A DNA stretch of 64,000 nucleotides from Butyricimonas synergistica DSM 23225. GTDB taxonomy: Bacteria > Bacteroidota > Bacteroidia > Bacteroidales > Marinifilaceae. Positions 1 through 64,000 of the stretch are shown one piece after another. The translations under genes were made by a program, and so were the position numbers. Position 1 is the stretch's first letter. The number at the start of each line of letters is the position of its first letter. A model generated the notes under the pieces. It searched no databases. It worked only from the letters and a program-made list of their open reading frames with translations, and was not told the DNA's origin. The stretch lies in assembly GCF_000379665.1 (NCBI RefSeq), contig NZ_KB903359.1, forward strand, positions 845,475 to 909,474, in the 5' to 3' direction.

Positions 1-478
1 GCCGTTTCAACCTATCGAGGGAGACGCACCACTCGTTTTTCAGGTGGTGCGCCTCGTCTAGAATAACGGTCTTCACCCCCAGCCGCTTCAGCTCGCGGGT
101 TATCGCCCGGGGGGAGGCGCCTTCCCCGTCGTCCAAGTTATTGCAAGCCGCGTGTAGTCCCTGGTAAGTGCACACGGTCATGAAGGCGGGCTTCCTGACA
201 TCGCACGATATCCACGCGGGGACGCGGTTGACCTGTAGGAATAACTCCCGGAAACGGTCGATCCATTGATCCCGGATAGCCAGCGACGGCGCCAGTATCA
301 AGGTCGGGCGGTTCAAGCGGAGCATGACTTCCAATCCCAGCACGGTTTTCCCCGAACCGGGGGGCGCCACGACGTGGAGCGAACCGTTGGACAAGTAGTT
401 ATCCAATTCCTTTAATACCCGGGACTGGTATTTCCTCCACTCGTATTTGAATTTGATTTCCGGCGGGAATTTCGTCAT
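1..478 (-). CDS. SF2 DEAD/DEAH-box helicase, N-terminal part (cut by window edge)
   Basis: Only the first 159 residues are in the window; the gene continues past position 1. The ATG lies at 478-476. A Walker A motif APPGSGKT (residues 38-45) and a DEAH box ILDEAHH (about 139-145) are 100 residues apart, as in the first RecA-like domain of superfamily 2 helicases. A typical TYQGLH segment lies between them. The protein should be an ATP-dependent DNA or RNA translocase; the second RecA domain and any accessory domain cannot be seen, so the subfamily is open. It is the last visible gene of the minus-strand run that begins with the SWIM gene, 43 bp after the acetyltransferase stop. Whether it belongs to that system or only shares its transcript is not decided by the sequence. 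Confidence 0.85.
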   Translation of the reverse strand, partial: MTKFPPEIKFKYEWRKYQSRVLKELDNYLSNGSLHVVAPPGSGKTVLGLEVMLRLNRPTLILAPSLAIRDQWIDRFRELFLQVNRVPAWISCDVRKPAFMTVCTYQGLHAACNNLDDGEGASPRAITRELKRLGVKTVILDEAHHLKNEWCVSLDRLKR

Positions 479-521
479 GATTTCCATATGCCGCGTCTGT
501 TAGTTTGCAAATATGTTACCG

Positions 522-1388
522 TTAGATTTGTCGTTTCAAGTAGATCATGTCGACGCAGGGACGACCGTTGTCGATGATGGGTTCGGGGTAATTGTCGGTG
601 AAGAAGTTTTTGACCACGTGATCCCGCTCGAAGCCGCAACGTTCGTAATACGCCACCCGCGAGTCGGAGGTTCCTACCCACAGGCAGTCGAAGTGTCCGC
701 GGTAGTGTTTCGCGAGCGAAGAGAGTATGTATGTCCCGTAGCCCTGCCCCTGGCAGGCGGGAGCCACGGCAAGGTTCTTGATTTCACCCCGGGCGTCGAC
801 GACCGCCTCGCCAATGACTTCGCCGTCCCGCTCGAGCACGAACATCTCGCTCGCCGAGAGGTAACGGCCGATCATTTCCTCGGAAGGGTCGGCATCCAGC
901 AAGAGTGGCAGGTAACGCTTCTTGTCGCCCGTGACTTTTACCAGCCGCAGGCGGGGATTCTTTAAACGCAGGTGCAGGAGCGGGTAAGGATCGCCGAAAC
1001 CGTCGACGGCGCTCCGGCTCGCGACCTCGAACCCCAAGCGGAGGTAGAAGCCTACCGCCTGTTCGTTCTGCTCGTTGACGGTGACGGTTTCGGCGTGGTA
1101 CTCGTCGACCGCCCACTCCACCAAGTCGCGCCCGATGCCCATGCCCCGGTAATCGGGATGCACGAATAGCATTTCGATGGAGGTGTCGTCCAACCCCAGG
1201 AACGCCACGACTTCGTCGCCCTCGTAATGCAGGAGGAGAGGCAGCGCGCGGCAATTCTCCCGCACGAAAGGACGGTAGAAGTCGATAGCCCCTTCTGCGA
1301 GGAAGTGGTGGGTAGCCCGCACGGAGGCTTCCCATATTTCGACGCAACGCTCGACGAGCGCGGCACTTTTCTTCGTTTGTTTCATCAT
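522..1388 (-). CDS. Tandem GNAT-domain acetyltransferase
   Basis: About 288 residues with two GNAT folds in one chain. The first (about residues 1-140) has an acetyl-CoA-binding segment HPDYRGMGIGRDLV. The second (about 145-288) has APACQGQGYGTYIL. Both carry the R/Q-x-x-G-x-G pattern of motif A, and both end in a typical FY.R.GF or YYERCGF strand. The role is N-acetylation of an amine, with unknown substrate. The start at 1388 is chosen because its ATG overlaps the TGA of the upstream VWA gene as ATGA, a coupling arrangement; an ATG at 1406 would add six residues and a longer overlap. It lies in the SWIM/MoxR/VWA operon. Self-acetylation regulation or modification of a partner are both possible, but neither is visible. 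Confidence 0.88.
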   Translation of the reverse strand: MMKQTKKSAALVERCVEIWEASVRATHHFLAEGAIDFYRPFVRENCRALPLLLHYEGDEVVAFLGLDDTSIEMLFVHPDYRGMGIGRDLVEWAVDEYHAETVTVNEQNEQAVGFYLRLGFEVASRSAVDGFGDPYPLLHLRLKNPRLRLVKVTGDKKRYLPLLLDADPSEEMIGRYLSASEMFVLERDGEVIGEAVVDARGEIKNLAVAPACQGQGYGTYILSSLAKHYRGHFDCLWVGTSDSRVAYYERCGFERDHVVKNFFTDNYPEPIIDNGRPCVDMIYLKRQI

Positions 1389-2506
1389 TTGTTTTTTGAT
1401 AACCATACGCTAATATCTTGTTTCGCGAGGGCGGTTGCCATCAAGTCCGGGAATTTATCCGGCGTGCAGGCAAAAGCCGGGACTCCCAGCTCGGCTAGGA
1501 ATTGGGCGTTCTCCTTGTCGTAGAAAGGCGCCCCGTCGTCGTTCAACGCCAGCAGCACGATAAGTTGCACGCCGCTCTGCACGAGGGCGACCATCTTCTC
1601 GCGCATTCCTTTCTCGTTGCCGCCCTCGTAAAGGTCGGTGACGAGCACCAGCACCGTGTCGGCGGGACGGGTTATGACGGTTTGGCAATAGCCTAAAGCC
1701 CGGTCGATGTCCGTGCCCCCGCCTAACTGTACACCGAACAACAAATCCACGGGGTCTTGCAGGTCGTCGGTCAGGTCGACAACCGAAGTGTCGAAGACCA
1801 CCATGCGGGTTTGCACGGAGGGAATGGAAGCCAGCACGGAACCGAATATGCCCGAGTAGACGACCGACGAGCCCATGGAACCGCTCTGGTCGAGGCAAAG
1901 GACAATGTCCTTCAGCGCCCGCCGTTTGCGCCCGTAGCCGACGCGCACTTCCGGGATAATGGTTTTGTATTCCGGCTGGTAGTTGCGCAGGTTTTTCTCG
2001 ATGGTGGTTTTCCAGTCGATCTCGTTGTAACGGGGGTTGCGCCGCCTGCTGGAGCGATTCAACGCCCCGGCTACCGCCTGTTGCATGGGCGCGGAGAGTT
2101 TCTTCATCAGTTCGTCCACCACTTTGCGCACGACTTCGCGGGCGATCGCCTTGTTCTTTTCCGGGATAACCCGGCTCAAGGACATCAACGTCGCCACCAG
2201 GTGCACGTCGGGGACGATTGACTGGAGCATTTCTTTCTCGGTGAGCAAAGAGGTGAGGTTTAAGCGTTTTATGGCGTCTTTCTGGATCACCTGTACCACC
2301 GATCGCGGGAAGAATTCCCGAATATCACCCAGCCAACGGCTTACTTTGGGAGCCGAACCTCCCAGCCCGCCCCGCCGGTCACTGTCGTACAAGGCACGCA
2401 AAGCGTCGTCGACACGGGATTCCTCGGGAGTTAACGTTATCCCCGTGCCGTCCGCCTCATCGCCCCCGAGTATCAACCGCCATCTCTTTAAAAGAGCTTC
2501 ATGCAT
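1385..2506 (-). CDS. VWA-domain protein of the MoxR/VWA operon
   Basis: 373 residues. The C-terminal half (from about residue 195) is a von Willebrand factor A domain with an intact MIDAS: DQSGS (D206, S208, S210), T265 in GGGTDID, and D291 in LVTDLYEG. The N-terminal 190 residues are mostly helical and basic, with an RSSRRR patch near residue 151. There is no signal peptide or membrane segment, so the protein is cytoplasmic. VWA proteins beside MoxR ATPases are known adaptors or effectors for metal-dependent protein remodelling, as in CoxE, BchD and RavA-ViaA. The DUF5682 gene ends 30 bp upstream, and the stop overlaps the next start by 4 bp, which indicates one operon. Which protein it remodels cannot be told. 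Confidence 0.93.
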   Translation of the reverse strand: MHEALLKRWRLILGGDEADGTGITLTPEESRVDDALRALYDSDRRGGLGGSAPKVSRWLGDIREFFPRSVVQVIQKDAIKRLNLTSLLTEKEMLQSIVPDVHLVATLMSLSRVIPEKNKAIAREVVRKVVDELMKKLSAPMQQAVAGALNRSSRRRNPRYNEIDWKTTIEKNLRNYQPEYKTIIPEVRVGYGRKRRALKDIVLCLDQSGSMGSSVVYSGIFGSVLASIPSVQTRMVVFDTSVVDLTDDLQDPVDLLFGVQLGGGTDIDRALGYCQTVITRPADTVLVLVTDLYEGGNEKGMREKMVALVQSGVQLIVLLALNDDGAPFYDKENAQFLAELGVPAFACTPDKFPDLMATALAKQDISVWLSKNK

Positions 2507-2536
2507 AAATGTCTGTTTTAATCATTGAATATATCG

Positions 2537-4825
2537 TTATTTTATTCCCACGAGTTGCCAAATTAAAGGAATGACTTTCCGGGCATCTTCCGCGTTGAAA
2601 GCCTCGCTCCCGGCGTGCAGGCGTTTCACGCCGGAGGTTCCCTTGGCTTTCTCGCCCAGTTTCCGCCGTTCCGGCACGCTGTACTCGCTGAAGGTGCGCC
2701 TTAATATGGGCAGGAGTTCTAGGAAGGTGCCGTCGTCGAGAGAAGCCAGCCAACCGTTCACGAGTTCCCACAATTGTTCGTCCAGGAGAAGGATGGTTCC
2801 CGATGATTTCAGGAATCCCTCGAACCAGAAAGCCGTTTCGGAGGCGGCGTTGCCGCGGGAAGTGTAATATTGCAGGGTTTGAGCGGTTTCCTCGTGCCCG
2901 AGTATATTCTTGTCGCGCAGCAGACGGGTGGCATAGCCCGATAACAGGGGATGGGTGCCGCGGGACTCACGCACTTTCCGCACGAGTTCCGTCCACATGG
3001 AGATTAGTTCCGGCTGGTTTGCCGTTGCCACGGCGTAATCGACCGCGATAAACTTCTCCATCAGGTCGGCTGCCGCGTCCTCGTCGATATTGGCACACGC
3101 CAACACTCCCCCCGCCAGTACGCGCGCCATCATGGTGTAAAGCATATCGTTGACTTTCGCGTAGTCGAGGTTCCGCACGCTGCCGTAACGCACCACGGTT
3201 ACCAAGCCGGGGATGGCTTTCATCATTTCCAACACGTCGGTCGTGGAGGCGGCGAGGGCATCCAGACGCCGCGTCATTTGCTCCACCAAGCCGGGCAAGT
3301 CGGCAGGAATTACCTGTTGCAATAAATCGACGAGCGCGGAGATGGAGGGTATATCTTCGGCCTGACGCACGTTGTAGGCAACGACCGCTTCCGCCAAGGT
3401 ATTTCCCCAAACGGCTTTCTCGATGATAGAGAGCGTCTGTTCCGGCTCGTAGTACACGGACCAGGACTCTTTGAAAGTTCCCTTCCCGTCGCTTCCCAAG
3501 GGGCGTGCCAGGCGTATCCCGAGCAAGTTCAAACGATGGAAAACGATACTCCGTTCCAAGTCGTTCGGCTTGCGCAAGTCCAAGTTGTATTCCTTTATCC
3601 CGGTGGTTAAGGGCAAACGTAAACGCTTCAACAGTTTCTCCACGTCCACGAGCAAGGGCACTTTGGGGACATCGCCGGGGACGGCTCCCATGCGGTCGCT
3701 GATGACCAGTGCCTCCCGGATGATTTGCAGGACGACGGGGTCGCCGAAGCCCATCACCGTGGTGACGGCATCGTTGTATTCCTCGAGCGAGGGGCGGGAT
3801 AATCCCCGCAGGGCCGCCGTCACTTGTGCCAAGCGTACCGTTTCGATCACGTGTGCCACGGATATGTCCATTCCCCGGGCACGGAATAGGGCTGCCACTT
3901 TACTCATCCAGCGGGTACCGTCGTCATCGGGGTAATCCCACACGTGGTCGTACCATCCCGGGGAGATGATTCCCGCCCCGTAGCCGCTGCGGTAGGACAA
4001 ACGGTCGTAAGTCCACGGTATCCACGTGCATTCGACCTTTACTTTGGGCAAGCCTTTCAATAGTTCGTTATCTTCTTTTCGCGCGGGCATTTTCTCCAAC
4101 CCGGGCACGTGCCAAGCCCCGCAGATGACGGCGATACGTTGGCAGCCTTCTTTTTGTGCCGCCCGGATCATCTTCCGCATCCAGGCTTCGCGCAGGGAGG
4201 TTTCCCGGTCGATCGCGGGGTATGCCTCCCGCAAGGCGGTGACGGCTTCGCGCACGGCAAGGAATATTTCTTCGTTGTTCCGGCGATTCTCGAAGTTCAT
4301 TTCCCACCAAAGTTCCGGGTCGTCGTACCCTGCCGCTTTCGCGAGAGCGGCGAAAGGATCGACGTGCACCGGTTCCGGCGGCACGGGTGAGGCTTCCGCC
4401 TCCGGTTGGTTTCCCGGGGCGGATGGCATCCCCTCTTCTTCCGTGTCGTGCGCCTCTTCGCTAGCTTTTTGCAGCTCCGCTTGTTCTTCCCGCTCTTTCC
4501 ATAACGCCAAATGATGTACCAGCGGCAAGTCGAAGAAACGGAGCGGTATCCCCCGCTTCACGGCATAACACATCGCCTGCCACTCCGGGGAGAACCCGGC
4601 GAAAGGATAGAAAACCGCCCGCTTGGGTTCGTCGGGCTGGTAAGCGAGCAAAGCCACGGGGGGCTTCATTTGCTCGTGAAGTACGCCCGGCAGCAAGGGT
4701 TCTGCCTCGGGCGGTCCCTCCAATAATATCATATCCGGTTCCAGTTCTTCCAAGTAGGCTTTCACGTTTTTAGCCGAACCGGGACCGTGATGTCGTATAC
4801 CTAAAAAATGTATTCCGTCTGACAT
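2537..4825 (-). CDS. DUF5682 family protein, TraB/TIKI-like N-terminal motifs
   Basis: 762 residues, without signal peptide or membrane segment. I recognise it as the DUF5682 family by its opening GIRHHGPGSA (residues 9-18), then ILLEGPPEAEPL (about 34-45) and VICGAWHVPG (233-242). These three blocks follow the same order as the GTxH, ELD and GxGHxxG blocks of the TraB/PrgY/TIKI and EreA/ChaN-like superfamily, so a metal-dependent hydrolase-like fold is plausible (inference). Residues about 110-155 are acidic and low complexity, a likely linker. The rest, rich in leucine and helices, has no motif I can name. The gene sits between MoxR (17 bp upstream) and VWA (30 bp downstream), as in other operons of this kind. 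Function is undescribed. Confidence 0.88.
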   Translation of the reverse strand: MSDGIHFLGIRHHGPGSAKNVKAYLEELEPDMILLEGPPEAEPLLPGVLHEQMKPPVALLAYQPDEPKRAVFYPFAGFSPEWQAMCYAVKRGIPLRFFDLPLVHHLALWKEREEQAELQKASEEAHDTEEEGMPSAPGNQPEAEASPVPPEPVHVDPFAALAKAAGYDDPELWWEMNFENRRNNEEIFLAVREAVTALREAYPAIDRETSLREAWMRKMIRAAQKEGCQRIAVICGAWHVPGLEKMPARKEDNELLKGLPKVKVECTWIPWTYDRLSYRSGYGAGIISPGWYDHVWDYPDDDGTRWMSKVAALFRARGMDISVAHVIETVRLAQVTAALRGLSRPSLEEYNDAVTTVMGFGDPVVLQIIREALVISDRMGAVPGDVPKVPLLVDVEKLLKRLRLPLTTGIKEYNLDLRKPNDLERSIVFHRLNLLGIRLARPLGSDGKGTFKESWSVYYEPEQTLSIIEKAVWGNTLAEAVVAYNVRQAEDIPSISALVDLLQQVIPADLPGLVEQMTRRLDALAASTTDVLEMMKAIPGLVTVVRYGSVRNLDYAKVNDMLYTMMARVLAGGVLACANIDEDAAADLMEKFIAVDYAVATANQPELISMWTELVRKVRESRGTHPLLSGYATRLLRDKNILGHEETAQTLQYYTSRGNAASETAFWFEGFLKSSGTILLLDEQLWELVNGWLASLDDGTFLELLPILRRTFSEYSVPERRKLGEKAKGTSGVKRLHAGSEAFNAEDARKVIPLIWQLVGIK

Positions 4826-4841
4826 GGCATGAACTATTCTG

Positions 4842-5921
4842 TTATAGCATTTCGCGGGACGCGCGATAGATGTCCTTCCACCCGTCGCGTCCTTTCACGA
4901 CGGTTTCGAGGTATTCCTGCCAGACGACGCGGTCTTGCACGGGGTCTTTGACGACAGCACCGATGATACCGGACACGAGGTCGACGGCATTCAGGCGCCC
5001 GTCGCCGAAATACCCGGACATGGCAAGCCCGTTATTCACGACGGATATGGCTTCGGCGGTGCTCAAGGTTCCGGAAGGGGTTTTCAGTTTCGTTTTCCCG
5101 TCCTCGGTTGCCCCACCCCGCAATTCGCGGAAGATGGTTACCACGCGGCGAATCTCTTCCAGTGCCGGTTTCTCGGCAGGGATGTCCATCACGGTGGAGA
5201 ATCCTTCCACGCGGCGGCGCACGATGTCGATTTCTTCCTCGATGGTGTCGGGCAAAGGCAGGATCACGGTGTTGAAACGACGCTTCAAGGCACTCGAGAG
5301 TTCGTTGACTCCTTTATCCCTATTGTTGGCGGTAGCGATCACGTTGAAGCCCCGGATAGCCTGTATCTCCTTATCCAGTTCGGGAACGGGGAGGGTTTTC
5401 TCGGAGAGGATGGTGATTAACGTGTCCTGCACGTCCGAACCCACGCGGGTCAATTCCTCGATACGAGCCAGCTTGCCGTCCCGCATCGCCCGCATCACGG
5501 GAGTCTGCACTAAAGCCCCCTCGCTGGGTCCTTCCGCCAATAACTTGGCATAGTTCCAACCGTAGCGGATAGCTTCCTCGCCCGTTCCGGCTGTTCCCTG
5601 CACGATCAGCGTGGAATCACCGGATATGGCTGCCGCCAAATGTTCGCTTACCCAGCTCTTTGCCGTTCCCGGCAGACCGTATAACAATAAAGCCCGATCG
5701 GTGACCAAGGTTGCCACGGCGATCTCGATCAGCCGACGGTTCCCGATATATTTTGGACTAATTTGAAAACCATTCTTTAGTGTTCCCCCCATCAGATAGG
5801 TCACGACCGATTGCGGGGATAGTTGCCAGTTCTCCGGAACCTTGTTGGTTTCGTTTTTCTTTAACTCGTGCAGTTCTTCCTCGAACTGTTGCTCCGCGTG
5901 TTGTCTTAGTAATAAACCCAT
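4842..5921 (-). CDS. MoxR-type AAA+ ATPase
   Basis: 359 residues. Walker A is GLPGTAKS (82-89). The Walker B region reads ARIEELTRV (152-160), with Glu where most MoxR proteins have Asp-Glu. Sensor 1 is IATANNRDKG (195-204), and an arginine-finger segment is ALKRRFN (211-217). The C-terminal part is the helical lid. A charged, coiled-coil-like stretch (about 8-28) precedes the AAA core. MoxR ATPases act with VWA partners as chaperones that remodel or activate client proteins, often by metal insertion; here the partner is the VWA gene two positions downstream. It is in the cytoplasm. The gene lies 30 bp after the DUF5691 stop and 17 bp before DUF5682. Confidence 0.94.
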   Translation of the reverse strand: MGLLLRQHAEQQFEEELHELKKNETNKVPENWQLSPQSVVTYLMGGTLKNGFQISPKYIGNRRLIEIAVATLVTDRALLLYGLPGTAKSWVSEHLAAAISGDSTLIVQGTAGTGEEAIRYGWNYAKLLAEGPSEGALVQTPVMRAMRDGKLARIEELTRVGSDVQDTLITILSEKTLPVPELDKEIQAIRGFNVIATANNRDKGVNELSSALKRRFNTVILPLPDTIEEEIDIVRRRVEGFSTVMDIPAEKPALEEIRRVVTIFRELRGGATEDGKTKLKTPSGTLSTAEAISVVNNGLAMSGYFGDGRLNAVDLVSGIIGAVVKDPVQDRVVWQEYLETVVKGRDGWKDIYRASREML

Positions 5922-5951
5922 ATTGTAAGTTGTTTAATTTAAAGACGGTAT

Positions 5952-7436
5952 TTACACATCCGCTGTAAATCCTTCTTGTATATCCTTTTTTATTTGTATT
6001 AATTGCTGCATACGCACGGTGAATTCCCAATGGCTTCCGCTATTCTCTTTTGCTGCTCCTAGTTCCCCGATATAGCCAAGCAGCGATACCGGAAGGCGTA
6101 ATGCCAGTTGCTCGCAGGTGGGGCGGTCGTAATAACAATAGGTCATGCTGTAAATCATTTTCAGAACGCCGCGGGAGAAGTTCTCGCCCCATTCCTCATC
6201 GTTGTCGTCCAGCCATTGCATCACGTAGAAGTTTTGTTGCGCTTTCCCTTCCAGGTTCAATTCCTCCCGCTGCCCGACGGATAGCATGGGCACAAGGGGG
6301 AGCAATTCCGGGTGTTGCAATACCCGCTCGCCTTTCAGCCAGTAGTACGCCCATTGGCGGTCGTTGAAGTTGAAAATGGCGTTTTCTAAATGAATATACT
6401 TGGAAAAAGGCGGGGATTTACGCATGCGCCGCGCCGCCGTTTCAAGGTCGCATTCCAAGATTTCACTCCAGAAGGACAAGGGTACGCACTCTGCCATTTG
6501 TCTTAATATGTAATCGCTGTCGCTCTCTCCTTTATTGCTACTGACCTCGTTGATACCCGCTTTTTTGAACTCGTCCGAGTAAGCCACGGGGTCGACAGAC
6601 CAACCGAGCAGGCGGCGATAGTGCAAGTGCTGCTTTAATGTCCGGGCGTATAATCCGACGATAGCGGAATCGGGTATCCTCCGCAACAGGTCGAGGGCGG
6701 TATCCCTTACCGTGCTGCTACGATCGCCGGCACGCACGCTTTCCAAGAATTCTTCGTCCGATTTGGACAAACCGGTCTTCAAACACTCCAGCAATTCCGC
6801 CCGATGTTGTGCCGGCTCGTTCTTCCATTCCGTGCGCAAGAGTTCGATCCCCCGGGGAGGATCGCTTTCCCTTACCCGGGACAGGATGCTTTTCCGGTCG
6901 GCGTGTGTTGCCGTTTCCCAATCCTCGTTTCCTTCTTCCTGCATGGGCGGGTAGTTCATCAAGGGCAGCAACCACCGTCCCCGGTTGCCGATCAGGGAAG
7001 CCAACAGGCGTTTCTCGCACTTTGCCGTCTGGCTACCTGGCAAGAATGCCCTTTCCAACACGTCCAGCAGGTATTCCGCGGGGATCAAATAGCCCCGTTC
7101 CGCGGCCGTCTTGTACCACAAGAGTAGCATATGCACATACTTTTCGCCTAACAGCATTCCCAATAATGCCGCCGCTTTTTTCCCGGGGTAAGGCATCGTT
7201 TCCGGCTCCGCGACCGTGACCGGAATGGGGTCTTTCAAGTTCAAAGGTTCTAACCCGGAACGGTAATAAGCGAAGAAGGCTGCCGCTATCTTGTAAAAGA
7301 GGTCCTCCCCGTCCGCCGCGGTTTCCTTTATTTTCGACAAGGTATCGCCCAAGTCTTCCGGCAGGTCCTCGGCGGATAGTTCCCGGTTAGCCGTCCCCAG
7401 CAGGGCTGTATTGATTACGTTATCCGTTATGCTCAT
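5952..7436 (-). CDS. DUF5691 family helical-repeat protein
   Basis: 494 residues with no signal peptide or membrane segment. I assign it to DUF5691 from its opening (NTALLGTANREL, residues 9-20) and its fixed place between the SWIM gene and the MoxR ATPase. It is built almost wholly of amphipathic helices with Leu/Trp/Arg-rich turns (for example GRWLLPLMNYPP near 153-164), which suggests an alpha-solenoid scaffold. No catalytic motif is evident. Its start overlaps the end of the SWIM gene by 17 bp, so translation is probably coupled and the two products may bind each other. Function is unknown; scaffold or adaptor between the zinc-finger protein and the ATPase is a guess from context. Confidence 0.85.
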   Translation of the reverse strand: MSITDNVINTALLGTANRELSAEDLPEDLGDTLSKIKETAADGEDLFYKIAAAFFAYYRSGLEPLNLKDPIPVTVAEPETMPYPGKKAAALLGMLLGEKYVHMLLLWYKTAAERGYLIPAEYLLDVLERAFLPGSQTAKCEKRLLASLIGNRGRWLLPLMNYPPMQEEGNEDWETATHADRKSILSRVRESDPPRGIELLRTEWKNEPAQHRAELLECLKTGLSKSDEEFLESVRAGDRSSTVRDTALDLLRRIPDSAIVGLYARTLKQHLHYRRLLGWSVDPVAYSDEFKKAGINEVSSNKGESDSDYILRQMAECVPLSFWSEILECDLETAARRMRKSPPFSKYIHLENAIFNFNDRQWAYYWLKGERVLQHPELLPLVPMLSVGQREELNLEGKAQQNFYVMQWLDDNDEEWGENFSRGVLKMIYSMTYCYYDRPTCEQLALRLPVSLLGYIGELGAAKENSGSHWEFTVRMQQLIQIKKDIQEGFTADV

Positions 7437-8754
7437 TGTTCAACGTGTAATATTTATCATCTATCCATAATGACAAGGCTCTCCACACGCGTTCTCCCGC
7501 CATGAAGAAGCCCGTGAATTCCCGACCGCCGGTCACGGCGAGCCCTTTCAGACGGGCGGATTCTCCCGCGCCCAACGCCACGAAACGCCAGTCCCTGTCC
7601 CGCAACCAAAACTGCCCCTCGTGTACCGCGAAACGCACCCCGCTCACGATGACCGGCACTTCGTGGAGAAAAGGGTTTACCGTGAGTTTCTCCCGAAAAT
7701 ACCGCATCGCTTCCGACAAGCCCGCGTATCCCGCACTCCCGTCCGTCACCGGGAATATTTCCCCCGGTCCCCGCTGCTCGCGCACCAAGACCCGGGTCGG
7801 GTCGATCCCCCGGTAAAAGGTTAAGTCTGCCCGGACGACGTTGCCGGGCATAAAGGCGATCTCCGGCAATGCCCCCGCCATGATAAACTGCAAGAATAGG
7901 GCGTATTTCTTACTTTGTCGCCCGTACAACCAATTGTACTCGACGGTCAGGCGGTCTTGTTGTAAAGACTCCGTACCTACCACGTACCAGTCATCGGTCA
8001 CCGTCTGACCTTTCGCGAGTACTTCCTCCTTCGATTGGGGGTATCCCACGAGGGTACGAATCTCATCCTGCCATTCCCCGGGCAGTCGGCCCAGGTGTTT
8101 ATAACTTTCCGCCACGAGATAGGCTTTGCTTAATAAGGCGGTCAACAGGTATTTCCAGTCTTCCCCGAAATAGTTGATTTCCTGCAACTGACGCATCATG
8201 CCCGCCAATCCCGGAGCCTGCGCGTCCACCATACGTTTCGCGATTCCCTCGAACAGCTCCCGCGCCCGTTCCGGTACGTTCAACAAACCGTTACGCGCTA
8301 GATCCCTGAGCCAGCCTTGTAAGTCCTCGGCTCCTCCCAGCACCTTTCGATGTCGTGCTTCCAGGCGTTTCGCCTGAGCCTCGGCATCTACCGGTTTGTC
8401 GCTTTTCTCTTTCTTTTCCGCCGCTTTATTCACCCGTTTATCCAACCACTCGACGACCCACGCGGGTTCTTCCCCGGTAGAAAACAGGTCCGGTTGTGAC
8501 GCGTATAGAAATAGTAATCCCAAACTATGTTTACAAGGAAATTTACGACTCGGGCAAGAACATTTGAAAGCTATATTCTGCAAATCCACCTGTGTCTGGT
8601 AAGGATTCGCCCCGCTTCCCTGGCAATGTCCCCACAATGCCCGTCCGCTAGCCCCCCGCAATACCCATTTCGCCGCCGAGGCCAAGCCCTTCCCGGCTTT
8701 CACGGATGCCGCATCAGGAGCTAACTTAATAATCTGCTCTTCTGATAATTGCAT
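7420..8754 (-). CDS. SWIM zinc-finger protein, first gene of the MoxR/VWA operon
   Basis: 444 residues. A SWIM finger CxCx6CxH is complete: C65, C67, C74, H76 (CSCPSRKFPCKH). SWIM domains bind zinc and mediate DNA or protein contacts. A charged linker follows (about 100-135, rich in Lys and Glu), then a helical middle and a beta-rich C-terminal half that I cannot assign. It begins about 24 bases after the predicted transcription start and leads the operon that contains DUF5691, MoxR, DUF5682, VWA, GNAT and helicase genes. The order SWIM-DUF5691-MoxR-DUF5682-VWA is known from several bacterial phyla but has no established function. DNA or nucleoprotein recognition by this subunit would be a reasonable first hypothesis. 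Confidence 0.92.
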   Translation of the reverse strand: MQLSEEQIIKLAPDAASVKAGKGLASAAKWVLRGASGRALWGHCQGSGANPYQTQVDLQNIAFKCSCPSRKFPCKHSLGLLFLYASQPDLFSTGEEPAWVVEWLDKRVNKAAEKKEKSDKPVDAEAQAKRLEARHRKVLGGAEDLQGWLRDLARNGLLNVPERARELFEGIAKRMVDAQAPGLAGMMRQLQEINYFGEDWKYLLTALLSKAYLVAESYKHLGRLPGEWQDEIRTLVGYPQSKEEVLAKGQTVTDDWYVVGTESLQQDRLTVEYNWLYGRQSKKYALFLQFIMAGALPEIAFMPGNVVRADLTFYRGIDPTRVLVREQRGPGEIFPVTDGSAGYAGLSEAMRYFREKLTVNPFLHEVPVIVSGVRFAVHEGQFWLRDRDWRFVALGAGESARLKGLAVTGGREFTGFFMAGERVWRALSLWIDDKYYTLNNEHNG

Positions 8755-8783
8755 GTATCCACATTTTCAATATTCAATGTCGG

Positions 8784-8813
8784 CAAATTTAAGGGTAAAT
8801 ATGAGATATCAAA
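8784..8813 (-). promoter_or_regulatory. Promoter of the SWIM/MoxR/VWA operon
   Basis: On the minus strand a -7 box TAAATTTG (8791-8784) matches the Bacteroidota consensus TAnnTTTG. A TTTG -33 box (8813-8810) lies 18 bases upstream. Transcription would begin near 8777, about 23 bases before the SWIM start codon. The -33 box coincides with the U-tract of the preceding terminator. Confidence 0.6.
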
Positions 8814-8814
8814 A

Positions 8815-8845
8815 CGTCCATCAACGAAATTCATGTTGATGGACG
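8815..8845 (-). terminator. Rho-independent terminator after the TlpA-like gene
   Basis: A perfect 11-bp stem (8815-8825 with 8835-8845, arm CGTCCATCAAC on one side) closes a 9-base loop. On the minus strand it is followed directly by TTTTGATAT. It lies 43 bp after the stop of the TlpA-like gene and separates that operon from the SWIM operon. Confidence 0.7.
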
Positions 8846-8888
8846 CAATATATTTAGGATTTTCTGTAATAAATACGGTATAAAAGAA

Positions 8889-10259
8889 CTATTCCCAACA
8901 GATCTTATCAAGCAAAGTAGCTAACTCTTTCATTCCCGGTCTATACGCGAAAGCCATACGTATTTTAAAATTCTTATCGATTAATATAAAACGGGGGATA
9001 CCGCTAATACGGTAGGCTTCTTGGAACTTTTTATTGACAGCATGCCACTCGAGAACGTTTCCCGCATGCGGATGAGCATTTAAATAACTCTTCCATGGTG
9101 CGGCTTTTTTGTCTATGGACACGGCTACAAACTTGATGTTCTTTCCCTCGTATTGCCGTGCCAATTCATGAAAGACGGGCGCTAGGGCTTTGCAAGGATT
9201 GCACCACGTTGCCCATACATCTATAAACATAGGGGTTCCTTTGTAATCCGACAATTTATGCAAGTTACCGCCCGCGTCTTCAAACTCGAAATCCATCGCT
9301 TCCATTCCGGCCAAAAGATTGCGTTTATCCGCCACGTGTTCCTCAACCACCCGCGACACGACGGGATCTTTGACCCGTTCCCGGAATTCCAAAAGCTCGA
9401 GGCTATAGAGACGTGTCACGTCGTTCAATACCTGCATCAACGCGTATTCTTCTTCAAAAAGCGTGTAACCGATTTGTTTCGCAAAATCGGGTTCTATATC
9501 ATGAACTATATTCGCGAGCAGCCGACTAACCTGAATGTATTGAAGTACATCTTGTTCTTTGTAACGCTTGTACAATTTACGGGCATTTTTTAAAAATTCC
9601 CGTGAAAAAGAAGTATTCTTGAACCCGGCATGCCACGCTTCAAAATCCGCGGGAGAGTATTCACTTTGTCTTCTCTGCACGAGGTTTTGATAGTAATTTA
9701 ACAAAGTATGAACAGCCATGAAATCAACGCGAAGGCAGCAATCGTTCACGAACTTTCCCGGATGAAATGTATTTTTCACGACTCGTTTCAAGGAATCGGC
9801 ATTAAAATACACTTGACGCCGGTATTCTTTGTAGGTGGTTTCGGGGGTAAATTGCCCCGGGTAAAGCATGCCGTATCCCAAGAACCAATCTTGATTGAGC
9901 CACGCGTTCTCTTCCGCCAAATCACCCGAGAATGTTGATTTTTCCCGTTCCCGGTTATTGTAATCAATGATAATCACACTACCCGGTTTCACGAAGATGT
10001 TGAGCGCACCCCAACCGTATAGTTTATAATATTCGCCTTCCGGGTCGGTTACCGGTAACGAAAAGGCGAGAGAATCCCCCGGGAGTAGCCGCTCGGACCG
10101 GATCATGTCATATTTTGTTTCTTTAATCAATTCTGCCGGGTAACGTTGGAACACGGGATGTGGTTTGAATATCACCGTTGCGTTTTGAGCAAAAGAGGTT
10201 AATGTACATAGTATACAGAGAACCCCTAGAAGAAGTGATTTATTAGATCTTCCCATCAC
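8889..10259 (-). CDS. TlpA-like thioredoxin-fold protein, exported
   Basis: 456 residues. A signal peptide covers about residues 1-24, ending TSFAQ. The C-terminal 145 residues are an AhpC/TSA-Redoxin domain with the active site WCNPC (Cys353, Cys356) and the cis-proline loop GIPRFILID. The roughly 300-residue N-terminal part matches the DUF4369-like plus helical layout common in Bacteroidota TlpA proteins, though I see no sharp motif. It should act in the periplasm as a thiol-disulfide reductase or isomerase. It starts 3 bp after the stop of a lipoprotein gene that follows a SusC/SusD pair, so it is the last gene of that import operon and may reduce a cargo or maintain its transporter. Confidence 0.9.
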   Translation of the reverse strand: MMGRSNKSLLLGVLCILCTLTSFAQNATVIFKPHPVFQRYPAELIKETKYDMIRSERLLPGDSLAFSLPVTDPEGEYYKLYGWGALNIFVKPGSVIIIDYNNREREKSTFSGDLAEENAWLNQDWFLGYGMLYPGQFTPETTYKEYRRQVYFNADSLKRVVKNTFHPGKFVNDCCLRVDFMAVHTLLNYYQNLVQRRQSEYSPADFEAWHAGFKNTSFSREFLKNARKLYKRYKEQDVLQYIQVSRLLANIVHDIEPDFAKQIGYTLFEEEYALMQVLNDVTRLYSLELLEFRERVKDPVVSRVVEEHVADKRNLLAGMEAMDFEFEDAGGNLHKLSDYKGTPMFIDVWATWCNPCKALAPVFHELARQYEGKNIKFVAVSIDKKAAPWKSYLNAHPHAGNVLEWHAVNKKFQEAYRISGIPRFILIDKNFKIRMAFAYRPGMKELATLLDKICWE

Positions 10260-10262
10260 GTG

Positions 10263-11228
10263 CTATTTTAATTCAAAACCTATTGATTTCACAACCTCGC
10301 GCATGATCCGGAACTTTTCGATTACCATGGGATATTCCGCATATTCCGCCTCGAAGGCTTGGCTACTGTACGAAATCACCGCCATGACGTAATCCTCGAT
10401 ATCAGCATTTTCATCCCCCAGCGTGTAATACCACTTCGTCACGTCCGGGTCCGAGACATAGTGATATTTCGAGCGGTCAAAATCCAAGAAGCCGTACACT
10501 TCCCAGCGAGCCGGGGACAAACACACGTACCCCGGGTAACGAGGAACACGTACTTCCATCTTGTAATAGCTCCGTTGAGTCGCGGGGTCGTAGCTGACCC
10601 GCTTGAATGTTTCCAAACCGGCAGAGGGGGTTTTCGCCAAGTAATTTATAGCCAAGTAGACGAGGATCTCGTTAGCCCGATACGCCTTCTCCTCGACGGA
10701 CATTCCCGCGATAACGGGTATGTCGGCTATCGCCAAGGTTTCCATCGCCTGGTGTACTTTTTTCATGTCTTTCGCTCCTCCCGCGTATTGTTGCTCGTAT
10801 ATCGAGTCCAGCAAAAGGATGGACTGGATATGGAAGATGTCCGGCACAAGGGGCAAAAACACTTTGTCGATAAATTCTATCCCTGCCAGCTTATCGGCTT
10901 CGTCTTGTATTAAAGCGATACGTTTAGCCACGATGCTGTACACGTTAGCCGGATTATTGAGGTTGTAGTTTAAATCCAACACTTTGTGATAGACGATGGG
11001 CTGCCCGTTATGGTCTATGCCCCGTTCCTGTTGCCCGATGGTATCGTTAAGGAAGACGGGTATGCCCCAGCTGGAGTAGACCCCGTAGGCGGCGTGCTGC
11101 ACCGCGTCATCCGGGTTGTCTTGTATCATGAACCATTCCGCGTCCACGTACGAGGGTGTCAAATCATCTTCCTTGCTACATCCCACGGCAAAGAACAATA
11201 TCGTTAAAAGTAATATATGGTATTTCAT
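10263..11228 (-). CDS. SusD-linked lipoprotein of unknown function
   Basis: 321 residues. The signal peptide ends in the lipobox AVGC (Cys17), so it should be a lipoprotein, probably on the cell surface as its SusD neighbour. The place after SusC/SusD is often taken by a zinc metallopeptidase-like lipoprotein with HExxH. The segment YGVYSSWGIPVFLNDT and the general length recall that group, but no HExxH is present anywhere in the chain, so peptidase activity is not supported. It lies between the SusD gene (11 bp gap) and the TlpA-like gene (3 bp gap). I cannot assign a family with confidence. Confidence 0.8.
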   Translation of the reverse strand: MKYHILLLTILFFAVGCSKEDDLTPSYVDAEWFMIQDNPDDAVQHAAYGVYSSWGIPVFLNDTIGQQERGIDHNGQPIVYHKVLDLNYNLNNPANVYSIVAKRIALIQDEADKLAGIEFIDKVFLPLVPDIFHIQSILLLDSIYEQQYAGGAKDMKKVHQAMETLAIADIPVIAGMSVEEKAYRANEILVYLAINYLAKTPSAGLETFKRVSYDPATQRSYYKMEVRVPRYPGYVCLSPARWEVYGFLDFDRSKYHYVSDPDVTKWYYTLGDENADIEDYVMAVISYSSQAFEAEYAEYPMVIEKFRIMREVVKSIGFELK

Positions 11229-11239
11229 TTGCGTTAATA

Positions 11240-12808
11240 TTAAAAGCGTTTAAACATTTCTCTCTGGGGACGAGCGGTATTATCCACCATGTTCCCCTTG
11301 TTGAATTCGATTACCGACCGTGGGATCGGGATCACGTAAGCGGGTTCCGAGGCGTACTCGTTCAACCGGTAACTACCCAGATACTCAAGCTGCCAAGTCG
11401 TGTTGTTATAAAAATACTGGTCATGAATGATGGGCTTGGAATACGGGTAGCGGGAATGAACGGCATAGCGGCGCAAATCGAACCAGCGATGCCCCTCGAA
11501 GCAAAGTTCCCGGCGGCGTTCGTCACGAATCAACTCGACCAACTTTTCGCCAGCCCGCTTGTCGAGGGCGACATAAGTACCCTGTTTCACCCGTTTGACG
11601 CGCAGTTCCTCGATCAGGTCCCGTGCCTCATCTTCCCGGGAGAGCATAGCCAGGGCTTCCGCTTTGTTCAGCAAGACCTCGGGCAACCGGAGCAAACACT
11701 CGGACGAAACCATGCCATCACGCGTGTCGACTAACTTTTTCACTAAATAAAGCGGGTTATACGGGTCTTTATATATCCCTAACCACGACCCGAATCGCAG
11801 GTCATTCCCCGGTTCCCGGCTATACATGCCGATCAAGTCATCGGAGACGTTAAAATTACTCATATCCATAACAGACATATTATATTGCCCCGCAAAACAA
11901 TACCCTCCCTGGGAAAATATCGTTTCGGGGGAATCCTTGTACGTCACGCTGACGCCATCCCGTATGTTCCCGTACTGGTCCGGGACCACCAGTGCCAAAC
12001 GCTGGTTGTAATCCAAAAGGGTGTAGCCTCCTTGCAACACCGTGTCGGCCGAGGCGAGCACCTTCTCGTACTCTTCCATGTACAAGTAGACGCGGCTCAG
12101 TAAAGCGTGTGCCGCATAGAAGCCAGCGCGATAGACGGTCTTGTGCTCTTTACCTTTCAACAAACGGGTAGCCTCGGTAAGGTCCTCGATGACACGGGCG
12201 TAGGTTTCTTGCAGCGTGTTGCGCTTGAAGTAAACGTCCTCTATATATTCCGTGGTCTTCACGGGGACACCCAAGTCGGTTGCCGCCGAGGCTTTCGCGT
12301 AAGGTTTGGCGTAAATATTCGCCAAATAGAAATAGTACATTCCCCGCAAGAAGTAACATTCGCCCTTGATGCGTTCCAATTTTTCCGGTTGGTCGTGCAT
12401 CTCTTCCGTTTTGGAGAGTATAACATTTACCGCACTGATGTGCTTGTACAACCGTTTCCAGTCGGAATCTTCCACCTCTTCTCCCTCGCGCGTGTAAGGA
12501 TATTCCGACCAAAGATAAAAATTGGCAAACTCGGTAAATACAGTACCGATCCACGTCCCCCCGGTGTTAATTTGAGTGATATCATCATCCATCACGTGCA
12601 ACCAGGGGAAATAATACCCGTCACTGCTCCCCAAACCGATACCGGCATTATTTTCCGGCACCTTCATGTACCCGTCCCCGATCAATATCTCGTCCAAATC
12701 CGCCGCTGTTTTCGCGTAAGTCAGATCCTGGGAATACTCTTCCAAGAAAGAGTCACACGAGCTAAAGAAGAAAAGAAGCGGGATTAAATAACTTATATAA
12801 CTTTTCAT
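11240..12808 (-). CDS. SusD/RagB-family surface lipoprotein
   Basis: 522 residues with a lipobox ending in FSSC (Cys18). The early helices, the mid-protein YFLRGMYYFYLANIYAKPYA segment (about 150-170) and the C-terminal RDERRRELCFEGHRWFDLRRY (about 432-452) are classic SusD signatures: the first is the TPR region, the second the start of the C-terminal domain. SusD proteins lie on the outer face of the outer membrane and form a lid over the SusC barrel that catches the ligand. The partner is the SusC gene directly upstream (12 bp gap). The ligand is not evident. This SusD is not closely similar to the other three in the window. Confidence 0.95.
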   Translation of the reverse strand: MKSYISYLIPLLFFFSSCDSFLEEYSQDLTYAKTAADLDEILIGDGYMKVPENNAGIGLGSSDGYYFPWLHVMDDDITQINTGGTWIGTVFTEFANFYLWSEYPYTREGEEVEDSDWKRLYKHISAVNVILSKTEEMHDQPEKLERIKGECYFLRGMYYFYLANIYAKPYAKASAATDLGVPVKTTEYIEDVYFKRNTLQETYARVIEDLTEATRLLKGKEHKTVYRAGFYAAHALLSRVYLYMEEYEKVLASADTVLQGGYTLLDYNQRLALVVPDQYGNIRDGVSVTYKDSPETIFSQGGYCFAGQYNMSVMDMSNFNVSDDLIGMYSREPGNDLRFGSWLGIYKDPYNPLYLVKKLVDTRDGMVSSECLLRLPEVLLNKAEALAMLSREDEARDLIEELRVKRVKQGTYVALDKRAGEKLVELIRDERRRELCFEGHRWFDLRRYAVHSRYPYSKPIIHDQYFYNNTTWQLEYLGSYRLNEYASEPAYVIPIPRSVIEFNKGNMVDNTARPQREMFKRF

Positions 12809-12820
12809 AGCTTCTATCGA

Positions 12821-15800
12821 TTAAAAAGTGATACCTAAATTAACGGAATACGAGGGACGAATAGACAAATTCAATTTATCGGTTGTCCCCGACTGGGAAG
12901 GATCCTGCCCTTTCAGTTTTGAACTGCAAATCGTGAACAGGTTACTCCCGGAAATCCCGATATATGCCGTTTTCAATAACAATTTCTTACAGAATTCCTC
13001 CGGCAACGTGTAGTTAAACACGAAAGATTGCAACTTCAAATAATTCCCGCTCACGGTACGGATATCGGAATTATCATACATTTGCCAGATGTTGTCGGCA
13101 AACTTAATCGAGTTATAATCTGATCTACCCCACCAAGGACTCAACGTTCTGCTATATTCGGCATTTGATAACAATCCCGGGATATTCGTGTGCTTCTCGT
13201 CACCCGGACGTTGCCAACGTTTCACGAATTCCCGACGCACGTTCCTTTCCGGAAGAGGAGCTACCGTTGTTCCATTTTGATTCGCCCCGTACAATTGCAT
13301 CAACCGGATTTTAGAACCAAACGAGTAAGAGAGATTAAAACTCAATGACATCCGTTTGTAGGAAAAAGTATTCGACACGCCACCTTGCAGTACCGGCACC
13401 CGCGTACCAGACACCTTCATCACCCGGCGGAAGACGTCCTCCCGCTCCATTTTCAGGTATTCATCTTTAAGTTCTTCCTCCACGTCATAAAACATCGGGC
13501 GTCCGTCCTCGGGCGACAACCCTTTAAACTTGTAGGAGAAGAAAGTATTCAGAGGCTCTCCTTCAATCAACGCCGAGCCATCCAGGTAATTCGTGTAGAA
13601 TATCTCATCCTGTTCTCTCTCGAAACTATTATTATTGACCGCTTTCGTCAACAACGTGTTCAATACTTGTCCTATTTGCGGGTCAATATCCCAACGGAAA
13701 CCACCGATGTTAGCACCCGCTTTGATAGGGGTAAAATTGAAACTCATCTCGAACCCCTTGTTTTCCACAGTTCCGGAATTAATCACGTAGGTTTCCACTC
13801 CATTAATATCCGCCACGGTTTTGCTCAAAAAGGCGTCTTTGGTCTTCTTGTAAAAATAGGAGAAAGTTCCACGGATACGGTTATTGAACAAGGCAAAGTC
13901 CACGGAACCGTTGAACGCCCCGGTTTTTTCCCATCGCAAATCGGGGTTGGGGTAATGTTGTATATTCGACTCGTACTCGCCGAAATAATCGTTCATATTC
14001 CCTTTCTTGATAATCAACTCGGGTGTCTGTTCGCTCAACATATTTCCCTGGTACCCGAAAGAACTTCTCACGGATAACCCGTTAACCCAATTTACATCCC
14101 GCAATATATTCGCTTTCATATCCCAACTCGCGGAAACCGACCATACCGGCAATATCTTTTCGTTACTGCGATCCCCGAACTTGTTGGAAGCATCCGCACG
14201 TGTGTTAAAATTAAACGAATAAGCATTATTCAACGTATAGGTCAATGTCAAATAAGCCGACATCTCGTTTTGAATGTTATCCGTGAGTACCCCTCTCGCA
14301 TCTTCCTGTTCCATTTGCCATTTAGCAAAAGCAGGATAGACGTCAGGATCCAGCGTCGCGATCATCTTTCCCCGCTCGGGCAAGTACCCCCGGTGAACCT
14401 GACGTTTCCCGTCATATTTTGAAGACGACAACTCGAAACCCACGGCAGCATTAATCAAATGTTTTTGCTCACTATCCAAGAATTTCGTGAAATCAAATTG
14501 CAGACGGGTAGTATAATTGTCATTCCGGGTAAAATCCTCGCGATATTCTCCCCCCACGGGCAATAAACTGACAGCCTTTTGATCGGGAGTTAATTCCACC
14601 CCGTAATTCGTACCCCGGAGATTTGACGCGTAGAAAGAATTCTCGCCGATAAAAGTTTCCTGCATCGTGTTATTGATACTGTATGAAAATATGAATTGAG
14701 TTTTCAACCAATCGTTGAAACGATAGTTCAGATTCATATTCAAGGTTATCCCAGAGCTATTGTACTCGTCACGGTAATTTTCCATCTCGTGCAAAGCATT
14801 AAATGCTAACGGGATATTGGAACTCGCGATTGAAGAACCTTTCACATCGTAAAAATAAAGGCTCCCGTCTTCGTTGAATGCCGGAATAGCACGCGATGTA
14901 TTATAGGCGTAATCCAGAATATTCACCTCGCTGTTCACGTATTCCCGCACTCCTTTGTTTGCCAACATTCCGAACGAAAACGAGAATTTATTGAAACTCC
15001 CGTTTATGTTCACACTCGTGGAATAACGATCATTTTTCTCTCCCTTGATTACTCCTTTCTCGTTGGAATATCCTAAAGAAGCGTAATAACGGATATTCGA
15101 ACTACCTCCCGACAGGCTCAACGTGTGGCTATTGGAAAACACATCCTCTGTGATCAAATCGAACCAATCGGTGTTCACTGTTTCCAATCTTGATACCTCA
15201 TCCGTGAATTGTTGATAAGTATAGATTCCATTATTATACTTATCAAGAGCTCCTTCATAACCGACCCAATTATTGATAGTCGGGTACGATAGTCCTTTCT
15301 CGATGATCTCCCTGGAATACGCTATACGCTCTTTGGAGTTCATCAAATAAATATTCTTGTCCGAATAACGAGGTCTTGCCGTGAACTTGCCATTCAAACT
15401 GTACGTCACGGAAGGCGGACCCGTTTTTCCCTTCTTCGTGGTGATATTGATTACCCCATTTGCCGCCTTCGCCCCGTATAAAGCCGTGGCGGAAGCATCC
15501 TTTAAAATATCAATACGTTCGATGTCTTCAGGATTGATCCCGGAAATTGCATTTCCCACCAGATTAACAAAATCCAGATTATTAATTAAAGTCGGGATCA
15601 CGTTCACCGGATCACGCAACACGATACCATCTAATACCCACACGGGCTCTTGGTTTCCGAGTATCGTGGAAGTTCCCCGGATTCGCAATTTCGGTGCAGC
15701 TCCCACTTGTCCCGAATTTTGCATAAAGATCATGCCCGGCACGTGTGATTCAAGCAATTGATCTATAGTTTGTACCCCGGGCACCTTGATTTTGTCCATT

Positions 15801-16489
15801 TCTATAGACTGGATAGCACTCGTGTTCTTCCGGCGATCAATCGTCTGGTATCCGGTAACGACGACCTCGGACAACTCGGACTGTTCTTCTTTCATCACCA
15901 CGTTGATCGTGTCCTGTCCAGTACATTTCACTTCTGCCGTTTCCATCCCGATAAAGGAGAATATCAATGCCATATTCTCTATCGCAGGTAATGTTAAAGC
16001 ATATCTACCGTTAGCATCAGTAGCCGTCCCGATCGTCAATCCTTTCACCACTACTGTCACGCCAGGCAACGGGATCTTTTGTTGATCCGTAACCAACCCC
16101 GTGATTCGGACATTTTTCTGCCTTGTATCTTCCATTTTTTTATCCGTGATCACAATTTGTTCTCCCACAATCTGAAACGTGTAAGCAGAATTCTCGAATA
16201 CTCGTTTCAATACATTTTCCACGGTTTCATTTGTCACGGAAATCGAGATCTTCCCAACATTTTTCTCTTGCGTGTCATTATAGAAAAATTTGTAAGAAGT
16301 CTGTTTTTTAATCTCGTTAAACAGCACGGAAAGAGATACCCCTTTCAAATTCAAAGTTACCTTTCGGGGCTGCCCGGCATCGGCACCTCGAACCGGACTA
16401 CAACAAATACCACCCCATATCAGCGTCAGTAAAACTATTCTTTTGAGAAATAATACTGACAACGACAAAAAATGTTGTTTTTTTTCCAT
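12821..16489 (-). CDS. SusC/RagA TonB-dependent transporter with STN domain
   Basis: 1222 residues. In order: signal peptide (about 1-36), an STN domain (about 43-112) that contacts a FecR anti-sigma factor, a carboxypeptidase-regulatory-like beta domain (about 127-210, GLVTDQQKIPLPGV), a TonB-box-like EVVVTGYQ (about 208-215), the plug with the SusC hallmark KDASATALYGAKAANGVI, and a long beta-barrel ending in aromatic GITF. It imports a ligand handed over by SusD with energy from TonB/ExbBD. The STN domain and the sigma/FecR pair just upstream point to cell-surface signalling, where ligand binding releases the ECF sigma. A terminator separates it from fecR, so it probably has its own ECF-dependent promoter. 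Confidence 0.96.
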   Translation of the reverse strand: MEKKQHFLSLSVLFLKRIVLLTLIWGGICCSPVRGADAGQPRKVTLNLKGVSLSVLFNEIKKQTSYKFFYNDTQEKNVGKISISVTNETVENVLKRVFENSAYTFQIVGEQIVITDKKMEDTRQKNVRITGLVTDQQKIPLPGVTVVVKGLTIGTATDANGRYALTLPAIENMALIFSFIGMETAEVKCTGQDTINVVMKEEQSELSEVVVTGYQTIDRRKNTSAIQSIEMDKIKVPGVQTIDQLLESHVPGMIFMQNSGQVGAAPKLRIRGTSTILGNQEPVWVLDGIVLRDPVNVIPTLINNLDFVNLVGNAISGINPEDIERIDILKDASATALYGAKAANGVINITTKKGKTGPPSVTYSLNGKFTARPRYSDKNIYLMNSKERIAYSREIIEKGLSYPTINNWVGYEGALDKYNNGIYTYQQFTDEVSRLETVNTDWFDLITEDVFSNSHTLSLSGGSSNIRYYASLGYSNEKGVIKGEKNDRYSTSVNINGSFNKFSFSFGMLANKGVREYVNSEVNILDYAYNTSRAIPAFNEDGSLYFYDVKGSSIASSNIPLAFNALHEMENYRDEYNSSGITLNMNLNYRFNDWLKTQFIFSYSINNTMQETFIGENSFYASNLRGTNYGVELTPDQKAVSLLPVGGEYREDFTRNDNYTTRLQFDFTKFLDSEQKHLINAAVGFELSSSKYDGKRQVHRGYLPERGKMIATLDPDVYPAFAKWQMEQEDARGVLTDNIQNEMSAYLTLTYTLNNAYSFNFNTRADASNKFGDRSNEKILPVWSVSASWDMKANILRDVNWVNGLSVRSSFGYQGNMLSEQTPELIIKKGNMNDYFGEYESNIQHYPNPDLRWEKTGAFNGSVDFALFNNRIRGTFSYFYKKTKDAFLSKTVADINGVETYVINSGTVENKGFEMSFNFTPIKAGANIGGFRWDIDPQIGQVLNTLLTKAVNNNSFEREQDEIFYTNYLDGSALIEGEPLNTFFSYKFKGLSPEDGRPMFYDVEEELKDEYLKMEREDVFRRVMKVSGTRVPVLQGGVSNTFSYKRMSLSFNLSYSFGSKIRLMQLYGANQNGTTVAPLPERNVRREFVKRWQRPGDEKHTNIPGLLSNAEYSRTLSPWWGRSDYNSIKFADNIWQMYDNSDIRTVSGNYLKLQSFVFNYTLPEEFCKKLLLKTAYIGISGSNLFTICSSKLKGQDPSQSGTTDKLNLSIRPSYSVNLGITF

Positions 16490-16533
16490 AGATTTGTCAT
16501 GTAAGTTTTAAATGATTATATAAAGCTTAATTT

Positions 16534-16579
16534 AAAAGGAGTATTCCAAGTGTTGGTAGCACGGATCGGAACTCCTTTT
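16534..16579 (-). terminator. Terminator between fecR-like gene and SusC
   Basis: A 9-bp stem (16534-16542 with 16571-16579, arms AAAAGGAGT/ACTCCTTTT) can be extended by 3 bp past a two-base bulge. It begins at the stop codon of the FecR gene and is followed on the minus strand by an A/T-rich run. It should limit read-through from sigma/fecR into the much more strongly expressed SusC gene. Confidence 0.6.
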
Positions 16580-17748
16580 TATTTTTGTAAAATAATACTG
16601 TCTTTATTCATTCTGTATCGAATACCTAAATTCACGCATATCGTTTCAATAGCCGCCCGAACATCCTCCCGGTCAAATTCTCCGCTAAAAAGCTGGGAGA
16701 ATGATTTTTCTGTTTCATTAATAATAGTCACACCATACCAACGCTCCAGTTTCCAGACAACATTATCAAATCGCTCGTTATCTATCACGAGTACTCCATC
16801 TTTCCATCTTACCATGTTGGCTGCATCCACCTTTATAATTTCCACGTCCCCACTCTTCGTGTTGAACACGATTTGTTCATCGGGCTTCATTACAACAGCA
16901 TGTTTCCCCACCAAAACCCTCACCTTTCCTTCTACCAAAGTAGCACTGGTTTCATCCCCATCCCCATACAGATTTACTTCAAAAGAAGTACCCAGCACTT
17001 CTGTCACCAGTTCCCTTCCCCAAACAACAAACGGACGGCTAGTATCACGTGTCACTTCAAAATACACGTTTCCCCGCACTTCTACTTCCCGCCTCCCTTT
17101 GCCGAAACGTACCGGGTAACGTAATGAACTCTCCGAGTTTATCCAAACTTTAGTCCCATCTGACAACCGTAGAGAGAAACGCTCACCCGCGGGTACGATG
17201 ATTTCGTTATATGCTAGTTGAAAATCCCCGACCTCCGCTAAAGAATCCTTTACTTCGTAAACGATTTCCCGTTCATTGGTCTTACTTATCTTTATATCAT
17301 CTTTCGCCCCATCGGGCAACACCAAAAAATCGGAAAGTACATTTACTTTCTTGCCATCAGAAAGAGTCAATAATATTCCTTTGCTATGGCTAATTTCTTT
17401 CTCCGCGGGGACAATGTTCTTTTCCGGTTCATACAAACGCAGCAAAGCAAAAACACCAAGTATCACTACGGCAGCAGCCGAGATCATTCTCCATACCCGC
17501 TTTATATTATGTTTCGGACTTAAAGATCGGCGCATAAACTGTCGATAGTCCTCCAGTCCCGCCTCAACCATTTTCTGATCTGCATGTCTTCCCGAAGAAA
17601 GATTCCAAACTTTCCTGAACTTATCGAAATAGAGTTTATTCCGCTCGTTCTCTATCCATTTCGAGAAATACACAATTTCCTTTTGATCTGCCTGATTCGA
17701 CAAAATTCGAATCAATAATTCATTTATATTGAAGGTTTCCATTTCCAT
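16579..17748 (-). CDS. FecR-family anti-sigma factor
   Basis: 389 residues. The cytoplasmic N-terminal part (1-85) should bind the sigma factor. One membrane helix covers about 86-105 (ISAAAVVILGVFALL). The periplasmic FecR domain follows, with LSDGTKVWINSESSLRYPVRF and VRGNVYFEVTRDTSRPFVV. A C-terminal DUF4974-like STN-related domain ends the chain (FSGEFDREDVRAAIETI). It holds the ECF sigma encoded 41 bp upstream until the STN domain of the downstream SusC signals ligand binding. Gene order sigma-fecR-SusC-SusD is the normal one for this family. Confidence 0.95.
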   Translation of the reverse strand: MEMETFNINELLIRILSNQADQKEIVYFSKWIENERNKLYFDKFRKVWNLSSGRHADQKMVEAGLEDYRQFMRRSLSPKHNIKRVWRMISAAAVVILGVFALLRLYEPEKNIVPAEKEISHSKGILLTLSDGKKVNVLSDFLVLPDGAKDDIKISKTNEREIVYEVKDSLAEVGDFQLAYNEIIVPAGERFSLRLSDGTKVWINSESSLRYPVRFGKGRREVEVRGNVYFEVTRDTSRPFVVWGRELVTEVLGTSFEVNLYGDGDETSATLVEGKVRVLVGKHAVVMKPDEQIVFNTKSGDVEIIKVDAANMVRWKDGVLVIDNERFDNVVWKLERWYGVTIINETEKSFSQLFSGEFDREDVRAAIETICVNLGIRYRMNKDSIILQK

Positions 17749-17789
17749 CTTTTCTGCCTTTTATACACTAAAGACAGATAAAACAAGTT

Positions 17790-18395
17790 TTACCCCCAAT
17801 GAGATACCGAAAAAAATAAAATAATTTGCAACAACCAATCCAATTCTTCTCGCAACTTACTCAAAGCTATAGTTATATGACGTTCTACCGTTTTTTCGGA
17901 AATATTCAATTTTTCTGCAATCTCCCGATTTTTCAACCCCTCCACCTTACTTAAAACAAATACTTCCCTACATTTTTCAGGCAACGAGGCTATTGCTTCA
18001 TCCAATGCTTTGGCGATATCTGCTTGCCACAACTCCATTTCAGCCTCGGGTGATTGAATAACATTTGAAAAATAAAGGTCAGCCAATTGTTCTTGTTCAT
18101 ATTTTTGAATATTCTTTTTATGAACCAGTGTATTTAAACACCCGTGGTAAACCGATTTAAAAAGATAAGCTTTGACTGAAAGAGAAATATTCAGGAGTTC
18201 ACGCCCTTCCCATATTTTATAATACATTTGTTGGACTACATCCCGGGCGGTTTCCAAATCATTTAATATCCGGTCGGCATAATTCAACAAAGAATCATAA
18301 TATGTGGTATAAATATACTCGAAAGCTGATATCTCGCCACATTTTAATACTTCCAACAATTCTTTATCATCTGAATAATTCACGACCATCAACAT
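17790..18395 (-). CDS. ECF sigma-70 factor
   Basis: 201 residues. Region 2 is seen in FEYIYTTYYDSLLNYADRIL and DVVQQMYYKIWEG. Region 4 has the helix-turn-helix NREIAEKLNISEKTVERHI preceded by LPEKCREVF. It should direct transcription of the adjacent SusC/SusD operon when released from the FecR protein encoded just downstream. The tail is hydrophobic (WLLQIILFF). Two start codons, 18395 and 18389, are close together. A TATATTTG sequence (18414-18407) fits a -7 box but would leave a leader of only a few bases, and no -33 box sits at the right distance. Confidence 0.94.
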   Translation of the reverse strand: MLMVVNYSDDKELLEVLKCGEISAFEYIYTTYYDSLLNYADRILNDLETARDVVQQMYYKIWEGRELLNISLSVKAYLFKSVYHGCLNTLVHKKNIQKYEQEQLADLYFSNVIQSPEAEMELWQADIAKALDEAIASLPEKCREVFVLSKVEGLKNREIAEKLNISEKTVERHITIALSKLREELDWLLQIILFFSVSHWG

Positions 18396-18449
18396 TAATA
18401 ACTATGCAAATATAGAATTTCTCCTTCAAATCATTCTATTTCATTCCAT

Positions 18450-18496
18450 AAAAAAAACTTGCCCAAATATCTAAAGACAATAAATATTGGACAAGT
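18450..18496 (-). terminator. Rho-independent terminator after the two-domain thioredoxin gene
   Basis: An imperfect hairpin (about 18457-18470 with 18484-18496; one mismatch, one bulge) is followed on the minus strand by eight T residues (18457-18450). It lies about 40 bp after the thioredoxin stop codon and upstream of the ECF sigma gene. Confidence 0.7.
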
Positions 18497-18537
18497 AAAC
18501 AGTATAAATATAATGATATTCCCCTATCACCTCTTTT

Positions 18538-19908
18538 TCATTCGACAAATATCGATTTCAATTCTTCCACATCATGAATATCTTCCACTCTTTGACGAAC
18601 AGAACCATCTGGAAGCATGACAATAAAAGTCGGGAATGTATTTACACCGAACTGTTTAACCAATTCAAGTCCCTTTTCTTTTTTCACATCGTATTCCAAA
18701 CAAAGGAAGTTTCTGTTCAACAAGTCACAGACATTCTCTTGTTCAAGTATTGCAACTTCGTTATTCATAAAACAAATGAATAGTTTACGACCTTGACGCT
18801 TCGCTTTCACCAAAGCTTCCTCGTAACTCAGATTCTGAAAATAAACGCCCACGCTTGCCGCTATTTTAAGCGACTCAAAGTAATTCGCTACATAATCGGT
18901 ACTATTTCCAGCGATATTCATGTATTTATCCTCCAAGCGAATAAGCCGATTCAAATCCTCTTTCGTTGCTTTCTCCCGAATAGCATTAATCGCATTCATA
19001 GTAGCCCACAATTCTCCGTTTTCGTTTGTCTCGACCTCTCCGGCCAAAACAATCACTTTTTCAACATCACGCTCTGCACTAGCCAGCCTCAATTCCAAAT
19101 CACGGGTTAAAAGTTCTTTATTCGACAGATCAAGTTTGGCTAGTTCTCCTCGCATTTTTCTTAGTAATTCCACGGAATCCGCTGAAAAACGCAATTGATT
19201 CGTGAATGTATTAACCAGATATTGTTCCACTTTTTCTTTACCTATATTCTTATAAAAAGTCAAAACGTGATCTAAAACAAGCTGATAATCTGCAGTTCCA
19301 TATACACTCTTCTCTAGAATTGGCCAATACTCTTTTTTCATTTTATCTTTCCGCGTCAATAGGGCATTCAATTTCTCTCCCACCTCTGCACTCTTTTCCT
19401 TTTCAAATGCCTCGTTCAGCGCGATCTGGTATGCCATCAATTGCTTTTTATTCATTTTCCCTTGTTGATGTATCTTTTCCAAATAATCAAGAGAAGTCTT
19501 CGTGTTCAATCCTCGTTCCACTCTCGCGATAATTTTGTCGACATCCCCGCCACCCACGATTTTGTGTTGCACGGTGCCATCGGGACGAATGATAAAGAAG
19601 GTCGGGAAAGCTTTCAGGGGAAATCGTTTCGCCAATTCTTTCCCCTCTCCCTTTTCCATGTCAAACTTCACGGAAATAAACCTCGGGTTAAAGAAATCGC
19701 CGGCTTCTTTCCGGGGGAAAACATTATCGGTCATGTATTTGCAGGGACCACACCAACTCGTGTAGCAATCCATGAATACAAGTTTATTTTCAGCCTTGGC
19801 TTTAGCTAAAGCTTCTTCAAAGGTGAGGTGCTCGAAATTCACGCCTCCTTGACAAAATGCCGCGAAGCTCGAAAAAAGCAGTGCTATCATTAAAAATATA
19901 CGTCTCAT
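18538..19908 (-). CDS. Exported protein with two thioredoxin domains, second one degenerate
   Basis: 456 residues from the ATG at 19908, which opens a clear signal peptide (MRRIFLMIALLFSSFAAFCQ); an earlier in-frame ATG at 20040 would put a 44-residue extension before it and is unlikely. Domain 1 (about 22-135) has TSWCGPCK (Cys53, Cys56) and a cis-proline at FPTFFII. The middle is helical. Domain 2 (about 345-456) repeats domain 1 almost element by element (GVYFQNLSYEEALVKAK against GVNFEHLTFEEALAKAK), keeps the FPTFIVMLPDG loop, but has MNNEV where the CxxC should be. Domain 1 should be a periplasmic thiol oxidoreductase; domain 2 may bind substrate or only be structural. The gene is closed by its own terminator. 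Confidence 0.9.
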   Translation of the reverse strand: MRRIFLMIALLFSSFAAFCQGGVNFEHLTFEEALAKAKAENKLVFMDCYTSWCGPCKYMTDNVFPRKEAGDFFNPRFISVKFDMEKGEGKELAKRFPLKAFPTFFIIRPDGTVQHKIVGGGDVDKIIARVERGLNTKTSLDYLEKIHQQGKMNKKQLMAYQIALNEAFEKEKSAEVGEKLNALLTRKDKMKKEYWPILEKSVYGTADYQLVLDHVLTFYKNIGKEKVEQYLVNTFTNQLRFSADSVELLRKMRGELAKLDLSNKELLTRDLELRLASAERDVEKVIVLAGEVETNENGELWATMNAINAIREKATKEDLNRLIRLEDKYMNIAGNSTDYVANYFESLKIAASVGVYFQNLSYEEALVKAKRQGRKLFICFMNNEVAILEQENVCDLLNRNFLCLEYDVKKEKGLELVKQFGVNTFPTFIVMLPDGSVRQRVEDIHDVEELKSIFVE

Positions 19909-20074
19909 ATCTATATAATTTACAAGCCAAAATAAAAGATACCCGGATCTCTCCAAGTACCTTTCATTTTCAATTAAAACAATTAAAACACAACATAAAA
20001 TACAAAATTCAAAGAACTCCCAACAAAAACATTTATACAAGTTACACTTTCATTTTCGCTAAAAGAGTTCACTT

Positions 20075-20806
20075 TTAAGGGAGTGCTACAAGTATTATTC
20101 CTGGCGTATAAGCATCACCCGAGAGATAAACAGGTGAAGAACTTCTATTGCCAAGAACATCAATAGCTTCTATCTTAAAGTTTATATTTGGAGGAACATT
20201 AAAATAAAGATCAGTAGAATATGGCTTAGAATATATCACATTTCCATTTTCCAAACACAACAGAACTTGTGCAATCGGATTTGTTGCATACACTCTAACT
20301 GCATAAGTTACACCATCAGGGTCTGTTGGGTCTGTTGGGTCCGTTGGATCTGTTGGGTTTGTTGGGTTTGTTGGGTTTGTTGAATCTGCTCCTTCCCCAA
20401 CTTTTACCCTCCAAATTTGTAAATTTGAAGTAACTGTTATTGGATTACTAAAATAAGTCATTCCTCTCACATCAAGTACTCTTACATAAAACGTACCAAT
20501 CTCCAATGGCAAATTGAAGTATACTTTACTTACTATAACAGAATCATTTAAAACTGTACATTCTTCAAAAAAAGGCGCCATCGTAGGATCTTGTCCCGGA
20601 TGAATAGACACTAGAGCTGGTGTAGGATTTCCTGCAGTATCTGTAACATGAACACAGAAATTATGGGTCGCTTCTGGAGGAAGTTCCAGTGATAAACTCT
20701 TCGTCGTTAACAATATATTTTCTTCATCAAAAAGGGAATCGTTAGCTTTTTCGCAACTCAAAAAGCTAAACAATACCATAAAATAAATTATCTGTTTAAT
20801 TTTCAT
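20075..20806 (-). CDS. Lipoprotein with TNP/TDP repeat hinge
   Basis: 243 residues. The lipobox is LSC at Cys18. Two beta-rich domains (about 30-135 and 165-243), the first with FYVRVLDVRGMTYFSNPI, the second with NFKIEAIDVLGNRSSSPVY, look like Ig-like or carboxypeptidase-regulatory-like folds. Between them is a hinge of three TNP and four TDP triplets, encoded by seven 9-bp units. No enzyme motif is present. The gene is 166 bp upstream of the two-domain thioredoxin and after the terminator of the PKD-like gene; whether it shares a transcript with either is not clear. A surface-exposed binding or spacer protein is a guess. Confidence 0.8.
   Translation of the reverse strand: MKIKQIIYFMVLFSFLSCEKANDSLFDEENILLTTKSLSLELPPEATHNFCVHVTDTAGNPTPALVSIHPGQDPTMAPFFEECTVLNDSVIVSKVYFNLPLEIGTFYVRVLDVRGMTYFSNPITVTSNLQIWRVKVGEGADSTNPTNPTNPTDPTDPTDPTDPDGVTYAVRVYATNPIAQVLLCLENGNVIYSKPYSTDLYFNVPPNINFKIEAIDVLGNRSSSPVYLSGDAYTPGIILVALP
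20318..20380 (-). repeat. Seven 9-bp tandem repeats inside the lipoprotein gene
   Basis: Seven in-frame 9-bp units (consensus on the minus strand ACARAYCCA) encode TNP x3 followed by TDP x4. Changes in copy number keep the reading frame, so slippage would alter hinge length and not switch the gene off. Confidence 0.9.
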
Positions 20807-20850
20807 AATTCGGTATTTAGTTTATCATTAGGTATTATGAAATATTTGCA

Positions 20851-20874
20851 TTCTTAGATAATATTATCTAAGAA
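20851..20874. repeat. Perfect 24-bp palindrome
   Basis: The 24 bases from 20851 to 20874 equal their own reverse complement with no spacer (centre AATATT). It abuts the terminator hairpin of the PKD-like gene and lies upstream of the repeat-hinge lipoprotein gene. It may be an extra terminator element or a dimeric operator. Confidence 0.75.
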
Positions 20875-20908
20875 AAGGAACTCAGGTAAGAAATACTCTG
20901 AGTTCCTT
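20875..20908 (-). terminator. Rho-independent terminator closing the second SusC/SusD operon
   Basis: A perfect 11-bp stem (20875-20885 with 20898-20908, AAGGAACTCAG/CTGAGTTCCTT) closes a 12-base loop. It is followed on the minus strand by TTCTT and lies 9 bp after the stop codon of the PKD-like gene. Confidence 0.8.
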
Positions 20909-20917
20909 ATAATCTCC

Positions 20918-22432
20918 TTAAAATACAAAATTCGAAGAACTACTTTCCACGTAGTTGATGCAAGCCACGCGCCCGTTCCCCTCGAAAGTAGGTTCAGTTA
21001 ACGGTTTCAAGTTGTCAGCATCAAATTCGTGCAGCCATACTTTGTACTTCCCGTTCGCGTAAGTGGCAATGGCGAAGCAGTCTATCTTAGAACCATAAGT
21101 TTCACTCATCGGATTGGGGTACATAATATGTTGCATACAAGTAACCTTTTCCCCGGCAGGTAAATCCAGAATGGCTTCCTCGTGCTGGTTGTCTATAACA
21201 TATTTATACAACTTTTGGTCTTTCACGAAATAAATTACTCCATAATTTGCGTTTGCTGCTATGATTTCAGCCGAGGGTAGTCCGGATGTTGACGGAAGTA
21301 TATTCACACTTTTGATGGGATTGTTATGCATAAAATCATTTAGAGAAAGTCTTAAGATCATGTAACTATCCGGTTCAGAATTCTTTTTCAGTAAAGCGTA
21401 AGATAACCAGCTCCAGTCTCTAAATTTCACTTTAAAGTTTACAGTGCTTGACCAAATTAAGTCAGCGCCCATATTGTTGCAACTTATTGGAGCATCAGAA
21501 GATTCCAAGAAGCGCGTGAGGTTTCCGTAAATGACATACACAAATGATTTGCTCAAGTCATCGAAATAGGTCACATCGAATAACCCTCTAAGCCCTTTGG
21601 AAAGGCGACAATTCCCGTATGCTGGATAAAATGCTGTTGCATTTGTTGTAACGAAGCAATAAGCCGCATCGTCATTTACCAAGTTCACGTTAACTCCATC
21701 ATTTAAGATATCAATGTTCTGAAAATTCTTGACCTTCAAAGATTCAAAGAATAATGATTCCAAAGGTTTTTGAACATTGCCACTACTAACTTCCATGACA
21801 GCAAGCTCTTCTTTAGCAACCGGTATCAACACATCAATATTGCTGTAGCCACCGCCTGTAGTCGCATCTGAATATTTGGCCGAGAAGATGCTTTTCACGG
21901 CTTCGCCTTTCAATTTCTTCCCGTCGTTGTAGAATGCAATCCAGTTGTCGATGCGACCGCCGTCGTAAATAAAGTCGTAATCCGTATATTTTTCGGTAGT
22001 ACCTTCATCCTTCAGCAAGTACCATCCCTTGGAATTGATGGTGCTCACTTCCAAGGTGCTTCGGTACGTGGTGGTTACTTTTGTCGCCTTGTCTGTCACG
22101 TTAAATACCAGATAATAAGTTCCCGGATTTTCATTGACTTCATAGCTCAAGTCCTTTGCCCGCCCGATCGTGTCCGGGGTGTAGATAATCCCGTCTTTGC
22201 GGACAGAGGTCCAAAGCTCCCAAACGTATTCCACCTCGGATTCGGTTGTCACGGTCGGGGAGATGGACAATATATCTTGGTGCGAAATCTTCGAGTATTT
22301 CTCCTCGATGCCCTCGATGGTGACGCTGTTCAACTCGGCGTAATCATACTTGTTGTCATCCTCGAAACACGCCACGAAAAACAGGCTCATGAAGAATGAC
22401 CACCGGATTATATTATGTATATTTTTCATCAT
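20918..22432 (-). CDS. PKD-like family lipoprotein
   Basis: 504 residues. The lipobox is FVAC (Cys22). An N-terminal Ig/PKD-like domain (about 35-130) has VWELWTSV and PGTYYLVFNVTDKAT. The rest is beta-rich, without catalytic motifs, and has the GWYLLKDE segment that I associate with Bacteroidota PKD-like lipoproteins next to DUF4843. It is the last gene of a sigma-fecR-SusC-SusD-DUF4843-PKD-like series and lies 8 bp after DUF4843. It is probably an accessory surface ligand-binding protein. Similar genes at 33299 and 41422 occupy the same place in the other two units. Confidence 0.85.
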   Translation of the reverse strand: MMKNIHNIIRWSFFMSLFFVACFEDDNKYDYAELNSVTIEGIEEKYSKISHQDILSISPTVTTESEVEYVWELWTSVRKDGIIYTPDTIGRAKDLSYEVNENPGTYYLVFNVTDKATKVTTTYRSTLEVSTINSKGWYLLKDEGTTEKYTDYDFIYDGGRIDNWIAFYNDGKKLKGEAVKSIFSAKYSDATTGGGYSNIDVLIPVAKEELAVMEVSSGNVQKPLESLFFESLKVKNFQNIDILNDGVNVNLVNDDAAYCFVTTNATAFYPAYGNCRLSKGLRGLFDVTYFDDLSKSFVYVIYGNLTRFLESSDAPISCNNMGADLIWSSTVNFKVKFRDWSWLSYALLKKNSEPDSYMILRLSLNDFMHNNPIKSVNILPSTSGLPSAEIIAANANYGVIYFVKDQKLYKYVIDNQHEEAILDLPAGEKVTCMQHIMYPNPMSETYGSKIDCFAIATYANGKYKVWLHEFDADNLKPLTEPTFEGNGRVACINYVESSSSNFVF

Positions 22433-22440
22433 GTCGTTCT

Positions 22441-23280
22441 TTATTTAAAGGTGATTAATTTGCTGGAGAGATCTCCCTCTACTTCTCTCATGGGCGCCGC
22501 TCCACTTGCTATATTCACAGGATCATTATTATATCGGTCCAATGCGGTTTTGAATTTTACCTGGTAGTGATTTTGCGCTCCGCTAATCCCATACACTTTC
22601 GTGTTCCACCATTCATCATTAATCTTTTCGCCTGTCACCTCAATCATGAACTCGTGTTTTCTTGTGCTGTATTCTCCAAATGCCCCGTAACCACCTGAGT
22701 ATGGATAATTCCCCCAGAAGTTGGGTTTGACCAATTTATCAGCGCAAATCAGCGTGTACTCCACGTCGTTCTTTACCCCTCCGATTTTAAACTCGTCGTT
22801 ATCGCCCAATTGAATCTTCAGGGTATAAACGTTTTCTTTCAGAGAAGGATCCCGCAGGAAAATGACGGGAATGAAGGCTTTCACTTCGTTTGCCGGGATG
22901 ACCATCAGCTGTTTTGCCTCTTCGCTGTCAAAAGAGACGAAATGCTTGCCGGCCACGGCGTTATAAGGATTTTCCGTGACCGTGGAATCCACTTTTACAC
23001 CATTTTCAATGGTGTACTCCACGTCGTACACGGTCACTTGCCGGATGGCGACCGCCCGGTCGTAATCCCTCGGGCCTCCCATGGTTTCCACGGGAATGTA
23101 AAGCGTATCACGAACCACATCGGCCTCGTCATAATAGAATGTGGTTGAGGCTTCTCTCGTGTAGCCTCCCAAGTAGACCCTGGGCTCGTCGCTATAAAGC
23201 TTCAAATCTGCTTCGCTGCAACCCTGCATGACCAGCATCAACACCACGAATAAAATATATATACTTTTCATATTCGTCAA
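22441..23280 (-). CDS. DUF4843 family lipoprotein
   Basis: 279 residues with a lipobox MQGC (Cys21). The opening of the mature chain (RVYLGGYTREASTTFYYD), the long segment on protection from large values (AVAGKHFVSFDSEEAKQLMVIPANEVKAFIPVIFLRD) and the C-terminal NFWGNYPYSGGYG segment fit DUF4843, a family found almost only beside SusD in Bacteroidota. It is surface-exposed by inference. Its function is not established. It starts 2 bp after the SusD stop and is clearly co-transcribed. Confidence 0.88.
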   Translation of the reverse strand: MTNMKSIYILFVVLMLVMQGCSEADLKLYSDEPRVYLGGYTREASTTFYYDEADVVRDTLYIPVETMGGPRDYDRAVAIRQVTVYDVEYTIENGVKVDSTVTENPYNAVAGKHFVSFDSEEAKQLMVIPANEVKAFIPVIFLRDPSLKENVYTLKIQLGDNDEFKIGGVKNDVEYTLICADKLVKPNFWGNYPYSGGYGAFGEYSTRKHEFMIEVTGEKINDEWWNTKVYGISGAQNHYQVKFKTALDRYNNDPVNIASGAAPMREVEGDLSSKLITFK

Positions 23281-23282
23281 AA

Positions 23283-24710
23283 TTATTTGTTGTTATAGAT
23301 TATTTCTCTCTCGGGCAAAGGCACCACGTACGATTCAGGTTTCAACTGACTGTAATCGAGCGCAGAAGTTGCCCCTGTTCTTTTGTAGAAGAAAAACATT
23401 TGCCCCTCGGCATAGAATTCTTTGTTGAACTCTTTCTTCAGCACGTTCTCCCGGTTGGTTGTCAAGTCAACATTGCTACTCACTCCCCTCGCGGAGGCAT
23501 ATTCCCGATATAATTGGTTTGCTTCTGTTGCGGAAGTGGTCGCTTCCATCACGATGAAATACATCTCGGTCAAACGAATCAATGGAATCTCGTTTTTTGC
23601 ATCTCTTTCTGTTTGGTAGAATTTCTTGCAAACATAAATATCTTGACCGTTTTTCTTTAAGTCTACCCATTGTTTGCTGCGCCGAACGTCTGCCACGCTC
23701 TCGTTGGTCGGGAACACGTAGTAAATGAAATTCCATCCCGCGTATTTCCCGTTCCCGGTCAAATCAAAAGTGCCGGTCGCTTTCGTGTCCAAGTTATACA
23801 CGCTCAAACCGAAGATGCTCTCCGAGGCACAAGCCAAGTCGCCCGTTTCCATCGTACTTCCATCAGCCAAGGTCCACATCTTTTGACCGTCGGCATCTTT
23901 CGCATCAATCACCTTCTTCGCGTAGAGAGCCGCGTTGGCTTTGTCTTGTGTCCACAGGTACAATCTCGCTTTCAATGCCAATACCGCATAATAATTCATG
24001 CGTACTTGTCGGCTAGTCCAATAATCATCCTCCACGTCACACGTCGTCTCATCCTTCAATTCATCGATCGAATAGCTCAATATCGGATCCACCTTGCCTA
24101 ATAGCTCCTCTGCCTCATTCAAATCCTCAAACAAGAGTTGTACGAATTGCTCGTAAGTGGAGTGATCATGGATTTCATTAGTGACGGTCTTCACGTAAGG
24201 CAATATTTTGTCTTCCTTAATTTCACCTGTCGGCATGGGACCGAAAAGACGCAACACGTCCAAGTGGCAAAACGCACGAATCGCTAAAGCTTCACCTTTG
24301 ATGAGCTCGTAGTTTCCTGTCGTGAAAATGTCTTTTTTGTCGTCGATCACTTCCAAGATACTGTTCACGTCGGCGATTGCCTGGTAGTAGGTTTTGAAAA
24401 TATTTGCGAATCTGTCTTTGACCGAACTGTTCGTATAATTATATTGCTGTATATACTGATCCGTCTGCCCGGCAGTAGGTTCCCAGTGTTTACCCAAGTA
24501 TTCGATGGCGCCCCATGTCATTTCGCCACCATACAAACCGTCACTCTTTAAGCGGATATAAGCCCCGGTGAGCACATCCCGGAATCCTTTCTGCGTTTCC
24601 AGCAAGACATCTTTTCTGATCTGCGTACGGGGATTCACGTCCAACCAATCATTGCAACTGGGAAAAAGAATTCCCGATAATATTACTGCTATTAAAAATA
24701 TCTTTTTCAT
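23283..24710 (-). CDS. SusD/RagB-family surface lipoprotein
   Basis: 475 residues with lipobox FPSC (Cys19), then NDWLDVNPRTQI, the usual SusD opening. The TPR part includes GEALAIRAFCHLDVLRLFGP (about 128-147). Near the C-terminus PLIRLTEMYFIVMEA is the conserved SusD segment, followed by LKKEFNKEFYAEGQMFFFYKR. It should cap the SusC encoded 11 bp upstream. Ligand unknown. Confidence 0.95.
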   Translation of the reverse strand: MKKIFLIAVILSGILFPSCNDWLDVNPRTQIRKDVLLETQKGFRDVLTGAYIRLKSDGLYGGEMTWGAIEYLGKHWEPTAGQTDQYIQQYNYTNSSVKDRFANIFKTYYQAIADVNSILEVIDDKKDIFTTGNYELIKGEALAIRAFCHLDVLRLFGPMPTGEIKEDKILPYVKTVTNEIHDHSTYEQFVQLLFEDLNEAEELLGKVDPILSYSIDELKDETTCDVEDDYWTSRQVRMNYYAVLALKARLYLWTQDKANAALYAKKVIDAKDADGQKMWTLADGSTMETGDLACASESIFGLSVYNLDTKATGTFDLTGNGKYAGWNFIYYVFPTNESVADVRRSKQWVDLKKNGQDIYVCKKFYQTERDAKNEIPLIRLTEMYFIVMEATTSATEANQLYREYASARGVSSNVDLTTNRENVLKKEFNKEFYAEGQMFFFYKRTGATSALDYSQLKPESYVVPLPEREIIYNNK

Positions 24711-24721
24711 AATCTTCTTTT

Positions 24722-27700
24722 TTAAAACATAACAGACAATGACATGCTATACTGCCGGGAAAATGGATAAGCGAGTCCTCTTTCCTGTTTGATTGTCGAT
24801 AAATAGAACAATTCGCCGGTTCCTACCGTCACGTTGATGACAGATATACCGCATTGACGCATCCAAGCCCAATCCCTGAGTTCGTACGTTAAATTCATGT
24901 TCTGGCACCAGAATGAAGTTTCGTCTTGCACGAAACGGGAGGAATAGTTCGATGTCGTTGTCACGTTCACCCCTTTGAAGAAGGTTTTGTCTCCTGGCTT
25001 TTGCCAACGGTCCTTGAACACGCGGTCGTCCACGTTGTAGCGTTTATCGGCATTCTCCACGCGGTCGATCAAGGTCTGGTTGTAGAGTTGACCGCCCCAC
25101 CGGTAACCGAATGACATGTTCAGCGAAAGGTCTTTGTAACGCACCATGGTGCTCAAGTTTCCCCTGTATTTGGGTTGGGAAATACCACATTTCACTCGGT
25201 CGTCCGGATTCCATAGTTTCGTGACCTCTCCATTCTTTTTCAAGTAAATTTCTTCTCCCGAACTGGGGTCTATACCCAAAGAGGGAACAGCGTAAATGGC
25301 GTCTTGAGAATCCCCTTCTCGCAATATTCGGTTGGGATTGGAGCCGCTTACTTTAGCCAATTTCTCGTTGGCAGCCTTCATCGCCTCGGACAATTTTGTG
25401 ATTTTGTTTTTATTGTGAGCGATATTACCTGTGACGGACCACATCAATTTCCGCTCCGTGTCCCGCAACAACCATACGCTGGCTTTCATCTCAAAACCGG
25501 AGTTCTCGACCGACCCGATGTTCTCGGTGTAGCTGTCGAAACCATTGGAATAGGGCAACTCCAAGGAAGACAACAAACTCGCCGTTTTTTCCAAGTAAAC
25601 GTCCAAATCCAAGCTTACACGGCTGTTGAGGAATTCACCTTCAAACCCGGCATTATACTTGTCCACGGTTTGCCATTTCAAATTTTTGTTTCCTAATGCC
25701 ATCTGGTAAGCTCCCATCCAAATGTTGTAGCGGTCGCCCACGTAGTAAGAGTACGTTTCCATGGCCTGGTAAGAACTGAATTGCTGGCTACCGGACACTC
25801 CGTATGAAGCTCTCAATTTCAATCGATTGATGTATTGATTGTTATTGAAGAAAGGTTCGTTGTGGATGTTCCATCCCAATCCGATGGAATAGAACGGTGC
25901 GAAACGTTTGGATGAACCGAATTGCGAGGAACCGTCCGTGCGGATATTGAAGTCCATGAAATAACGGTTGTCATACGAGTAGTTCACGTTCCCGACTAAA
26001 CCTACCCGCCTGGATTTGGATTCGGAGCCGGAAGGTTTGCCGTCTTTTTCGTATTGAAGTCCCATGGAGATGAAGTCGATAGATTCGTCCGCAAAACCTT
26101 CTACCTTGAACGTGTACGAGCGTCCGATGGTTTCGCTCATCTCCGCATTAAGACCCGCGTATACCAAGTGTTTTCCCCCGAACAATTCCCTGTAATTCGC
26201 CGTGAAGCTCGCCTCGTACCGATAGTCCTTGCCTGTGCCATATTGGTAACTTCCTTTCCGGGCGATGTCTTTTCCCGTGTAAGAAACGAAACTAGAGTGC
26301 GTGGACGGTTTAAAATTATCCGATTCGTTCATCTGTCCGGAAATACCGACACGTCCCCGGAAGGTTAAAGACGGAACGGGTGTCCATTCGATAGAGAAGT
26401 TATTCGTGATGTTCGTGTAATTACTTTTATTGTATGTCTTCAATGTCGCATCATACAGCGGGTTGGCTACTCCTTTTTCGCTGTCTACGCCGGATGAGTT
26501 TGCCCAATATCCCCAGTTATACGGCGTGAAATAGCGACGCACATGGCCTTGCTCGTCATAAGGTTCCCAGTACGGGTTCAATTTCACGTAAGTGGAGAAA
26601 TCACCATAAGGTGAACTTGCGGCTTTATTCAAACCGATGGACAGGCGGTTGCTGAATATCAAGTTTTGATGTTTGTAGGACAGATTGACCTCTCCGTTAA
26701 AATTCTCCCGCTTGGAATCTTTCATAACCCCTTCGGTCAAATTGTATTGTAAAGAGAGCGAATACCGGAAACTCATGTCTCCACCTTCTATTCTTAAATT
26801 ATGGCGCTGTCCCACACCAGTGCGCAAGGGAATGGACAACCAATCGGTATCTACTCCTTTGGCCACTTGCTTGTACACGGCATTACGGTATTCTTGAAAC
26901 TGAATCTCATAATCCGGTCCCAACGTCGTGGTATGATAATAACCAGACAGCTCTTCTATACGTAGTTTATCCCGGGAATTCAATACATGATAGTCACTTA
27001 AATCGGGGGTCTCGATATTCATTTCCCCTTTGTAGTAGAATTTCAATTTCCCAGCCTCGGGTTCTTTGGTCGTGATCACGATGACCCCGTTGGCACCCCG
27101 TGAACCATAAAGAGCTGTTGCTGAACCATCTTTCAAAATCGTGATGGAGGCCACTTCATTGTCGTCCAAGTCCATCATGCGTTGCAACGTGGTTTCAAAT
27201 CCATCCAATATGATTAACGGAGTGTTCAAATCCACGCTAGTATTGTCCTGCAATTCACTGATATTCGGCAAACTGGCCGCACCACGGATTTGTACTTCCG
27301 GCAAGCGGTTCGGGTCGGAACCGAATTCGTTGTTGGCGATCAAATTAAATGCCGGATCGATGTTGGCCAGTGATGCGATCAGGTTACGTCCTTTGAAGTT
27401 TTTCAACTCTTGAGCTGTCACCACCCGTACGGCACCCGTGTAACTCTCCTTATTTTTCTTGAAAATACCCGTGACCACCACATCCTGCAAAGTTTCTGAC
27501 TGCTCCTGCAAAGTCACATTAATCGTATCTCGTCCCGTGTACTTCACCTCTTGAGTTTCCATCCCGATAAACGAAAATACCAGAACAATATCTTTCATGT
27601 CGGGAATCGTTAACTTGTAATTACCATCCACGTTTGTAGCTGTACCCAAAGAAGTACCCTTCAAAAGCACAGTCACCCCCGGCATCGGTTCTTTTTTCGT

Positions 27701-28120
27701 ATCCACGACTTTTCCCACGATTGTGACCTCTTTCTTTTCATCTTTGACCAAGACTGCTGTCTGCTCGCAAATCACGATTATATCCCCCTCAAAACGATAC
27801 GTCAATCCAGAATTTACAAGTACTCGTTGTAACACACATTCCACGGTTTCGTTCTCCGCTTTTATGGAAACACGCCCCATATTTCTTACCAACTCCGTGT
27901 TAAAAACGAAAGACAAAGCTGTCTGTTTCCGAATCTCCCCAAATAAATTTTTAATTGATACATTTTTTAAATCCAAATTCACTCTCTCTTGTTGGGCGTG
28001 CGTGTTGGCTACCATAGTAAAAGAAAAAGCGAACATCAATAGCACACATAGTTTCATAATTAACCATTTTTTTTGCCAACCATGTCGTAAACGACAAGTA
28101 AATAACCATTTTTTTTGCAT
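24722..28120 (-). CDS. SusC/RagA TonB-dependent transporter with STN domain
   Basis: 1132 residues. It has an STN domain (about 48-115, VNLDLKNVSIKNLFGEIRKQ), a carboxypeptidase-regulatory-like domain (about 130-215), a TonB-box-like DVVVTGIF, the plug with KDGSATALYGSRGANGVI, and a beta-barrel ending in SLSVMF. An internal ATG at 28057 starts a more usual signal peptide (MKLCVLLMFAFSFTMVANTHAQ); the longer start adds a basic leader and is kept as the open alternative. The STN domain implies signalling to the FecR and ECF sigma genes upstream. Two hairpins separate it from fecR. Confidence 0.96.
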   Translation of the reverse strand: MQKKWLFTCRLRHGWQKKWLIMKLCVLLMFAFSFTMVANTHAQQERVNLDLKNVSIKNLFGEIRKQTALSFVFNTELVRNMGRVSIKAENETVECVLQRVLVNSGLTYRFEGDIIVICEQTAVLVKDEKKEVTIVGKVVDTKKEPMPGVTVLLKGTSLGTATNVDGNYKLTIPDMKDIVLVFSFIGMETQEVKYTGRDTINVTLQEQSETLQDVVVTGIFKKNKESYTGAVRVVTAQELKNFKGRNLIASLANIDPAFNLIANNEFGSDPNRLPEVQIRGAASLPNISELQDNTSVDLNTPLIILDGFETTLQRMMDLDDNEVASITILKDGSATALYGSRGANGVIVITTKEPEAGKLKFYYKGEMNIETPDLSDYHVLNSRDKLRIEELSGYYHTTTLGPDYEIQFQEYRNAVYKQVAKGVDTDWLSIPLRTGVGQRHNLRIEGGDMSFRYSLSLQYNLTEGVMKDSKRENFNGEVNLSYKHQNLIFSNRLSIGLNKAASSPYGDFSTYVKLNPYWEPYDEQGHVRRYFTPYNWGYWANSSGVDSEKGVANPLYDATLKTYNKSNYTNITNNFSIEWTPVPSLTFRGRVGISGQMNESDNFKPSTHSSFVSYTGKDIARKGSYQYGTGKDYRYEASFTANYRELFGGKHLVYAGLNAEMSETIGRSYTFKVEGFADESIDFISMGLQYEKDGKPSGSESKSRRVGLVGNVNYSYDNRYFMDFNIRTDGSSQFGSSKRFAPFYSIGLGWNIHNEPFFNNNQYINRLKLRASYGVSGSQQFSSYQAMETYSYYVGDRYNIWMGAYQMALGNKNLKWQTVDKYNAGFEGEFLNSRVSLDLDVYLEKTASLLSSLELPYSNGFDSYTENIGSVENSGFEMKASVWLLRDTERKLMWSVTGNIAHNKNKITKLSEAMKAANEKLAKVSGSNPNRILREGDSQDAIYAVPSLGIDPSSGEEIYLKKNGEVTKLWNPDDRVKCGISQPKYRGNLSTMVRYKDLSLNMSFGYRWGGQLYNQTLIDRVENADKRYNVDDRVFKDRWQKPGDKTFFKGVNVTTTSNYSSRFVQDETSFWCQNMNLTYELRDWAWMRQCGISVINVTVGTGELFYLSTIKQERGLAYPFSRQYSMSLSVMF

Positions 28121-28145
28121 AACTTTGTATTTGAAATTTATATTA

Positions 28146-28175
28146 CGATAAAAGACGCTCGAAAATCTTTTATCG
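28146..28175 (-). repeat. Hairpin in the SusC leader region
   Basis: A perfect 10-bp stem (28146-28155 with 28166-28175, CGATAAAAGA/TCTTTTATCG) closes a 10-base loop. It is the second of two hairpins between fecR and SusC and lies about 26 bp upstream of the SusC start. It may be a leader structure or a second terminator. Confidence 0.55.
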
Positions 28176-28188
28176 ATTCATTTATGTG

Positions 28189-28220
28189 AAACCGGAAGTT
28201 GCTCGAATACCTTCCGGTTT
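28189..28220 (-). terminator. Terminator after the fecR-like gene
   Basis: A perfect 10-bp stem (28189-28198 with 28211-28220, AAACCGGAAG/CTTCCGGTTT) closes a 12-base loop just after the FecR stop. The T-run on the minus strand is short. Its place matches the terminator between fecR and SusC in the first locus. Confidence 0.6.
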
Positions 28221-28228
28221 TTCTTTAA

Positions 28229-29386
28229 TTATTTTGAAATCCAAATGCTTCGTTCTTTTATGGAGAACGTTACACCAACAGCACCTCCTATCGCTTTTAA
28301 AATGTTATCAACCTGTTCATATCTTCTCATATGCCCGGTAAAATGCAACTTTTTCAATTCGGCATTCACATAGAACACCTCCACATCATACCACAACGAT
28401 AATGTATTCATAATTTCCTCTAGACTTTGTTCTTCGAAAACAAAATACCCGTCTTTCCACGCCACGTAAGGAGTCGTGTCCACATTCTTCAATTCCACTT
28501 TCGCGCTCTCTTTATTATATATCGCTATCTGCGAAGGAGACATCTTGTATTCCTTTCCGCCATCGTTAATTGTAATCCCCACACTTCCTTCCACCAATAC
28601 AGCCTGCACCTCTCCGACATGTTGCGTGTTCACGTTAAAAGATGTCCCGTACACTCGAATTCTCACGTCGTCCACGATCACGTAAAAAGGACGGGCAATC
28701 TCCTTTTTCACTTCAAAATACGCCTCACCCGACACATACACCTCTCGTTTTTCCTTATCAAAACGTACCGGATACTTCAAAGTCGTGGCAGAATTCAAAT
28801 GTACAACCGAGCCATCCGACAAAGTAACATTAAACTCTCCCCCGCGAGGAGTCTTTAAAGTATTATACCGCATCGTTTCCCTTCCGTCATCTATTTTTGA
28901 ATAATCTATTCCTTTGGGCGTCGTTTTGACATTCATACCCTGATCTACCACAATATCTAAAACAGAATCTTTTTGCAAGAAAACAGACTTTCCATCTGAC
29001 AAAATCAATGTCGCCTTTGTTTTCCCGGGAACAACATTTGCCTCCACCGAAACAATCTCTTTCTCATATTGCTTGTTCATGAATATAGCCAAAGCAATAC
29101 CCAAAGGCAACACAAACATCGCCACATATTTCAACCACACGTACCTTCCACGGGATCTTATTCCAACACGCTTCCCAAAACGTTTGAAGGCAACATCACT
29201 ATTTACACTCTTACAAGCCTTGTACTTATTACCAAGGTTCTGTCGTTCATTCACTCTATCAAATAAAGCTTTATGTCTCGATGATACATCAATCCATTCC
29301 CGCAACTCCAATCTCTCCTCCTCGGTTATCATTCCCGACAAATAAAGATACATCAAACGAACAATTTTAAACTTACGATCATCCAT
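28229..29386 (-). CDS. FecR-family anti-sigma factor
   Basis: 385 residues. N-terminal sigma-binding part 1-83; one membrane helix about 84-104 (VAMFVLPLGIALAIFM); periplasmic FecR domain with LSDGSVVHLNSATTLKYPVRF and VSGEAYFEVKKEIARPFYV; C-terminal DUF4974-like domain (LHFTGHMRRYEQVDNILKAI). It pairs with the ECF sigma encoded upstream and with the STN domain of the downstream SusC. Confidence 0.95.
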   Translation of the reverse strand: MDDRKFKIVRLMYLYLSGMITEEERLELREWIDVSSRHKALFDRVNERQNLGNKYKACKSVNSDVAFKRFGKRVGIRSRGRYVWLKYVAMFVLPLGIALAIFMNKQYEKEIVSVEANVVPGKTKATLILSDGKSVFLQKDSVLDIVVDQGMNVKTTPKGIDYSKIDDGRETMRYNTLKTPRGGEFNVTLSDGSVVHLNSATTLKYPVRFDKEKREVYVSGEAYFEVKKEIARPFYVIVDDVRIRVYGTSFNVNTQHVGEVQAVLVEGSVGITINDGGKEYKMSPSQIAIYNKESAKVELKNVDTTPYVAWKDGYFVFEEQSLEEIMNTLSLWYDVEVFYVNAELKKLHFTGHMRRYEQVDNILKAIGGAVGVTFSIKERSIWISK

Positions 29387-29470
29387 ATCTTATCATTTTA
29401 TACTTAAAACAACAAGATATGAAAAAAGAGGTACAAAATATTTTATTTTTTACAGGGGAAAATAATAAAT

Positions 29471-30034
29471 TCAAATTATTCCCATGGAAAGCAACAAAAA
29501 ATACACGTCACCCAAATGTTTCCGTATAAACTGCATTGCCCGCTTCTTCTGGGTTTTAACGGTCAATATCGATAATTTCAAAAGAGTAGCAATCTCTTCG
29601 TTCCCTTTACCCTCCAAATGCAACAAAAATATATTCCGACACTTCTCCGGCAACTTATCTATCGTATCGAATAATAAACGATACAATTCCTCTTCCATGA
29701 TTTTCAAATCTACATCATCTTCTGTTTCCTTTTCATTTCCTAAAGATGCAAGATATATCTCCTCCACATTCTTATGTTTCAAGTAATTCAAACTTGCATT
29801 CCGCACCGAGTTATAAAGGAAACTTCGAAAAGCGTTATAAGTCAGAAAACGCATACTTTTTTCCCACAGGGAAACAAATACATCCTCCACGATATCTTCC
29901 GCCACATCTTGCTGCCCCACGTAATTCACAGAAAATTGTACCAATACTCCATAAAACTCTCGGAACAATTCCTTGAAAGCCTCCACCTCCTTAGCATTCA
30001 GTTGTAGCAAAAATCTATCTTTTTTATCTTGCAT
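29471..30034 (-). CDS. ECF sigma-70 factor
   Basis: 187 residues. Region 2 reads FKELFREFYGVLVQFSVNYV then DVAEDIVEDVFVSLWEK. Region 4 reads LPEKCRNIFLLHLEGKGNEEIATLLKLSILTVKTQKKRAMQFI. The C-terminal tail is hydrophobic. It should drive the SusC/SusD/DUF4843/PKD-like operon downstream. A promoter for the vegetative sigma is visible at 30091-30121, so basal supply of the sigma is constitutive and its activity is controlled by FecR. Confidence 0.94.
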   Translation of the reverse strand: MQDKKDRFLLQLNAKEVEAFKELFREFYGVLVQFSVNYVGQQDVAEDIVEDVFVSLWEKSMRFLTYNAFRSFLYNSVRNASLNYLKHKNVEEIYLASLGNEKETEDDVDLKIMEEELYRLLFDTIDKLPEKCRNIFLLHLEGKGNEEIATLLKLSILTVKTQKKRAMQFIRKHLGDVYFLLLSMGII

Positions 30035-30090
30035 GCATATAAATATTTACAATCATACACTTACACTACTTCCTTTCATAATATCCTTCA

Positions 30091-30121
30091 CAAAATTAGA
30101 CTTTTTTGTCAACAATTCAAA
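30091..30121 (-). promoter_or_regulatory. Promoter of the second ECF sigma gene
   Basis: Minus-strand -7 box TAATTTTG (30098-30091) and -33 box TTTG (30121-30118) are separated by 19 bases. The expected start near 30084 leaves a leader of about 50 bases before the sigma ATG. Confidence 0.55.
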
Positions 30122-30297
30122 TAAAAAAAACACACAACTTCCCGATTCTTAATCGCATACATACAATCCCAACATATTTACCAGCAGCCGATCGCATGTG
30201 GATCAGAAACTCATGGAGCGAAACAAGAAGGTGCCTTGCTAAACAAGGGACAGATAGAATTTCTTTTGAAGAATTTCTCTCTTCCGCCCCATCTGAA

Positions 30298-30328
30298 TTG
30301 TTCAATGTCTGAAATATATTTACCTTTG
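30298..30328 (+). promoter_or_regulatory. Promoter of the queC-queD-queE operon
   Basis: A -33 TTG (30298-30300) and a -7 box TACCTTTG (30321-30328, consensus TAnnTTTG) are separated by 20 bases. The start would be near 30335. AGGAG at 30343-30347 lies 6 bases before the queC ATG and is an unusually good Shine-Dalgarno for this phylum. Confidence 0.65.
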
Positions 30329-30353
30329 CCGTATAAATTGACAGGAGAAAACC

Positions 30354-31031
30354 ATGAAAAAAGCACTTGTTTTACTATCCGGGGGATTGGACTCATCGAC
30401 AGCGTTGTACGTTGCCAAAGAGCAGGGATTTGATGAATTGTACGCCATTACTTTCGAGTACGGGCAAAAACACGATAAGGAGATAGAGGCATCTAAAGCT
30501 GTGGCAAAAGCAGCCGGGGTTAAGGAACACAAATTCGTGCAACTGATGTTAAACCAATGGGACGGCTGTTCCCTCACCGACGAGAATATGGATATTGACG
30601 ACGGGGACATCAACCGCACCACCATCCCGGCGACCTACGTCCCGGCACGCAACATGGTATTTCTCTCCGTGGCAGCATCCTACGCCGACGCCCTGGATAT
30701 AGCGGATATTTTTATTGGGGTCAGCGAAGTGGATTACTCCGGGTACGTCGATTGCCGGGAAGAATTTATTCGTTCCATGGAACAGACCATCAACCTGGGA
30801 ACCGTCCTCGGTGCCGAGAAAAAACAAAAGATCACCCTCCACGCCCCATTCATGCATATGACCAAAGCCGACGAAGTTCGCTGGGGCACGCGCCTCGGGG
30901 TTGATTACAGTCTCACGTGGACTTGTTACCGGGGAGGCGAAAAACCGTGCGGCAAATGTGACAGCTGCCTTCTCCGAGCCAAAGCATTCGAGGAAGCCGG
31001 ACTACAAGACCCGCTTACAATTGAAAATTGA
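30354..31031 (+). CDS. queC: 7-cyano-7-deazaguanine synthase QueC
   Basis: 225 residues, the usual length. QueC converts 7-carboxy-7-deazaguanine to preQ0 with ATP and ammonia, in the cytoplasm, for queuosine (or a 7-deazaguanine DNA modification). The PP-loop SGGLDSST covers residues 9-16. Four zinc cysteines are present: C191, C199, C202 and C205 (CYRGGEKPCGKCDSC). It leads an operon with queD and queE. queF, tgt and queA are not in the window, so the end product must be judged from the rest of the genome. The last codons overlap an AT-rich repeat that also occurs at 55323. Confidence 0.97.
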   Translation: MKKALVLLSGGLDSSTALYVAKEQGFDELYAITFEYGQKHDKEIEASKAVAKAAGVKEHKFVQLMLNQWDGCSLTDENMDIDDGDINRTTIPATYVPARNMVFLSVAASYADALDIADIFIGVSEVDYSGYVDCREEFIRSMEQTINLGTVLGAEKKQKITLHAPFMHMTKADEVRWGTRLGVDYSLTWTCYRGGEKPCGKCDSCLLRAKAFEEAGLQDPLTIEN

Positions 31032-31063
31032 AAATGCAAAATTAAAAAATCTAAAATTAACAC

Positions 31064-31603
31064 ATGCTTATCAGGAAGTTATTCAAATTCGAGGGGGCGC
31101 ATATCGTACGTAACTGCTCATCACATCGTTGCCGGGAGAATATACACGGGCATTCGTATATCGTGGAAGTATTTATCACCTCCGATAAGTTAGACAAGGG
31201 CTATATGGTAATGGACTTTGTGCTGCTCGATAAAGTGAAAGAACTCGTGGACAGTTTCGACCACACTTACTCGCTGTGGCGGGAAGAACCGGAAGAACTG
31301 AAATCCTTCGTGTACAAATACAACCGCCGGGTGGCTGAGATTCCCGTTTCCCCTTCTGCCGAGGGATACGCCCTGCTCCTGCTCTACCTGATCGACAAGA
31401 TTCTCCACGACACGGAACACAAGAACGGGGAAGGCAACGTGCAACTCGCTTCCGTGCGGGTACACGAAACAGCTACCGGGTACGCCGAGGCATTCCGGGA
31501 AGATTTACGACTGGTTGATTTCGACACTCACGACATCCGTTTTTCCGAGGCAATCCAAGAAGAATGGAAAAGCGACGAATGGTGGAAACAGTTGACAAGA
31601 TGA
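31064..31603 (+). CDS. queD: 6-carboxy-5,6,7,8-tetrahydropterin synthase QueD
   Basis: 179 residues, longer than the roughly 120-residue short QueD forms. Zinc ligands are His13 (FEGAH) and His28/His30 (IHGHSY). The catalytic cysteine is Cys23 or Cys18 (CSSHRC). QueD turns dihydroneopterin triphosphate into 6-carboxytetrahydropterin, the substrate of QueE, and removes acetaldehyde. The extra residues lie mainly after about residue 65 (SLWREEPEELKSFVYK) and towards the C-terminus (EEWKSDEWWKQL). It is 32 bp downstream of queC, and its stop overlaps the queE start. Confidence 0.95.
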   Translation: MLIRKLFKFEGAHIVRNCSSHRCRENIHGHSYIVEVFITSDKLDKGYMVMDFVLLDKVKELVDSFDHTYSLWREEPEELKSFVYKYNRRVAEIPVSPSAEGYALLLLYLIDKILHDTEHKNGEGNVQLASVRVHETATGYAEAFREDLRLVDFDTHDIRFSEAIQEEWKSDEWWKQLTR

Positions 31604-32418
31604 AACTACATCTGGCTAAAGACGGCATTTTCCCCATCACGAAAGATAAGGAGGGCAAACTGTTGAAAGAATTGCCAGCCTCGGGTTTACACGTCCCCGG
31701 CACCATTCAAGGCGAGGGAAAATTAAACGGCATCCCGTCCCTATTTGTCCGGTTGGCTGGCTGCAATCTCCATTGCACGTGGAGGACGTTATCCGGAGGC
31801 ATATGCGAATGTGACACGGCTTATGCAGCCTATCACGTAAAAGACGGATTCACGCTCGACACGGAAGAAATCGTGCAAATTATCCGCCATAACCGGGGAA
31901 ATATCAATCATATCGTGGTTACAGGAGGCGAGCCCTTCCTGCAAGCGGAAATCGTAGCAGAATTATGCCGTCAGCTAAAATCCGTGGCACCGTTCCACAT
32001 CACCGTGGAAACCAACGCCACGATTTACGACGAGGCGTGCGCCCGGGAACTCGATTTTTTCAGTATGTCGCCCAAGCTGTCGGGTTCCGTTCCTTCCCCT
32101 CCCCACGCCGAACAACACGACCGCATCCGCCTGAACCGAGAAGCCATTCAATCGTTTATCACCCATGCACGGGAACACGGGAAGGACTTTCAACTCAAAT
32201 TCGTTTACTCCGGCGAATCCGACATTACGGAAATCAAACAACTACTCTCCCGTTTACAGGATTGGAAACAGGAAGACATTCTACTTATGCCCATGGGAGC
32301 CACTCCAAAAGAATTACAACTCACCATCCCGAAAACCTTGGAACATTGCATTCAGAACGGTTGGCGCTACTGCGATCGTCTGCACATCGCCCTTTTTGGA
32401 AATAAACAAGGAGTATGA
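31600..32418 (+). CDS. queE: 7-carboxy-7-deazaguanine synthase QueE (radical SAM)
   Basis: 272 residues from the ATG at 31600, chosen because ATGA overlaps the queD stop; an upstream ATG at 31564 would overlap queD by 40 bp. QueE uses S-adenosylmethionine and a 4Fe-4S cluster to contract 6-carboxytetrahydropterin to 7-carboxy-7-deazaguanine. GTIQGEG (34-40), the SAM-binding VTGGEPFLQ (about 113-121) and ETNA are present. The cluster motif is unusual: C55-x3-C59 is followed by an insert, WRTLSGGICE, before C71 in CDT, so the spacing is Cx3Cx11C, with one more Cys at 69. I recall a similar insert in other Bacteroidota QueE proteins. Confidence 0.94.
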   Translation: MKLHLAKDGIFPITKDKEGKLLKELPASGLHVPGTIQGEGKLNGIPSLFVRLAGCNLHCTWRTLSGGICECDTAYAAYHVKDGFTLDTEEIVQIIRHNRGNINHIVVTGGEPFLQAEIVAELCRQLKSVAPFHITVETNATIYDEACARELDFFSMSPKLSGSVPSPPHAEQHDRIRLNREAIQSFITHAREHGKDFQLKFVYSGESDITEIKQLLSRLQDWKQEDILLMPMGATPKELQLTIPKTLEHCIQNGWRYCDRLHIALFGNKQGV

Positions 32419-32462
32419 ACAAGTTTCCATTGAGTATACGCTAACCCAAAGTAATCCCACCC

Positions 32463-32574
32463 TAATACAACCTCTCGGCACTTACAAACCAGATATAACA
32501 CGCTTACACCACCAGTAGCGAACGGAGGTGTAAGCGTGTTATATCTGGTTTGTAAGTAGGTTAAAGTTGTATTA
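32463..32574. repeat. Large inverted repeat with a perfect 31-bp stem
   Basis: The arms 32480-32510 and 32527-32557 are perfect reverse complements (31 bp; outer end ACTTACAAACC) around a 16-base loop. Outside them lies a symmetrical 8/8-base internal loop and then another perfect 9-bp arm pair (32463-32471 TAATACAAC with 32566-32574). It sits between the convergent queE and GcvH-like genes. It could serve as a bidirectional terminator, although no U-run follows on either strand, or be a relic of a mobile palindrome. Confidence 0.9.
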
Positions 32575-32620
32575 CACTGAATTTACCCTGTGATATCCCC
32601 GAGAACACCCGATGAAACTA

Positions 32621-32670
32621 TACACCACTCCCCTGAAAAAGCTGTTGTATGATGCTTTTTCAAGGGTGTA
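32621..32670. terminator. Imperfect hairpin, candidate convergent terminator
   Basis: GAAAAAGC (about 32635-32642) pairs with GCTTTTTC (about 32654-32661), and TACACC/GGTGTA arms flank it with an interior mismatch region. It lies 20 bp after the stop of the GcvH-like gene, so it would act mainly on the minus strand. Confidence 0.4.
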
Positions 32671-32690
32671 GTTATGTCGGAAATAATATT

Positions 32691-33194
32691 TTACTCTATA
32701 AAACGGGCGTATTCCTGGTCATCCATCAATGTACCTATCTGATCTCTTTTCAACTCACATTTATACACCCAAACTTGTTTCGGGGTCATTTGCGAAGGAT
32801 TCTCGATCATAAGATTAATACCAACCACTTTACCCTGACAGGGAGCACGAAGTTCAGAAACTCCATCTAACCCTTCAATTTCAGCTAATAACTCTCCTTT
32901 CATAAAAGTTTCTCCTACAGCTTTTACCGGAGAAATAAAAGTAATACCATTACCTAATGCAGCCACTGCACTATAAGAAATACCAACTTGTATAAACCCA
33001 CTTCCATTTTTTAACCAATGGTGGTCTTTCGTGTAACAATTACCACTTTGAGCAAGTTGAGTATAATAAGGTAAATCCTTAGCCTGGGCTGGAAGTGAAG
33101 GGACCTCTCTCCTATTGGTGTCGATCTCGTTTGTTCCGGTGGAAACAATGATAGTCAGAAGCAATATCTGAACAAGTAATAAAATTCTTTTCAT
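32691..33194 (-). CDS. Exported GcvH-like (lipoyl-domain fold) protein without lipoyl lysine
   Basis: 167 residues. Residues 1-20 form a hydrophobic signal peptide (MKRILLLVQILLLTIIVSTG). The mature part follows the glycine cleavage H protein closely: DHHWLKNGSGFIQVGIS (57-73) for HEW..., AVAALGNGITFISPVKAVGETF for the hairpin, LRAPCQGKVVGIN (115-127) for YSPVSGKVVEVN, and a C-terminal LMDDQEYARFIE like the H-protein tail. At the lipoylation site, where H proteins have ESVKA, this protein has EGLDG, with Asp110 in place of Lys. It therefore cannot carry lipoate there and should not serve glycine cleavage. Its export points to a new binding role. It has its own promoter and no gcvP/gcvT nearby. 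Confidence 0.8.
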   Translation of the reverse strand: MKRILLLVQILLLTIIVSTGTNEIDTNRREVPSLPAQAKDLPYYTQLAQSGNCYTKDHHWLKNGSGFIQVGISYSAVAALGNGITFISPVKAVGETFMKGELLAEIEGLDGVSELRAPCQGKVVGINLMIENPSQMTPKQVWVYKCELKRDQIGTLMDDQEYARFIE

Positions 33195-33246
33195 GCACCC
33201 TTGATTTTAATTCATAATTAAGTAAACCGCATTTACACATGCGTAG

Positions 33247-33275
33247 CAAAGTTAAGAATTGTATTTAATTTTCAA
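33247..33275 (-). promoter_or_regulatory. Promoter of the GcvH-like gene
   Basis: Minus-strand -7 box TAACTTTG (33254-33247) and TTG -33 (33275-33273), spacer 18. The leader would be about 46 bases. It makes the gene independent of the upstream SusC/SusD unit. Confidence 0.55.
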
Positions 33276-33298
33276 CCTTTATCACCAAAATATTTTCT

Positions 33299-34711
33299 TT
33301 ATACTCTCTTTTTATAAATTACACGTACCAGTTTATCCGCCACGTGACGATAAGTGGAAATCAAATCCCGATTTTGGGCATCATAAACATAAAGACTTCC
33401 TTTCAAGGTATTTGCTGAATTCTTCTCGTACAAACCGACATACAATAACTTTTCTTCCGGATCCATCGATAAAGTGGTGATCTCCATCCCTTCCGGTACA
33501 GTAATATAAGGTTCAGTCGGCAGTTGCTGATCTACTTTCCAACAATATATGTCATTGTCATAAGTATAAAATATACATTTCGGATCGCTGCATCCCACGC
33601 AAATCGATTCCCCGTCTATTCGAATCGCTTCTGTTGATGTATAAAACTGCAAAACAGTCGGGTTGGGGAATGTAACTGGCGTCGATGCTAAATACACCTG
33701 TAAAGGCGAGTTCTTCATGGTACTCACGACATACAAATTAGTACCGATAAAACAAACGGCATGAATATCAAAAGGAGCAAATTTCCCTGCCGACTCATAA
33801 AGCCCTCCGCTTGCGGGAGAATACAGGACAGAATTCCTATAATTCACGAAGACAGGTTTATACCCGATACAAGAGGAATTCACTTCTACATCTTCAAAAT
33901 AACTGGTCAACACCAATTCGTCCTGCACGCAATCATACACGTAAGCCCTTTTGTCATCTGACAGTATATACATATTGTTATGGGCGGATATTCCGGCAAA
34001 CTTTCGAAAAGAAGAAGTCGGGTAAGTTCCTTGAAAAGAAGTCATACCCTCCACGTCAAACGTGCGGGCATCCATGTTGTATATCCTGCCCGTGCTACCG
34101 GAAGCGACCAACAATCTGCTTTCCACTTGTACCATATCGGTCACGTCCTCCATTTCTATCCCGGGATTAATCACCCCCATTATATCAGTGCGAAACGAAG
34201 GCTCCACTCCAGCACTCTGGTCCTCTTTCGTGAGTGTCTTCATAAAAGACAGCCTTCCTTTCCCTGCTTCATCACGGCTCAAAATCGTTATCCCCTCGGA
34301 AAACTCAGTATCGATTTGCAGGACGAAATACTTGAAACGTATCGACTCCCCGTTCTCCACTTTCAAACTTAAACCGTATTTCCCTAATTCCCGAAACGTG
34401 TACCGGAGTCGAGGGTCATGAGAAATAACACGCAAGGAATCCCTTATCGGATAACCAGCAATTTCATCTCCGTTCATATTCAGGCTACCATACCCCCACT
34501 CGTAAGTCAAGGGTAGCTCTTCGCCGGACTGCTCCACCTGCAAATGATCGATCACGAACTCTTCCCCGAAATAAGCCGTCAACGTGTCATACGCTGCCGT
34601 GATCGTGATTTCCGACAACTCTTTATCGCCGACAGAAGTATGGTCGTCCAAACAGGCATTCAACCCGAATAACAATAAAAATAAAGCTCCTACACAATTT
34701 CCTATTTTCAT
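33299..34711 (-). CDS. PKD-like family lipoprotein (downstream copy)
   Basis: 470 residues with lipobox LNAC (Cys20). An N-terminal PKD-like domain (about 30-135) includes GEELPLTYEWGYG and YTFRELGKYGLSLKVENGE. The remaining part has repeated beta segments such as GRIYNMDARTFDVEG, KRAYVYDCVQDEL and GSLYVYDAQNRDL, suggesting a beta-propeller-like fold. No catalytic residues are seen. It is a clear paralogue of the gene at 41422, and it ends the downstream copy of the duplicated SusC-SusD-DUF4843-PKD-like unit. Surface ligand binding is the likely role. Confidence 0.85.
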   Translation of the reverse strand: MKIGNCVGALFLLLFGLNACLDDHTSVGDKELSEITITAAYDTLTAYFGEEFVIDHLQVEQSGEELPLTYEWGYGSLNMNGDEIAGYPIRDSLRVISHDPRLRYTFRELGKYGLSLKVENGESIRFKYFVLQIDTEFSEGITILSRDEAGKGRLSFMKTLTKEDQSAGVEPSFRTDIMGVINPGIEMEDVTDMVQVESRLLVASGSTGRIYNMDARTFDVEGMTSFQGTYPTSSFRKFAGISAHNNMYILSDDKRAYVYDCVQDELVLTSYFEDVEVNSSCIGYKPVFVNYRNSVLYSPASGGLYESAGKFAPFDIHAVCFIGTNLYVVSTMKNSPLQVYLASTPVTFPNPTVLQFYTSTEAIRIDGESICVGCSDPKCIFYTYDNDIYCWKVDQQLPTEPYITVPEGMEITTLSMDPEEKLLYVGLYEKNSANTLKGSLYVYDAQNRDLISTYRHVADKLVRVIYKKRV

Positions 34712-34739
34712 ACTTGTTTATCTACTCATAAAATTCATT

Positions 34740-35528
34740 CTAACGAATAAAACGATCAGGATCAACCATGGCAAAACCCTCATACGTGTTTGCCGGATCG
34801 CTATAGAATTCGTACGCGGGCTTCAACACGTATTTTATCCATATGATATTACCCGGTTGTTGGAAAAATCCGGCAGGTGCTTTCTCTAGATATTTCCCGT
34901 ATTCCTTCACGGCTTCAGCATAAAACACGGGTTTCAATTCTTCCAATTCCCAATAATATTCCAAAATTTTCCGGTATAGTTTATGATTATTATTGGCATA
35001 CACTCCAAAATAATTTGCAGGCCACCATGTTGGGGCTACCAAAATTCCATCAACCACCGACAAACGATAATGTTCATTCTCCATCGCCGTAAAACCATCA
35101 TTTTCTTTGAATCTTAAATAAATCATCACAGGACGACTCATGATGTCCCCTGTCCGTTTCAAATGAAGAACGAAGGTTCCTTCCACTTTTCCCTTCGGAA
35201 ATACAAGTTTTTCTATTTCAAAATGCATTCCCTGTACCGCAGTTGTCGAATCGGCAACAACCTCAATTTCACATTCCAAATTCTCCTCAGCTGGCATTCC
35301 AATAAACTTTACCGGAATATCGTATTGGTACTCTGCTTCCTCCAATGCAGCAAAACTAAATTCTATCGTATCTGGAACTATACCTGAATTGTATTTACTC
35401 ACATCCTTAAAGAAATAGATACTTCTCTTCTGATCCGGATTGTAGACTATCGCATTGTTATTACAAGCCCATATCCAAAACAGAACCAATAAATTCAATA
35501 AAATGATATATTTGTTTCTCATCATCAT
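34740..35528 (-). CDS. DUF4843 family lipoprotein (downstream copy)
   Basis: 262 residues, lipobox WAC (Cys22). DUF4843 features are QKRSIYFFKDVS, DTIEFSFAAL, VQGMHFEIEKLVFPKGKVEGTFVLHLKRT and the C-terminal NYFGVYANNNHKLYRKILEYYW. It is a paralogue of the gene at 42872; both end in the same NTYEGFAMV(D/N)PDRFIR. It lies 12 bp after the SusD stop and 28 bp before the PKD-like gene. Confidence 0.88.
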   Translation of the reverse strand: MMMRNKYIILLNLLVLFWIWACNNNAIVYNPDQKRSIYFFKDVSKYNSGIVPDTIEFSFAALEEAEYQYDIPVKFIGMPAEENLECEIEVVADSTTAVQGMHFEIEKLVFPKGKVEGTFVLHLKRTGDIMSRPVMIYLRFKENDGFTAMENEHYRLSVVDGILVAPTWWPANYFGVYANNNHKLYRKILEYYWELEELKPVFYAEAVKEYGKYLEKAPAGFFQQPGNIIWIKYVLKPAYEFYSDPANTYEGFAMVDPDRFIR

Positions 35529-35540
35529 TTACGTTAAAAA

Positions 35541-36986
35541 TTAATCATCACGAGATTCAAACTCATCTGCCGGAATCGGTAATGTATAAATCTTATCACT
35601 TCCCGCAACGATAGTATTCCGTTCATGTACAAAGATATCCTTGTTATTTCGTTTTAAGCAATACCACCATATACCCTCTCCGTAAAACTCTTTATGCCAT
35701 TCGTTCATTATATCGTCTATTGTAATCTCCCGTTCAAATTCTCTATCAGCGAATTTTACCAATCCCCGGGCAGCTACCACAGAATCAAGATAAACTCTTG
35801 CTTTACCAGCATTACCTTCTTCCAATAAAGCCTCTGCCATAATATAATACATTTCCGGAAGACGAATCATGCTAAGTCCAAAATATCCGCCACCCGTATA
35901 AGGAGAAACGTCATTATTTTCATCCATGATCTTTATACAAACATCTTTTAGGCTGCCTTCAAAATCTTTTCTCATAAACCATTTCTTTTCTCGTTCATCT
36001 TTTTCTCCTGCATTTTCTCCCGAAATTTTATAAACATTCGCATATGTTGATGGTAATTTTAGTACATTACTTTTCAATTGTTTATCAAATAAATAAACAC
36101 TGATATTTGTCGTGTAAAGTCCCCATATTGTTTCCGACAAAGAAACCCGTCTTTTCATAAAAGTTCCTAATGCATTCTTATCAACAAAGGTAAACTTACC
36201 GGAACGAATCACTTTATCAGCATATAACTTAGCATTTTTCAAATCACCTTTCATCCAATATACCCGAGCCAACATAGCTTGGGCTGCATAGTAATTAAAA
36301 TGCAATTCCCTCTCACCCGTAAAACCTTTCTCATTTCCTTTCCTAACGGCAGGCATTAAAGATTCATCTTCAATTAAACAAGCTTCCGCTTCTTTTAAAT
36401 CTGCAATAATCTTATCATAAACTTCTTCAACAGAAAAAAAAGGAGTAACTTTAAAAGTATATTTCGTCACATAAGGAATTGCCTTTTTCTTCGCATTCTC
36501 GTCTGTCGAACCTATATGCACCGCAAACAAACGAAGAATATCAAAATGAACCGCAGCCCTTAATCCTAATGCCTCTCCCCTGTACAATTTATAATAGGGA
36601 AAATCTTTTTCACTTTTGTGTTCCAAGTTATCAATAATATTATTCAAATAACTAATTACCGAATAACTTGATTGCCAAAGAGGTTTTACGGAACTTCGAG
36701 CAAATGTTCCACTGAGATCAAGTCTTGATAAATAACTCAAATAATATTCAATCGTAGTAAAATTCTGCGCCAGAATCTCCGGTATCAGCACCGACATCTT
36801 CCCTCCATACATATCCTCTTTCACCATAGACATATACACGCCGTACAGAGCATCTTCCACACCTTCTGCCGTGTTGAACATATCATCATTCACTACCTCC
36901 GAATCGGGATTTATATCCAGAAAGTTCTCGCAACCGGAGAACAGAATTGACACGCACAATAGTAACAATATTTTTCTCATATCCAC
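35541..36986 (-). CDS. SusD/RagB-family surface lipoprotein (downstream copy)
   Basis: 481 residues, lipobox FSGC (Cys19). It opens ENFLDINPDSEVVND, nearly identical to the gene at 43673. The TPR segment GEALGLRAAVHFDILRLFAV and the C-terminal MIRLPEMYYIMAEALLEEG are typical. It should cap the STN-less SusC encoded 5 bp upstream. DNA here is more AT-rich than in the upstream copy, so the copies have diverged in base use as well as sequence. Confidence 0.95.
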   Translation of the reverse strand: MDMRKILLLLCVSILFSGCENFLDINPDSEVVNDDMFNTAEGVEDALYGVYMSMVKEDMYGGKMSVLIPEILAQNFTTIEYYLSYLSRLDLSGTFARSSVKPLWQSSYSVISYLNNIIDNLEHKSEKDFPYYKLYRGEALGLRAAVHFDILRLFAVHIGSTDENAKKKAIPYVTKYTFKVTPFFSVEEVYDKIIADLKEAEACLIEDESLMPAVRKGNEKGFTGERELHFNYYAAQAMLARVYWMKGDLKNAKLYADKVIRSGKFTFVDKNALGTFMKRRVSLSETIWGLYTTNISVYLFDKQLKSNVLKLPSTYANVYKISGENAGEKDEREKKWFMRKDFEGSLKDVCIKIMDENNDVSPYTGGGYFGLSMIRLPEMYYIMAEALLEEGNAGKARVYLDSVVAARGLVKFADREFEREITIDDIMNEWHKEFYGEGIWWYCLKRNNKDIFVHERNTIVAGSDKIYTLPIPADEFESRDD

Positions 36987-36991
36987 CTCAT

Positions 36992-39900
36992 TTAAAAGGT
37001 TGTTTTCAAAGTCAAATTAAATCCGCGTTGGAACGGGTATTCCGTTCCGCGTTCCAGCTTTACCGATGAAATCCGGGCTATGTCCGACATCCCGAATCCA
37101 ACGTTCAATCTTTGCAATCCCAACTTCTTCAACCACTTTGCCCGCCACTCGTAACTCAACATGATACTCGTGATTTCCAACAAATTATCTCGTTCCACGA
37201 AACGTTCGGAATACCGGTTATCATCCGTCACTTCTTCCGGAATTCCGAGGAAACGTACCAAATCGCCCGGTTCCTTCCACCGTTCCGTGAAAGCCCGGCG
37301 ATCCACGTTATTGTGAGGATCGATATACTCCACCTTATTCGCCAACGTCGTGTTGTAAATATCCCCGCCAAAACGGTATGCCGCCGACACGTTCAGAGAG
37401 AATCCCTTGTATTCCAAACTTGTAAAAATACTCCCCTCCAATTTTGGATTCGTATTCCCGACCTCCACCCGTTCGTCCGCATTGTAATCAAAGGTGTAAT
37501 GCCCGTTTTTCTTGATATACACCTCTTGCCCGGTAGCAGGATCGATTCCCGCCGAACGCATAGCATATATCCCGAACTGAGAACCGCCCTCCACGAACAT
37601 CGGCTGAGGTTTCACTCCATAATAAGCAGCCAGATTCTGTGCCCGCAAGGCATCCGAGATTTTTGTCAACTTATCAATCACGTGCGAACCGTTCACCATA
37701 ACCATCCACAACAAATTATTCTTTTTCAACACCTCGACCAACACCGAAAACTCGTAACCGGAATTTTGCAATCTTCCCATATTCACCTGCACGTCGGACA
37801 CGCCCACGGACGAGGGCAACGAAAGCGGCATCAAAGCATCCTCCGTCTTCTCGACGTAATAACTTGCCGACACATTCACCCGCTCATTCCATAACACCGC
37901 CGTCAATCCCCAGTTATACTTGTTGGTAATCTGCCACTTCATGTCCGGGTTACCCATCGTGATCGGCACAGCCCCGATACCGCCGTAATGGAGCAAATCG
38001 TTATCGTACAGGTATGTCGTCATAGCTTGATAAGGCGAAAAGGTCACGTTTGCCGTGGAACCCACACTAAACCGCAAACGTAGCACGTTCAACCAATCAA
38101 AATTCATAAAACTTTCCTCGTGCAGATTCCATCCGATACCCGCCGACCATACCGGGGCAAAGCGATGCTTGCTCCCGAACTTGGAAGAACCGGACGATTT
38201 GTACGAACCGTTTACAAAATAGCGTCCCAGCAGGTCGAAACTACCGTTCACGAAGAATCCCACCTCCGCCGATTCCTTCTCTCCACCCAACGGACGGGTC
38301 GTGGCGTACTGCGCGGCGAACTTCAGATCGCTCATCTTATCCTTCATAAATCCTTCCGCCTTCAATTGCGAAGTGGACGATTTATCCTTCCCGATATCCG
38401 TTCCCGCACTCAGGGAGAATACCGTCGTCCCCGCCTCGCTCAAAACCACACGGTAATTCAACGCCAGCTTGGCACTCCAATCCGTGCTCTCGCCGTTCGT
38501 TTCCGTGTAAGTACCTTTCTTGTTATCAAGTACTTCATCCTCAAAACGAGAATTCTCCGGCGAAACGTACACTTTATTCCGGCTATCCCGTTGGCTCACG
38601 CTAAGATCGCCCGAAACGAACAAAGATTTGAAAACATCCCACCGCACGGACAAATAATTCGTGATATTCTTGCCCCGTTTTTTCGAGAAACTGGAAAGCG
38701 AAGCATTATACAACGGGTTCTGTTGTTTATTTCCCTTGCCCCCGACAGCGTAAAACTCGTAGTTTCGGATGTATTTGCCGTTCTCGTCATACACCGGGTT
38801 GTAGGGATTCATCAAAGCATATTGCACAAAACTCCCGTAAGGGCTATTCTTGCTGTCGGTCATCGAATAGGTAAAACGATAGGTGATCAACAACTTCTGT
38901 TGCAAGCGATAGCCCAACGAGAAGCTGATCCCGTAATTCTTCCGGTAGTCGCCTTTCATCACCCCATAGACATCCGTGAAACGCCCGGAAGCCCTGTACT
39001 CGATGTTGCCGCCCCGCCCGGTCAGCGAAACGGCATGCCCGTGAGTGAAAGCGTTACGCAACGGCTTGGACGCCCAATCCGTATCTATTCCCCGCCGAAC
39101 ATTTTCCAACTTGTAAGCATAAGAGGGATAAAGACTTCCGTCTGCCTTGTCATACAGTCCCGCCAGACGTTCCAGCTCCAATTTCTGCTCCGCATTGCAG
39201 AGGTGCAAGGAGTTCAAATCGGGAAAATTAAAGATCGGGGTAAAACTGTAATTGAATCTCGTCTTGCTTCCCTTCACCCGGGTACGCTCGATCAGGATCA
39301 CCCCGTTTGCAGCCTTCTCCCCGTAAAGCACGGCAGCGGAGGCATCTTTCAGCACATCCACCCGTTCCACGTCGTGAATATCCAAATCGTACAATTCCTC
39401 TATCGTGATTTTCACACCATCCAGCATGACCAAAGGAGCGTTCACTCCCGACTGGTCGTTTAGCATCAACGAACTGGCACCCCGTATCAGAATCTCGGGT
39501 ACGGCGTTCGGGTTGGACCCCTGCTCGTTATTCTCGACAATCCGCAAGCCCGGAACCAGGGTCGCCAAGGCTTGTATAATATTATTGGGGGACACCTTCA
39601 GCAAGTCCTCCCCTCGCAAAGTGGTGATCTCTCCGGTAAAAGCATTCTTCGGCAGAGTGTAATATGCGGTCACGATCACATCATCCAATTCCTTTGTATC
39701 TTCGGTCATCACGACCGTAAGCAACCGGTTCGCAGGAACCCGCAGTTCCCGTGTTTTCATTCCCACGTGCTTGAACACGAGCACGACAGCTTCTTTATCC
39801 GGTATTTCCAATTTGAATTTTCCCTCCTTATCGGTGACGCATCCCCACGAAGTCCCTTTCACGACTACCGACACACCCGGCAACGGTTCGCCATCCTCTC

Positions 39901-40048
39901 CCTTCACCTCACCCAAAACTATAATCTTATCCGGGCGTGTACTCCCGAAGCCCGGCAAGTGGAAAAGGCACACGCAACAAGTGATTAAAAGTACCGGATA
40001 AAAAGTCCGAAATAACTTCTCAAACTTTATCACAAAGTTTACTATCAT
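36992..40048 (-). CDS. SusC/RagA TonB-dependent transporter without STN domain (downstream copy)
   Basis: 1018 residues. The signal peptide (about 1-36) leads straight to the carboxypeptidase-regulatory-like domain (about 43-125, LGEVKGEDGEPLPGVSVVVK), then DVIVTAYYTL as TonB-box region, the plug with KDASAAVLYGEKAANGVI, and the barrel ending in LTLKTTF. Compared with the paralogue at 45150 it lacks the about 90-residue STN domain, so it should not signal to a FecR protein. It still follows an ECF sigma gene, with a 485-bp region between. It imports the ligand presented by the SusD downstream. Confidence 0.96.
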   Translation of the reverse strand: MIVNFVIKFEKLFRTFYPVLLITCCVCLFHLPGFGSTRPDKIIVLGEVKGEDGEPLPGVSVVVKGTSWGCVTDKEGKFKLEIPDKEAVVLVFKHVGMKTRELRVPANRLLTVVMTEDTKELDDVIVTAYYTLPKNAFTGEITTLRGEDLLKVSPNNIIQALATLVPGLRIVENNEQGSNPNAVPEILIRGASSLMLNDQSGVNAPLVMLDGVKITIEELYDLDIHDVERVDVLKDASAAVLYGEKAANGVILIERTRVKGSKTRFNYSFTPIFNFPDLNSLHLCNAEQKLELERLAGLYDKADGSLYPSYAYKLENVRRGIDTDWASKPLRNAFTHGHAVSLTGRGGNIEYRASGRFTDVYGVMKGDYRKNYGISFSLGYRLQQKLLITYRFTYSMTDSKNSPYGSFVQYALMNPYNPVYDENGKYIRNYEFYAVGGKGNKQQNPLYNASLSSFSKKRGKNITNYLSVRWDVFKSLFVSGDLSVSQRDSRNKVYVSPENSRFEDEVLDNKKGTYTETNGESTDWSAKLALNYRVVLSEAGTTVFSLSAGTDIGKDKSSTSQLKAEGFMKDKMSDLKFAAQYATTRPLGGEKESAEVGFFVNGSFDLLGRYFVNGSYKSSGSSKFGSKHRFAPVWSAGIGWNLHEESFMNFDWLNVLRLRFSVGSTANVTFSPYQAMTTYLYDNDLLHYGGIGAVPITMGNPDMKWQITNKYNWGLTAVLWNERVNVSASYYVEKTEDALMPLSLPSSVGVSDVQVNMGRLQNSGYEFSVLVEVLKKNNLLWMVMVNGSHVIDKLTKISDALRAQNLAAYYGVKPQPMFVEGGSQFGIYAMRSAGIDPATGQEVYIKKNGHYTFDYNADERVEVGNTNPKLEGSIFTSLEYKGFSLNVSAAYRFGGDIYNTTLANKVEYIDPHNNVDRRAFTERWKEPGDLVRFLGIPEEVTDDNRYSERFVERDNLLEITSIMLSYEWRAKWLKKLGLQRLNVGFGMSDIARISSVKLERGTEYPFQRGFNLTLKTTF

Positions 40049-40319
40049 TTGTTATTTTATTAATTCTTACCTGCGATACCATGATTTCACTATCATCCAT
40101 ATCTTCCGACACGACATTTAAGGCATGACACATACCTATAAAATCATCTTACATGCGTACAAATAATAATGACAATCACCATATCTTCCAATCTATCAAC
40201 ATCAAAAGACACACGCTATCATGTAACTAAATAATACCATCACTCTTTGATATTCCTGTTTTACTCCATTTAATCCAATTTTAGATTAAATGTCTTTTTT
40301 GCTTAATATTTCTATCCAG

Positions 40320-40348
40320 CAAATATATTTTAAAACAAGGAAAACAAA
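40320..40348 (-). promoter_or_regulatory. Possible promoter of the STN-less SusC operon
   Basis: Minus-strand -7 box TATATTTG (40327-40320) and TTTG -33 (40348-40345) with a 17-base spacer. In such AT-rich DNA a chance match is possible. Start would be near 40313. Confidence 0.35.
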
Positions 40349-40508
40349 AGTAATAGAATAATTAAAAACCATCAATTCTCTACTGAAAATATTTTGGTCA
40401 CTTGCTAGATCAGGAAATGAGGAAGCTGGAAGTTGCAATTTTTCAAACAACAGGCAGGTAAAAATACTTTATCAGGGGAAAAATCAGGAGAATAGACATT
40501 TATCGTAA

Positions 40509-40530
40509 TTTGTCATCCTGACGTGACAAA
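40509..40530 (-). terminator. Hairpin after the lone ECF sigma gene
   Basis: A 7-bp stem TTTGTCA/TGACAAA (40509-40515 with 40524-40530) lies 3 bp after the TAG stop of the sigma gene. The T-run on the minus strand is weak. Confidence 0.45.
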
Positions 40531-40533
40531 ATA

Positions 40534-41076
40534 CTAAAAGAAACATCGCAGGCACCACTGATAAGGTCCCATGTTCTTGCGAAGCTGTTTCAAAGCCTCG
40601 CCTTTCTTATTTTTGATCGTTTGCTCGGAAAGTTCCAGTTCCTCGGAGATCTCCTTGGTAGAGTATCCTTCCAGGCTCATAGCCATGATATTACGATAGT
40701 CCCCGGATAACTTGGCAATCTCCGCCCAAATGATCCGCTTGACCTCGTTTTCAATGATTTCATTCTCGATGTTGCAAATCGACGTTTGTTGCAACAACGC
40801 TTTATTCTTTATATTCAAGTGCCGTAACTCGTTCAGACAAGCATTCCGGACGCAAGTGTACAAGAACCCGACAATCGTCTGCAAGGAAGTAAATTGCTTC
40901 CGCTTCTCCCACGTCTTAATAAAACTCTCGTGTACGACATCCACGCAGGAGTCCTCTTCATGCAAGAAACGGCTTGCATAAACTCCTAATGTAGCAAAAT
41001 ATTGATCGTACAAGATCTCCAATGCCCTCTCGTCACCTTTCACAAAACCATCATACAACTCTTTCTGTTCCATCAA
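40534..41076 (-). CDS. ECF sigma-70 factor without adjacent anti-sigma gene
   Basis: 180 residues. Region 2: LEILYDQYFATLGVYASRFL and SCVDVVHESFIKTWEKR. Region 4: LSGDYRNIMAMSLEGYSTKEISEELELSEQTIKNKKGEALKQL, a normal helix-turn-helix. It lies alone between the two copies of the duplicated SusC/SusD unit. No fecR follows; the only unpaired fecR in the window is at 51239. It probably controls one or both copies and answers to that distant FecR (inference). It has its own promoter at 41175-41206. Confidence 0.93.
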   Translation of the reverse strand: MMEQKELYDGFVKGDERALEILYDQYFATLGVYASRFLHEEDSCVDVVHESFIKTWEKRKQFTSLQTIVGFLYTCVRNACLNELRHLNIKNKALLQQTSICNIENEIIENEVKRIIWAEIAKLSGDYRNIMAMSLEGYSTKEISEELELSEQTIKNKKGEALKQLRKNMGPYQWCLRCFF

Positions 41077-41145
41077 TCACCATATTTACAACACGTTAAA
41101 ATTCTCTAAGGCACGAATTATTTCTCTATCGTAGTATTGCTTTTT

Positions 41146-41173
41146 ATATCAATAAACGTTCGTATATTGATAT
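41146..41173. promoter_or_regulatory. Inverted repeat at the ECF sigma transcription start
   Basis: Perfect 9-bp arms ATATCAATA (41146-41154) and TATTGATAT (41165-41173) with a 10-base spacer. It begins two bases after the -7 box and covers the expected start site, a position fitting a repressor operator or a leader hairpin. Confidence 0.45.
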
Positions 41174-41174
41174 T

Positions 41175-41206
41175 CAAATATAATAAAATTCTCGCTCTTT
41201 TTCAAA
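41175..41206 (-). promoter_or_regulatory. Promoter of the lone ECF sigma gene
   Basis: Minus-strand -7 box TATATTTG (41182-41175) and TTTG -33 (41206-41203), spacer 20. The leader would be about 90 bases. Confidence 0.55.
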
Positions 41207-41312
41207 TACAGCGAGAGATATTTAATAGTTCACTATCAACATTTTAACGTTTTTTATTGGCTTTCATTATTTTCTTTTTAATGCACGCTTTTAACGAAGG
41301 TTTATTGATTTA

Positions 41313-41397
41313 GATTCCAGCCGCCTATCCCTCTCGTCTTCTCCCTTAAATAAAGGGAAAAATCTTATATTCACGTCAGCCTCGTGCGGCTGGAATC
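41313..41397 (-). terminator. Nested inverted repeat after the upstream PKD-like gene
   Basis: Perfect 12-bp GC-rich arms GATTCCAGCCGC (41313-41324) and GCGGCTGGAATC (41386-41397) enclose 61 bases that contain a second small hairpin (TCCCTT 41342-41347 with AAGGGA 41353-41358). It follows the PKD-like stop by 24 bp and probably ends that operon, although no clear U-run follows. Confidence 0.5.
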
Positions 41398-41421
41398 CAA
41401 AATAATCAATTCAAAACTACT

Positions 41422-42846
41422 TTACACACGTTCTTTATAAATCACCTGTACCGGTTCATCTGCCACGTATTCATGCGACTCAACCAATCGGCTATTTTGC
41501 GTATCATAAATATAAAGACTCCCTTTCAACTCTTTCGGGCTACCTTGCTCGTACACACCCACGTAAAGATTAGCGTGCGTCGGATCCAAAGAGATTGATG
41601 CAATCTTGACTCCTGCCGGGAAAGTGATCACGGGAGTTGTCGGTAACTCGTCATAAGGTTTGTACCTGTAAATAGCATTATTGTAAGTATAATAAATATA
41701 ATCATGCGTTTTCACCCCGACCAACATGGAATTTCTATCCATACATATCGTTCCCGTTGCCGTATATTCTTTCTTGTTTGCTGCAGTCGGCTTTGCAAAA
41801 CTACTTGAAGTCGTGCGACCGATATACACTTTCGTCGGGTCATCTTTTTGTGTTGCAAAGATATACAGATACGTACCGATAAAACAAGATTGAATAACGT
41901 TCAGATCCGTGTAATTACTTCCGCTCGAAACGATGTATTTCGAAGTACTGGATATATAAAACTCTGATTTGTCATAATTCACGAACACGGGTTTATTATA
42001 AGGAACTCCCGCATCCACATGCAAATCTGCAAAAGCATCCAGAATCAACAATTCATCCAGAATCGTTTCATAAACGTAAGCCCTTCCATCGGCAGAATAC
42101 AGTTGCATATTATCCTGGCTTGATATAGCGATGAATTGTTGCAGGCTGGCATTCGGGAATCTTGAAGCAAACGAACTTGCCATCTCAATGCTGAAACTCC
42201 GGGAATCCATGTTATAAATCCTCGCATCACTACCGGAAGTCACCATCAAACGCCCGTCATGCTGTATCATGTCGGTCACATCCTTCAACTCCATATCCGG
42301 ATTACAAACTTCCATGATATTGGTTTGGAAGAACGGTTCTTTCCCGGCACTGATTTCCTCTCTCGTCAGCGTCTTCATGAAAGACAAACGTCCTTGCCCA
42401 TTATTATCTTTACTCAATATGGTTATTCCTTCCGAGAACTCGGTATCGATTTGTAACACGAAATATTTGAATTGAGTTGTTTCACCGTTATCGACTTTCA
42501 ACCTCAACCCGAAAGTACCCAGTTTCCGGAAAGCATATTTCAACTCGGGATCAGTAGACACCACGTGAAGCGTATCCTTGATCGGGTAAGGCTTTAAAGC
42601 ACCTCCTGATATATCCAATTCCCCGTAAGCCCATTCGTAAGTCAATGGTAATTCCTCTCCCGACTGTTCCACTTTCAAATGATTCACAACCAACTCATCC
42701 CCGAAAGAAGTGGTAAGTGTATCATGAGCCGCCGAGATAAAAATCTGAGATATATCCTTTCTCCCCGCAGTAGTATCATCGTCATAACAGGAATATATTC
42801 CCGTAATGAAGCAGAATAATAAGATGATATATGATTTTGTTTTCAT
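41422..42846 (-). CDS. PKD-like family lipoprotein (upstream copy)
   Basis: 474 residues, lipobox YSC (Cys20). The PKD-like domain has GEELPLTYEWAYG and YAFRKLGTFGLRLKVDNGE; the rest has repeated GxxYxYD segments (ARIYNMDSRSFS, GRAYVYETILDEL, GSLYIYDTQNSRL). It is a paralogue of the gene at 33299, colinear over the whole length. It is the last gene of the operon with the STN-bearing SusC. Surface ligand binding is likely, function not established. Confidence 0.85.
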   Translation of the reverse strand: MKTKSYIILLFCFITGIYSCYDDDTTAGRKDISQIFISAAHDTLTTSFGDELVVNHLKVEQSGEELPLTYEWAYGELDISGGALKPYPIKDTLHVVSTDPELKYAFRKLGTFGLRLKVDNGETTQFKYFVLQIDTEFSEGITILSKDNNGQGRLSFMKTLTREEISAGKEPFFQTNIMEVCNPDMELKDVTDMIQHDGRLMVTSGSDARIYNMDSRSFSIEMASSFASRFPNASLQQFIAISSQDNMQLYSADGRAYVYETILDELLILDAFADLHVDAGVPYNKPVFVNYDKSEFYISSTSKYIVSSGSNYTDLNVIQSCFIGTYLYIFATQKDDPTKVYIGRTTSSSFAKPTAANKKEYTATGTICMDRNSMLVGVKTHDYIYYTYNNAIYRYKPYDELPTTPVITFPAGVKIASISLDPTHANLYVGVYEQGSPKELKGSLYIYDTQNSRLVESHEYVADEPVQVIYKERV

Positions 42847-42871
42847 AACTTATTCATTATTAATTTCTTTA

Positions 42872-43654
42872 TTACCGAATAAACCTATCCGGATTCACCA
42901 TGGCAAATCCCTCGTAAGTATTCGCGGGATCGCTATAGAAATCGTAAGCAGGTTTGAACACGTAATTGATCCATATAATATTTCCCGCTCTTTGATAGAA
43001 ACCAGCAGGTGCATTCTCCAGATATAGCCCGTATTCTTCAACTGCATCCGCGTAAAAAATAGGCTTCAGTTCCTCCAATTGCCAGAAATATTCCAACATC
43101 TTCCGGTACAACCTGTCATTATTCTGAGCATAGACACCCAGGTAATTGGTAGCCCACCATTGTGGTGCCGGCAAAGCCCCATCCACGATAGACATACGGA
43201 AATAGTTATTGGCAATCGGTTTAAAATCATCGTTCTCTTTAAACTTCAGATAAAGATACACGGGATTATCCATGATATCATCGGTACGTTCCAGCACAAG
43301 GGACAATTCTCCCTCTACCTCGTTCTTGGGTATTACCAATTTTCCGAATTTAAAGTGCTTGTCCAATACAGCTGTTGATGAATCGGCAACCGCTTCCACT
43401 TCATAAGTACAATCTACCCCCATGGGCATCCCAATCACTTTCACTGGGATTTTGTACTCGATTTCCGTTTCATTATACAGGGCAAAACTGAAAAATACCG
43501 TGTCACTCGCCGTTTTTTCAACCGCATTCAACTTATCCCATGTGAAGTAAATAGACCTTTTCTGTCCCGCATCATAGTACACGGCATCGTTACTACACGC
43601 CCACATTCCCGTGACTAAGAATATTCCGATATATATTAAATATTTGTTTTTCAT
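42872..43654 (-). CDS. DUF4843 family lipoprotein (upstream copy)
   Basis: 260 residues, lipobox WAC (Cys20). It shows the same DUF4843 layout as the gene at 34740 (QKRSIYFTWDKL, VLDKHFKFGKLVIPKNEVEGELSLVLERT, NYLGVYAQNNDRLYRKMLEYFW). It starts 18 bp after the SusD stop and ends 25 bp before the PKD-like gene. Role unknown; found only with SusD partners. Confidence 0.88.
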   Translation of the reverse strand: MKNKYLIYIGIFLVTGMWACSNDAVYYDAGQKRSIYFTWDKLNAVEKTASDTVFFSFALYNETEIEYKIPVKVIGMPMGVDCTYEVEAVADSSTAVLDKHFKFGKLVIPKNEVEGELSLVLERTDDIMDNPVYLYLKFKENDDFKPIANNYFRMSIVDGALPAPQWWATNYLGVYAQNNDRLYRKMLEYFWQLEELKPIFYADAVEEYGLYLENAPAGFYQRAGNIIWINYVFKPAYDFYSDPANTYEGFAMVNPDRFIR

Positions 43655-43672
43655 AACGATTCACTTTTATGG

Positions 43673-45127
43673 TTATTCATTGGGTCGATAATCCTCTTCC
43701 TCCGTGGGTAAAGGCAACGCGTATATCTTATCGCTGCCGGGTATCGACGCCGAAGAGTTCGCTATTTTTACCGAGCTATTCAACCGCTTCAGGCAGAACC
43801 ACCATTGCCCTTCCCCGAACAATTCTTTCCTTCTTTCCGCCATAATATCGTCCAACGTGATTTCCACGGCTGGTATCCGATCGGCGAATTTTACCATTCC
43901 CCGGGCACTCACCACGGTATCCAAATACCACCTTGCTCCGGAAGCATCTCCCTCATCCAACAAAGCCTCTGCCATGATATAGTACATTTCAGGGATTCTT
44001 ATCATACTGGTTCCCAAGTAAGCACCGCCGCTATAACTTGTTGTCAGGGAAGTCGTGTCGGTCACGCGTCCCATCATCTTCACGCATATATCCCGGGAAA
44101 CACCATTCTTTTCATGAGTCCCGAACCAACCCGTTCTACGATAATCGCTTCCCGGAGCAGGACCCGCATCTTTGTAAATATCCGCAAAATCACCACGTAT
44201 ATCTCCTAATCCCGACCGATTGATATGCTGCGTGTACCAATCGGAATACACTTCCGCATTATACAATCCCCATATCGTTTCGTCCAAAGAAATGGTTTTC
44301 TGCATAAAAGAACCTATCGTCGTGAGGTTAGTAAACCGGAATTTGTTGGAACGGATCACCTTGTCAGCATACGTTTTGGCTTTTGCCAAATCGCCTTTCA
44401 TCCAGTACACTCGTGCCAACATTGCCTGCGCGGCGTAGAGGTTAAAATGCAATACCCGAGCCCCGGTAAATCCTTTCTCGTTCCCCACCCGGTGAGCCGG
44501 CATATAGGTATCGTCTTCTGCCAAATAGGTTTCAGCCCTTTCCAGTTCGGCAATAATCTTCGTGTAAGCATCCGCCACGGAAGACCAGGGGGTCACTTTG
44601 AAATCATATTCGGTCACGTAGGGAATAGCCTTTGCTTTCGCCGCCTCGTTGGTAGAGGTGATATGCACGGCAAAGAAGCGTAAAAGGTCGAAATGGATGG
44701 CAGCCCTCAACCCGAGTGCCTCGCCCATATACAGGTTGTAATTGCGGAAATCCTTCTCGCTTTTTCCTTCCAGATTCTCGATGATATTATTCAAGTAACT
44801 GATCGCCAGATACCCGGTCTTCCACATATTCTTGTACATATTGCGGGTTTCGCTCCGGTCATATTCCAGACGCCCGAGATAAGGCAAATACGAGTAAGTG
44901 GACACGAAATTCTGTCCCAGAATCTCCGGTATCATGTTCGACATCAACCGCCCGTACATATCCTTCGTTACCATGGTCATGTACACGCCATAGAGAGCAT
45001 CTTCAACCCCGTCAGCCGAGTTGAACATATCGTCATTCACCACTTCCGAATCCGGGTTCACATCCAGGAAACTGTCGCAGCTGAAGAAGGAAAACGATAT
45101 ACACAGTAGAATTATTATCTTTTTCAT
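43673..45127 (-). CDS. SusD/RagB-family surface lipoprotein (upstream copy)
   Basis: 484 residues, lipobox FFSC (Cys17), followed by DSFLDVNPDSEVVND. It is a close paralogue of the SusD at 35541, including GEALGLRAAIHFDLLRFFAV and MIRIPEMYYIMAEALLDEG. It should cap the STN-bearing SusC encoded 22 bp upstream. Confidence 0.95.
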   Translation of the reverse strand: MKKIIILLCISFSFFSCDSFLDVNPDSEVVNDDMFNSADGVEDALYGVYMTMVTKDMYGRLMSNMIPEILGQNFVSTYSYLPYLGRLEYDRSETRNMYKNMWKTGYLAISYLNNIIENLEGKSEKDFRNYNLYMGEALGLRAAIHFDLLRFFAVHITSTNEAAKAKAIPYVTEYDFKVTPWSSVADAYTKIIAELERAETYLAEDDTYMPAHRVGNEKGFTGARVLHFNLYAAQAMLARVYWMKGDLAKAKTYADKVIRSNKFRFTNLTTIGSFMQKTISLDETIWGLYNAEVYSDWYTQHINRSGLGDIRGDFADIYKDAGPAPGSDYRRTGWFGTHEKNGVSRDICVKMMGRVTDTTSLTTSYSGGAYLGTSMIRIPEMYYIMAEALLDEGDASGARWYLDTVVSARGMVKFADRIPAVEITLDDIMAERRKELFGEGQWWFCLKRLNSSVKIANSSASIPGSDKIYALPLPTEEEDYRPNE

Positions 45128-45149
45128 ACTCTTTTCAATTTACAGTTTA

Positions 45150-48100
45150 CTAAAAAGTCGGTCTGAACGTGATATTGAAACTCCTCTCGAAAGGATAGGA
45201 AGTTCCCCGTTCCAGTTTCATGGAAGAGAAACGAGCGATGTCGCTCATCCCAAAACCTACATTCAAACGCTTGACACCAAGCTTCTTCAACCATTCCGGC
45301 TTAAACTCGTAAGTGATTGAAATATTCTTAATCTCGAACACATTGTCACGTTCCACGAAACGCTCCGAGTAACGTTGCGCATCACTCCTGCTTTCCGGGA
45401 TTCCCAGGAAACGTTTCAAATCGCCCGGTTCTTTCCAACGATCGGTAAAAGCCCGCCGATCCACGTTCTCCCACGGGTTGATATTTTCCACCTTGTCGGC
45501 AAGCGTGCTATTGTAAGCATCTCCCCCGAACTTGTACGACGTCGAGATATTCAGAGTGAACCCCTTGTAAGTCAAACTAGAGAAAAGACTACCTTCAAGA
45601 ATAGGATTCGAGTTTCCCACTTCCACCCGCTCGTCCGTGTCGTAGTCCAACGTGTACTGACCGTCCTTCTTTATAAAAACTTCCTTTCCCGAAGCCGGGT
45701 CGATACCGGCGGTACGCATGGCGTAAATACCAAACTGCGATCCGCCCTCCACGAATCGTAACGACGGGCGGGCTCCCAGCGACTGGGTCACCTCGTAAGC
45801 CTTCAGAGCCGTCGACACGTTCGTCAATTTATCCATCGTGTGGGAACCGTTCACGGTAACCATCCAGTACAAATCCTTTTGCCTGATAATCTGTCCCGAC
45901 ACGGAAAATTCGTACCCCGAGTTTTCCAGTTTACCCATGTTCACCTGTACTTGCGACACCCCCACCGACCAAGGCAAAGAGATCGGCATCAAGGCATCTT
46001 TCGTCTTATTCTTGTAGTAACTGGCGTCAACATTTACCCGCTCGTTAAATAAAGTGGCACTCAACCCCCAGTTATATTTCATCGTGATCTGCCAATTCAA
46101 TTTCGGGTTTCCCATCGTGATAGGCACGGCACCGATACCCGCATAATGAATCAAATCAGTCTTATACTCGTAAGTCGTCATTGCCTGATAAGGCGAGAAA
46201 GTCACGTTCGCCGTGGAGCCCACGCTGAAACGTAAACGTAGCATATTCAACCAACTGATATTACTCATAAAATCCTCCTTATCCACGTTCCAACCGATAC
46301 CAGTAGACCATACCGGGGCGAAACGATGGTCGCTACCGAATTTGGAGGAACCTGCCGATTTGTAAGAACCATTCAGAAAATAACGTCCCAACAGCTCGAA
46401 ACTACCATTCACGAAGAAACCGACTTCCGTGGACTTCTTGTCACCCCCCGACGGGCGGGTCGTGGCATACTGGGAAGCAAACTTAATATCCGTCATTCCG
46501 TCTTTCAGGAATCCTTCCGCTTTCGTCGTGATTGATGAGGAATTATTGATACCGATGTCTGCTCCGGCGTTCAGGGAGAGCACCGTATTTTTGTCTTTAT
46601 TCAAGGGCAAACGGTAGTTCAACACGAACTTTCCATTCCATGTCGTACCCTCGTTATTCGTGAAAGAATAGCTTCCCTTCTTGTTCAGGGTGGAACTCTC
46701 GAACGAAGAATGATCCGGTGACACGTACGCCTTACTCCAGGATTCCGACATCTTCACGTTCATATCGCCCGTGATGAAAAAAGACTTCATGATGTCCCAG
46801 CGCATACTCAGGTAATTGGAAAACGATTTGCTCCGTCCCTTGTTAAAACTGGACAAAGTTGCGTTGTACAGGGGGTTTCCCTGATTCTTGGAATCCGATG
46901 AACCACCGGACAGGGGATCAAAATAATACACTTTAATATATTCCCCGTCCTCGTCATATATCGGGTTGTAAGGATTTAACTTCGTGTAGGTCGAGAAATC
47001 CCCGTAAGGACTCGCTTTGCTATCCGTCATCGAGAAAGCAAAACGATACGTGAAAGTCAACTTATCGCTCAAATGGTAAGCGAAGGAAAAATTCAAACCA
47101 TACCGTCTACGGTTATCCCCTTTCATCACACCGTAAGAATCACCGAAACTCCCGTTCGCCTTGTACTCGATCCCGTTACCCCTTCCGGACAAGTTCACCG
47201 AATGGTTGTGGGAAAAAGCCCAACGCAGCGGTTTAGAAGGCCAATCCGTGAAAACGCCTTTGCGCACGTTGTCCAATTTACTATAATAAGCCGGATCGAG
47301 GCTGCCATCCACCTTATCGTACAAACCGGCAAGGCGTTCCAGTTCCAACTTTTGTTCCGCATTACACAGCCGCAAGGAAGTCAAGTCGGGATAACTGAAA
47401 TTAGGCGTGAAATTGTAACTGAACCGGGGTTTCGTTCCGGTCACCCGGGTACGCTCCACGAGAATCACGCCGTTGGAGGCTTTCTCCCCGTACAGTACAG
47501 CCGCAGAAGCGTCTTTCAACACGTCGATCCGCTCGATATCGTGAATATCCAAGTCATACAATTCCTCTATCGTGATCTCCACTCCGTCGAGCATAATCAA
47601 AGGGGTATTCACGTCCGCCTGATTTTCCGTCATGATAGAATTGGCTCCCCGGATCAGAATCTCGGGAATGGCATTCGGGTTCGACCCTTGCTCGTTATTC
47701 TCCACGATTCTCAACCCCGGCGTCAATGCCGCCAAAGCCTGAATCACGTTCGTCGAGGACACTTTCAACAAATCCTCGCCTTTCACCGTCGTGATTTCAC
47801 CGGTGTACGCGTTCTTCGACTGCGTGTAATACCCCGTGACGATCACGTCTTCCAGCACTTTGGTATCCTCCTTCATCACCACTTTCAACTCCTGCGACTT
47901 GGTAATCGTGAAATTCTGGCTCAACATACCGATAAAATTCACGATCAACACCATATCTTTCTGCACGGGAATCTCCAACTTGAATTTACCGTCCATATCG
48001 GTAGCCACTCCCACGCTTGTCCCCTTCAACAAAACAGTGGCTCCTGCCAGCGGAGTCCCTTCCTCGTCCGTCACCACACCCGTGATCGTGATCTTTTCCA

Positions 48101-48485
48101 CCGCCTTGGTTTCCTGGCGTTTCTTGATCACCACCACGTCATTGACAAACGAGTATGTGTAAGGAGTATCCTTCAAGCAATAATCAAGGATATCCCGAAC
48201 GGTAGCGTTCTTGAACTCTCTCGTGATTAAAGGAATATCCTTAATTTCCTCGTGATTATAGACAAAATCCAACGAGGTTTCCTTCTTCAACGTATTCAGC
48301 ACCTGCAACATCGTGGCTTTCTCGAATTTCAGGTTCAAAGGTGTCTTCTCATCGTATCTCTGTGCTAGCGAATCAGAGAAACCGGATAAACTGAATAGAA
48401 GAATGCAACAGAGCGACAAGCAAATCTTAGGCATTCGCCGAAGCCCGTTACTAGATTTCAAAGACAGATTCATTTTCATATTCAA
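45150..48485 (-). CDS. SusC/RagA TonB-dependent transporter with STN domain (upstream copy)
   Basis: 1111 residues. Signal peptide about 1-42; STN domain about 50-117 (LNLKFEKATMLQVLNTLKKE); carboxypeptidase-regulatory-like domain about 131-215 (TGVVTDEEGTPLAGATVLLK); DVIVTGYYTQ; plug with KDASAAVLYGEKASNGVI; barrel ending in NITFRPTF. Apart from the STN part it is colinear with the SusC at 36992. The STN domain predicts signalling through FecR; the candidate partner is at 51239. A strong hairpin lies between it and the metalloprotease gene upstream. Confidence 0.96.
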   Translation of the reverse strand: MNMKMNLSLKSSNGLRRMPKICLSLCCILLFSLSGFSDSLAQRYDEKTPLNLKFEKATMLQVLNTLKKETSLDFVYNHEEIKDIPLITREFKNATVRDILDYCLKDTPYTYSFVNDVVVIKKRQETKAVEKITITGVVTDEEGTPLAGATVLLKGTSVGVATDMDGKFKLEIPVQKDMVLIVNFIGMLSQNFTITKSQELKVVMKEDTKVLEDVIVTGYYTQSKNAYTGEITTVKGEDLLKVSSTNVIQALAALTPGLRIVENNEQGSNPNAIPEILIRGANSIMTENQADVNTPLIMLDGVEITIEELYDLDIHDIERIDVLKDASAAVLYGEKASNGVILVERTRVTGTKPRFSYNFTPNFSYPDLTSLRLCNAEQKLELERLAGLYDKVDGSLDPAYYSKLDNVRKGVFTDWPSKPLRWAFSHNHSVNLSGRGNGIEYKANGSFGDSYGVMKGDNRRRYGLNFSFAYHLSDKLTFTYRFAFSMTDSKASPYGDFSTYTKLNPYNPIYDEDGEYIKVYYFDPLSGGSSDSKNQGNPLYNATLSSFNKGRSKSFSNYLSMRWDIMKSFFITGDMNVKMSESWSKAYVSPDHSSFESSTLNKKGSYSFTNNEGTTWNGKFVLNYRLPLNKDKNTVLSLNAGADIGINNSSSITTKAEGFLKDGMTDIKFASQYATTRPSGGDKKSTEVGFFVNGSFELLGRYFLNGSYKSAGSSKFGSDHRFAPVWSTGIGWNVDKEDFMSNISWLNMLRLRFSVGSTANVTFSPYQAMTTYEYKTDLIHYAGIGAVPITMGNPKLNWQITMKYNWGLSATLFNERVNVDASYYKNKTKDALMPISLPWSVGVSQVQVNMGKLENSGYEFSVSGQIIRQKDLYWMVTVNGSHTMDKLTNVSTALKAYEVTQSLGARPSLRFVEGGSQFGIYAMRTAGIDPASGKEVFIKKDGQYTLDYDTDERVEVGNSNPILEGSLFSSLTYKGFTLNISTSYKFGGDAYNSTLADKVENINPWENVDRRAFTDRWKEPGDLKRFLGIPESRSDAQRYSERFVERDNVFEIKNISITYEFKPEWLKKLGVKRLNVGFGMSDIARFSSMKLERGTSYPFERSFNITFRPTF

Positions 48486-48501
48486 CTTGTTTAGGTTGTT
48501 T

Positions 48502-48530
48502 ATTTTTCGCCGGCAATGCCGGCGAAAAAT
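48502..48530 (-). repeat. Strong hairpin between metalloprotease and SusC genes
   Basis: Perfect 13-bp arms (48502-48514 ATTTTTCGCCGGC, 48518-48530 GCCGGCGAAAAAT) close a 3-base loop, starting directly after the protease stop codon. On the minus strand it is not followed by a U-run (AAACAACC), so it fits a processing or stability element, or an attenuator, better than a standard terminator. Confidence 0.8.
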
Positions 48531-51197
48531 CTATTTATCATTCAAGGCTTTCAACGCTTCGTCCAAAGTATAAAGCATAGCCTGATAGTGTGCTCTCGTC
48601 TCCGCATCTGACGAAGACAATTTACTGTTCAACAAATTCTTCACCCGGATAGCGTAAGCGTGGAAACGGGTTTTGGAATCATCAATCGTGCGGGTGTTCA
48701 CACGGTATTGCCACCCGTAACCGTATTTGAAAGAAGTCAACGCCATGTGTTTTGCCACGTAGCCGTGTCCCTTCGCTCTCTCGATTTCCCGCAATTCATC
48801 CCGGAATGCACTCACCAAACCCAATTCGTCCAAGCCGTAAGTGACAATCTCGTCCACGGAAGGCAGGTATGCCTCATTTCCCACGGAAGGCACATCCTCG
48901 TCAGTCAACACTTTCACTAACTTCGACTTTTTAGTAATCATATCGGCAGACTGGTCAATAGACAAACGTTGCAACACTTTCTCCCCCTCAGTAGGTTTGC
49001 GATTCTTGATAGCGCTCTCCCAGATTTGGGCGTACATATCGTCGAAATAATCTTTCATCGTGTACGGGTCTTTGGACACGTGAGCCGAAAGCATCACCTT
49101 CGTGTAGCATCCCAACAACTCGGTTCCGGTGTAATAACGCACGATAGGAGGCAACGCTACCCGTAAGCCAAACTGGTCGACCAACGATTCATTATGCAGC
49201 CAATCACTATTCTTCAATTGTTTCAATACCCACAAGAACGATTTCCGTTGAATATCCTTCGGCACGGACTGGAACGTCTTGCCCGGCGTCCCCGCCTTTA
49301 CCTCCGACAGGTAAATACCACCGACATTATACATCACATTCCGCAAGTAACGATAATATTGGTTTCCCAACTCGTTGTACATCTGTTCCTTGTAAGCACC
49401 GTCCACGTCATCCTTAATCCATTCGTTCAAGTGTGACAGGATATACTGCAAATTCTTGATACCGTATTCCCCGGCTTTTATCGGGTCATTTCCCAAATCT
49501 TCCTCGATAGCACTCGGATCATAACGCTCGATCACCTGTTGTTTCCCGTAACGATACAACGGATCGCCCGCCTTCTCGTCAATCCAACTTTCCAACACGG
49601 CGACTTCTTCTTTCGGGCTAAGTCCGGGTAGCGGCGTGTACAACCATTTAATCACGTACTCGTCATACACTCCCAGATCCGGCGGGGTCAGCTTCACCCC
49701 TTTGTCACCGGGTTGTGCCACGTAATTGAAACGAGCATAATCCATGATGGAGGGTGTAGTCCCGTATTTTTGAGTGAAAGAAGCGGAACGCAACGAATCC
49801 ACGGGAAAAGCATTCGATGCCGCCATATTATGCATCAATCCCAGTGTATGCCCGATTTCATGAGCGATAATATATTCCAAAGACTCTGCCATCACATCGT
49901 CAGGCAATTTCTTTCCCCTCACGGATTCGTCCACCTGTGACGTTTGCAGGAAACGCCATTGGTTCACAAGTTTTGCCACGTCGTTGAAAATAATCACGGA
50001 CGCATTGATAATCTCTCCGGTTCTCGGGTCTGTCCACGAGGGTCCCATGGCGTTGGTTATCGCGGCAGGCACGTAGCGAATACAGGAATATTTCAAATTA
50101 TCGGGATCGAAATTCGGGTCGTCCTTCGGGAAATCCAACACTTGCACCGCATTCTTGAACCCGATTTTCTCGAAAGCCTTGTTCCATCTCAAAGTACCCC
50201 GGCGCATCGGCTCTTTCCACGCTTCCGGAAAAGCGTCATCCAGGTAATACACGATCGGCTTCACCGGTTCCACCAGTTCGCCCCGCTTGTAGGCTTCCAT
50301 ATCCTTCGGCTCCAATTTCCAGCGGGTAGCCAACGTGTAGGATTGTATCTTGTCCTGATCGGTCGAGATATGCTGTTTCGCGTTAGTCAGGAACACTCCC
50401 AGGCGGGAATCGCTGATACGGGGATGCATCTTCTCCTCCGGCAACAGCAACAACGTGCGGGTAGCCTTCACGGTCAACGGCTCGTTTCTCTTCAACAACA
50501 GAATCCCCAACATCTTCGCCGTCACGGAATAAGAAAGATAAGACTTCACGGTCACGTTATCGTCAAACGCCTTAATATCATCGAGGATCGACCCGGAACT
50601 ATTAAACGTCGCCGTGATCTCCACCGTACCCCCCGAATTGGACACGGGTGCCAACTTCTCCACGTTCCCCGTGAACATAGAGGTCACGTCAATCAGGAAA
50701 GCCAAACTATCATTCGTGTAACAATAAATCTTGAACGAATTGATGATCGGATCCATAAAGCTCCGCTCGATCACGGTCTTCATGTGACTTTCGTTCTCGT
50801 TGTACGTGGCAGACACGTTCACCTCCCGCATGAATATCGTGCTGTCCGTCTTCGTAAACTTGATGTGCATAGGCGGCTTCGGCTTGTACCCGATGGCACA
50901 GAGGTTATTGTCACTCGCCTCCGAGATCGTGGATGCCAACAACATTTCCCGGTTCAAGTATTTCACCGGCATTTCAAAATAGAGTTTCCCGTCCACCTTA
51001 TGCAGGGTAACGAAATTCCCCCGTGCCGTCTCGCATAATTTATTCTTAACCAGTTTATCATATTTACTCTGTCGCTTCACCGGCTCCTTTTTGGTCTCCG
51101 TGACAATTGTTTTTTTCTTTCTCGCCGAAGCATAAGTCAACTCCGAGTATGGCAATACTAGGAGTATCACCATACTTAAGGTAATCCATTTTTTCAT
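48531..51197 (-). CDS. Exported zinc metalloprotease (DUF5117/DUF4953-like, metzincin motif)
   Basis: 888 residues. Signal peptide about 1-24. The N-terminal half (about 45-310) matches the DUF5118/DUF5117 region that precedes the catalytic domain in large Bacteroidota metalloproteases. The extended zinc site HEIGHTLGLMH (His446, Glu447, His450, His456) and a following Met-turn SIMDYARF (Met485) identify a metzincin-type peptidase. It is exported, cell-surface or periplasmic. It sits between fecR and the STN-bearing SusC, in the place where carbohydrate-active enzymes stand in glycan loci. It may release peptides for the SusC/SusD pair or process a surface protein. Confidence 0.92.
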   Translation of the reverse strand: MKKWITLSMVILLVLPYSELTYASARKKKTIVTETKKEPVKRQSKYDKLVKNKLCETARGNFVTLHKVDGKLYFEMPVKYLNREMLLASTISEASDNNLCAIGYKPKPPMHIKFTKTDSTIFMREVNVSATYNENESHMKTVIERSFMDPIINSFKIYCYTNDSLAFLIDVTSMFTGNVEKLAPVSNSGGTVEITATFNSSGSILDDIKAFDDNVTVKSYLSYSVTAKMLGILLLKRNEPLTVKATRTLLLLPEEKMHPRISDSRLGVFLTNAKQHISTDQDKIQSYTLATRWKLEPKDMEAYKRGELVEPVKPIVYYLDDAFPEAWKEPMRRGTLRWNKAFEKIGFKNAVQVLDFPKDDPNFDPDNLKYSCIRYVPAAITNAMGPSWTDPRTGEIINASVIIFNDVAKLVNQWRFLQTSQVDESVRGKKLPDDVMAESLEYIIAHEIGHTLGLMHNMAASNAFPVDSLRSASFTQKYGTTPSIMDYARFNYVAQPGDKGVKLTPPDLGVYDEYVIKWLYTPLPGLSPKEEVAVLESWIDEKAGDPLYRYGKQQVIERYDPSAIEEDLGNDPIKAGEYGIKNLQYILSHLNEWIKDDVDGAYKEQMYNELGNQYYRYLRNVMYNVGGIYLSEVKAGTPGKTFQSVPKDIQRKSFLWVLKQLKNSDWLHNESLVDQFGLRVALPPIVRYYTGTELLGCYTKVMLSAHVSKDPYTMKDYFDDMYAQIWESAIKNRKPTEGEKVLQRLSIDQSADMITKKSKLVKVLTDEDVPSVGNEAYLPSVDEIVTYGLDELGLVSAFRDELREIERAKGHGYVAKHMALTSFKYGYGWQYRVNTRTIDDSKTRFHAYAIRVKNLLNSKLSSSDAETRAHYQAMLYTLDEALKALNDK

Positions 51198-51238
51198 GTT
51201 AAAAACTTAAATAAAACTTGTTATATCATCTCATCCTG

Positions 51239-52438
51239 TTAGTGAGCCCTTTCATGGCTGTCGTAAACCTTAATCTTCTTGTTATCACCTGTTTTAAACG
51301 TTACATTGGCAGCTTGTTCCATAATCTGCAAAACAGCTGTAATATTCTCGTACCGGGGAATAAAACCCGAGAATTTATATTCCTCGATCCCCGGGTCGTC
51401 AAACACGAAGTCCACGTCGTACCAGCGGGAAATCTTCTTCAACAAATCCACCAGCCGCTCCTCACTGAAACTGAACTGATCCTTTGTCCACGAGATATAC
51501 GAATCGACCTCCACCTCCCGGGTTGAAATCCCCGAACGGGTCACCGAAGCCATCACCCCGGGCGTCAATAGCACCCTCGTGTCCCCCCGTTCCACGTTCA
51601 CGCGTCCCTCGACCAGCGTGGTCATCGACACGTCATCACCCGGGTAAGCGGAAATATTGAATGTAGTCCCCAACACTCTCACCTTATAATCCGAGCAATG
51701 CACGATAAAAGGTTTTGCTACATTCTTTGCGACTTGGAAGTACCCTTCCCCATCCAAAAACACTTCCCGGGTATCCCCGGTAAACGCTTGAGGAAATCTC
51801 AACCGTGATTCCGAGTTCAACATCACCTTCGTCCCGTCTGCCAATTGTAGTGAATAAGCCCCGCCACGAGGGATTTCCAACGTGTTGTACACCAACGTAT
51901 CCGTGGTCGGGATATCATGATATACCAATGCTTCCCCGTTATTGCTCACGAAAGGCAATTGTTTCATGATCGTATCCATCGTCACGGGAGTGATCTGCAA
52001 GGTATCGCCATCAGGCAAAATCAAAGAAGCCTTCCTGCTGAAAGAATACTCGGCAGGCGTTACCGTGGCAAGCCGTTGAGGTACTTTCTGTCCCGAGGGA
52101 ACTAATAAATAAGAAGCAACTCCCAAAATCAAGAGGGAAGCCGCCACCGCCACCCGATAGAAACGACGCGTGGAACGCCTCCCTCGGATTCCCTTCGCCA
52201 CGGTACTCCACTCCCGACGAGCATCAAATTGTTGAAACAGCGAATACTCGGTATGTTCCTTGTACTCTCGCTCCAAACACTCGTACATCTCTTCATTCGC
52301 CTTAGAACGGGATTTCCACGATAAAAAAAGTATTTCTTCCTCAGGGGTCAACTCTCCCCGAAGACTCTTTACAATCAAACGGATAATATCATCATTCTCT
52401 TTTCTCATCTCATCGTCATTTCCCTTATAACACTTCAC
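51239..52438 (-). CDS. FecR-family anti-sigma factor without adjacent sigma gene
   Basis: 399 residues; an internal ATG at 52408 (MRKENDDIIR) is an equal start candidate. Cytoplasmic N-terminal 1-93, membrane helix about 94-113 (YRVAVAASLLILGVASYLL), FecR domain with LADGTKVMLNSESRLRFPQAF and LDGEGYFQVAKNVAKPFIV, C-terminal DUF4974-like part (YKFSGFIPRYENITAVLQI). The gene upstream is recQ, not a sigma factor. The only sigma lacking a neighbour FecR in the window is at 40534, which makes a split pair likely. The STN partner should be the SusC at 45150. Confidence 0.94.
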   Translation of the reverse strand: MKCYKGNDDEMRKENDDIIRLIVKSLRGELTPEEEILFLSWKSRSKANEEMYECLEREYKEHTEYSLFQQFDARREWSTVAKGIRGRRSTRRFYRVAVAASLLILGVASYLLVPSGQKVPQRLATVTPAEYSFSRKASLILPDGDTLQITPVTMDTIMKQLPFVSNNGEALVYHDIPTTDTLVYNTLEIPRGGAYSLQLADGTKVMLNSESRLRFPQAFTGDTREVFLDGEGYFQVAKNVAKPFIVHCSDYKVRVLGTTFNISAYPGDDVSMTTLVEGRVNVERGDTRVLLTPGVMASVTRSGISTREVEVDSYISWTKDQFSFSEERLVDLLKKISRWYDVDFVFDDPGIEEYKFSGFIPRYENITAVLQIMEQAANVTFKTGDNKKIKVYDSHERAH

Positions 52439-52464
52439 GAGAAAAAAGGTACCGATGATTTTGA

Positions 52465-54369
52465 TTATTTTTTTATTCCAAGCACCAAAGGCGTCATGTA
52501 TTGAATCACTTCTTCGTCCAGTAGTATTTGTATCTGTTTTATAGCGGACTCCTGCGGCACATCGAGTCTGTCAATCAATTCATTCACTGGGATATCCCGT
52601 TCGGAAAGCAAGCGCACGATCTTTTCGTTCAACTCGTTCTGCCCTATTACCTTTGACTGTTTCTTTTTCCCGAGACACACGTCACAAATGCCGCAAGCCT
52701 TACTTTCCTTCTGTCCGAAATATTCCATCAGTAACAATTGCCGACACGTCTCGTTATCCTCACAGTAACGTACCATTGCCTTCACTTTACTTGCGAACGA
52801 CAACTTGCGATCCTCGTAAGCCTCCCGTCCGATGGATATATACGACAAAGGCAGGCGAGGCTGGCGGAAAATAATATAAGGTTTCGTGTCCCCTGGCACG
52901 TAACGGATGATCTTGCGCTTTGCCAAGGCAATAAAGGCATCATACAACTCTCTGCGTTTTACTCCCAACTGGTCGGCAAGAAACTCCTCGTCGATATAAG
53001 CATCCTGCACGAAAATCCCCGCGTAATTTCTCATCAACAACACCATTAATTTCTCCAGGAGCGGGTTGCCCGTGTCGAAGTCGTACAGACGGTCGCGCGT
53101 AACGGTAAACATCACCCGGGAACGCATATTCACGTCGGTCGTGTAAGTCCAATACCCTGCAACATCAAGAATCTCAATGGAAGACATGGCTTTCGCTTGA
53201 TTCAATTTAAAATTTGCCACAAACTCATCCGCGTTGAACTCGAATACACGTCCCTCCCCCTCGCCTTCACCCAATTGGTAATAATTGCACAATGCCTCGT
53301 ACACCCGTTTGATATACTCCTTCGACGGGAATGTTTCATCAACCCGCCTTTTCAAGGCACCCACGGCAACGGGAGAAGACAACAACACGGCATACGCCCG
53401 CTTTCCATCCCGTCCGGCACGTCCTGCCTCTTGAAAATAAGCCTCGGGACTATCCGGAATATCATAATGTATGACGACCCGCACATCCGGTTTATCTATC
53501 CCCATCCCGAAAGCATTCGTCGCCACGATGACGGGTATCTTCCCTGTTTTCCACGCTTCCTGGCGCCAAGAACGCTGCAAAGAAGATAAACCCGCGTGAT
53601 AGAAATCGGACACGATACCCTCTTTATTTAAAAATGCTGCAACCGACGAGGCTTTCAAGCGGGAACGCACGTAAACGATGGCACTTCCCCGTACCTTGGA
53701 TAGTATATTGTGTACTGCCAAGGGTTTCGCCTCCGTTTCCCGGATCACGTAGGAAATATTATCCCGCCGGAAACTTTTTGACAAGACATGAGGAACCTCA
53801 AAACGCAATTGTTGTTGAATGTCTTTCACCACAGCCGGGGTTGCCGTTGCGGTTAAGGCTAAGACAACCACCCCGGGAAAGTACTCGCGCACCTCGGCTA
53901 TTCGCAGGTACGCGGGACGGAAATCATATCCCCATTGCGAGATACAGTGAGCCTCGTCCACCGTGATCATGCACACATCCATCATCCTCAATTTTTCCCG
54001 AAAACGTTCCGAGTATAAACGCTCGGGAGAAACGTAAAGGAACTTCACCGTATCGTAAATACACTTATTCATAATGGATGCCACCCGCTCTGACCTCATC
54101 CCCGTGTAGATCGCCTCTGCCGAAATACCCCGCTCCTTCAAATCCTCCACTTGATCCTTCATCAACGCGATCAAAGGAGTTACCACCAAACAGATTCCTT
54201 CCATGGCTAACCCGGACACTTGGTACGTGAGAGACTTTCCCCCGCCCGTCGGCATAAGCGCAAGTGTATCTTTTCCGTCTATTACCGAACGGATAATATC
54301 CTCCTGCAAAGGGCGAAACTCATTGTACCCCCAGTAAGTCTTCAATATATTATTTATATCACGGGTCAT
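52465..54369 (-). CDS. recQ: RecQ-family ATP-dependent DNA helicase
   Basis: 634 residues from the ATG at 54369 (MTRDINNILKTYWGY); a frame-open upstream ATG at 54417 would add an unlikely 16-residue leader. Walker A is MPTGGGKS; the DEAH box with RecQ-loop is DEAHCISQWGYDFRPAY; motif VI is QEAGRAGRDG. The RQC zinc site is C(x)n with ACGICDVC. A winged-helix part follows, but the chain ends without an HRDC domain. RecQ unwinds recombination and stalled-fork intermediates with 3'-5' polarity. It is convergent with nothing and divergent from the SurA-like gene; fecR follows it after 26 bp on the same strand. Confidence 0.96.
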   Translation of the reverse strand: MTRDINNILKTYWGYNEFRPLQEDIIRSVIDGKDTLALMPTGGGKSLTYQVSGLAMEGICLVVTPLIALMKDQVEDLKERGISAEAIYTGMRSERVASIMNKCIYDTVKFLYVSPERLYSERFREKLRMMDVCMITVDEAHCISQWGYDFRPAYLRIAEVREYFPGVVVLALTATATPAVVKDIQQQLRFEVPHVLSKSFRRDNISYVIRETEAKPLAVHNILSKVRGSAIVYVRSRLKASSVAAFLNKEGIVSDFYHAGLSSLQRSWRQEAWKTGKIPVIVATNAFGMGIDKPDVRVVIHYDIPDSPEAYFQEAGRAGRDGKRAYAVLLSSPVAVGALKRRVDETFPSKEYIKRVYEALCNYYQLGEGEGEGRVFEFNADEFVANFKLNQAKAMSSIEILDVAGYWTYTTDVNMRSRVMFTVTRDRLYDFDTGNPLLEKLMVLLMRNYAGIFVQDAYIDEEFLADQLGVKRRELYDAFIALAKRKIIRYVPGDTKPYIIFRQPRLPLSYISIGREAYEDRKLSFASKVKAMVRYCEDNETCRQLLLMEYFGQKESKACGICDVCLGKKKQSKVIGQNELNEKIVRLLSERDIPVNELIDRLDVPQESAIKQIQILLDEEVIQYMTPLVLGIKK

Positions 54370-54473
54370 AACTCGAATTATCCTACAAAAATACAAAATA
54401 CACGAAAAAACTGCCATGAACCGATAGAATTAAATCGCTTTTTATTATTTTCGCCCAATATAATTCCAACGAA

Positions 54474-55316
54474 ATGATGAAACTACGATATATAGGACTG
54501 ATTATCCCATTCCTGACCGCATGCAACGAGAATTTCGACGAGCAGGAAAGCCCCGTGGCAAAAGTACTTGACAAATACTTGTTGCACTCGGAAGTTAAAA
54601 GCATTATTCCCGCCGGGACTCCCTCGGCAGACAGCGCCATACTAGCACAAAGCTACGTGAGAAACTGGATCACCAAAGAACTTTTGCTCCATAAGGCAAA
54701 CCAGAACTTAAGCGACGAGGAAAAGAACATCCGTAAACAAGTGGAAGATTATTCCTCTTCTATCCTGATCCATAAATACAAGGAAAAACTCGTGTCGCAA
54801 AAATTGGATCGTAAAGTAAGCGAAGACGAAATCGCCCGGTATTACGACAACAATAAATTCAACTTCATCCTCAACACCCCTGTCGTGCGGGCATTATTTA
54901 TCGTGTTGCCGAAATCGGCTATCAATATAGACAACGTGCGAAAATGGTTTCGCTCGAAAGATGCCAAAGACCTATCGGCTTTAGAAGAATATTGTATCAC
55001 TTCGGCAAAAAAATACGATGATTTCAACGACCAATGGATTCCCTTGCGTGATATCCTAAACTTGTTGCCGATCACAAGCGCGGATTGGACATCCAAATAT
55101 AAAAATAAAGAGCTGATCGAAACGGAAGACGAGGAGAATTACTATTTCCTGAAAATATATGAAACTCGTCAGGAGCATGAAACCGCTCCACTCGGTTACG
55201 TGAAAAAGGAAATCGAAATACTACTGTTGAACAAACGTAAAATAGCTTTTGAAGAAAGCTTGGAGAAGGATATAAACTCCGAGGGAGTACGGAAAGATTA
55301 CGTCAAAATATATTAA
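54474..55316 (+). CDS. SurA-like periplasmic chaperone lipoprotein
   Basis: 280 residues with lipobox LTAC (Cys17). The helical part (about 55-115, LAQSYVRNWITKELLLHKAN and KVSEDEIARYYDNNKFNF) is typical of the SurA/PpiC N-terminal chaperone domain. A clear parvulin core (the usual HILL...GGDLG...PFxxA signature) is not seen, so isomerase activity is doubtful. It precedes a true two-parvulin SurA-like gene, and the pair is common in Bacteroidota. Role: assisting outer-membrane protein folding, by inference. Confidence 0.8.
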   Translation: MMKLRYIGLIIPFLTACNENFDEQESPVAKVLDKYLLHSEVKSIIPAGTPSADSAILAQSYVRNWITKELLLHKANQNLSDEEKNIRKQVEDYSSSILIHKYKEKLVSQKLDRKVSEDEIARYYDNNKFNFILNTPVVRALFIVLPKSAINIDNVRKWFRSKDAKDLSALEEYCITSAKKYDDFNDQWIPLRDILNLLPITSADWTSKYKNKELIETEDEENYYFLKIYETRQEHETAPLGYVKKEIEILLLNKRKIAFEESLEKDINSEGVRKDYVKIY

Positions 55317-55428
55317 CGGAATTTGAAAATTGAAAATAAAAAAGCGAAAACGATCGGATTATTCTTAGATTTAAAGAAAAAGTATTAGTTTAGAGCGTTT
55401 TTATTGAATACAAATTTATTAATGGATT

Positions 55429-56766
55429 ATGAGATATTTATCACTGCTTATACTTTTATTTTTAGCTAGTTATGCTTCAGCACAAAAGAACGTGATTGAC
55501 AAGATTATTGCCGTAGTCGGAGAAGAAATCGTGTTAAAATCGGACATCGAGAACGATCTTTTGCACGCGCAAACCCAAAGCGCTATCGCCAACACGGCTG
55601 ACGCTAAGGCTCAAATATTCGAGAACAGGCTGGTTTCAAAGCTATTGATGGCACAAGCCAAAATAGACAGTATCACGGTCTCCGACTCGGAAGTGGAAGC
55701 GCAACTGAATTCACAACTAGAACTATACATACAAAATATCGGTTCCCGTGAAAAACTAGAAGGTTACTTCGGTAAATCATACGAGGAAATCAAAAACGAG
55801 ATGCGTACCCCGCTCCGGGAACAAATGATTACGGGACGTATGCAACAAAAAATAGTGGAAAATGTCCGGGTTACTCCCTCCGAAGTACGTTACTTCTATC
55901 GGAAATTCAATAAAGACAGCTTACCTGAAGTTGGGGATAAATACGAGATTCAACAAATCGTGATAAAACCGAGAATCTCCGACACGGAAAAAGAACGTAT
56001 CCGGAATCGCCTGAGACAATTCCGCGATGACATCCTTGAAGGAAAACAATCGTTCAATACGCTTGCCGTACTTTACTCGGAAGATCCCGGAACTGCAGCC
56101 AAAGGTGGCGAACTGGGATATATGTCCAAAAGTCAATTGACCCCGGAATTTGCAGAGGCAGCGTTCAGCTTGAAGCCCGGAAGAATATCCAAAATCGTGG
56201 AGTCGGAATACGGGTTCCATATTATCCAATACATCGACCGTCAAGGAGATAAAGTGAACGTTCGCCACATCTTGTTGCGCCCGAGAATTGAAGAAAGTGA
56301 CCGGGAAGCAGCCCTACAGCGATTGGATAGCGTGGTTAATTTTATCAAAAATGGAGAATTAACCTTTGAACAAGCCGCATATTTGGCTTCCTCGGATAAA
56401 AAAACGAGGAACAACGGCGGTCTGATTTTCAACCCGTATGATGCAGACTCCAAATTGCCGAAAGAACTGATCAAGGGCGATATGGCTAGGCAAGTAAGCA
56501 GCCTGCAAGTAGGTGAAATATCCGAACCCTTCCTTGACAGAACCGAAACGGGCGACGAGTACAAAATCATCAAAATAAAAGCGTACTACCCGGCTCACAC
56601 GGCAAACTTGGACGACGACTGGCTCAGCTTCGAGAATGGACTGAAAAGAAAAAAAGAGCAGGAAATATTCGAGAAATGGATCAAGGAAAGACAAGAAAAT
56701 ACTTATATCCATATCGATGATGAATATAAAAACATCAAGTTCCACTACGACGGATGGATTAAATAA
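55429..56766 (+). CDS. SurA-like peptidyl-prolyl isomerase with two parvulin domains
   Basis: 445 residues. Signal peptide about 1-18 (ASYASA). The N-terminal chaperone part starts VIDKIIAVVGEEIVLKSDIE, a strong SurA signature. Parvulin domain 1 (about 172-270) has YSEDPGTAAKGGELGYMSKSQLTPEFAEAAFSLKPG and YGFHIIQ. Parvulin domain 2 (about 273-380) starts VNVRHILLRP and is more divergent. It is a periplasmic foldase and chaperone for outer-membrane proteins such as SusC barrels and LptD. It lies between the SurA-like lipoprotein and an OstA-like gene, an envelope-biogenesis operon. Confidence 0.93.
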   Translation: MRYLSLLILLFLASYASAQKNVIDKIIAVVGEEIVLKSDIENDLLHAQTQSAIANTADAKAQIFENRLVSKLLMAQAKIDSITVSDSEVEAQLNSQLELYIQNIGSREKLEGYFGKSYEEIKNEMRTPLREQMITGRMQQKIVENVRVTPSEVRYFYRKFNKDSLPEVGDKYEIQQIVIKPRISDTEKERIRNRLRQFRDDILEGKQSFNTLAVLYSEDPGTAAKGGELGYMSKSQLTPEFAEAAFSLKPGRISKIVESEYGFHIIQYIDRQGDKVNVRHILLRPRIEESDREAALQRLDSVVNFIKNGELTFEQAAYLASSDKKTRNNGGLIFNPYDADSKLPKELIKGDMARQVSSLQVGEISEPFLDRTETGDEYKIIKIKAYYPAHTANLDDDWLSFENGLKRKKEQEIFEKWIKERQENTYIHIDDEYKNIKFHYDGWIK

Positions 56767-56793
56767 TTGATGATTTAAGATCGACTACTTTTC

Positions 56794-58374
56794 ATGACAA
56801 AAGCAGGTATTTGGGTTGGAATGTTATGCATATTATGGGGATTATTCCCCATAAATGGGACAGCACAGGAAAAAAAATCAAAAGTCAAAATCCTGAATGC
56901 CGATAATTTCAGCATGGAAACCCAGCACAATCTGAATAAATTCATCGGGAACGTCCACATGAAACACGACGACGTGCTTCTGTGGTGCGACAGCCTTTAC
57001 CAGGTAGAACGGACAGATACCAATTACTTGGAAGCTTTCGGGCACGTGCGGGTAGTCAAAAACGATAGTATCCACATGACGGGTGACTATATGTTTTATG
57101 ACGCGAACAAAAAACAAATACAGGTTCGCCGAAATGTAACCTTGAAAGACCCGCAAATTACCCTAACAACCAATTACCTGGATTACGACGGAATTTTCGA
57201 TATCGGATACTATTTCAACTGGGGTAACTTGAAAGACGAAGTCAACACGCTAGATAGTAAACAAGGCACTTACTTCACACAAAGTAAACTAGCCTTCTTC
57301 AAAGACAGCGTAAAGGTTGTTTCCCCCGAATATGACATTTACTCCGATACCTTAAAGTATAACACTGAAAGCAAACTGGTGTACATTCTAGGTCCCTCTA
57401 ATATCTACGGCAAAGGAGAGGACAACAACACGCTATATTCCGAAGACGGATGGTACGACACCAACTTGGGACACGCCGAATTGTACAAAAACAACCGAAT
57501 CACCCATCTTACTTACACGGGATTCGGGGATACTATGATTATCGACAGTATCAGCGGAATAGCTAACCTGTATCAAAACATTACATTGATAGACTCGATC
57601 AACGACGTGATCGTGAAAGGACACTACGCCCAAATGAATCAGACCACCAACCAGGCTTTCGTCACGGACAGTGCATTGCTTATCATGGTGGGCAAACAAG
57701 ACTCTTTATTCCTGCACGGCGACACGCTGTATATGGATCAGGATTCCGCCAAAAATCAAATACTGCGGGCATACCACAAGGTTAGGTTTTACAGCCGGGA
57801 TCTGCAAGGCGTGTGCGACTCGATGGTTTACCTGAGTGCCGATTCTACCATCTCCCTCTACAAGGAACCGATCACATGGGCAAGTGGCTACCAAATGACT
57901 GCCGAGAAAATATCCTTGCTCACGGGTAACGGGCAAGTCAAACAATTTTTCATGACAACCAAAGCCTTTATGGTCGGACGACGATGGGACACCCAAATGT
58001 TCGATCAGATTAAAGGAAGAAACATGACCGGATACTTCAGGGATAACGAACTGTACATGGTGTACGTGGATGGTAGCGGGGAAACCATTTACTACCCCGA
58101 CGACCAGGGTGCCATCATCGGAGTCAACCGTGCCACTAGCTCCAATATCCGCATCATGATCGATAAACGCCGAGTCACGGACATCATCTTCATGAACAAA
58201 CCGGATGGCGACCTGACACCCCTCCTTCTCGTCAACCCGGAAGAAGAACGCCTGAAAGATTTCCGCTGGCTGCAATACCTCCAACCCAAAGACAGGTACG
58301 ACATTTTCAATACTCCCCTGCCACCTAAAGAAGAAAAAGAGGAAGAAGAAACATCGGAAATCTCAAATCACTAA
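56794..58374 (+). CDS. OstA/LptA-like lipopolysaccharide transport protein
   Basis: 526 residues. Signal peptide about 1-25 (GTAQ). Repeated OstA-N type beta-jellyroll segments fill the chain: LNADNFSMETQHNLNKFIGNV, VRVVKNDSIHMTGDYMFYDANKKQI, YTEDGWYDTNLG-like turns and VIVKGHYAQMNQ. This is the long Bacteroidota form with more than one OstA unit. It should bridge lipopolysaccharide across the periplasm. The tail (from about 505) is rich in Glu and Pro. It lies 27 bp after the surA-like gene and is probably co-transcribed with it. Confidence 0.88.
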   Translation: MTKAGIWVGMLCILWGLFPINGTAQEKKSKVKILNADNFSMETQHNLNKFIGNVHMKHDDVLLWCDSLYQVERTDTNYLEAFGHVRVVKNDSIHMTGDYMFYDANKKQIQVRRNVTLKDPQITLTTNYLDYDGIFDIGYYFNWGNLKDEVNTLDSKQGTYFTQSKLAFFKDSVKVVSPEYDIYSDTLKYNTESKLVYILGPSNIYGKGEDNNTLYSEDGWYDTNLGHAELYKNNRITHLTYTGFGDTMIIDSISGIANLYQNITLIDSINDVIVKGHYAQMNQTTNQAFVTDSALLIMVGKQDSLFLHGDTLYMDQDSAKNQILRAYHKVRFYSRDLQGVCDSMVYLSADSTISLYKEPITWASGYQMTAEKISLLTGNGQVKQFFMTTKAFMVGRRWDTQMFDQIKGRNMTGYFRDNELYMVYVDGSGETIYYPDDQGAIIGVNRATSSNIRIMIDKRRVTDIIFMNKPDGDLTPLLLVNPEEERLKDFRWLQYLQPKDRYDIFNTPLPPKEEKEEEETSEISNH

Positions 58375-58449
58375 ATTCTTAAATCGGCTCTCACACGGAT
58401 TTATTCTAAACAGTAATGTTGAAAATTATCAGAATATTATCAACTTCCC

Positions 58450-58483
58450 ATTGTACATATTGTTGCATATTTTCCTATTTTTG
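58450..58483 (+). promoter_or_regulatory. Promoter upstream of the O-antigen-ligase-like gene
   Basis: A TTG -33 (58451-58453) and TATTTTTG -7 box (58476-58483) with a 22-base spacer. Start would be near 58490, leaving a leader of about 9 bases before the ATG at 58499. This supports that ATG over the one at 58451. Confidence 0.5.
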
Positions 58484-58498
58484 CAAAAAACAATAAAA

Positions 58499-60265
58499 AT
58501 GCCATCCAAGGAAAATATAAAGACGTACACGCTAGGAACAATTGTTTTCATCTTATCCCTGTTATTACTCTCGTCAACATTCATTGTCGGGGATGATCTT
58601 GGGAACCGGGCAGCAAAAGTCTTTTGGTTTTATTCTATACTTCCGGGTGTGGCTATTGCTTGTACCCCGCTGGCATGGATTCGTCCTTTCCGCTTCACGC
58701 TCACGGACCTGTTCGTGGTTCTCTACATTGTATATAGCCTCTTGAATTTACCTTACTCCGGCATGGAAATATCCGCCCGTGCTGGCATTCTCGTGCTGGT
58801 TGGTGTTACCTATTTTCTATTCAGGGTACTTACAACCTTCTCCTCGGGGAACTTCGTTAATGCTGCACTTTTGTTTACGGGATTTATCGAGGCAGCGTGG
58901 GGAGTGGGACAATTGTATGGTTTCACGCCTTCCCTTCACGAGCAGTTCGACCTGACAGGTTCATTCTTTAACCCCGGACCCTATTCCGGCTTCCTGGTTG
59001 CCATCTTCCCGTTGACCTTGCATTACGCCCTCACGACACAAAAGTTGCCTCAAATCCTCTCGATCATCGTACTCGTGGCACTCCTTCTCGTGCTGCCCGC
59101 CACCATGAGCCGAAGTGCATGGGTAGCGGCTATCGTCGGCTGCACTATCGTGATAGGATACCACTACCACCTGCGCCGGCAATGTATTGCGTTTTACCGG
59201 GCACACCCGATCGTCACTCCCGTAGCGGTTGTTTCTATTCTCTTAATCATCGGTACTTTAATGATCGGCACCTACATGATGAAAAAAGCCTCCGCCGACG
59301 GACGGCTTCTGATCTGGAAAGTATCCTCCACCATGATAGCCTCCCACCCGGTAACGGGAATCGGCTTCGGCAACTTCGCCGGACCTTACGGGAAAGCCCA
59401 AGAAGCCTATTTTACCCGAGGGGATTACACGCCGCGGGAAGAACTCGTTGCCGATGCCCCCGAGTTTGCTTTCAATGAATTGATCCAAATCACCGTGGAA
59501 AACGGGCTAATCGGGCTATTACTCTTCCTCGGTATCGTTATCTCGGCTATCCGATACGCCTACCGGGCTCAAATATACAAGCAAGCGGGACACGTGGGAG
59601 CATTGTCAGCCTTTCTGATCTTTGCCTCCTTCTCCTACCCGTTCAGCGTGTTACCGTTAACCCTCCTTTTCGCGCTACTTGTGGCACAATGTACCGCGAC
59701 TGACACCCCTTCCTCCTCCCGATGGGTCACGGGCATCTTTTGCTTGCTCCTGCTCGCCCCGGCTTTTCGTTACACTTCTCATAAAACAGAACGCAAAGAA
59801 GCTTTCAAACGCTGGAAAAACGAGCAAATCTATTTCAATATGCAGGTATTCAAGCGCACGGTAGATAATTACAGGGCATTATATCCCATCATGAAAGACA
59901 CCCCCACCTTCCTGTTTGAATACGGGCAATGCCTTTCCCGCACGAATAGTCCCGGCTTAAGCAACCGGGTACTCCGTGAAGCCGCCGAAATCTCCTCCGA
60001 CCCGATGATCCACAACATCATCGGCAAAAACTATCAGGCGATGCAACAATACGACCTAGCGGAAGCCTCTTTCCTCAAGGCATCCCGCACCGTCCCCAAC
60101 CGCATCTACCCGCTCTATTTATTAGCCAAAATGTACGCTGAAAGCGGTCAAACCGAAAAAGCCATCGCCACCGCCAAAATCGTACTTGAAAAAGAACCCA
60201 AAGTATTCTCCTCCGCTGTCGAGGAAATGAAAAGAGATATGCGCCTACTTCTCCGTAACTACTAG
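58499..60265 (+). CDS. O-antigen ligase-like (Wzy_C) membrane protein with C-terminal TPR region
   Basis: 588 residues from the ATG at 58499 (MPSKENIKTY), chosen because a promoter -7 box lies between it and an upstream ATG. About ten hydrophobic helices lie in residues 15-430. A Wzy_C-like periplasmic loop has WKVSSTMIASHPVTGIGFGNF and ELIQITVENGLIGLLLFLG. The C-terminal 150 residues are tetratricopeptide-like (YLLAKMYAESGQTEKAIATAKIVLE). Proteins of this type transfer or polymerise glycans on lipid A-core, undecaprenyl-linked chains or proteins at the periplasmic face; the acceptor is not known here. It is followed by lepB after 13 bp. Confidence 0.88.
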   Translation: MPSKENIKTYTLGTIVFILSLLLLSSTFIVGDDLGNRAAKVFWFYSILPGVAIACTPLAWIRPFRFTLTDLFVVLYIVYSLLNLPYSGMEISARAGILVLVGVTYFLFRVLTTFSSGNFVNAALLFTGFIEAAWGVGQLYGFTPSLHEQFDLTGSFFNPGPYSGFLVAIFPLTLHYALTTQKLPQILSIIVLVALLLVLPATMSRSAWVAAIVGCTIVIGYHYHLRRQCIAFYRAHPIVTPVAVVSILLIIGTLMIGTYMMKKASADGRLLIWKVSSTMIASHPVTGIGFGNFAGPYGKAQEAYFTRGDYTPREELVADAPEFAFNELIQITVENGLIGLLLFLGIVISAIRYAYRAQIYKQAGHVGALSAFLIFASFSYPFSVLPLTLLFALLVAQCTATDTPSSSRWVTGIFCLLLLAPAFRYTSHKTERKEAFKRWKNEQIYFNMQVFKRTVDNYRALYPIMKDTPTFLFEYGQCLSRTNSPGLSNRVLREAAEISSDPMIHNIIGKNYQAMQQYDLAEASFLKASRTVPNRIYPLYLLAKMYAESGQTEKAIATAKIVLEKEPKVFSSAVEEMKRDMRLLLRNY

Positions 60266-60278
60266 CTGCCCGAAAGAA

Positions 60279-61136
60279 ATGAAAAAAATCATCAAGAACA
60301 TATTACAATATGCGGGAGCCCTCCTGTTAGCCATAGTGATAGCCGCTTTGCTGAGGTTTTTTATCGTGGATTTTTATAGTATTCCTTCCGATTCGATGTA
60401 CCCGGCAATAGAACCCGGTGACTTTATCGTCGTGAACCAACTGTACATGGGGGCACGTTTCTACAAAAACCTCGATTTCCTCGAAGGAGCCAGACCGGAA
60501 ACAGTCCGGGTGCCAGGATACAGCTCGCTGAAACGAAACGACGTGATCGTTTTCAATTTCCCCAAGTACAACCAGGACGGGATATGGGAATTAGACCCGC
60601 AGACATTCTACGTGAAACGATGCGTCGCCCTTCCCGGGGACACGCTTTCCATCGTGGACGGTATCAACATAGTGAACGGCAAAAGCGGCTATGGCAACCT
60701 GCAAGACCAACAACGCCTGCACCAATACCGGGGAGATTATGCCCCGGGGATCTTCCATGCCTTCCCTTTCGACACCCGGCACGGTTGGAATATCCGGGAT
60801 TTCGGTCCCCTGTATATTCCTGCCGCCGGGAATACGATCACGATAGACTCGTCCAACTACCCTTTGTACCACACGATCATCTCGCACGAAACTCAAACAC
60901 CTATCCGCATCAGCAGGGGAAAAATCTATCTTGGCGATTCCCTCATCCGACAATATACTTTCCGTAAAAACTGGTATTTCATTTGCGGAGACAAAGTATT
61001 CGACTCCCGGGATTCCCGTTACCTCGGTCCTATCCCCGAGGACTTTATCGTGGGGAAAGCCTCCCTCGTACTCACCTCGAAAGACCCGTACACGAAAAAT
61101 TACGTGTGGCGACGTTTTTTCAAAAAAATCATTTAA
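60279..61136 (+). CDS. lepB: Signal peptidase I
   Basis: 285 residues. One N-terminal membrane helix (about 8-28, LQYAGALLLAIVIAALLRFF). The catalytic serine is Ser39 in IPSDSMYPAI; the general base is Lys113 in YVKRCVALPGD. Boxes D and E are seen as ALPGDTL and GDKVFDSRDSRYLG. It removes signal peptides from exported proteins at the outer face of the inner membrane. Between boxes C and E there is a long insert (about 130-215), usual in Bacteroidota LepB. It lies 13 bp after the Wzy_C-like gene and is convergent with uvrA. Confidence 0.96.
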   Translation: MKKIIKNILQYAGALLLAIVIAALLRFFIVDFYSIPSDSMYPAIEPGDFIVVNQLYMGARFYKNLDFLEGARPETVRVPGYSSLKRNDVIVFNFPKYNQDGIWELDPQTFYVKRCVALPGDTLSIVDGINIVNGKSGYGNLQDQQRLHQYRGDYAPGIFHAFPFDTRHGWNIRDFGPLYIPAAGNTITIDSSNYPLYHTIISHETQTPIRISRGKIYLGDSLIRQYTFRKNWYFICGDKVFDSRDSRYLGPIPEDFIVGKASLVLTSKDPYTKNYVWRRFFKKII

Positions 61137-61168
61137 TCGACAATCCCTAAATCACAGAATCCGAAGGC

Positions 61169-64000
61169 TTATGATTTTGCATGGCGGCTAAGCTCTTCTC
61201 GCAAGAATGGAGCCGTTTCCGACTTTTTATTCTTGGCTACTTCTTCGGGAGTCCCGGTACAAACAACGACGCCTCCCGCCTTACCTCCGCCGGGTCCCAT
61301 ATCGATGATATAATCCGCCACTTTTATCACGTCCAGGTTATGCTCTATCACGATAACGGAATTTCCTTTATCGACCAGCTTTTGCAAAACACCTAAAAGG
61401 ATATCAATATCCTCGAAATGCAACCCCGTTGTCGGTTCATCCAATATATACAAGGTACTCCCCGTGTCCTTTTTGGACAACTCGGTAGCCAATTTTATAC
61501 GTTGTGATTCTCCCCCGCTCAAGGTGGTACAAGGTTGTCCGATCTTGATATAGCCTAAGCCGACATCCTGCAATATTTTCAATTTAGACTGCAAATGAGG
61601 AAGATTTTCAAAAAACTCCACCGCCTGGTTAATCGTTAGGTTCAGCACATCACCGATAGACTTTCCCTTGTAACGCACTTCCAGAGTTTCTTTATTGTAA
61701 CGTTTACCGTCGCAGGCTTCACAATGCACGTACACGTCCGGCAGGAAATTCATCTCGATAGTCTTCACTCCCGCTCCCTTGCATTCCTCACACCGACCAC
61801 CACTCACGTTAAACGAGAACCGACCGGCAGAATATCCACGTATTTGCGATTCCGGTAACTTCTCGAATATTTTACGAATATCGGTAAATAACCCCGTGTA
61901 AGTAGCAGGGTTCGAGCGGGGACTTTTCCCTAGCGGGCTCTGGTCAACGACCACCACTTTATCAATATTGTCAATACCCTCGATCGACTCGTAAGGCAAA
62001 GATGTCGTCAACGAATGATAGAAATACGCGCTCAATATCGGGTGCAACGTACCATTCACCAACGACGATTTACCACTACCACTCACTCCCGTGATGCAAA
62101 TAAACTTCCCTAACGGAAAATCGACACTCACGTTTTTCAGGTTATTTCCAGTACAACCTTTCAACGTGATCATTTTCCCGTTCCCTTCACGGCGTTGTGC
62201 GGGTACGGCTATCTCTTTTTTCCCGTTCAGGTACTGCGCCGTCAGGCTATCGCTCTTCAACACATCCGCATACGTCCCGATAGCCGTGATTTCCCCGCCT
62301 TTTCGTCCAGCCTTGGGACCCAAATCCACAATGTAATCGGCATTCTCCATCATTTCCTTATCGTGTTCCACGACAATCACGGAATTACCGTTATCCCGCA
62401 ATTCCTGCAAAGAATGAATCAACTTCCGGTTATCCTTCTGGTGCAACCCGATACTCGGTTCATCCAGTATGTACAGCACGTTCACCAACTGCGAACCGAT
62501 CTGCGTCGCCAAACGGATACGTTGCGATTCTCCCCCCGAAAGCGTCACCGACTGCCGGTTTAGGGATAAATATTCCAATCCCACGTCCAGCATGAACTTC
62601 AAACGGGTACGAATCTCTTTCAATATCTCTCCCGCGATCTGTTTCTGCTTCTCTTCCAGGTGAGATTCCACGTCGCAAATCCACTCGTACAAGTCAAACA
62701 ATTCCATGTTTGCCAACTCCGCAATATTCTTCCCGTTAATACGGAAATGCAAGGCTTCCTGGTTCAGACGTTGCCCGTTACAAACATCGCAAGTAGCCAC
62801 GGAAATAAACTGCTCCGCCCACTTGTTGGCTTTCTTGGAGGTTGAGTTCTCCTCCTGCATGGTCACGTACTTCAGAATACCCTCGTACGTCGTCTGGAAA
62901 TTGGAAGATACCCCAATCTCCGCGTTCTCCAACCGGAACTGTCCCGGGTAGCCGTACAAGATATCCGACAACGCCTCTTCCGGCAAATCCCGTATCGGCT
63001 GTTTTATATCCGTGCCATGCTTCCGCAATATCGTTTCAATCTGGTAAAAAATAAGCGAACCTTTATATTTTCCCAGGGGTAAGATTCCCCCGGCATAAAT
63101 AGACAGCGAATCATCCGGAATGATTTTATCCATTGCCACTTGATTGACAAACCCCAGCCCCTTGCACTTTTTGCAAGCCCCGTGAGGAGAATTAAAAGAA
63201 AAAGTATGGGGTGCCGGGTCTTTATAGGAAATACCCGTGTCCGGGCACATCAAATGGCGGCTATAATATTTTACTTCGTCGCTCTCGTAATCTTTTATCG
63301 TCATCACGCCCTTACCGTGCTTCATTGCCGTCGCCACTGAGTTTTTTAAACGCTTCAAGTCGACCTGGTCCATCACGATCTTATCTACCACGATCTCGAT
63401 GTCGTGCATCTTGTAGCGGTCGACGCTCATCCCGATCGTGATCTCCCGGATCTCCCCGTCTACCCGGGCAGAAATAAAACCATTCTTCCGCAGGTTCTCG
63501 AACAATTCCCGGTAATGTCCCTTACGTCCCTTCACCACGGGCGCCAGCAGAAGAATACGTTTTCCGGCAAAATCCTTCTGCAACAATTCCAGTATCTGCT
63601 CGTCGGTATATTTCACCATCCGGCTTCCCGTTTCGTAGGAATAAGCCACCCCCGCGCGGGCATACAGCAAACGCAAAAAGTCATAAATTTCCGTGGTCGT
63701 CCCTACTGTGGAACGGGGATTTTTGTTTGTCGTCTTCTGCTCGATAGAAATCACCGGACTTAATCCCGTGATCTTATCCACGTCCGGGCGTTCCATCCCT
63801 CCCAGGAAACGGCGGGCATAAGCCGAAAAAGTTTCCAAATACCGTCGTTGTCCCTCGGCATAGATCGTGTCAAACGCCAACGACGATTTACCACTACCGC
63901 TCAACCCGGTAATGACCGTCAGCTTATCGCGGGGAATGGTTAAATCTATATTTTTCAAATTGTGCTCTCGGGCACCATATATGGCTATATTATTATCTTC
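61169..64000 (-). CDS. uvrA: UvrA excision-nuclease subunit A (5' end cut by window edge)
   Basis: 944 residues are in the window; the frame is open to position 64000, reading NNIAIYGAREHNLKNIDL, so only a few starting codons are missing. A TTG at 63958 is an internal Leu codon and not the start. Two ABC ATPase halves are present: Walker A GLSGSGKS and GVSGSGKS, ABC signatures LSGGESQRIRLA and LSGGESQRIKLA. Zinc modules with CxxC pairs are seen (CKKCKGLG, CEECKGAG..CEACDGKRY). UvrA finds bulky DNA lesions with UvrB for nucleotide excision repair. Only 32 bp separate its stop from the lepB stop, with no evident terminator. Confidence 0.97.
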   Translation of the reverse strand, partial: EDNNIAIYGAREHNLKNIDLTIPRDKLTVITGLSGSGKSSLAFDTIYAEGQRRYLETFSAYARRFLGGMERPDVDKITGLSPVISIEQKTTNKNPRSTVGTTTEIYDFLRLLYARAGVAYSYETGSRMVKYTDEQILELLQKDFAGKRILLLAPVVKGRKGHYRELFENLRKNGFISARVDGEIREITIGMSVDRYKMHDIEIVVDKIVMDQVDLKRLKNSVATAMKHGKGVMTIKDYESDEVKYYSRHLMCPDTGISYKDPAPHTFSFNSPHGACKKCKGLGFVNQVAMDKIIPDDSLSIYAGGILPLGKYKGSLIFYQIETILRKHGTDIKQPIRDLPEEALSDILYGYPGQFRLENAEIGVSSNFQTTYEGILKYVTMQEENSTSKKANKWAEQFISVATCDVCNGQRLNQEALHFRINGKNIAELANMELFDLYEWICDVESHLEEKQKQIAGEILKEIRTRLKFMLDVGLEYLSLNRQSVTLSGGESQRIRLATQIGSQLVNVLYILDEPSIGLHQKDNRKLIHSLQELRDNGNSVIVVEHDKEMMENADYIVDLGPKAGRKGGEITAIGTYADVLKSDSLTAQYLNGKKEIAVPAQRREGNGKMITLKGCTGNNLKNVSVDFPLGKFICITGVSGSGKSSLVNGTLHPILSAYFYHSLTTSLPYESIEGIDNIDKVVVVDQSPLGKSPRSNPATYTGLFTDIRKIFEKLPESQIRGYSAGRFSFNVSGGRCEECKGAGVKTIEMNFLPDVYVHCEACDGKRYNKETLEVRYKGKSIGDVLNLTINQAVEFFENLPHLQSKLKILQDVGLGYIKIGQPCTTLSGGESQRIKLATELSKKDTGSTLYILDEPTTGLHFEDIDILLGVLQKLVDKGNSVIVIEHNLDVIKVADYIIDMGPGGGKAGGVVVCTGTPEEVAKNKKSETAPFLREELSRHAKS

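Follow-up and report, generated by a model that had tools for sequence, protein, structure and literature searches.

RavA and ViaA form a pair of a MoxR and a VWA protein with a proposed chaperone role, and a YehL subfamily of MoxR proteins has been named as well, both according to the available sections of PMC3893208. MoxR-vWA conflict systems also exist (PMC7159879, accessible part), and these carry effectors with vWA (PMC8195603, accessible part). In Deinococcus deserti a radiation-response motif was placed in 2009 before a five-gene operon, Deide_18730 to Deide_18690, and D. radiodurans was reported to be without this operon (PMC2669436, in the sections available). Here we analyse a gene set with a MoxR and a VWA protein in a stretch of 64,000 nucleotides, the window, from Butyricimonas synergistica DSM 23225. 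The initial annotation presented this set as an undescribed system, which holds by half: the YehL subfamily already had a name (PMC3893208), and a D. deserti operon with its genes in the corresponding order was on record too (PMC2669436), as far as the available text of both goes.

All the genes of interest in the window lie on the minus strand, according to the ORF listing and a Pfam scan. The core is headed by a SWIM zinc-finger protein of 444 aa (7420..8754; Pfam SWIM, E 1.1e-4, 22.1 bits against a cut-off of 19.6), followed by a DUF5691 protein of 494 aa (5952..7436; 4.5e-79), a MoxR AAA+ ATPase of the YehL type of 359 aa (4842..5921; AAA_5, 2.2e-36), a DUF5682 protein of 762 aa (2537..4825; 3.3e-254) and a VWA_CoxE protein of 373 aa (1385..2506; 1.7e-49). 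Pfam confirms in this way the five family names given earlier. A double GNAT acetyltransferase (522..1406) and the 5' part of an SF2 (ResIII) helicase (2..487), cut by the window edge and complete as a protein of 889 aa in L002 (5293-7962), were also identified by Pfam and are neighbours outside the core. The spacing reported earlier was nearly right. SWIM and DUF5691 overlap by 17 nucleotides, and gaps of 30, 16 and 30 follow up to the VWA gene, the second having been given as 17; the VWA/GNAT overlap is 22 from the first ATG and becomes the 4 given before only from an internal ATG, and the GNAT/helicase gap is 34 and not 43. The intergenic leader of the core (8755..8888, 134 nt, minus strand) contains, as read by eye, a terminator-like inverted repeat followed by TTTT, together with a promoter-like match at 8784-8814 to a Bacteroidetes pattern. 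At the stringency used this pattern gives 25 matches in the window against 22.7 expected by chance, so that the promoter proposed at the head of the operon stays plausible while its matches do not rise above chance. A foreign island defined by G+C was considered and rejected, since the value of the operon (0.55-0.58) runs on into the left flank (0.50-0.63 per kb); on the other side of the operon it drops to 0.34-0.51.

Judged on its genomic distribution, the core of SWIM, DUF5691, MoxR, DUF5682 and VWA is real, one unit and a near-obligate set. A neighbourhood survey of DUF5682 homologues found the five genes complete in 62 of the 71 sources with enough flank and incomplete in the other nine despite that flank; over all sources the count is 70/93. 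For the linkage counts we excluded L018, L019, L031, the window itself, and neighbours that were on the opposite strand, distant (700 nt or more) or short (<100 aa). A scan of 395 Bacteroidota genomes found DUF5682 in eight (six of the 56 genomes of the family carry it) and the VWA protein in exactly these eight; the SWIM protein occurs in seven of them, and DUF5691 in all eight, plus a weak match below the cut-off in G069, while MoxR of this type is present in 6/178, every one DUF5682-positive. In genome G092 the five genes are scattered over five places on four contigs, yet all are kept, and in the genus-mate G007 the core has been lost, leaving a decayed scar. Natural fusions were also found, one of DUF5682 in front of VWA in Streptomyces (1255 aa) and one of SWIM with DUF5691 at two Planctomycete loci (977 and 994 aa; L071, L084). 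The linkage, the shared genome occurrence and these fusions uphold the earlier view of five proteins acting as one machine.

The same cannot be said of the GNAT and helicase genes, which had been suggested as local effectors and which we rejected as parts of the machine. HMM searches of the 93 sources place GNAT in only five and helicase in only two; the GNAT reading frame remains open in G007 and thus outlives the deletion of the core, and the helicase stands at this site in only two of six genus members, G000 and G009.

The DUF5682 protein is probably a hydrolase, as its earlier reading as a predicted hydrolase had it, and it keeps a full hydrolase-type signature. Its N-terminal domain (about residues 1-300) contains G9xxH12, E36 and G236AWH239, meeting the GxxH, Glu, GAxH signature of these enzymes in order and spacing, and is followed by a helical C-terminal part. 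H12, E36, G236 and H239 are invariant in 92/92 aligned proteins and G9 is present in 91 of them (here and for the other core families, proteins under 80% of the length of the window protein were left out). In 12 aligned TraB segments G18, H21, E47, G244 and H247 are invariant, in the same order and with similar spacing, and the active residues of EreC are H50, E78 and H289 (PMC7979712, available part). Profile comparison with hhalign, using 19 TraB rows and 16 ChaN rows with the ChaN row L142 left out, gave E 0.0014 against TraB (residues 6-241) and 0.001 against ChaN at low probabilities of 18-21%, whereas four unrelated families used as negative controls gave 0.08-0.49 and reversed profiles scored 23.1 and 17.7 against 32.6 for the real one. 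TraB compared with ChaN, the positive control, did even less well (E 0.07), a level reached by 5 of 150 shuffles; four of 150 TraB shuffles beat the real score, all as end alignments of 2-9 columns. In an AlphaFold2 model (mean pLDDT 89.6) each of the three motifs comes after a strand (5-10, 32-35 and 231-236, respectively). A structural aligner run on this model returned no chain named TraB, TIKI, EreA or ChaN among the matches listed; 5t09 (HopBA1) has been reported to be a relative of these proteins, and 7w5z_E was identified neither by one TraB protein nor by a 12-row TraB profile. Sequence searches of solved structures gave only weak matches for SWIM (one), DUF5691 (two) and DUF5682 (two), the strongest being 9r2o_A for DUF5691 at E 0.0049.

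In MoxR, K88, N199, R214 and R215 occur in 77/77 aligned proteins. Its HMM matches YehL at 1.4e-89 and does not match RavA at E<=10, and its best match by sequence in the PDB is midasin, a complex-remodelling ATPase (E 1.5e-12). NCBIfam matches of MoxR to MadB (41.5 bits), GvpN (31.3) and IteA (13.0) lie far below their cut-offs. In the VWA protein, the MIDAS residues D206, S208, S210 and D291 are present in 77/77 and T265 in 75/77; as in the YehL subfamily, MoxR has a VWA partner with a MIDAS in its neighbourhood, and the sequence search found no solved structure for it. The SWIM finger CxC(x6)CxH corresponds to C65, C67, C74 and H76, all four conserved in 70/70, and DUF5691 is the most divergent subunit, with a median pairwise identity of 0.23 against 0.72 for MoxR.

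A possible setting for the machine comes from Deinococcus. D. taeanensis carries the five families of the window in the same order, plus an extra small gene, and an RDRM-like site, scored with the consensus printed in PMC8533742, lies 20-34 nt before its SWIM gene. This is the sole match with two or fewer mismatches in 22,214 bases; it has two mismatches, and so good a match is present in 10 of 67 other upstream stretches as well. Another form of the radiation motif gave 0 matches in L169, and a 20-base LexA-type consensus gave none around E. coli yehLMPQ. Together, the D. deserti motif (PMC2669436, in its available part) and the D. taeanensis site suggest a link to genotoxic stress, at least in Deinococcus.

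With about even confidence, we propose a five-protein machine of the YehL type in which MoxR and VWA would feed the putative TIKI-type hydrolase DUF5682. In this mechanism the VWA protein may be seated on DUF5682 and couple it to the MoxR ATPase ring, while SWIM and DUF5691, which together make up the most divergent half, may pick out the client or the nucleic-acid platform of the client. ATP-driven remodelling would then open or present the client to the site formed by H12, E36 and H239, where a peptide or an ester bond would be cleaved. The likeliest setting, for Deinococcus at least, would be the repair or clearance that follows genotoxic or related stress. More tentatively, the assembly may be a DNA-damage-linked, ATP-driven protease complex of the TIKI type, SWIM-DUF5691 selecting clients on nucleic acid and the MoxR-VWA motor feeding the TraB/TIKI-fold hydrolase.

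A rather doubtful alternative, though the best placed of the rivals, is a dedicated maturation chaperone in the style of CoxD/CoxE, NorQ/NorD or RavA/ViaA, which would assemble or load with cofactor one enzyme, DUF5682 serving as a structural adaptor. The assignment of the VWA protein to VWA_CoxE is in line with it, as are the match of MoxR to solved NorQ (E 5.6e-6) and the assembly or activation of enzymes by the MoxR proteins named in PMC3893208 (available sections). However, the 75 close same-strand neighbours include no recurrent client oxidoreductase, nor any recurrent client enzyme family of the kind expected for CoxD/CoxE or NorQ/NorD; the commonest family among them, DUF4132, accounts for six and the list runs down to single occurrences. 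Moreover, the hydrolase-type signature of DUF5682 would be needless in an adaptor.

That the core serves in phage defence or conflict as a member of the MoxR-vWA class, its effector being DUF5682, appears improbable. The patchy spread of the core and its scar in G007 would agree with it, as would its presence in 36 records of a plasmid collection, some of them chromosome-sized, with toxin-antitoxin, immunity or nuclease genes near the core on two plasmids, and a GmrSD restriction enzyme after the core in L074. The Streptomyces fusion recalls the effector-vWA proteins of PMC8195603 (accessible part), and MoxR passes the bpMoxR cut-off by 1.3 bits (28.3 against 27), beneath a far stronger AAA_5 match. 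Nevertheless, the earlier proposal of a defence role finds no support as a pattern. The PADLOC 2023 anti-phage models gave no convincing match for the core: the best, IetA, covers 30 residues at 16.1 bits. No defence family is recurrent in the 75 neighbours, relatives were found in 1 of 50,697 phage records and not in a scan of viral contigs, G092 keeps all five genes though dispersed, and E. coli carries its relative as a near-core set (5162/5426 genomes at 80% cover). A further reading, in which DUF5682 is a catalytically dead scaffold and the machine does nothing but unfold or take apart nucleoprotein complexes through SWIM, is very improbable. The large helical C-terminal part in the AlphaFold2 model and the midasin match would suit it; the motif histidines and glutamate, kept in 92/92 and also in E. 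coli YehM, are atypical of a pseudoenzyme.

If the reading as a protease complex is correct, it would represent a class of AAA+ proteolytic machine different from the proteasome and from Clp, Lon and FtsH. For four 'y' genes and two DUFs the analysis yields a hypothesis that can be put directly to the test, both in E. coli K-12 and in Deinococcus. Its significance rests on a near all-or-none gene set, a hydrolase-like subunit with named active-site residues and a radiation-response motif in one lineage.

Compared with TraB/TIKI/EreA/ChaN-like hydrolases, DUF5682 shares the GxxH...E...GAxH signature and a weak profile similarity, and differs by its extra helical C-terminal half and its MoxR-VWA partner. 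The D. deserti operon resembles the core in comprising five uncharacterised genes whose locus numbers put MoxR in third place and VWA in fifth, a likeness of gene order (PMC2669436, sections available). RavA-ViaA has in common the pairing of MoxR with VWA, and neither protein gives a match at E<=10 to any of the core HMMs, five in all. The MoxR-vWA ternary conflict systems share MoxR, vWA and additional subunits (PMC7159879 and PMC8195603, accessible parts), but Pfam names none of their third components in the core, with neither VMAP, iSTAND nor beta-propeller found, and where they have an effector fused to vWA, the window has separate genes, though in Streptomyces DUF5682 is fused ahead of VWA. 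The closest relative is the E. coli cluster yehL-yehM-yehP-yehQ, on whose function our literature search found no paper. YehL, YehM and YehP are 40, 26 and 36% identical to MoxR, DUF5682 and VWA in the same order, and YehM is matched by the DUF5682 HMM at 9.7e-83 and has GxxH, E and GGWH motifs. The cluster also encodes a SWIM protein, YehQ (614 aa), with a Pfam SWIM finger, which stands last instead of first and which the HMM of the SWIM protein does not match at E<=10. The cluster differs further in that none of its tested genes matches DUF5691 and in having WGR and DUF4132 genes upstream. Since MoxR-DUF5682-VWA is homologous to YehL-YehM-YehP, the machine can be considered a variation on an already known kind.

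Seven genes, all on the minus strand, are read between 2 and 8754 of the window. The Pfam scan names the five core proteins SWIM, DUF5691, AAA_5/MoxR, DUF5682 (gene at 2537-4825, minus strand) and VWA_CoxE, which are the families that the initial annotation had rightly assigned, and downstream of them lies a protein carrying two GNAT domains, followed by the 5' part of an SF2 helicase that is 889 aa long once read beyond the window edge. Upstream of the core, at 8889-16489, a thioredoxin-like gene is accompanied by SusD- and SusC-like genes (the latter two named by eye); this neighbourhood is retained in the genus-mate G010, not in G008 or G009.

In order to survey the neighbourhood we used 93 DUF5682 sources: 12 wide loci from whole-genome searches (L016-L027), the window, and the best 80 of at least 587 relatives in a public-genome scan (L028-L107), a set biased to close relatives in which L031 duplicates L017. 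All five families were found with iterated HMMs in 70 of the 93, and in 62 of the 71 sources whose DUF5682 gene has a flank of 4.5 kb or more upstream and 1.5 kb or more downstream (the other nine being L024, L026, L027, L045, L057, L069, L082, L095 and L103), so that the earlier proposal of one five-gene set holds. The gene order is SWIM, DUF5691, MoxR, DUF5682, VWA, with the main irregularities in L040 (VWA 3.4 kb off), L075 (split frames), L090 (overlapping frames and a wide gap) and L071 and L084 (fusions). According to public-record titles, the hosts include Bacteroidota, Cyanobacteria, Chloroflexi, Planctomycetes, Verrucomicrobia, Acidobacteria and several proteobacterial lineages. Judged from sequence, the five core genes are one near-obligate unit and the predicted five-part machine is real.

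Co-occurrence was analysed in 395 Bacteroidota genomes (400 requested), eight of which, from eight genera, contain DUF5682. The VWA protein (E<=1e-20) is present in exactly these eight, a coincidence with a probability below 1e-15 by random draw in a calculation that ignores relatedness. The SWIM protein (E<=1e-10) occurs in seven of them, genome G217 having no match, and DUF5691 in all eight with a further weak match in G069, the matches in G217 and G069 falling under the family cut-off. MoxR was found in 6 of 178 genomes, each DUF5682-positive; G406 and G233 are not among the six, and MoxR is nevertheless present in the G406 locus L022. In G092 the five genes are scattered over four contigs, two at separate places on C34 and one each on C45, C52 and C10. 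Because of this linkage, these counts and G092, the five genes cannot be described as usually apart, the finding named beforehand as a refutation: they are linked as a rule, and the scattered ones examined still share one genome.

Among 68 complete loci the median pairwise identity is 0.72 for MoxR and 0.62 for VWA, the most conserved proteins, 0.45 for DUF5682, which is intermediate, 0.37 for SWIM and 0.23 for DUF5691. Identities correlate across every family pair (Spearman 0.57-0.83); since the comparison has no control gene, this indicates joint descent at most. The alignment shows intact ATPase motifs in MoxR and an intact MIDAS in VWA, whose residues we take to have their usual roles. SWIM and DUF5691 are fused in L071 (977 aa) and L084 (994 aa), and DUF5682 and VWA in Streptomyces atratus (1255 aa); these two kinds of natural fusion suggest a machine with two halves, SWIM with DUF5691 and DUF5682 with VWA. 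The most interesting new feature of the system is the hydrolase-type signature of DUF5682, a predicted hydrolase. The Pfam model starts aligning at residue 21 and leaves the first conserved motif (GxRHHG) outside, which may be the reason why this resemblance is missing from annotations.

The edges of the unit can be seen in the genus-mates, which have a common site formed by an MscS-like channel and a DUF1963-like gene (both named by eye) followed by variable content. The core occupies this site in G008, G009, G010 and the window genome; in G006 and G007 it is absent from the site and DUF5682 is absent genome-wide. G007 retains the GNAT gene as an open frame (288 aa, 74% identical), behind which 105 nt match the interior of the VWA gene (72%, E 4.7e-10), followed by a 209-nt match (79%) that contains roughly 44 nt from the start of the SWIM gene and extends into the common flank. 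We read these remnants as a decayed deletion scar, left when an operon once present was lost and GNAT retained; they lie in the G007 locus L160, some 3.5-3.9 kb short of its 3' end, as compared with L018. G006 has neither GNAT nor core at the site, and the helicase is there in 2 of 6 genomes. GNAT and helicase had been proposed as possible local effectors; since GNAT outlived the core in G007 and two of six genomes carry the helicase there, both are ruled out as machine parts and are neighbours only, two bystanders among the seven genes.

That the core is a defence system is improbable. PADLOC gave no convincing match in the core, the viral-contig scan no relative, and phage records a relative in 1 of 50,697; plasmid records have one in 36 of 72,556, some of them chromosome-sized. 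A 27% identical DUF5682 stands at 10641-12758 of MT835988.1, a 14-kb human-faeces record named Bacteriophage sp., which could be a mislabelled bacterial contig. No defence family recurs among close neighbours in the 25 of 153 families listed, which reach down to single occurrences. In favour of defence there are single cases: a GmrSD-type restriction enzyme gene closely follows the core in the cyanobacterial locus L074 (12757-14418), the one clear defence gene among individually scanned neighbours, on the Methylosinus plasmid a VapC toxin-antitoxin pair lies within 10 kb, as does an Imm26 protein, and Hymenobacter has a PDDEXK nuclease near the operon.

A link to genotoxic stress was also considered. 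No LexA-type site matching a 20-base consensus is present at E. coli yehLMPQ, which counts against it. In D. taeanensis, the sole match with at most 2 mismatches to the radiation-response motif consensus printed in PMC8533742, in 22,214 bases, sits 20-34 nt upstream of the SWIM start; chance would give 0.13 matches, 13 of 100 shuffles have one anywhere, and when the 300 nt preceding SWIM are shuffled by mononucleotide, such a match arises in 16 of 2000. Because a match of this quality also occurs in 10 of 67 further upstream stretches, including that of the window, the site is supportive of the link rather than proof. That paper reports D. radiodurans DUF4132- and WGR-domain genes upregulated upon DdrO depletion and says that MolR belongs to the LexA regulon (PMC8533742); since D. 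radiodurans is without the operon, according to PMC2669436, these data bear on the link indirectly.

Our literature search of open-access texts found no paper naming DUF5682, and DUF5691 is not named among the matches listed. One paper that bears on the five-gene system describes a D. deserti operon, preceded by a radiation-response motif, with the MoxR-like Deide_18710 and the VWA protein Deide_18690 (PMC2669436); MoxR is third and VWA fifth there as in the window core, a match by order, not sequence.

Five annotated plasmid contexts were inspected. Those of Rhizobium and D. taeanensis have all five genes in order, the latter as SWIM, DUF5691, AAA, a small hypothetical protein (L169, 9762-9998; no such gene in the window operon), DUF5682 and VWA. 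Methylosinus and Hymenobacter show four families with no VWA gene annotated, in a gene table incomplete by its own description; in the Hymenobacter radiodurans plasmid record (L173, 7986-10278) DUF5682 is annotated in three overlapping pieces, with no VWA gene annotated after them. The Streptomyces layout resembles the E. coli cluster, with DUF4132, a 1640-aa protein, MoxR, DUF5682-VWA and then a 623-aa protein that has a SWIM-like motif. Among the 75 close-neighbour proteins scanned, the commonest family is DUF4132, to which E. coli YehI belongs, with 6 proteins (two, in L033 and L037, shown individually and four assigned by length and place). It directly follows VWA in the Chitinophagaceae-type loci L033, L037, L038, L043, L044 and L048, and it is also near the core in E. 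coli (L108) and Streptomyces (L172). This recurrence suggests a subunit common to otherwise different layouts, which is accessory because a genome search found no DUF4132 in the window genome. RavA and ViaA do not match the core HMMs. MoxR, DUF5682 and VWA share 40, 26 and 36% identity with E. coli YehL, YehM and YehP, and YehQ has a SWIM finger yet is not matched by the SWIM-protein HMM. At 80% cover, 5162 of 5426 E. coli genomes carry yehLMPQ, which makes the set near-core in this species. The system belongs among the YehL-type MoxR-VWA systems, as a variant that carries DUF5691.
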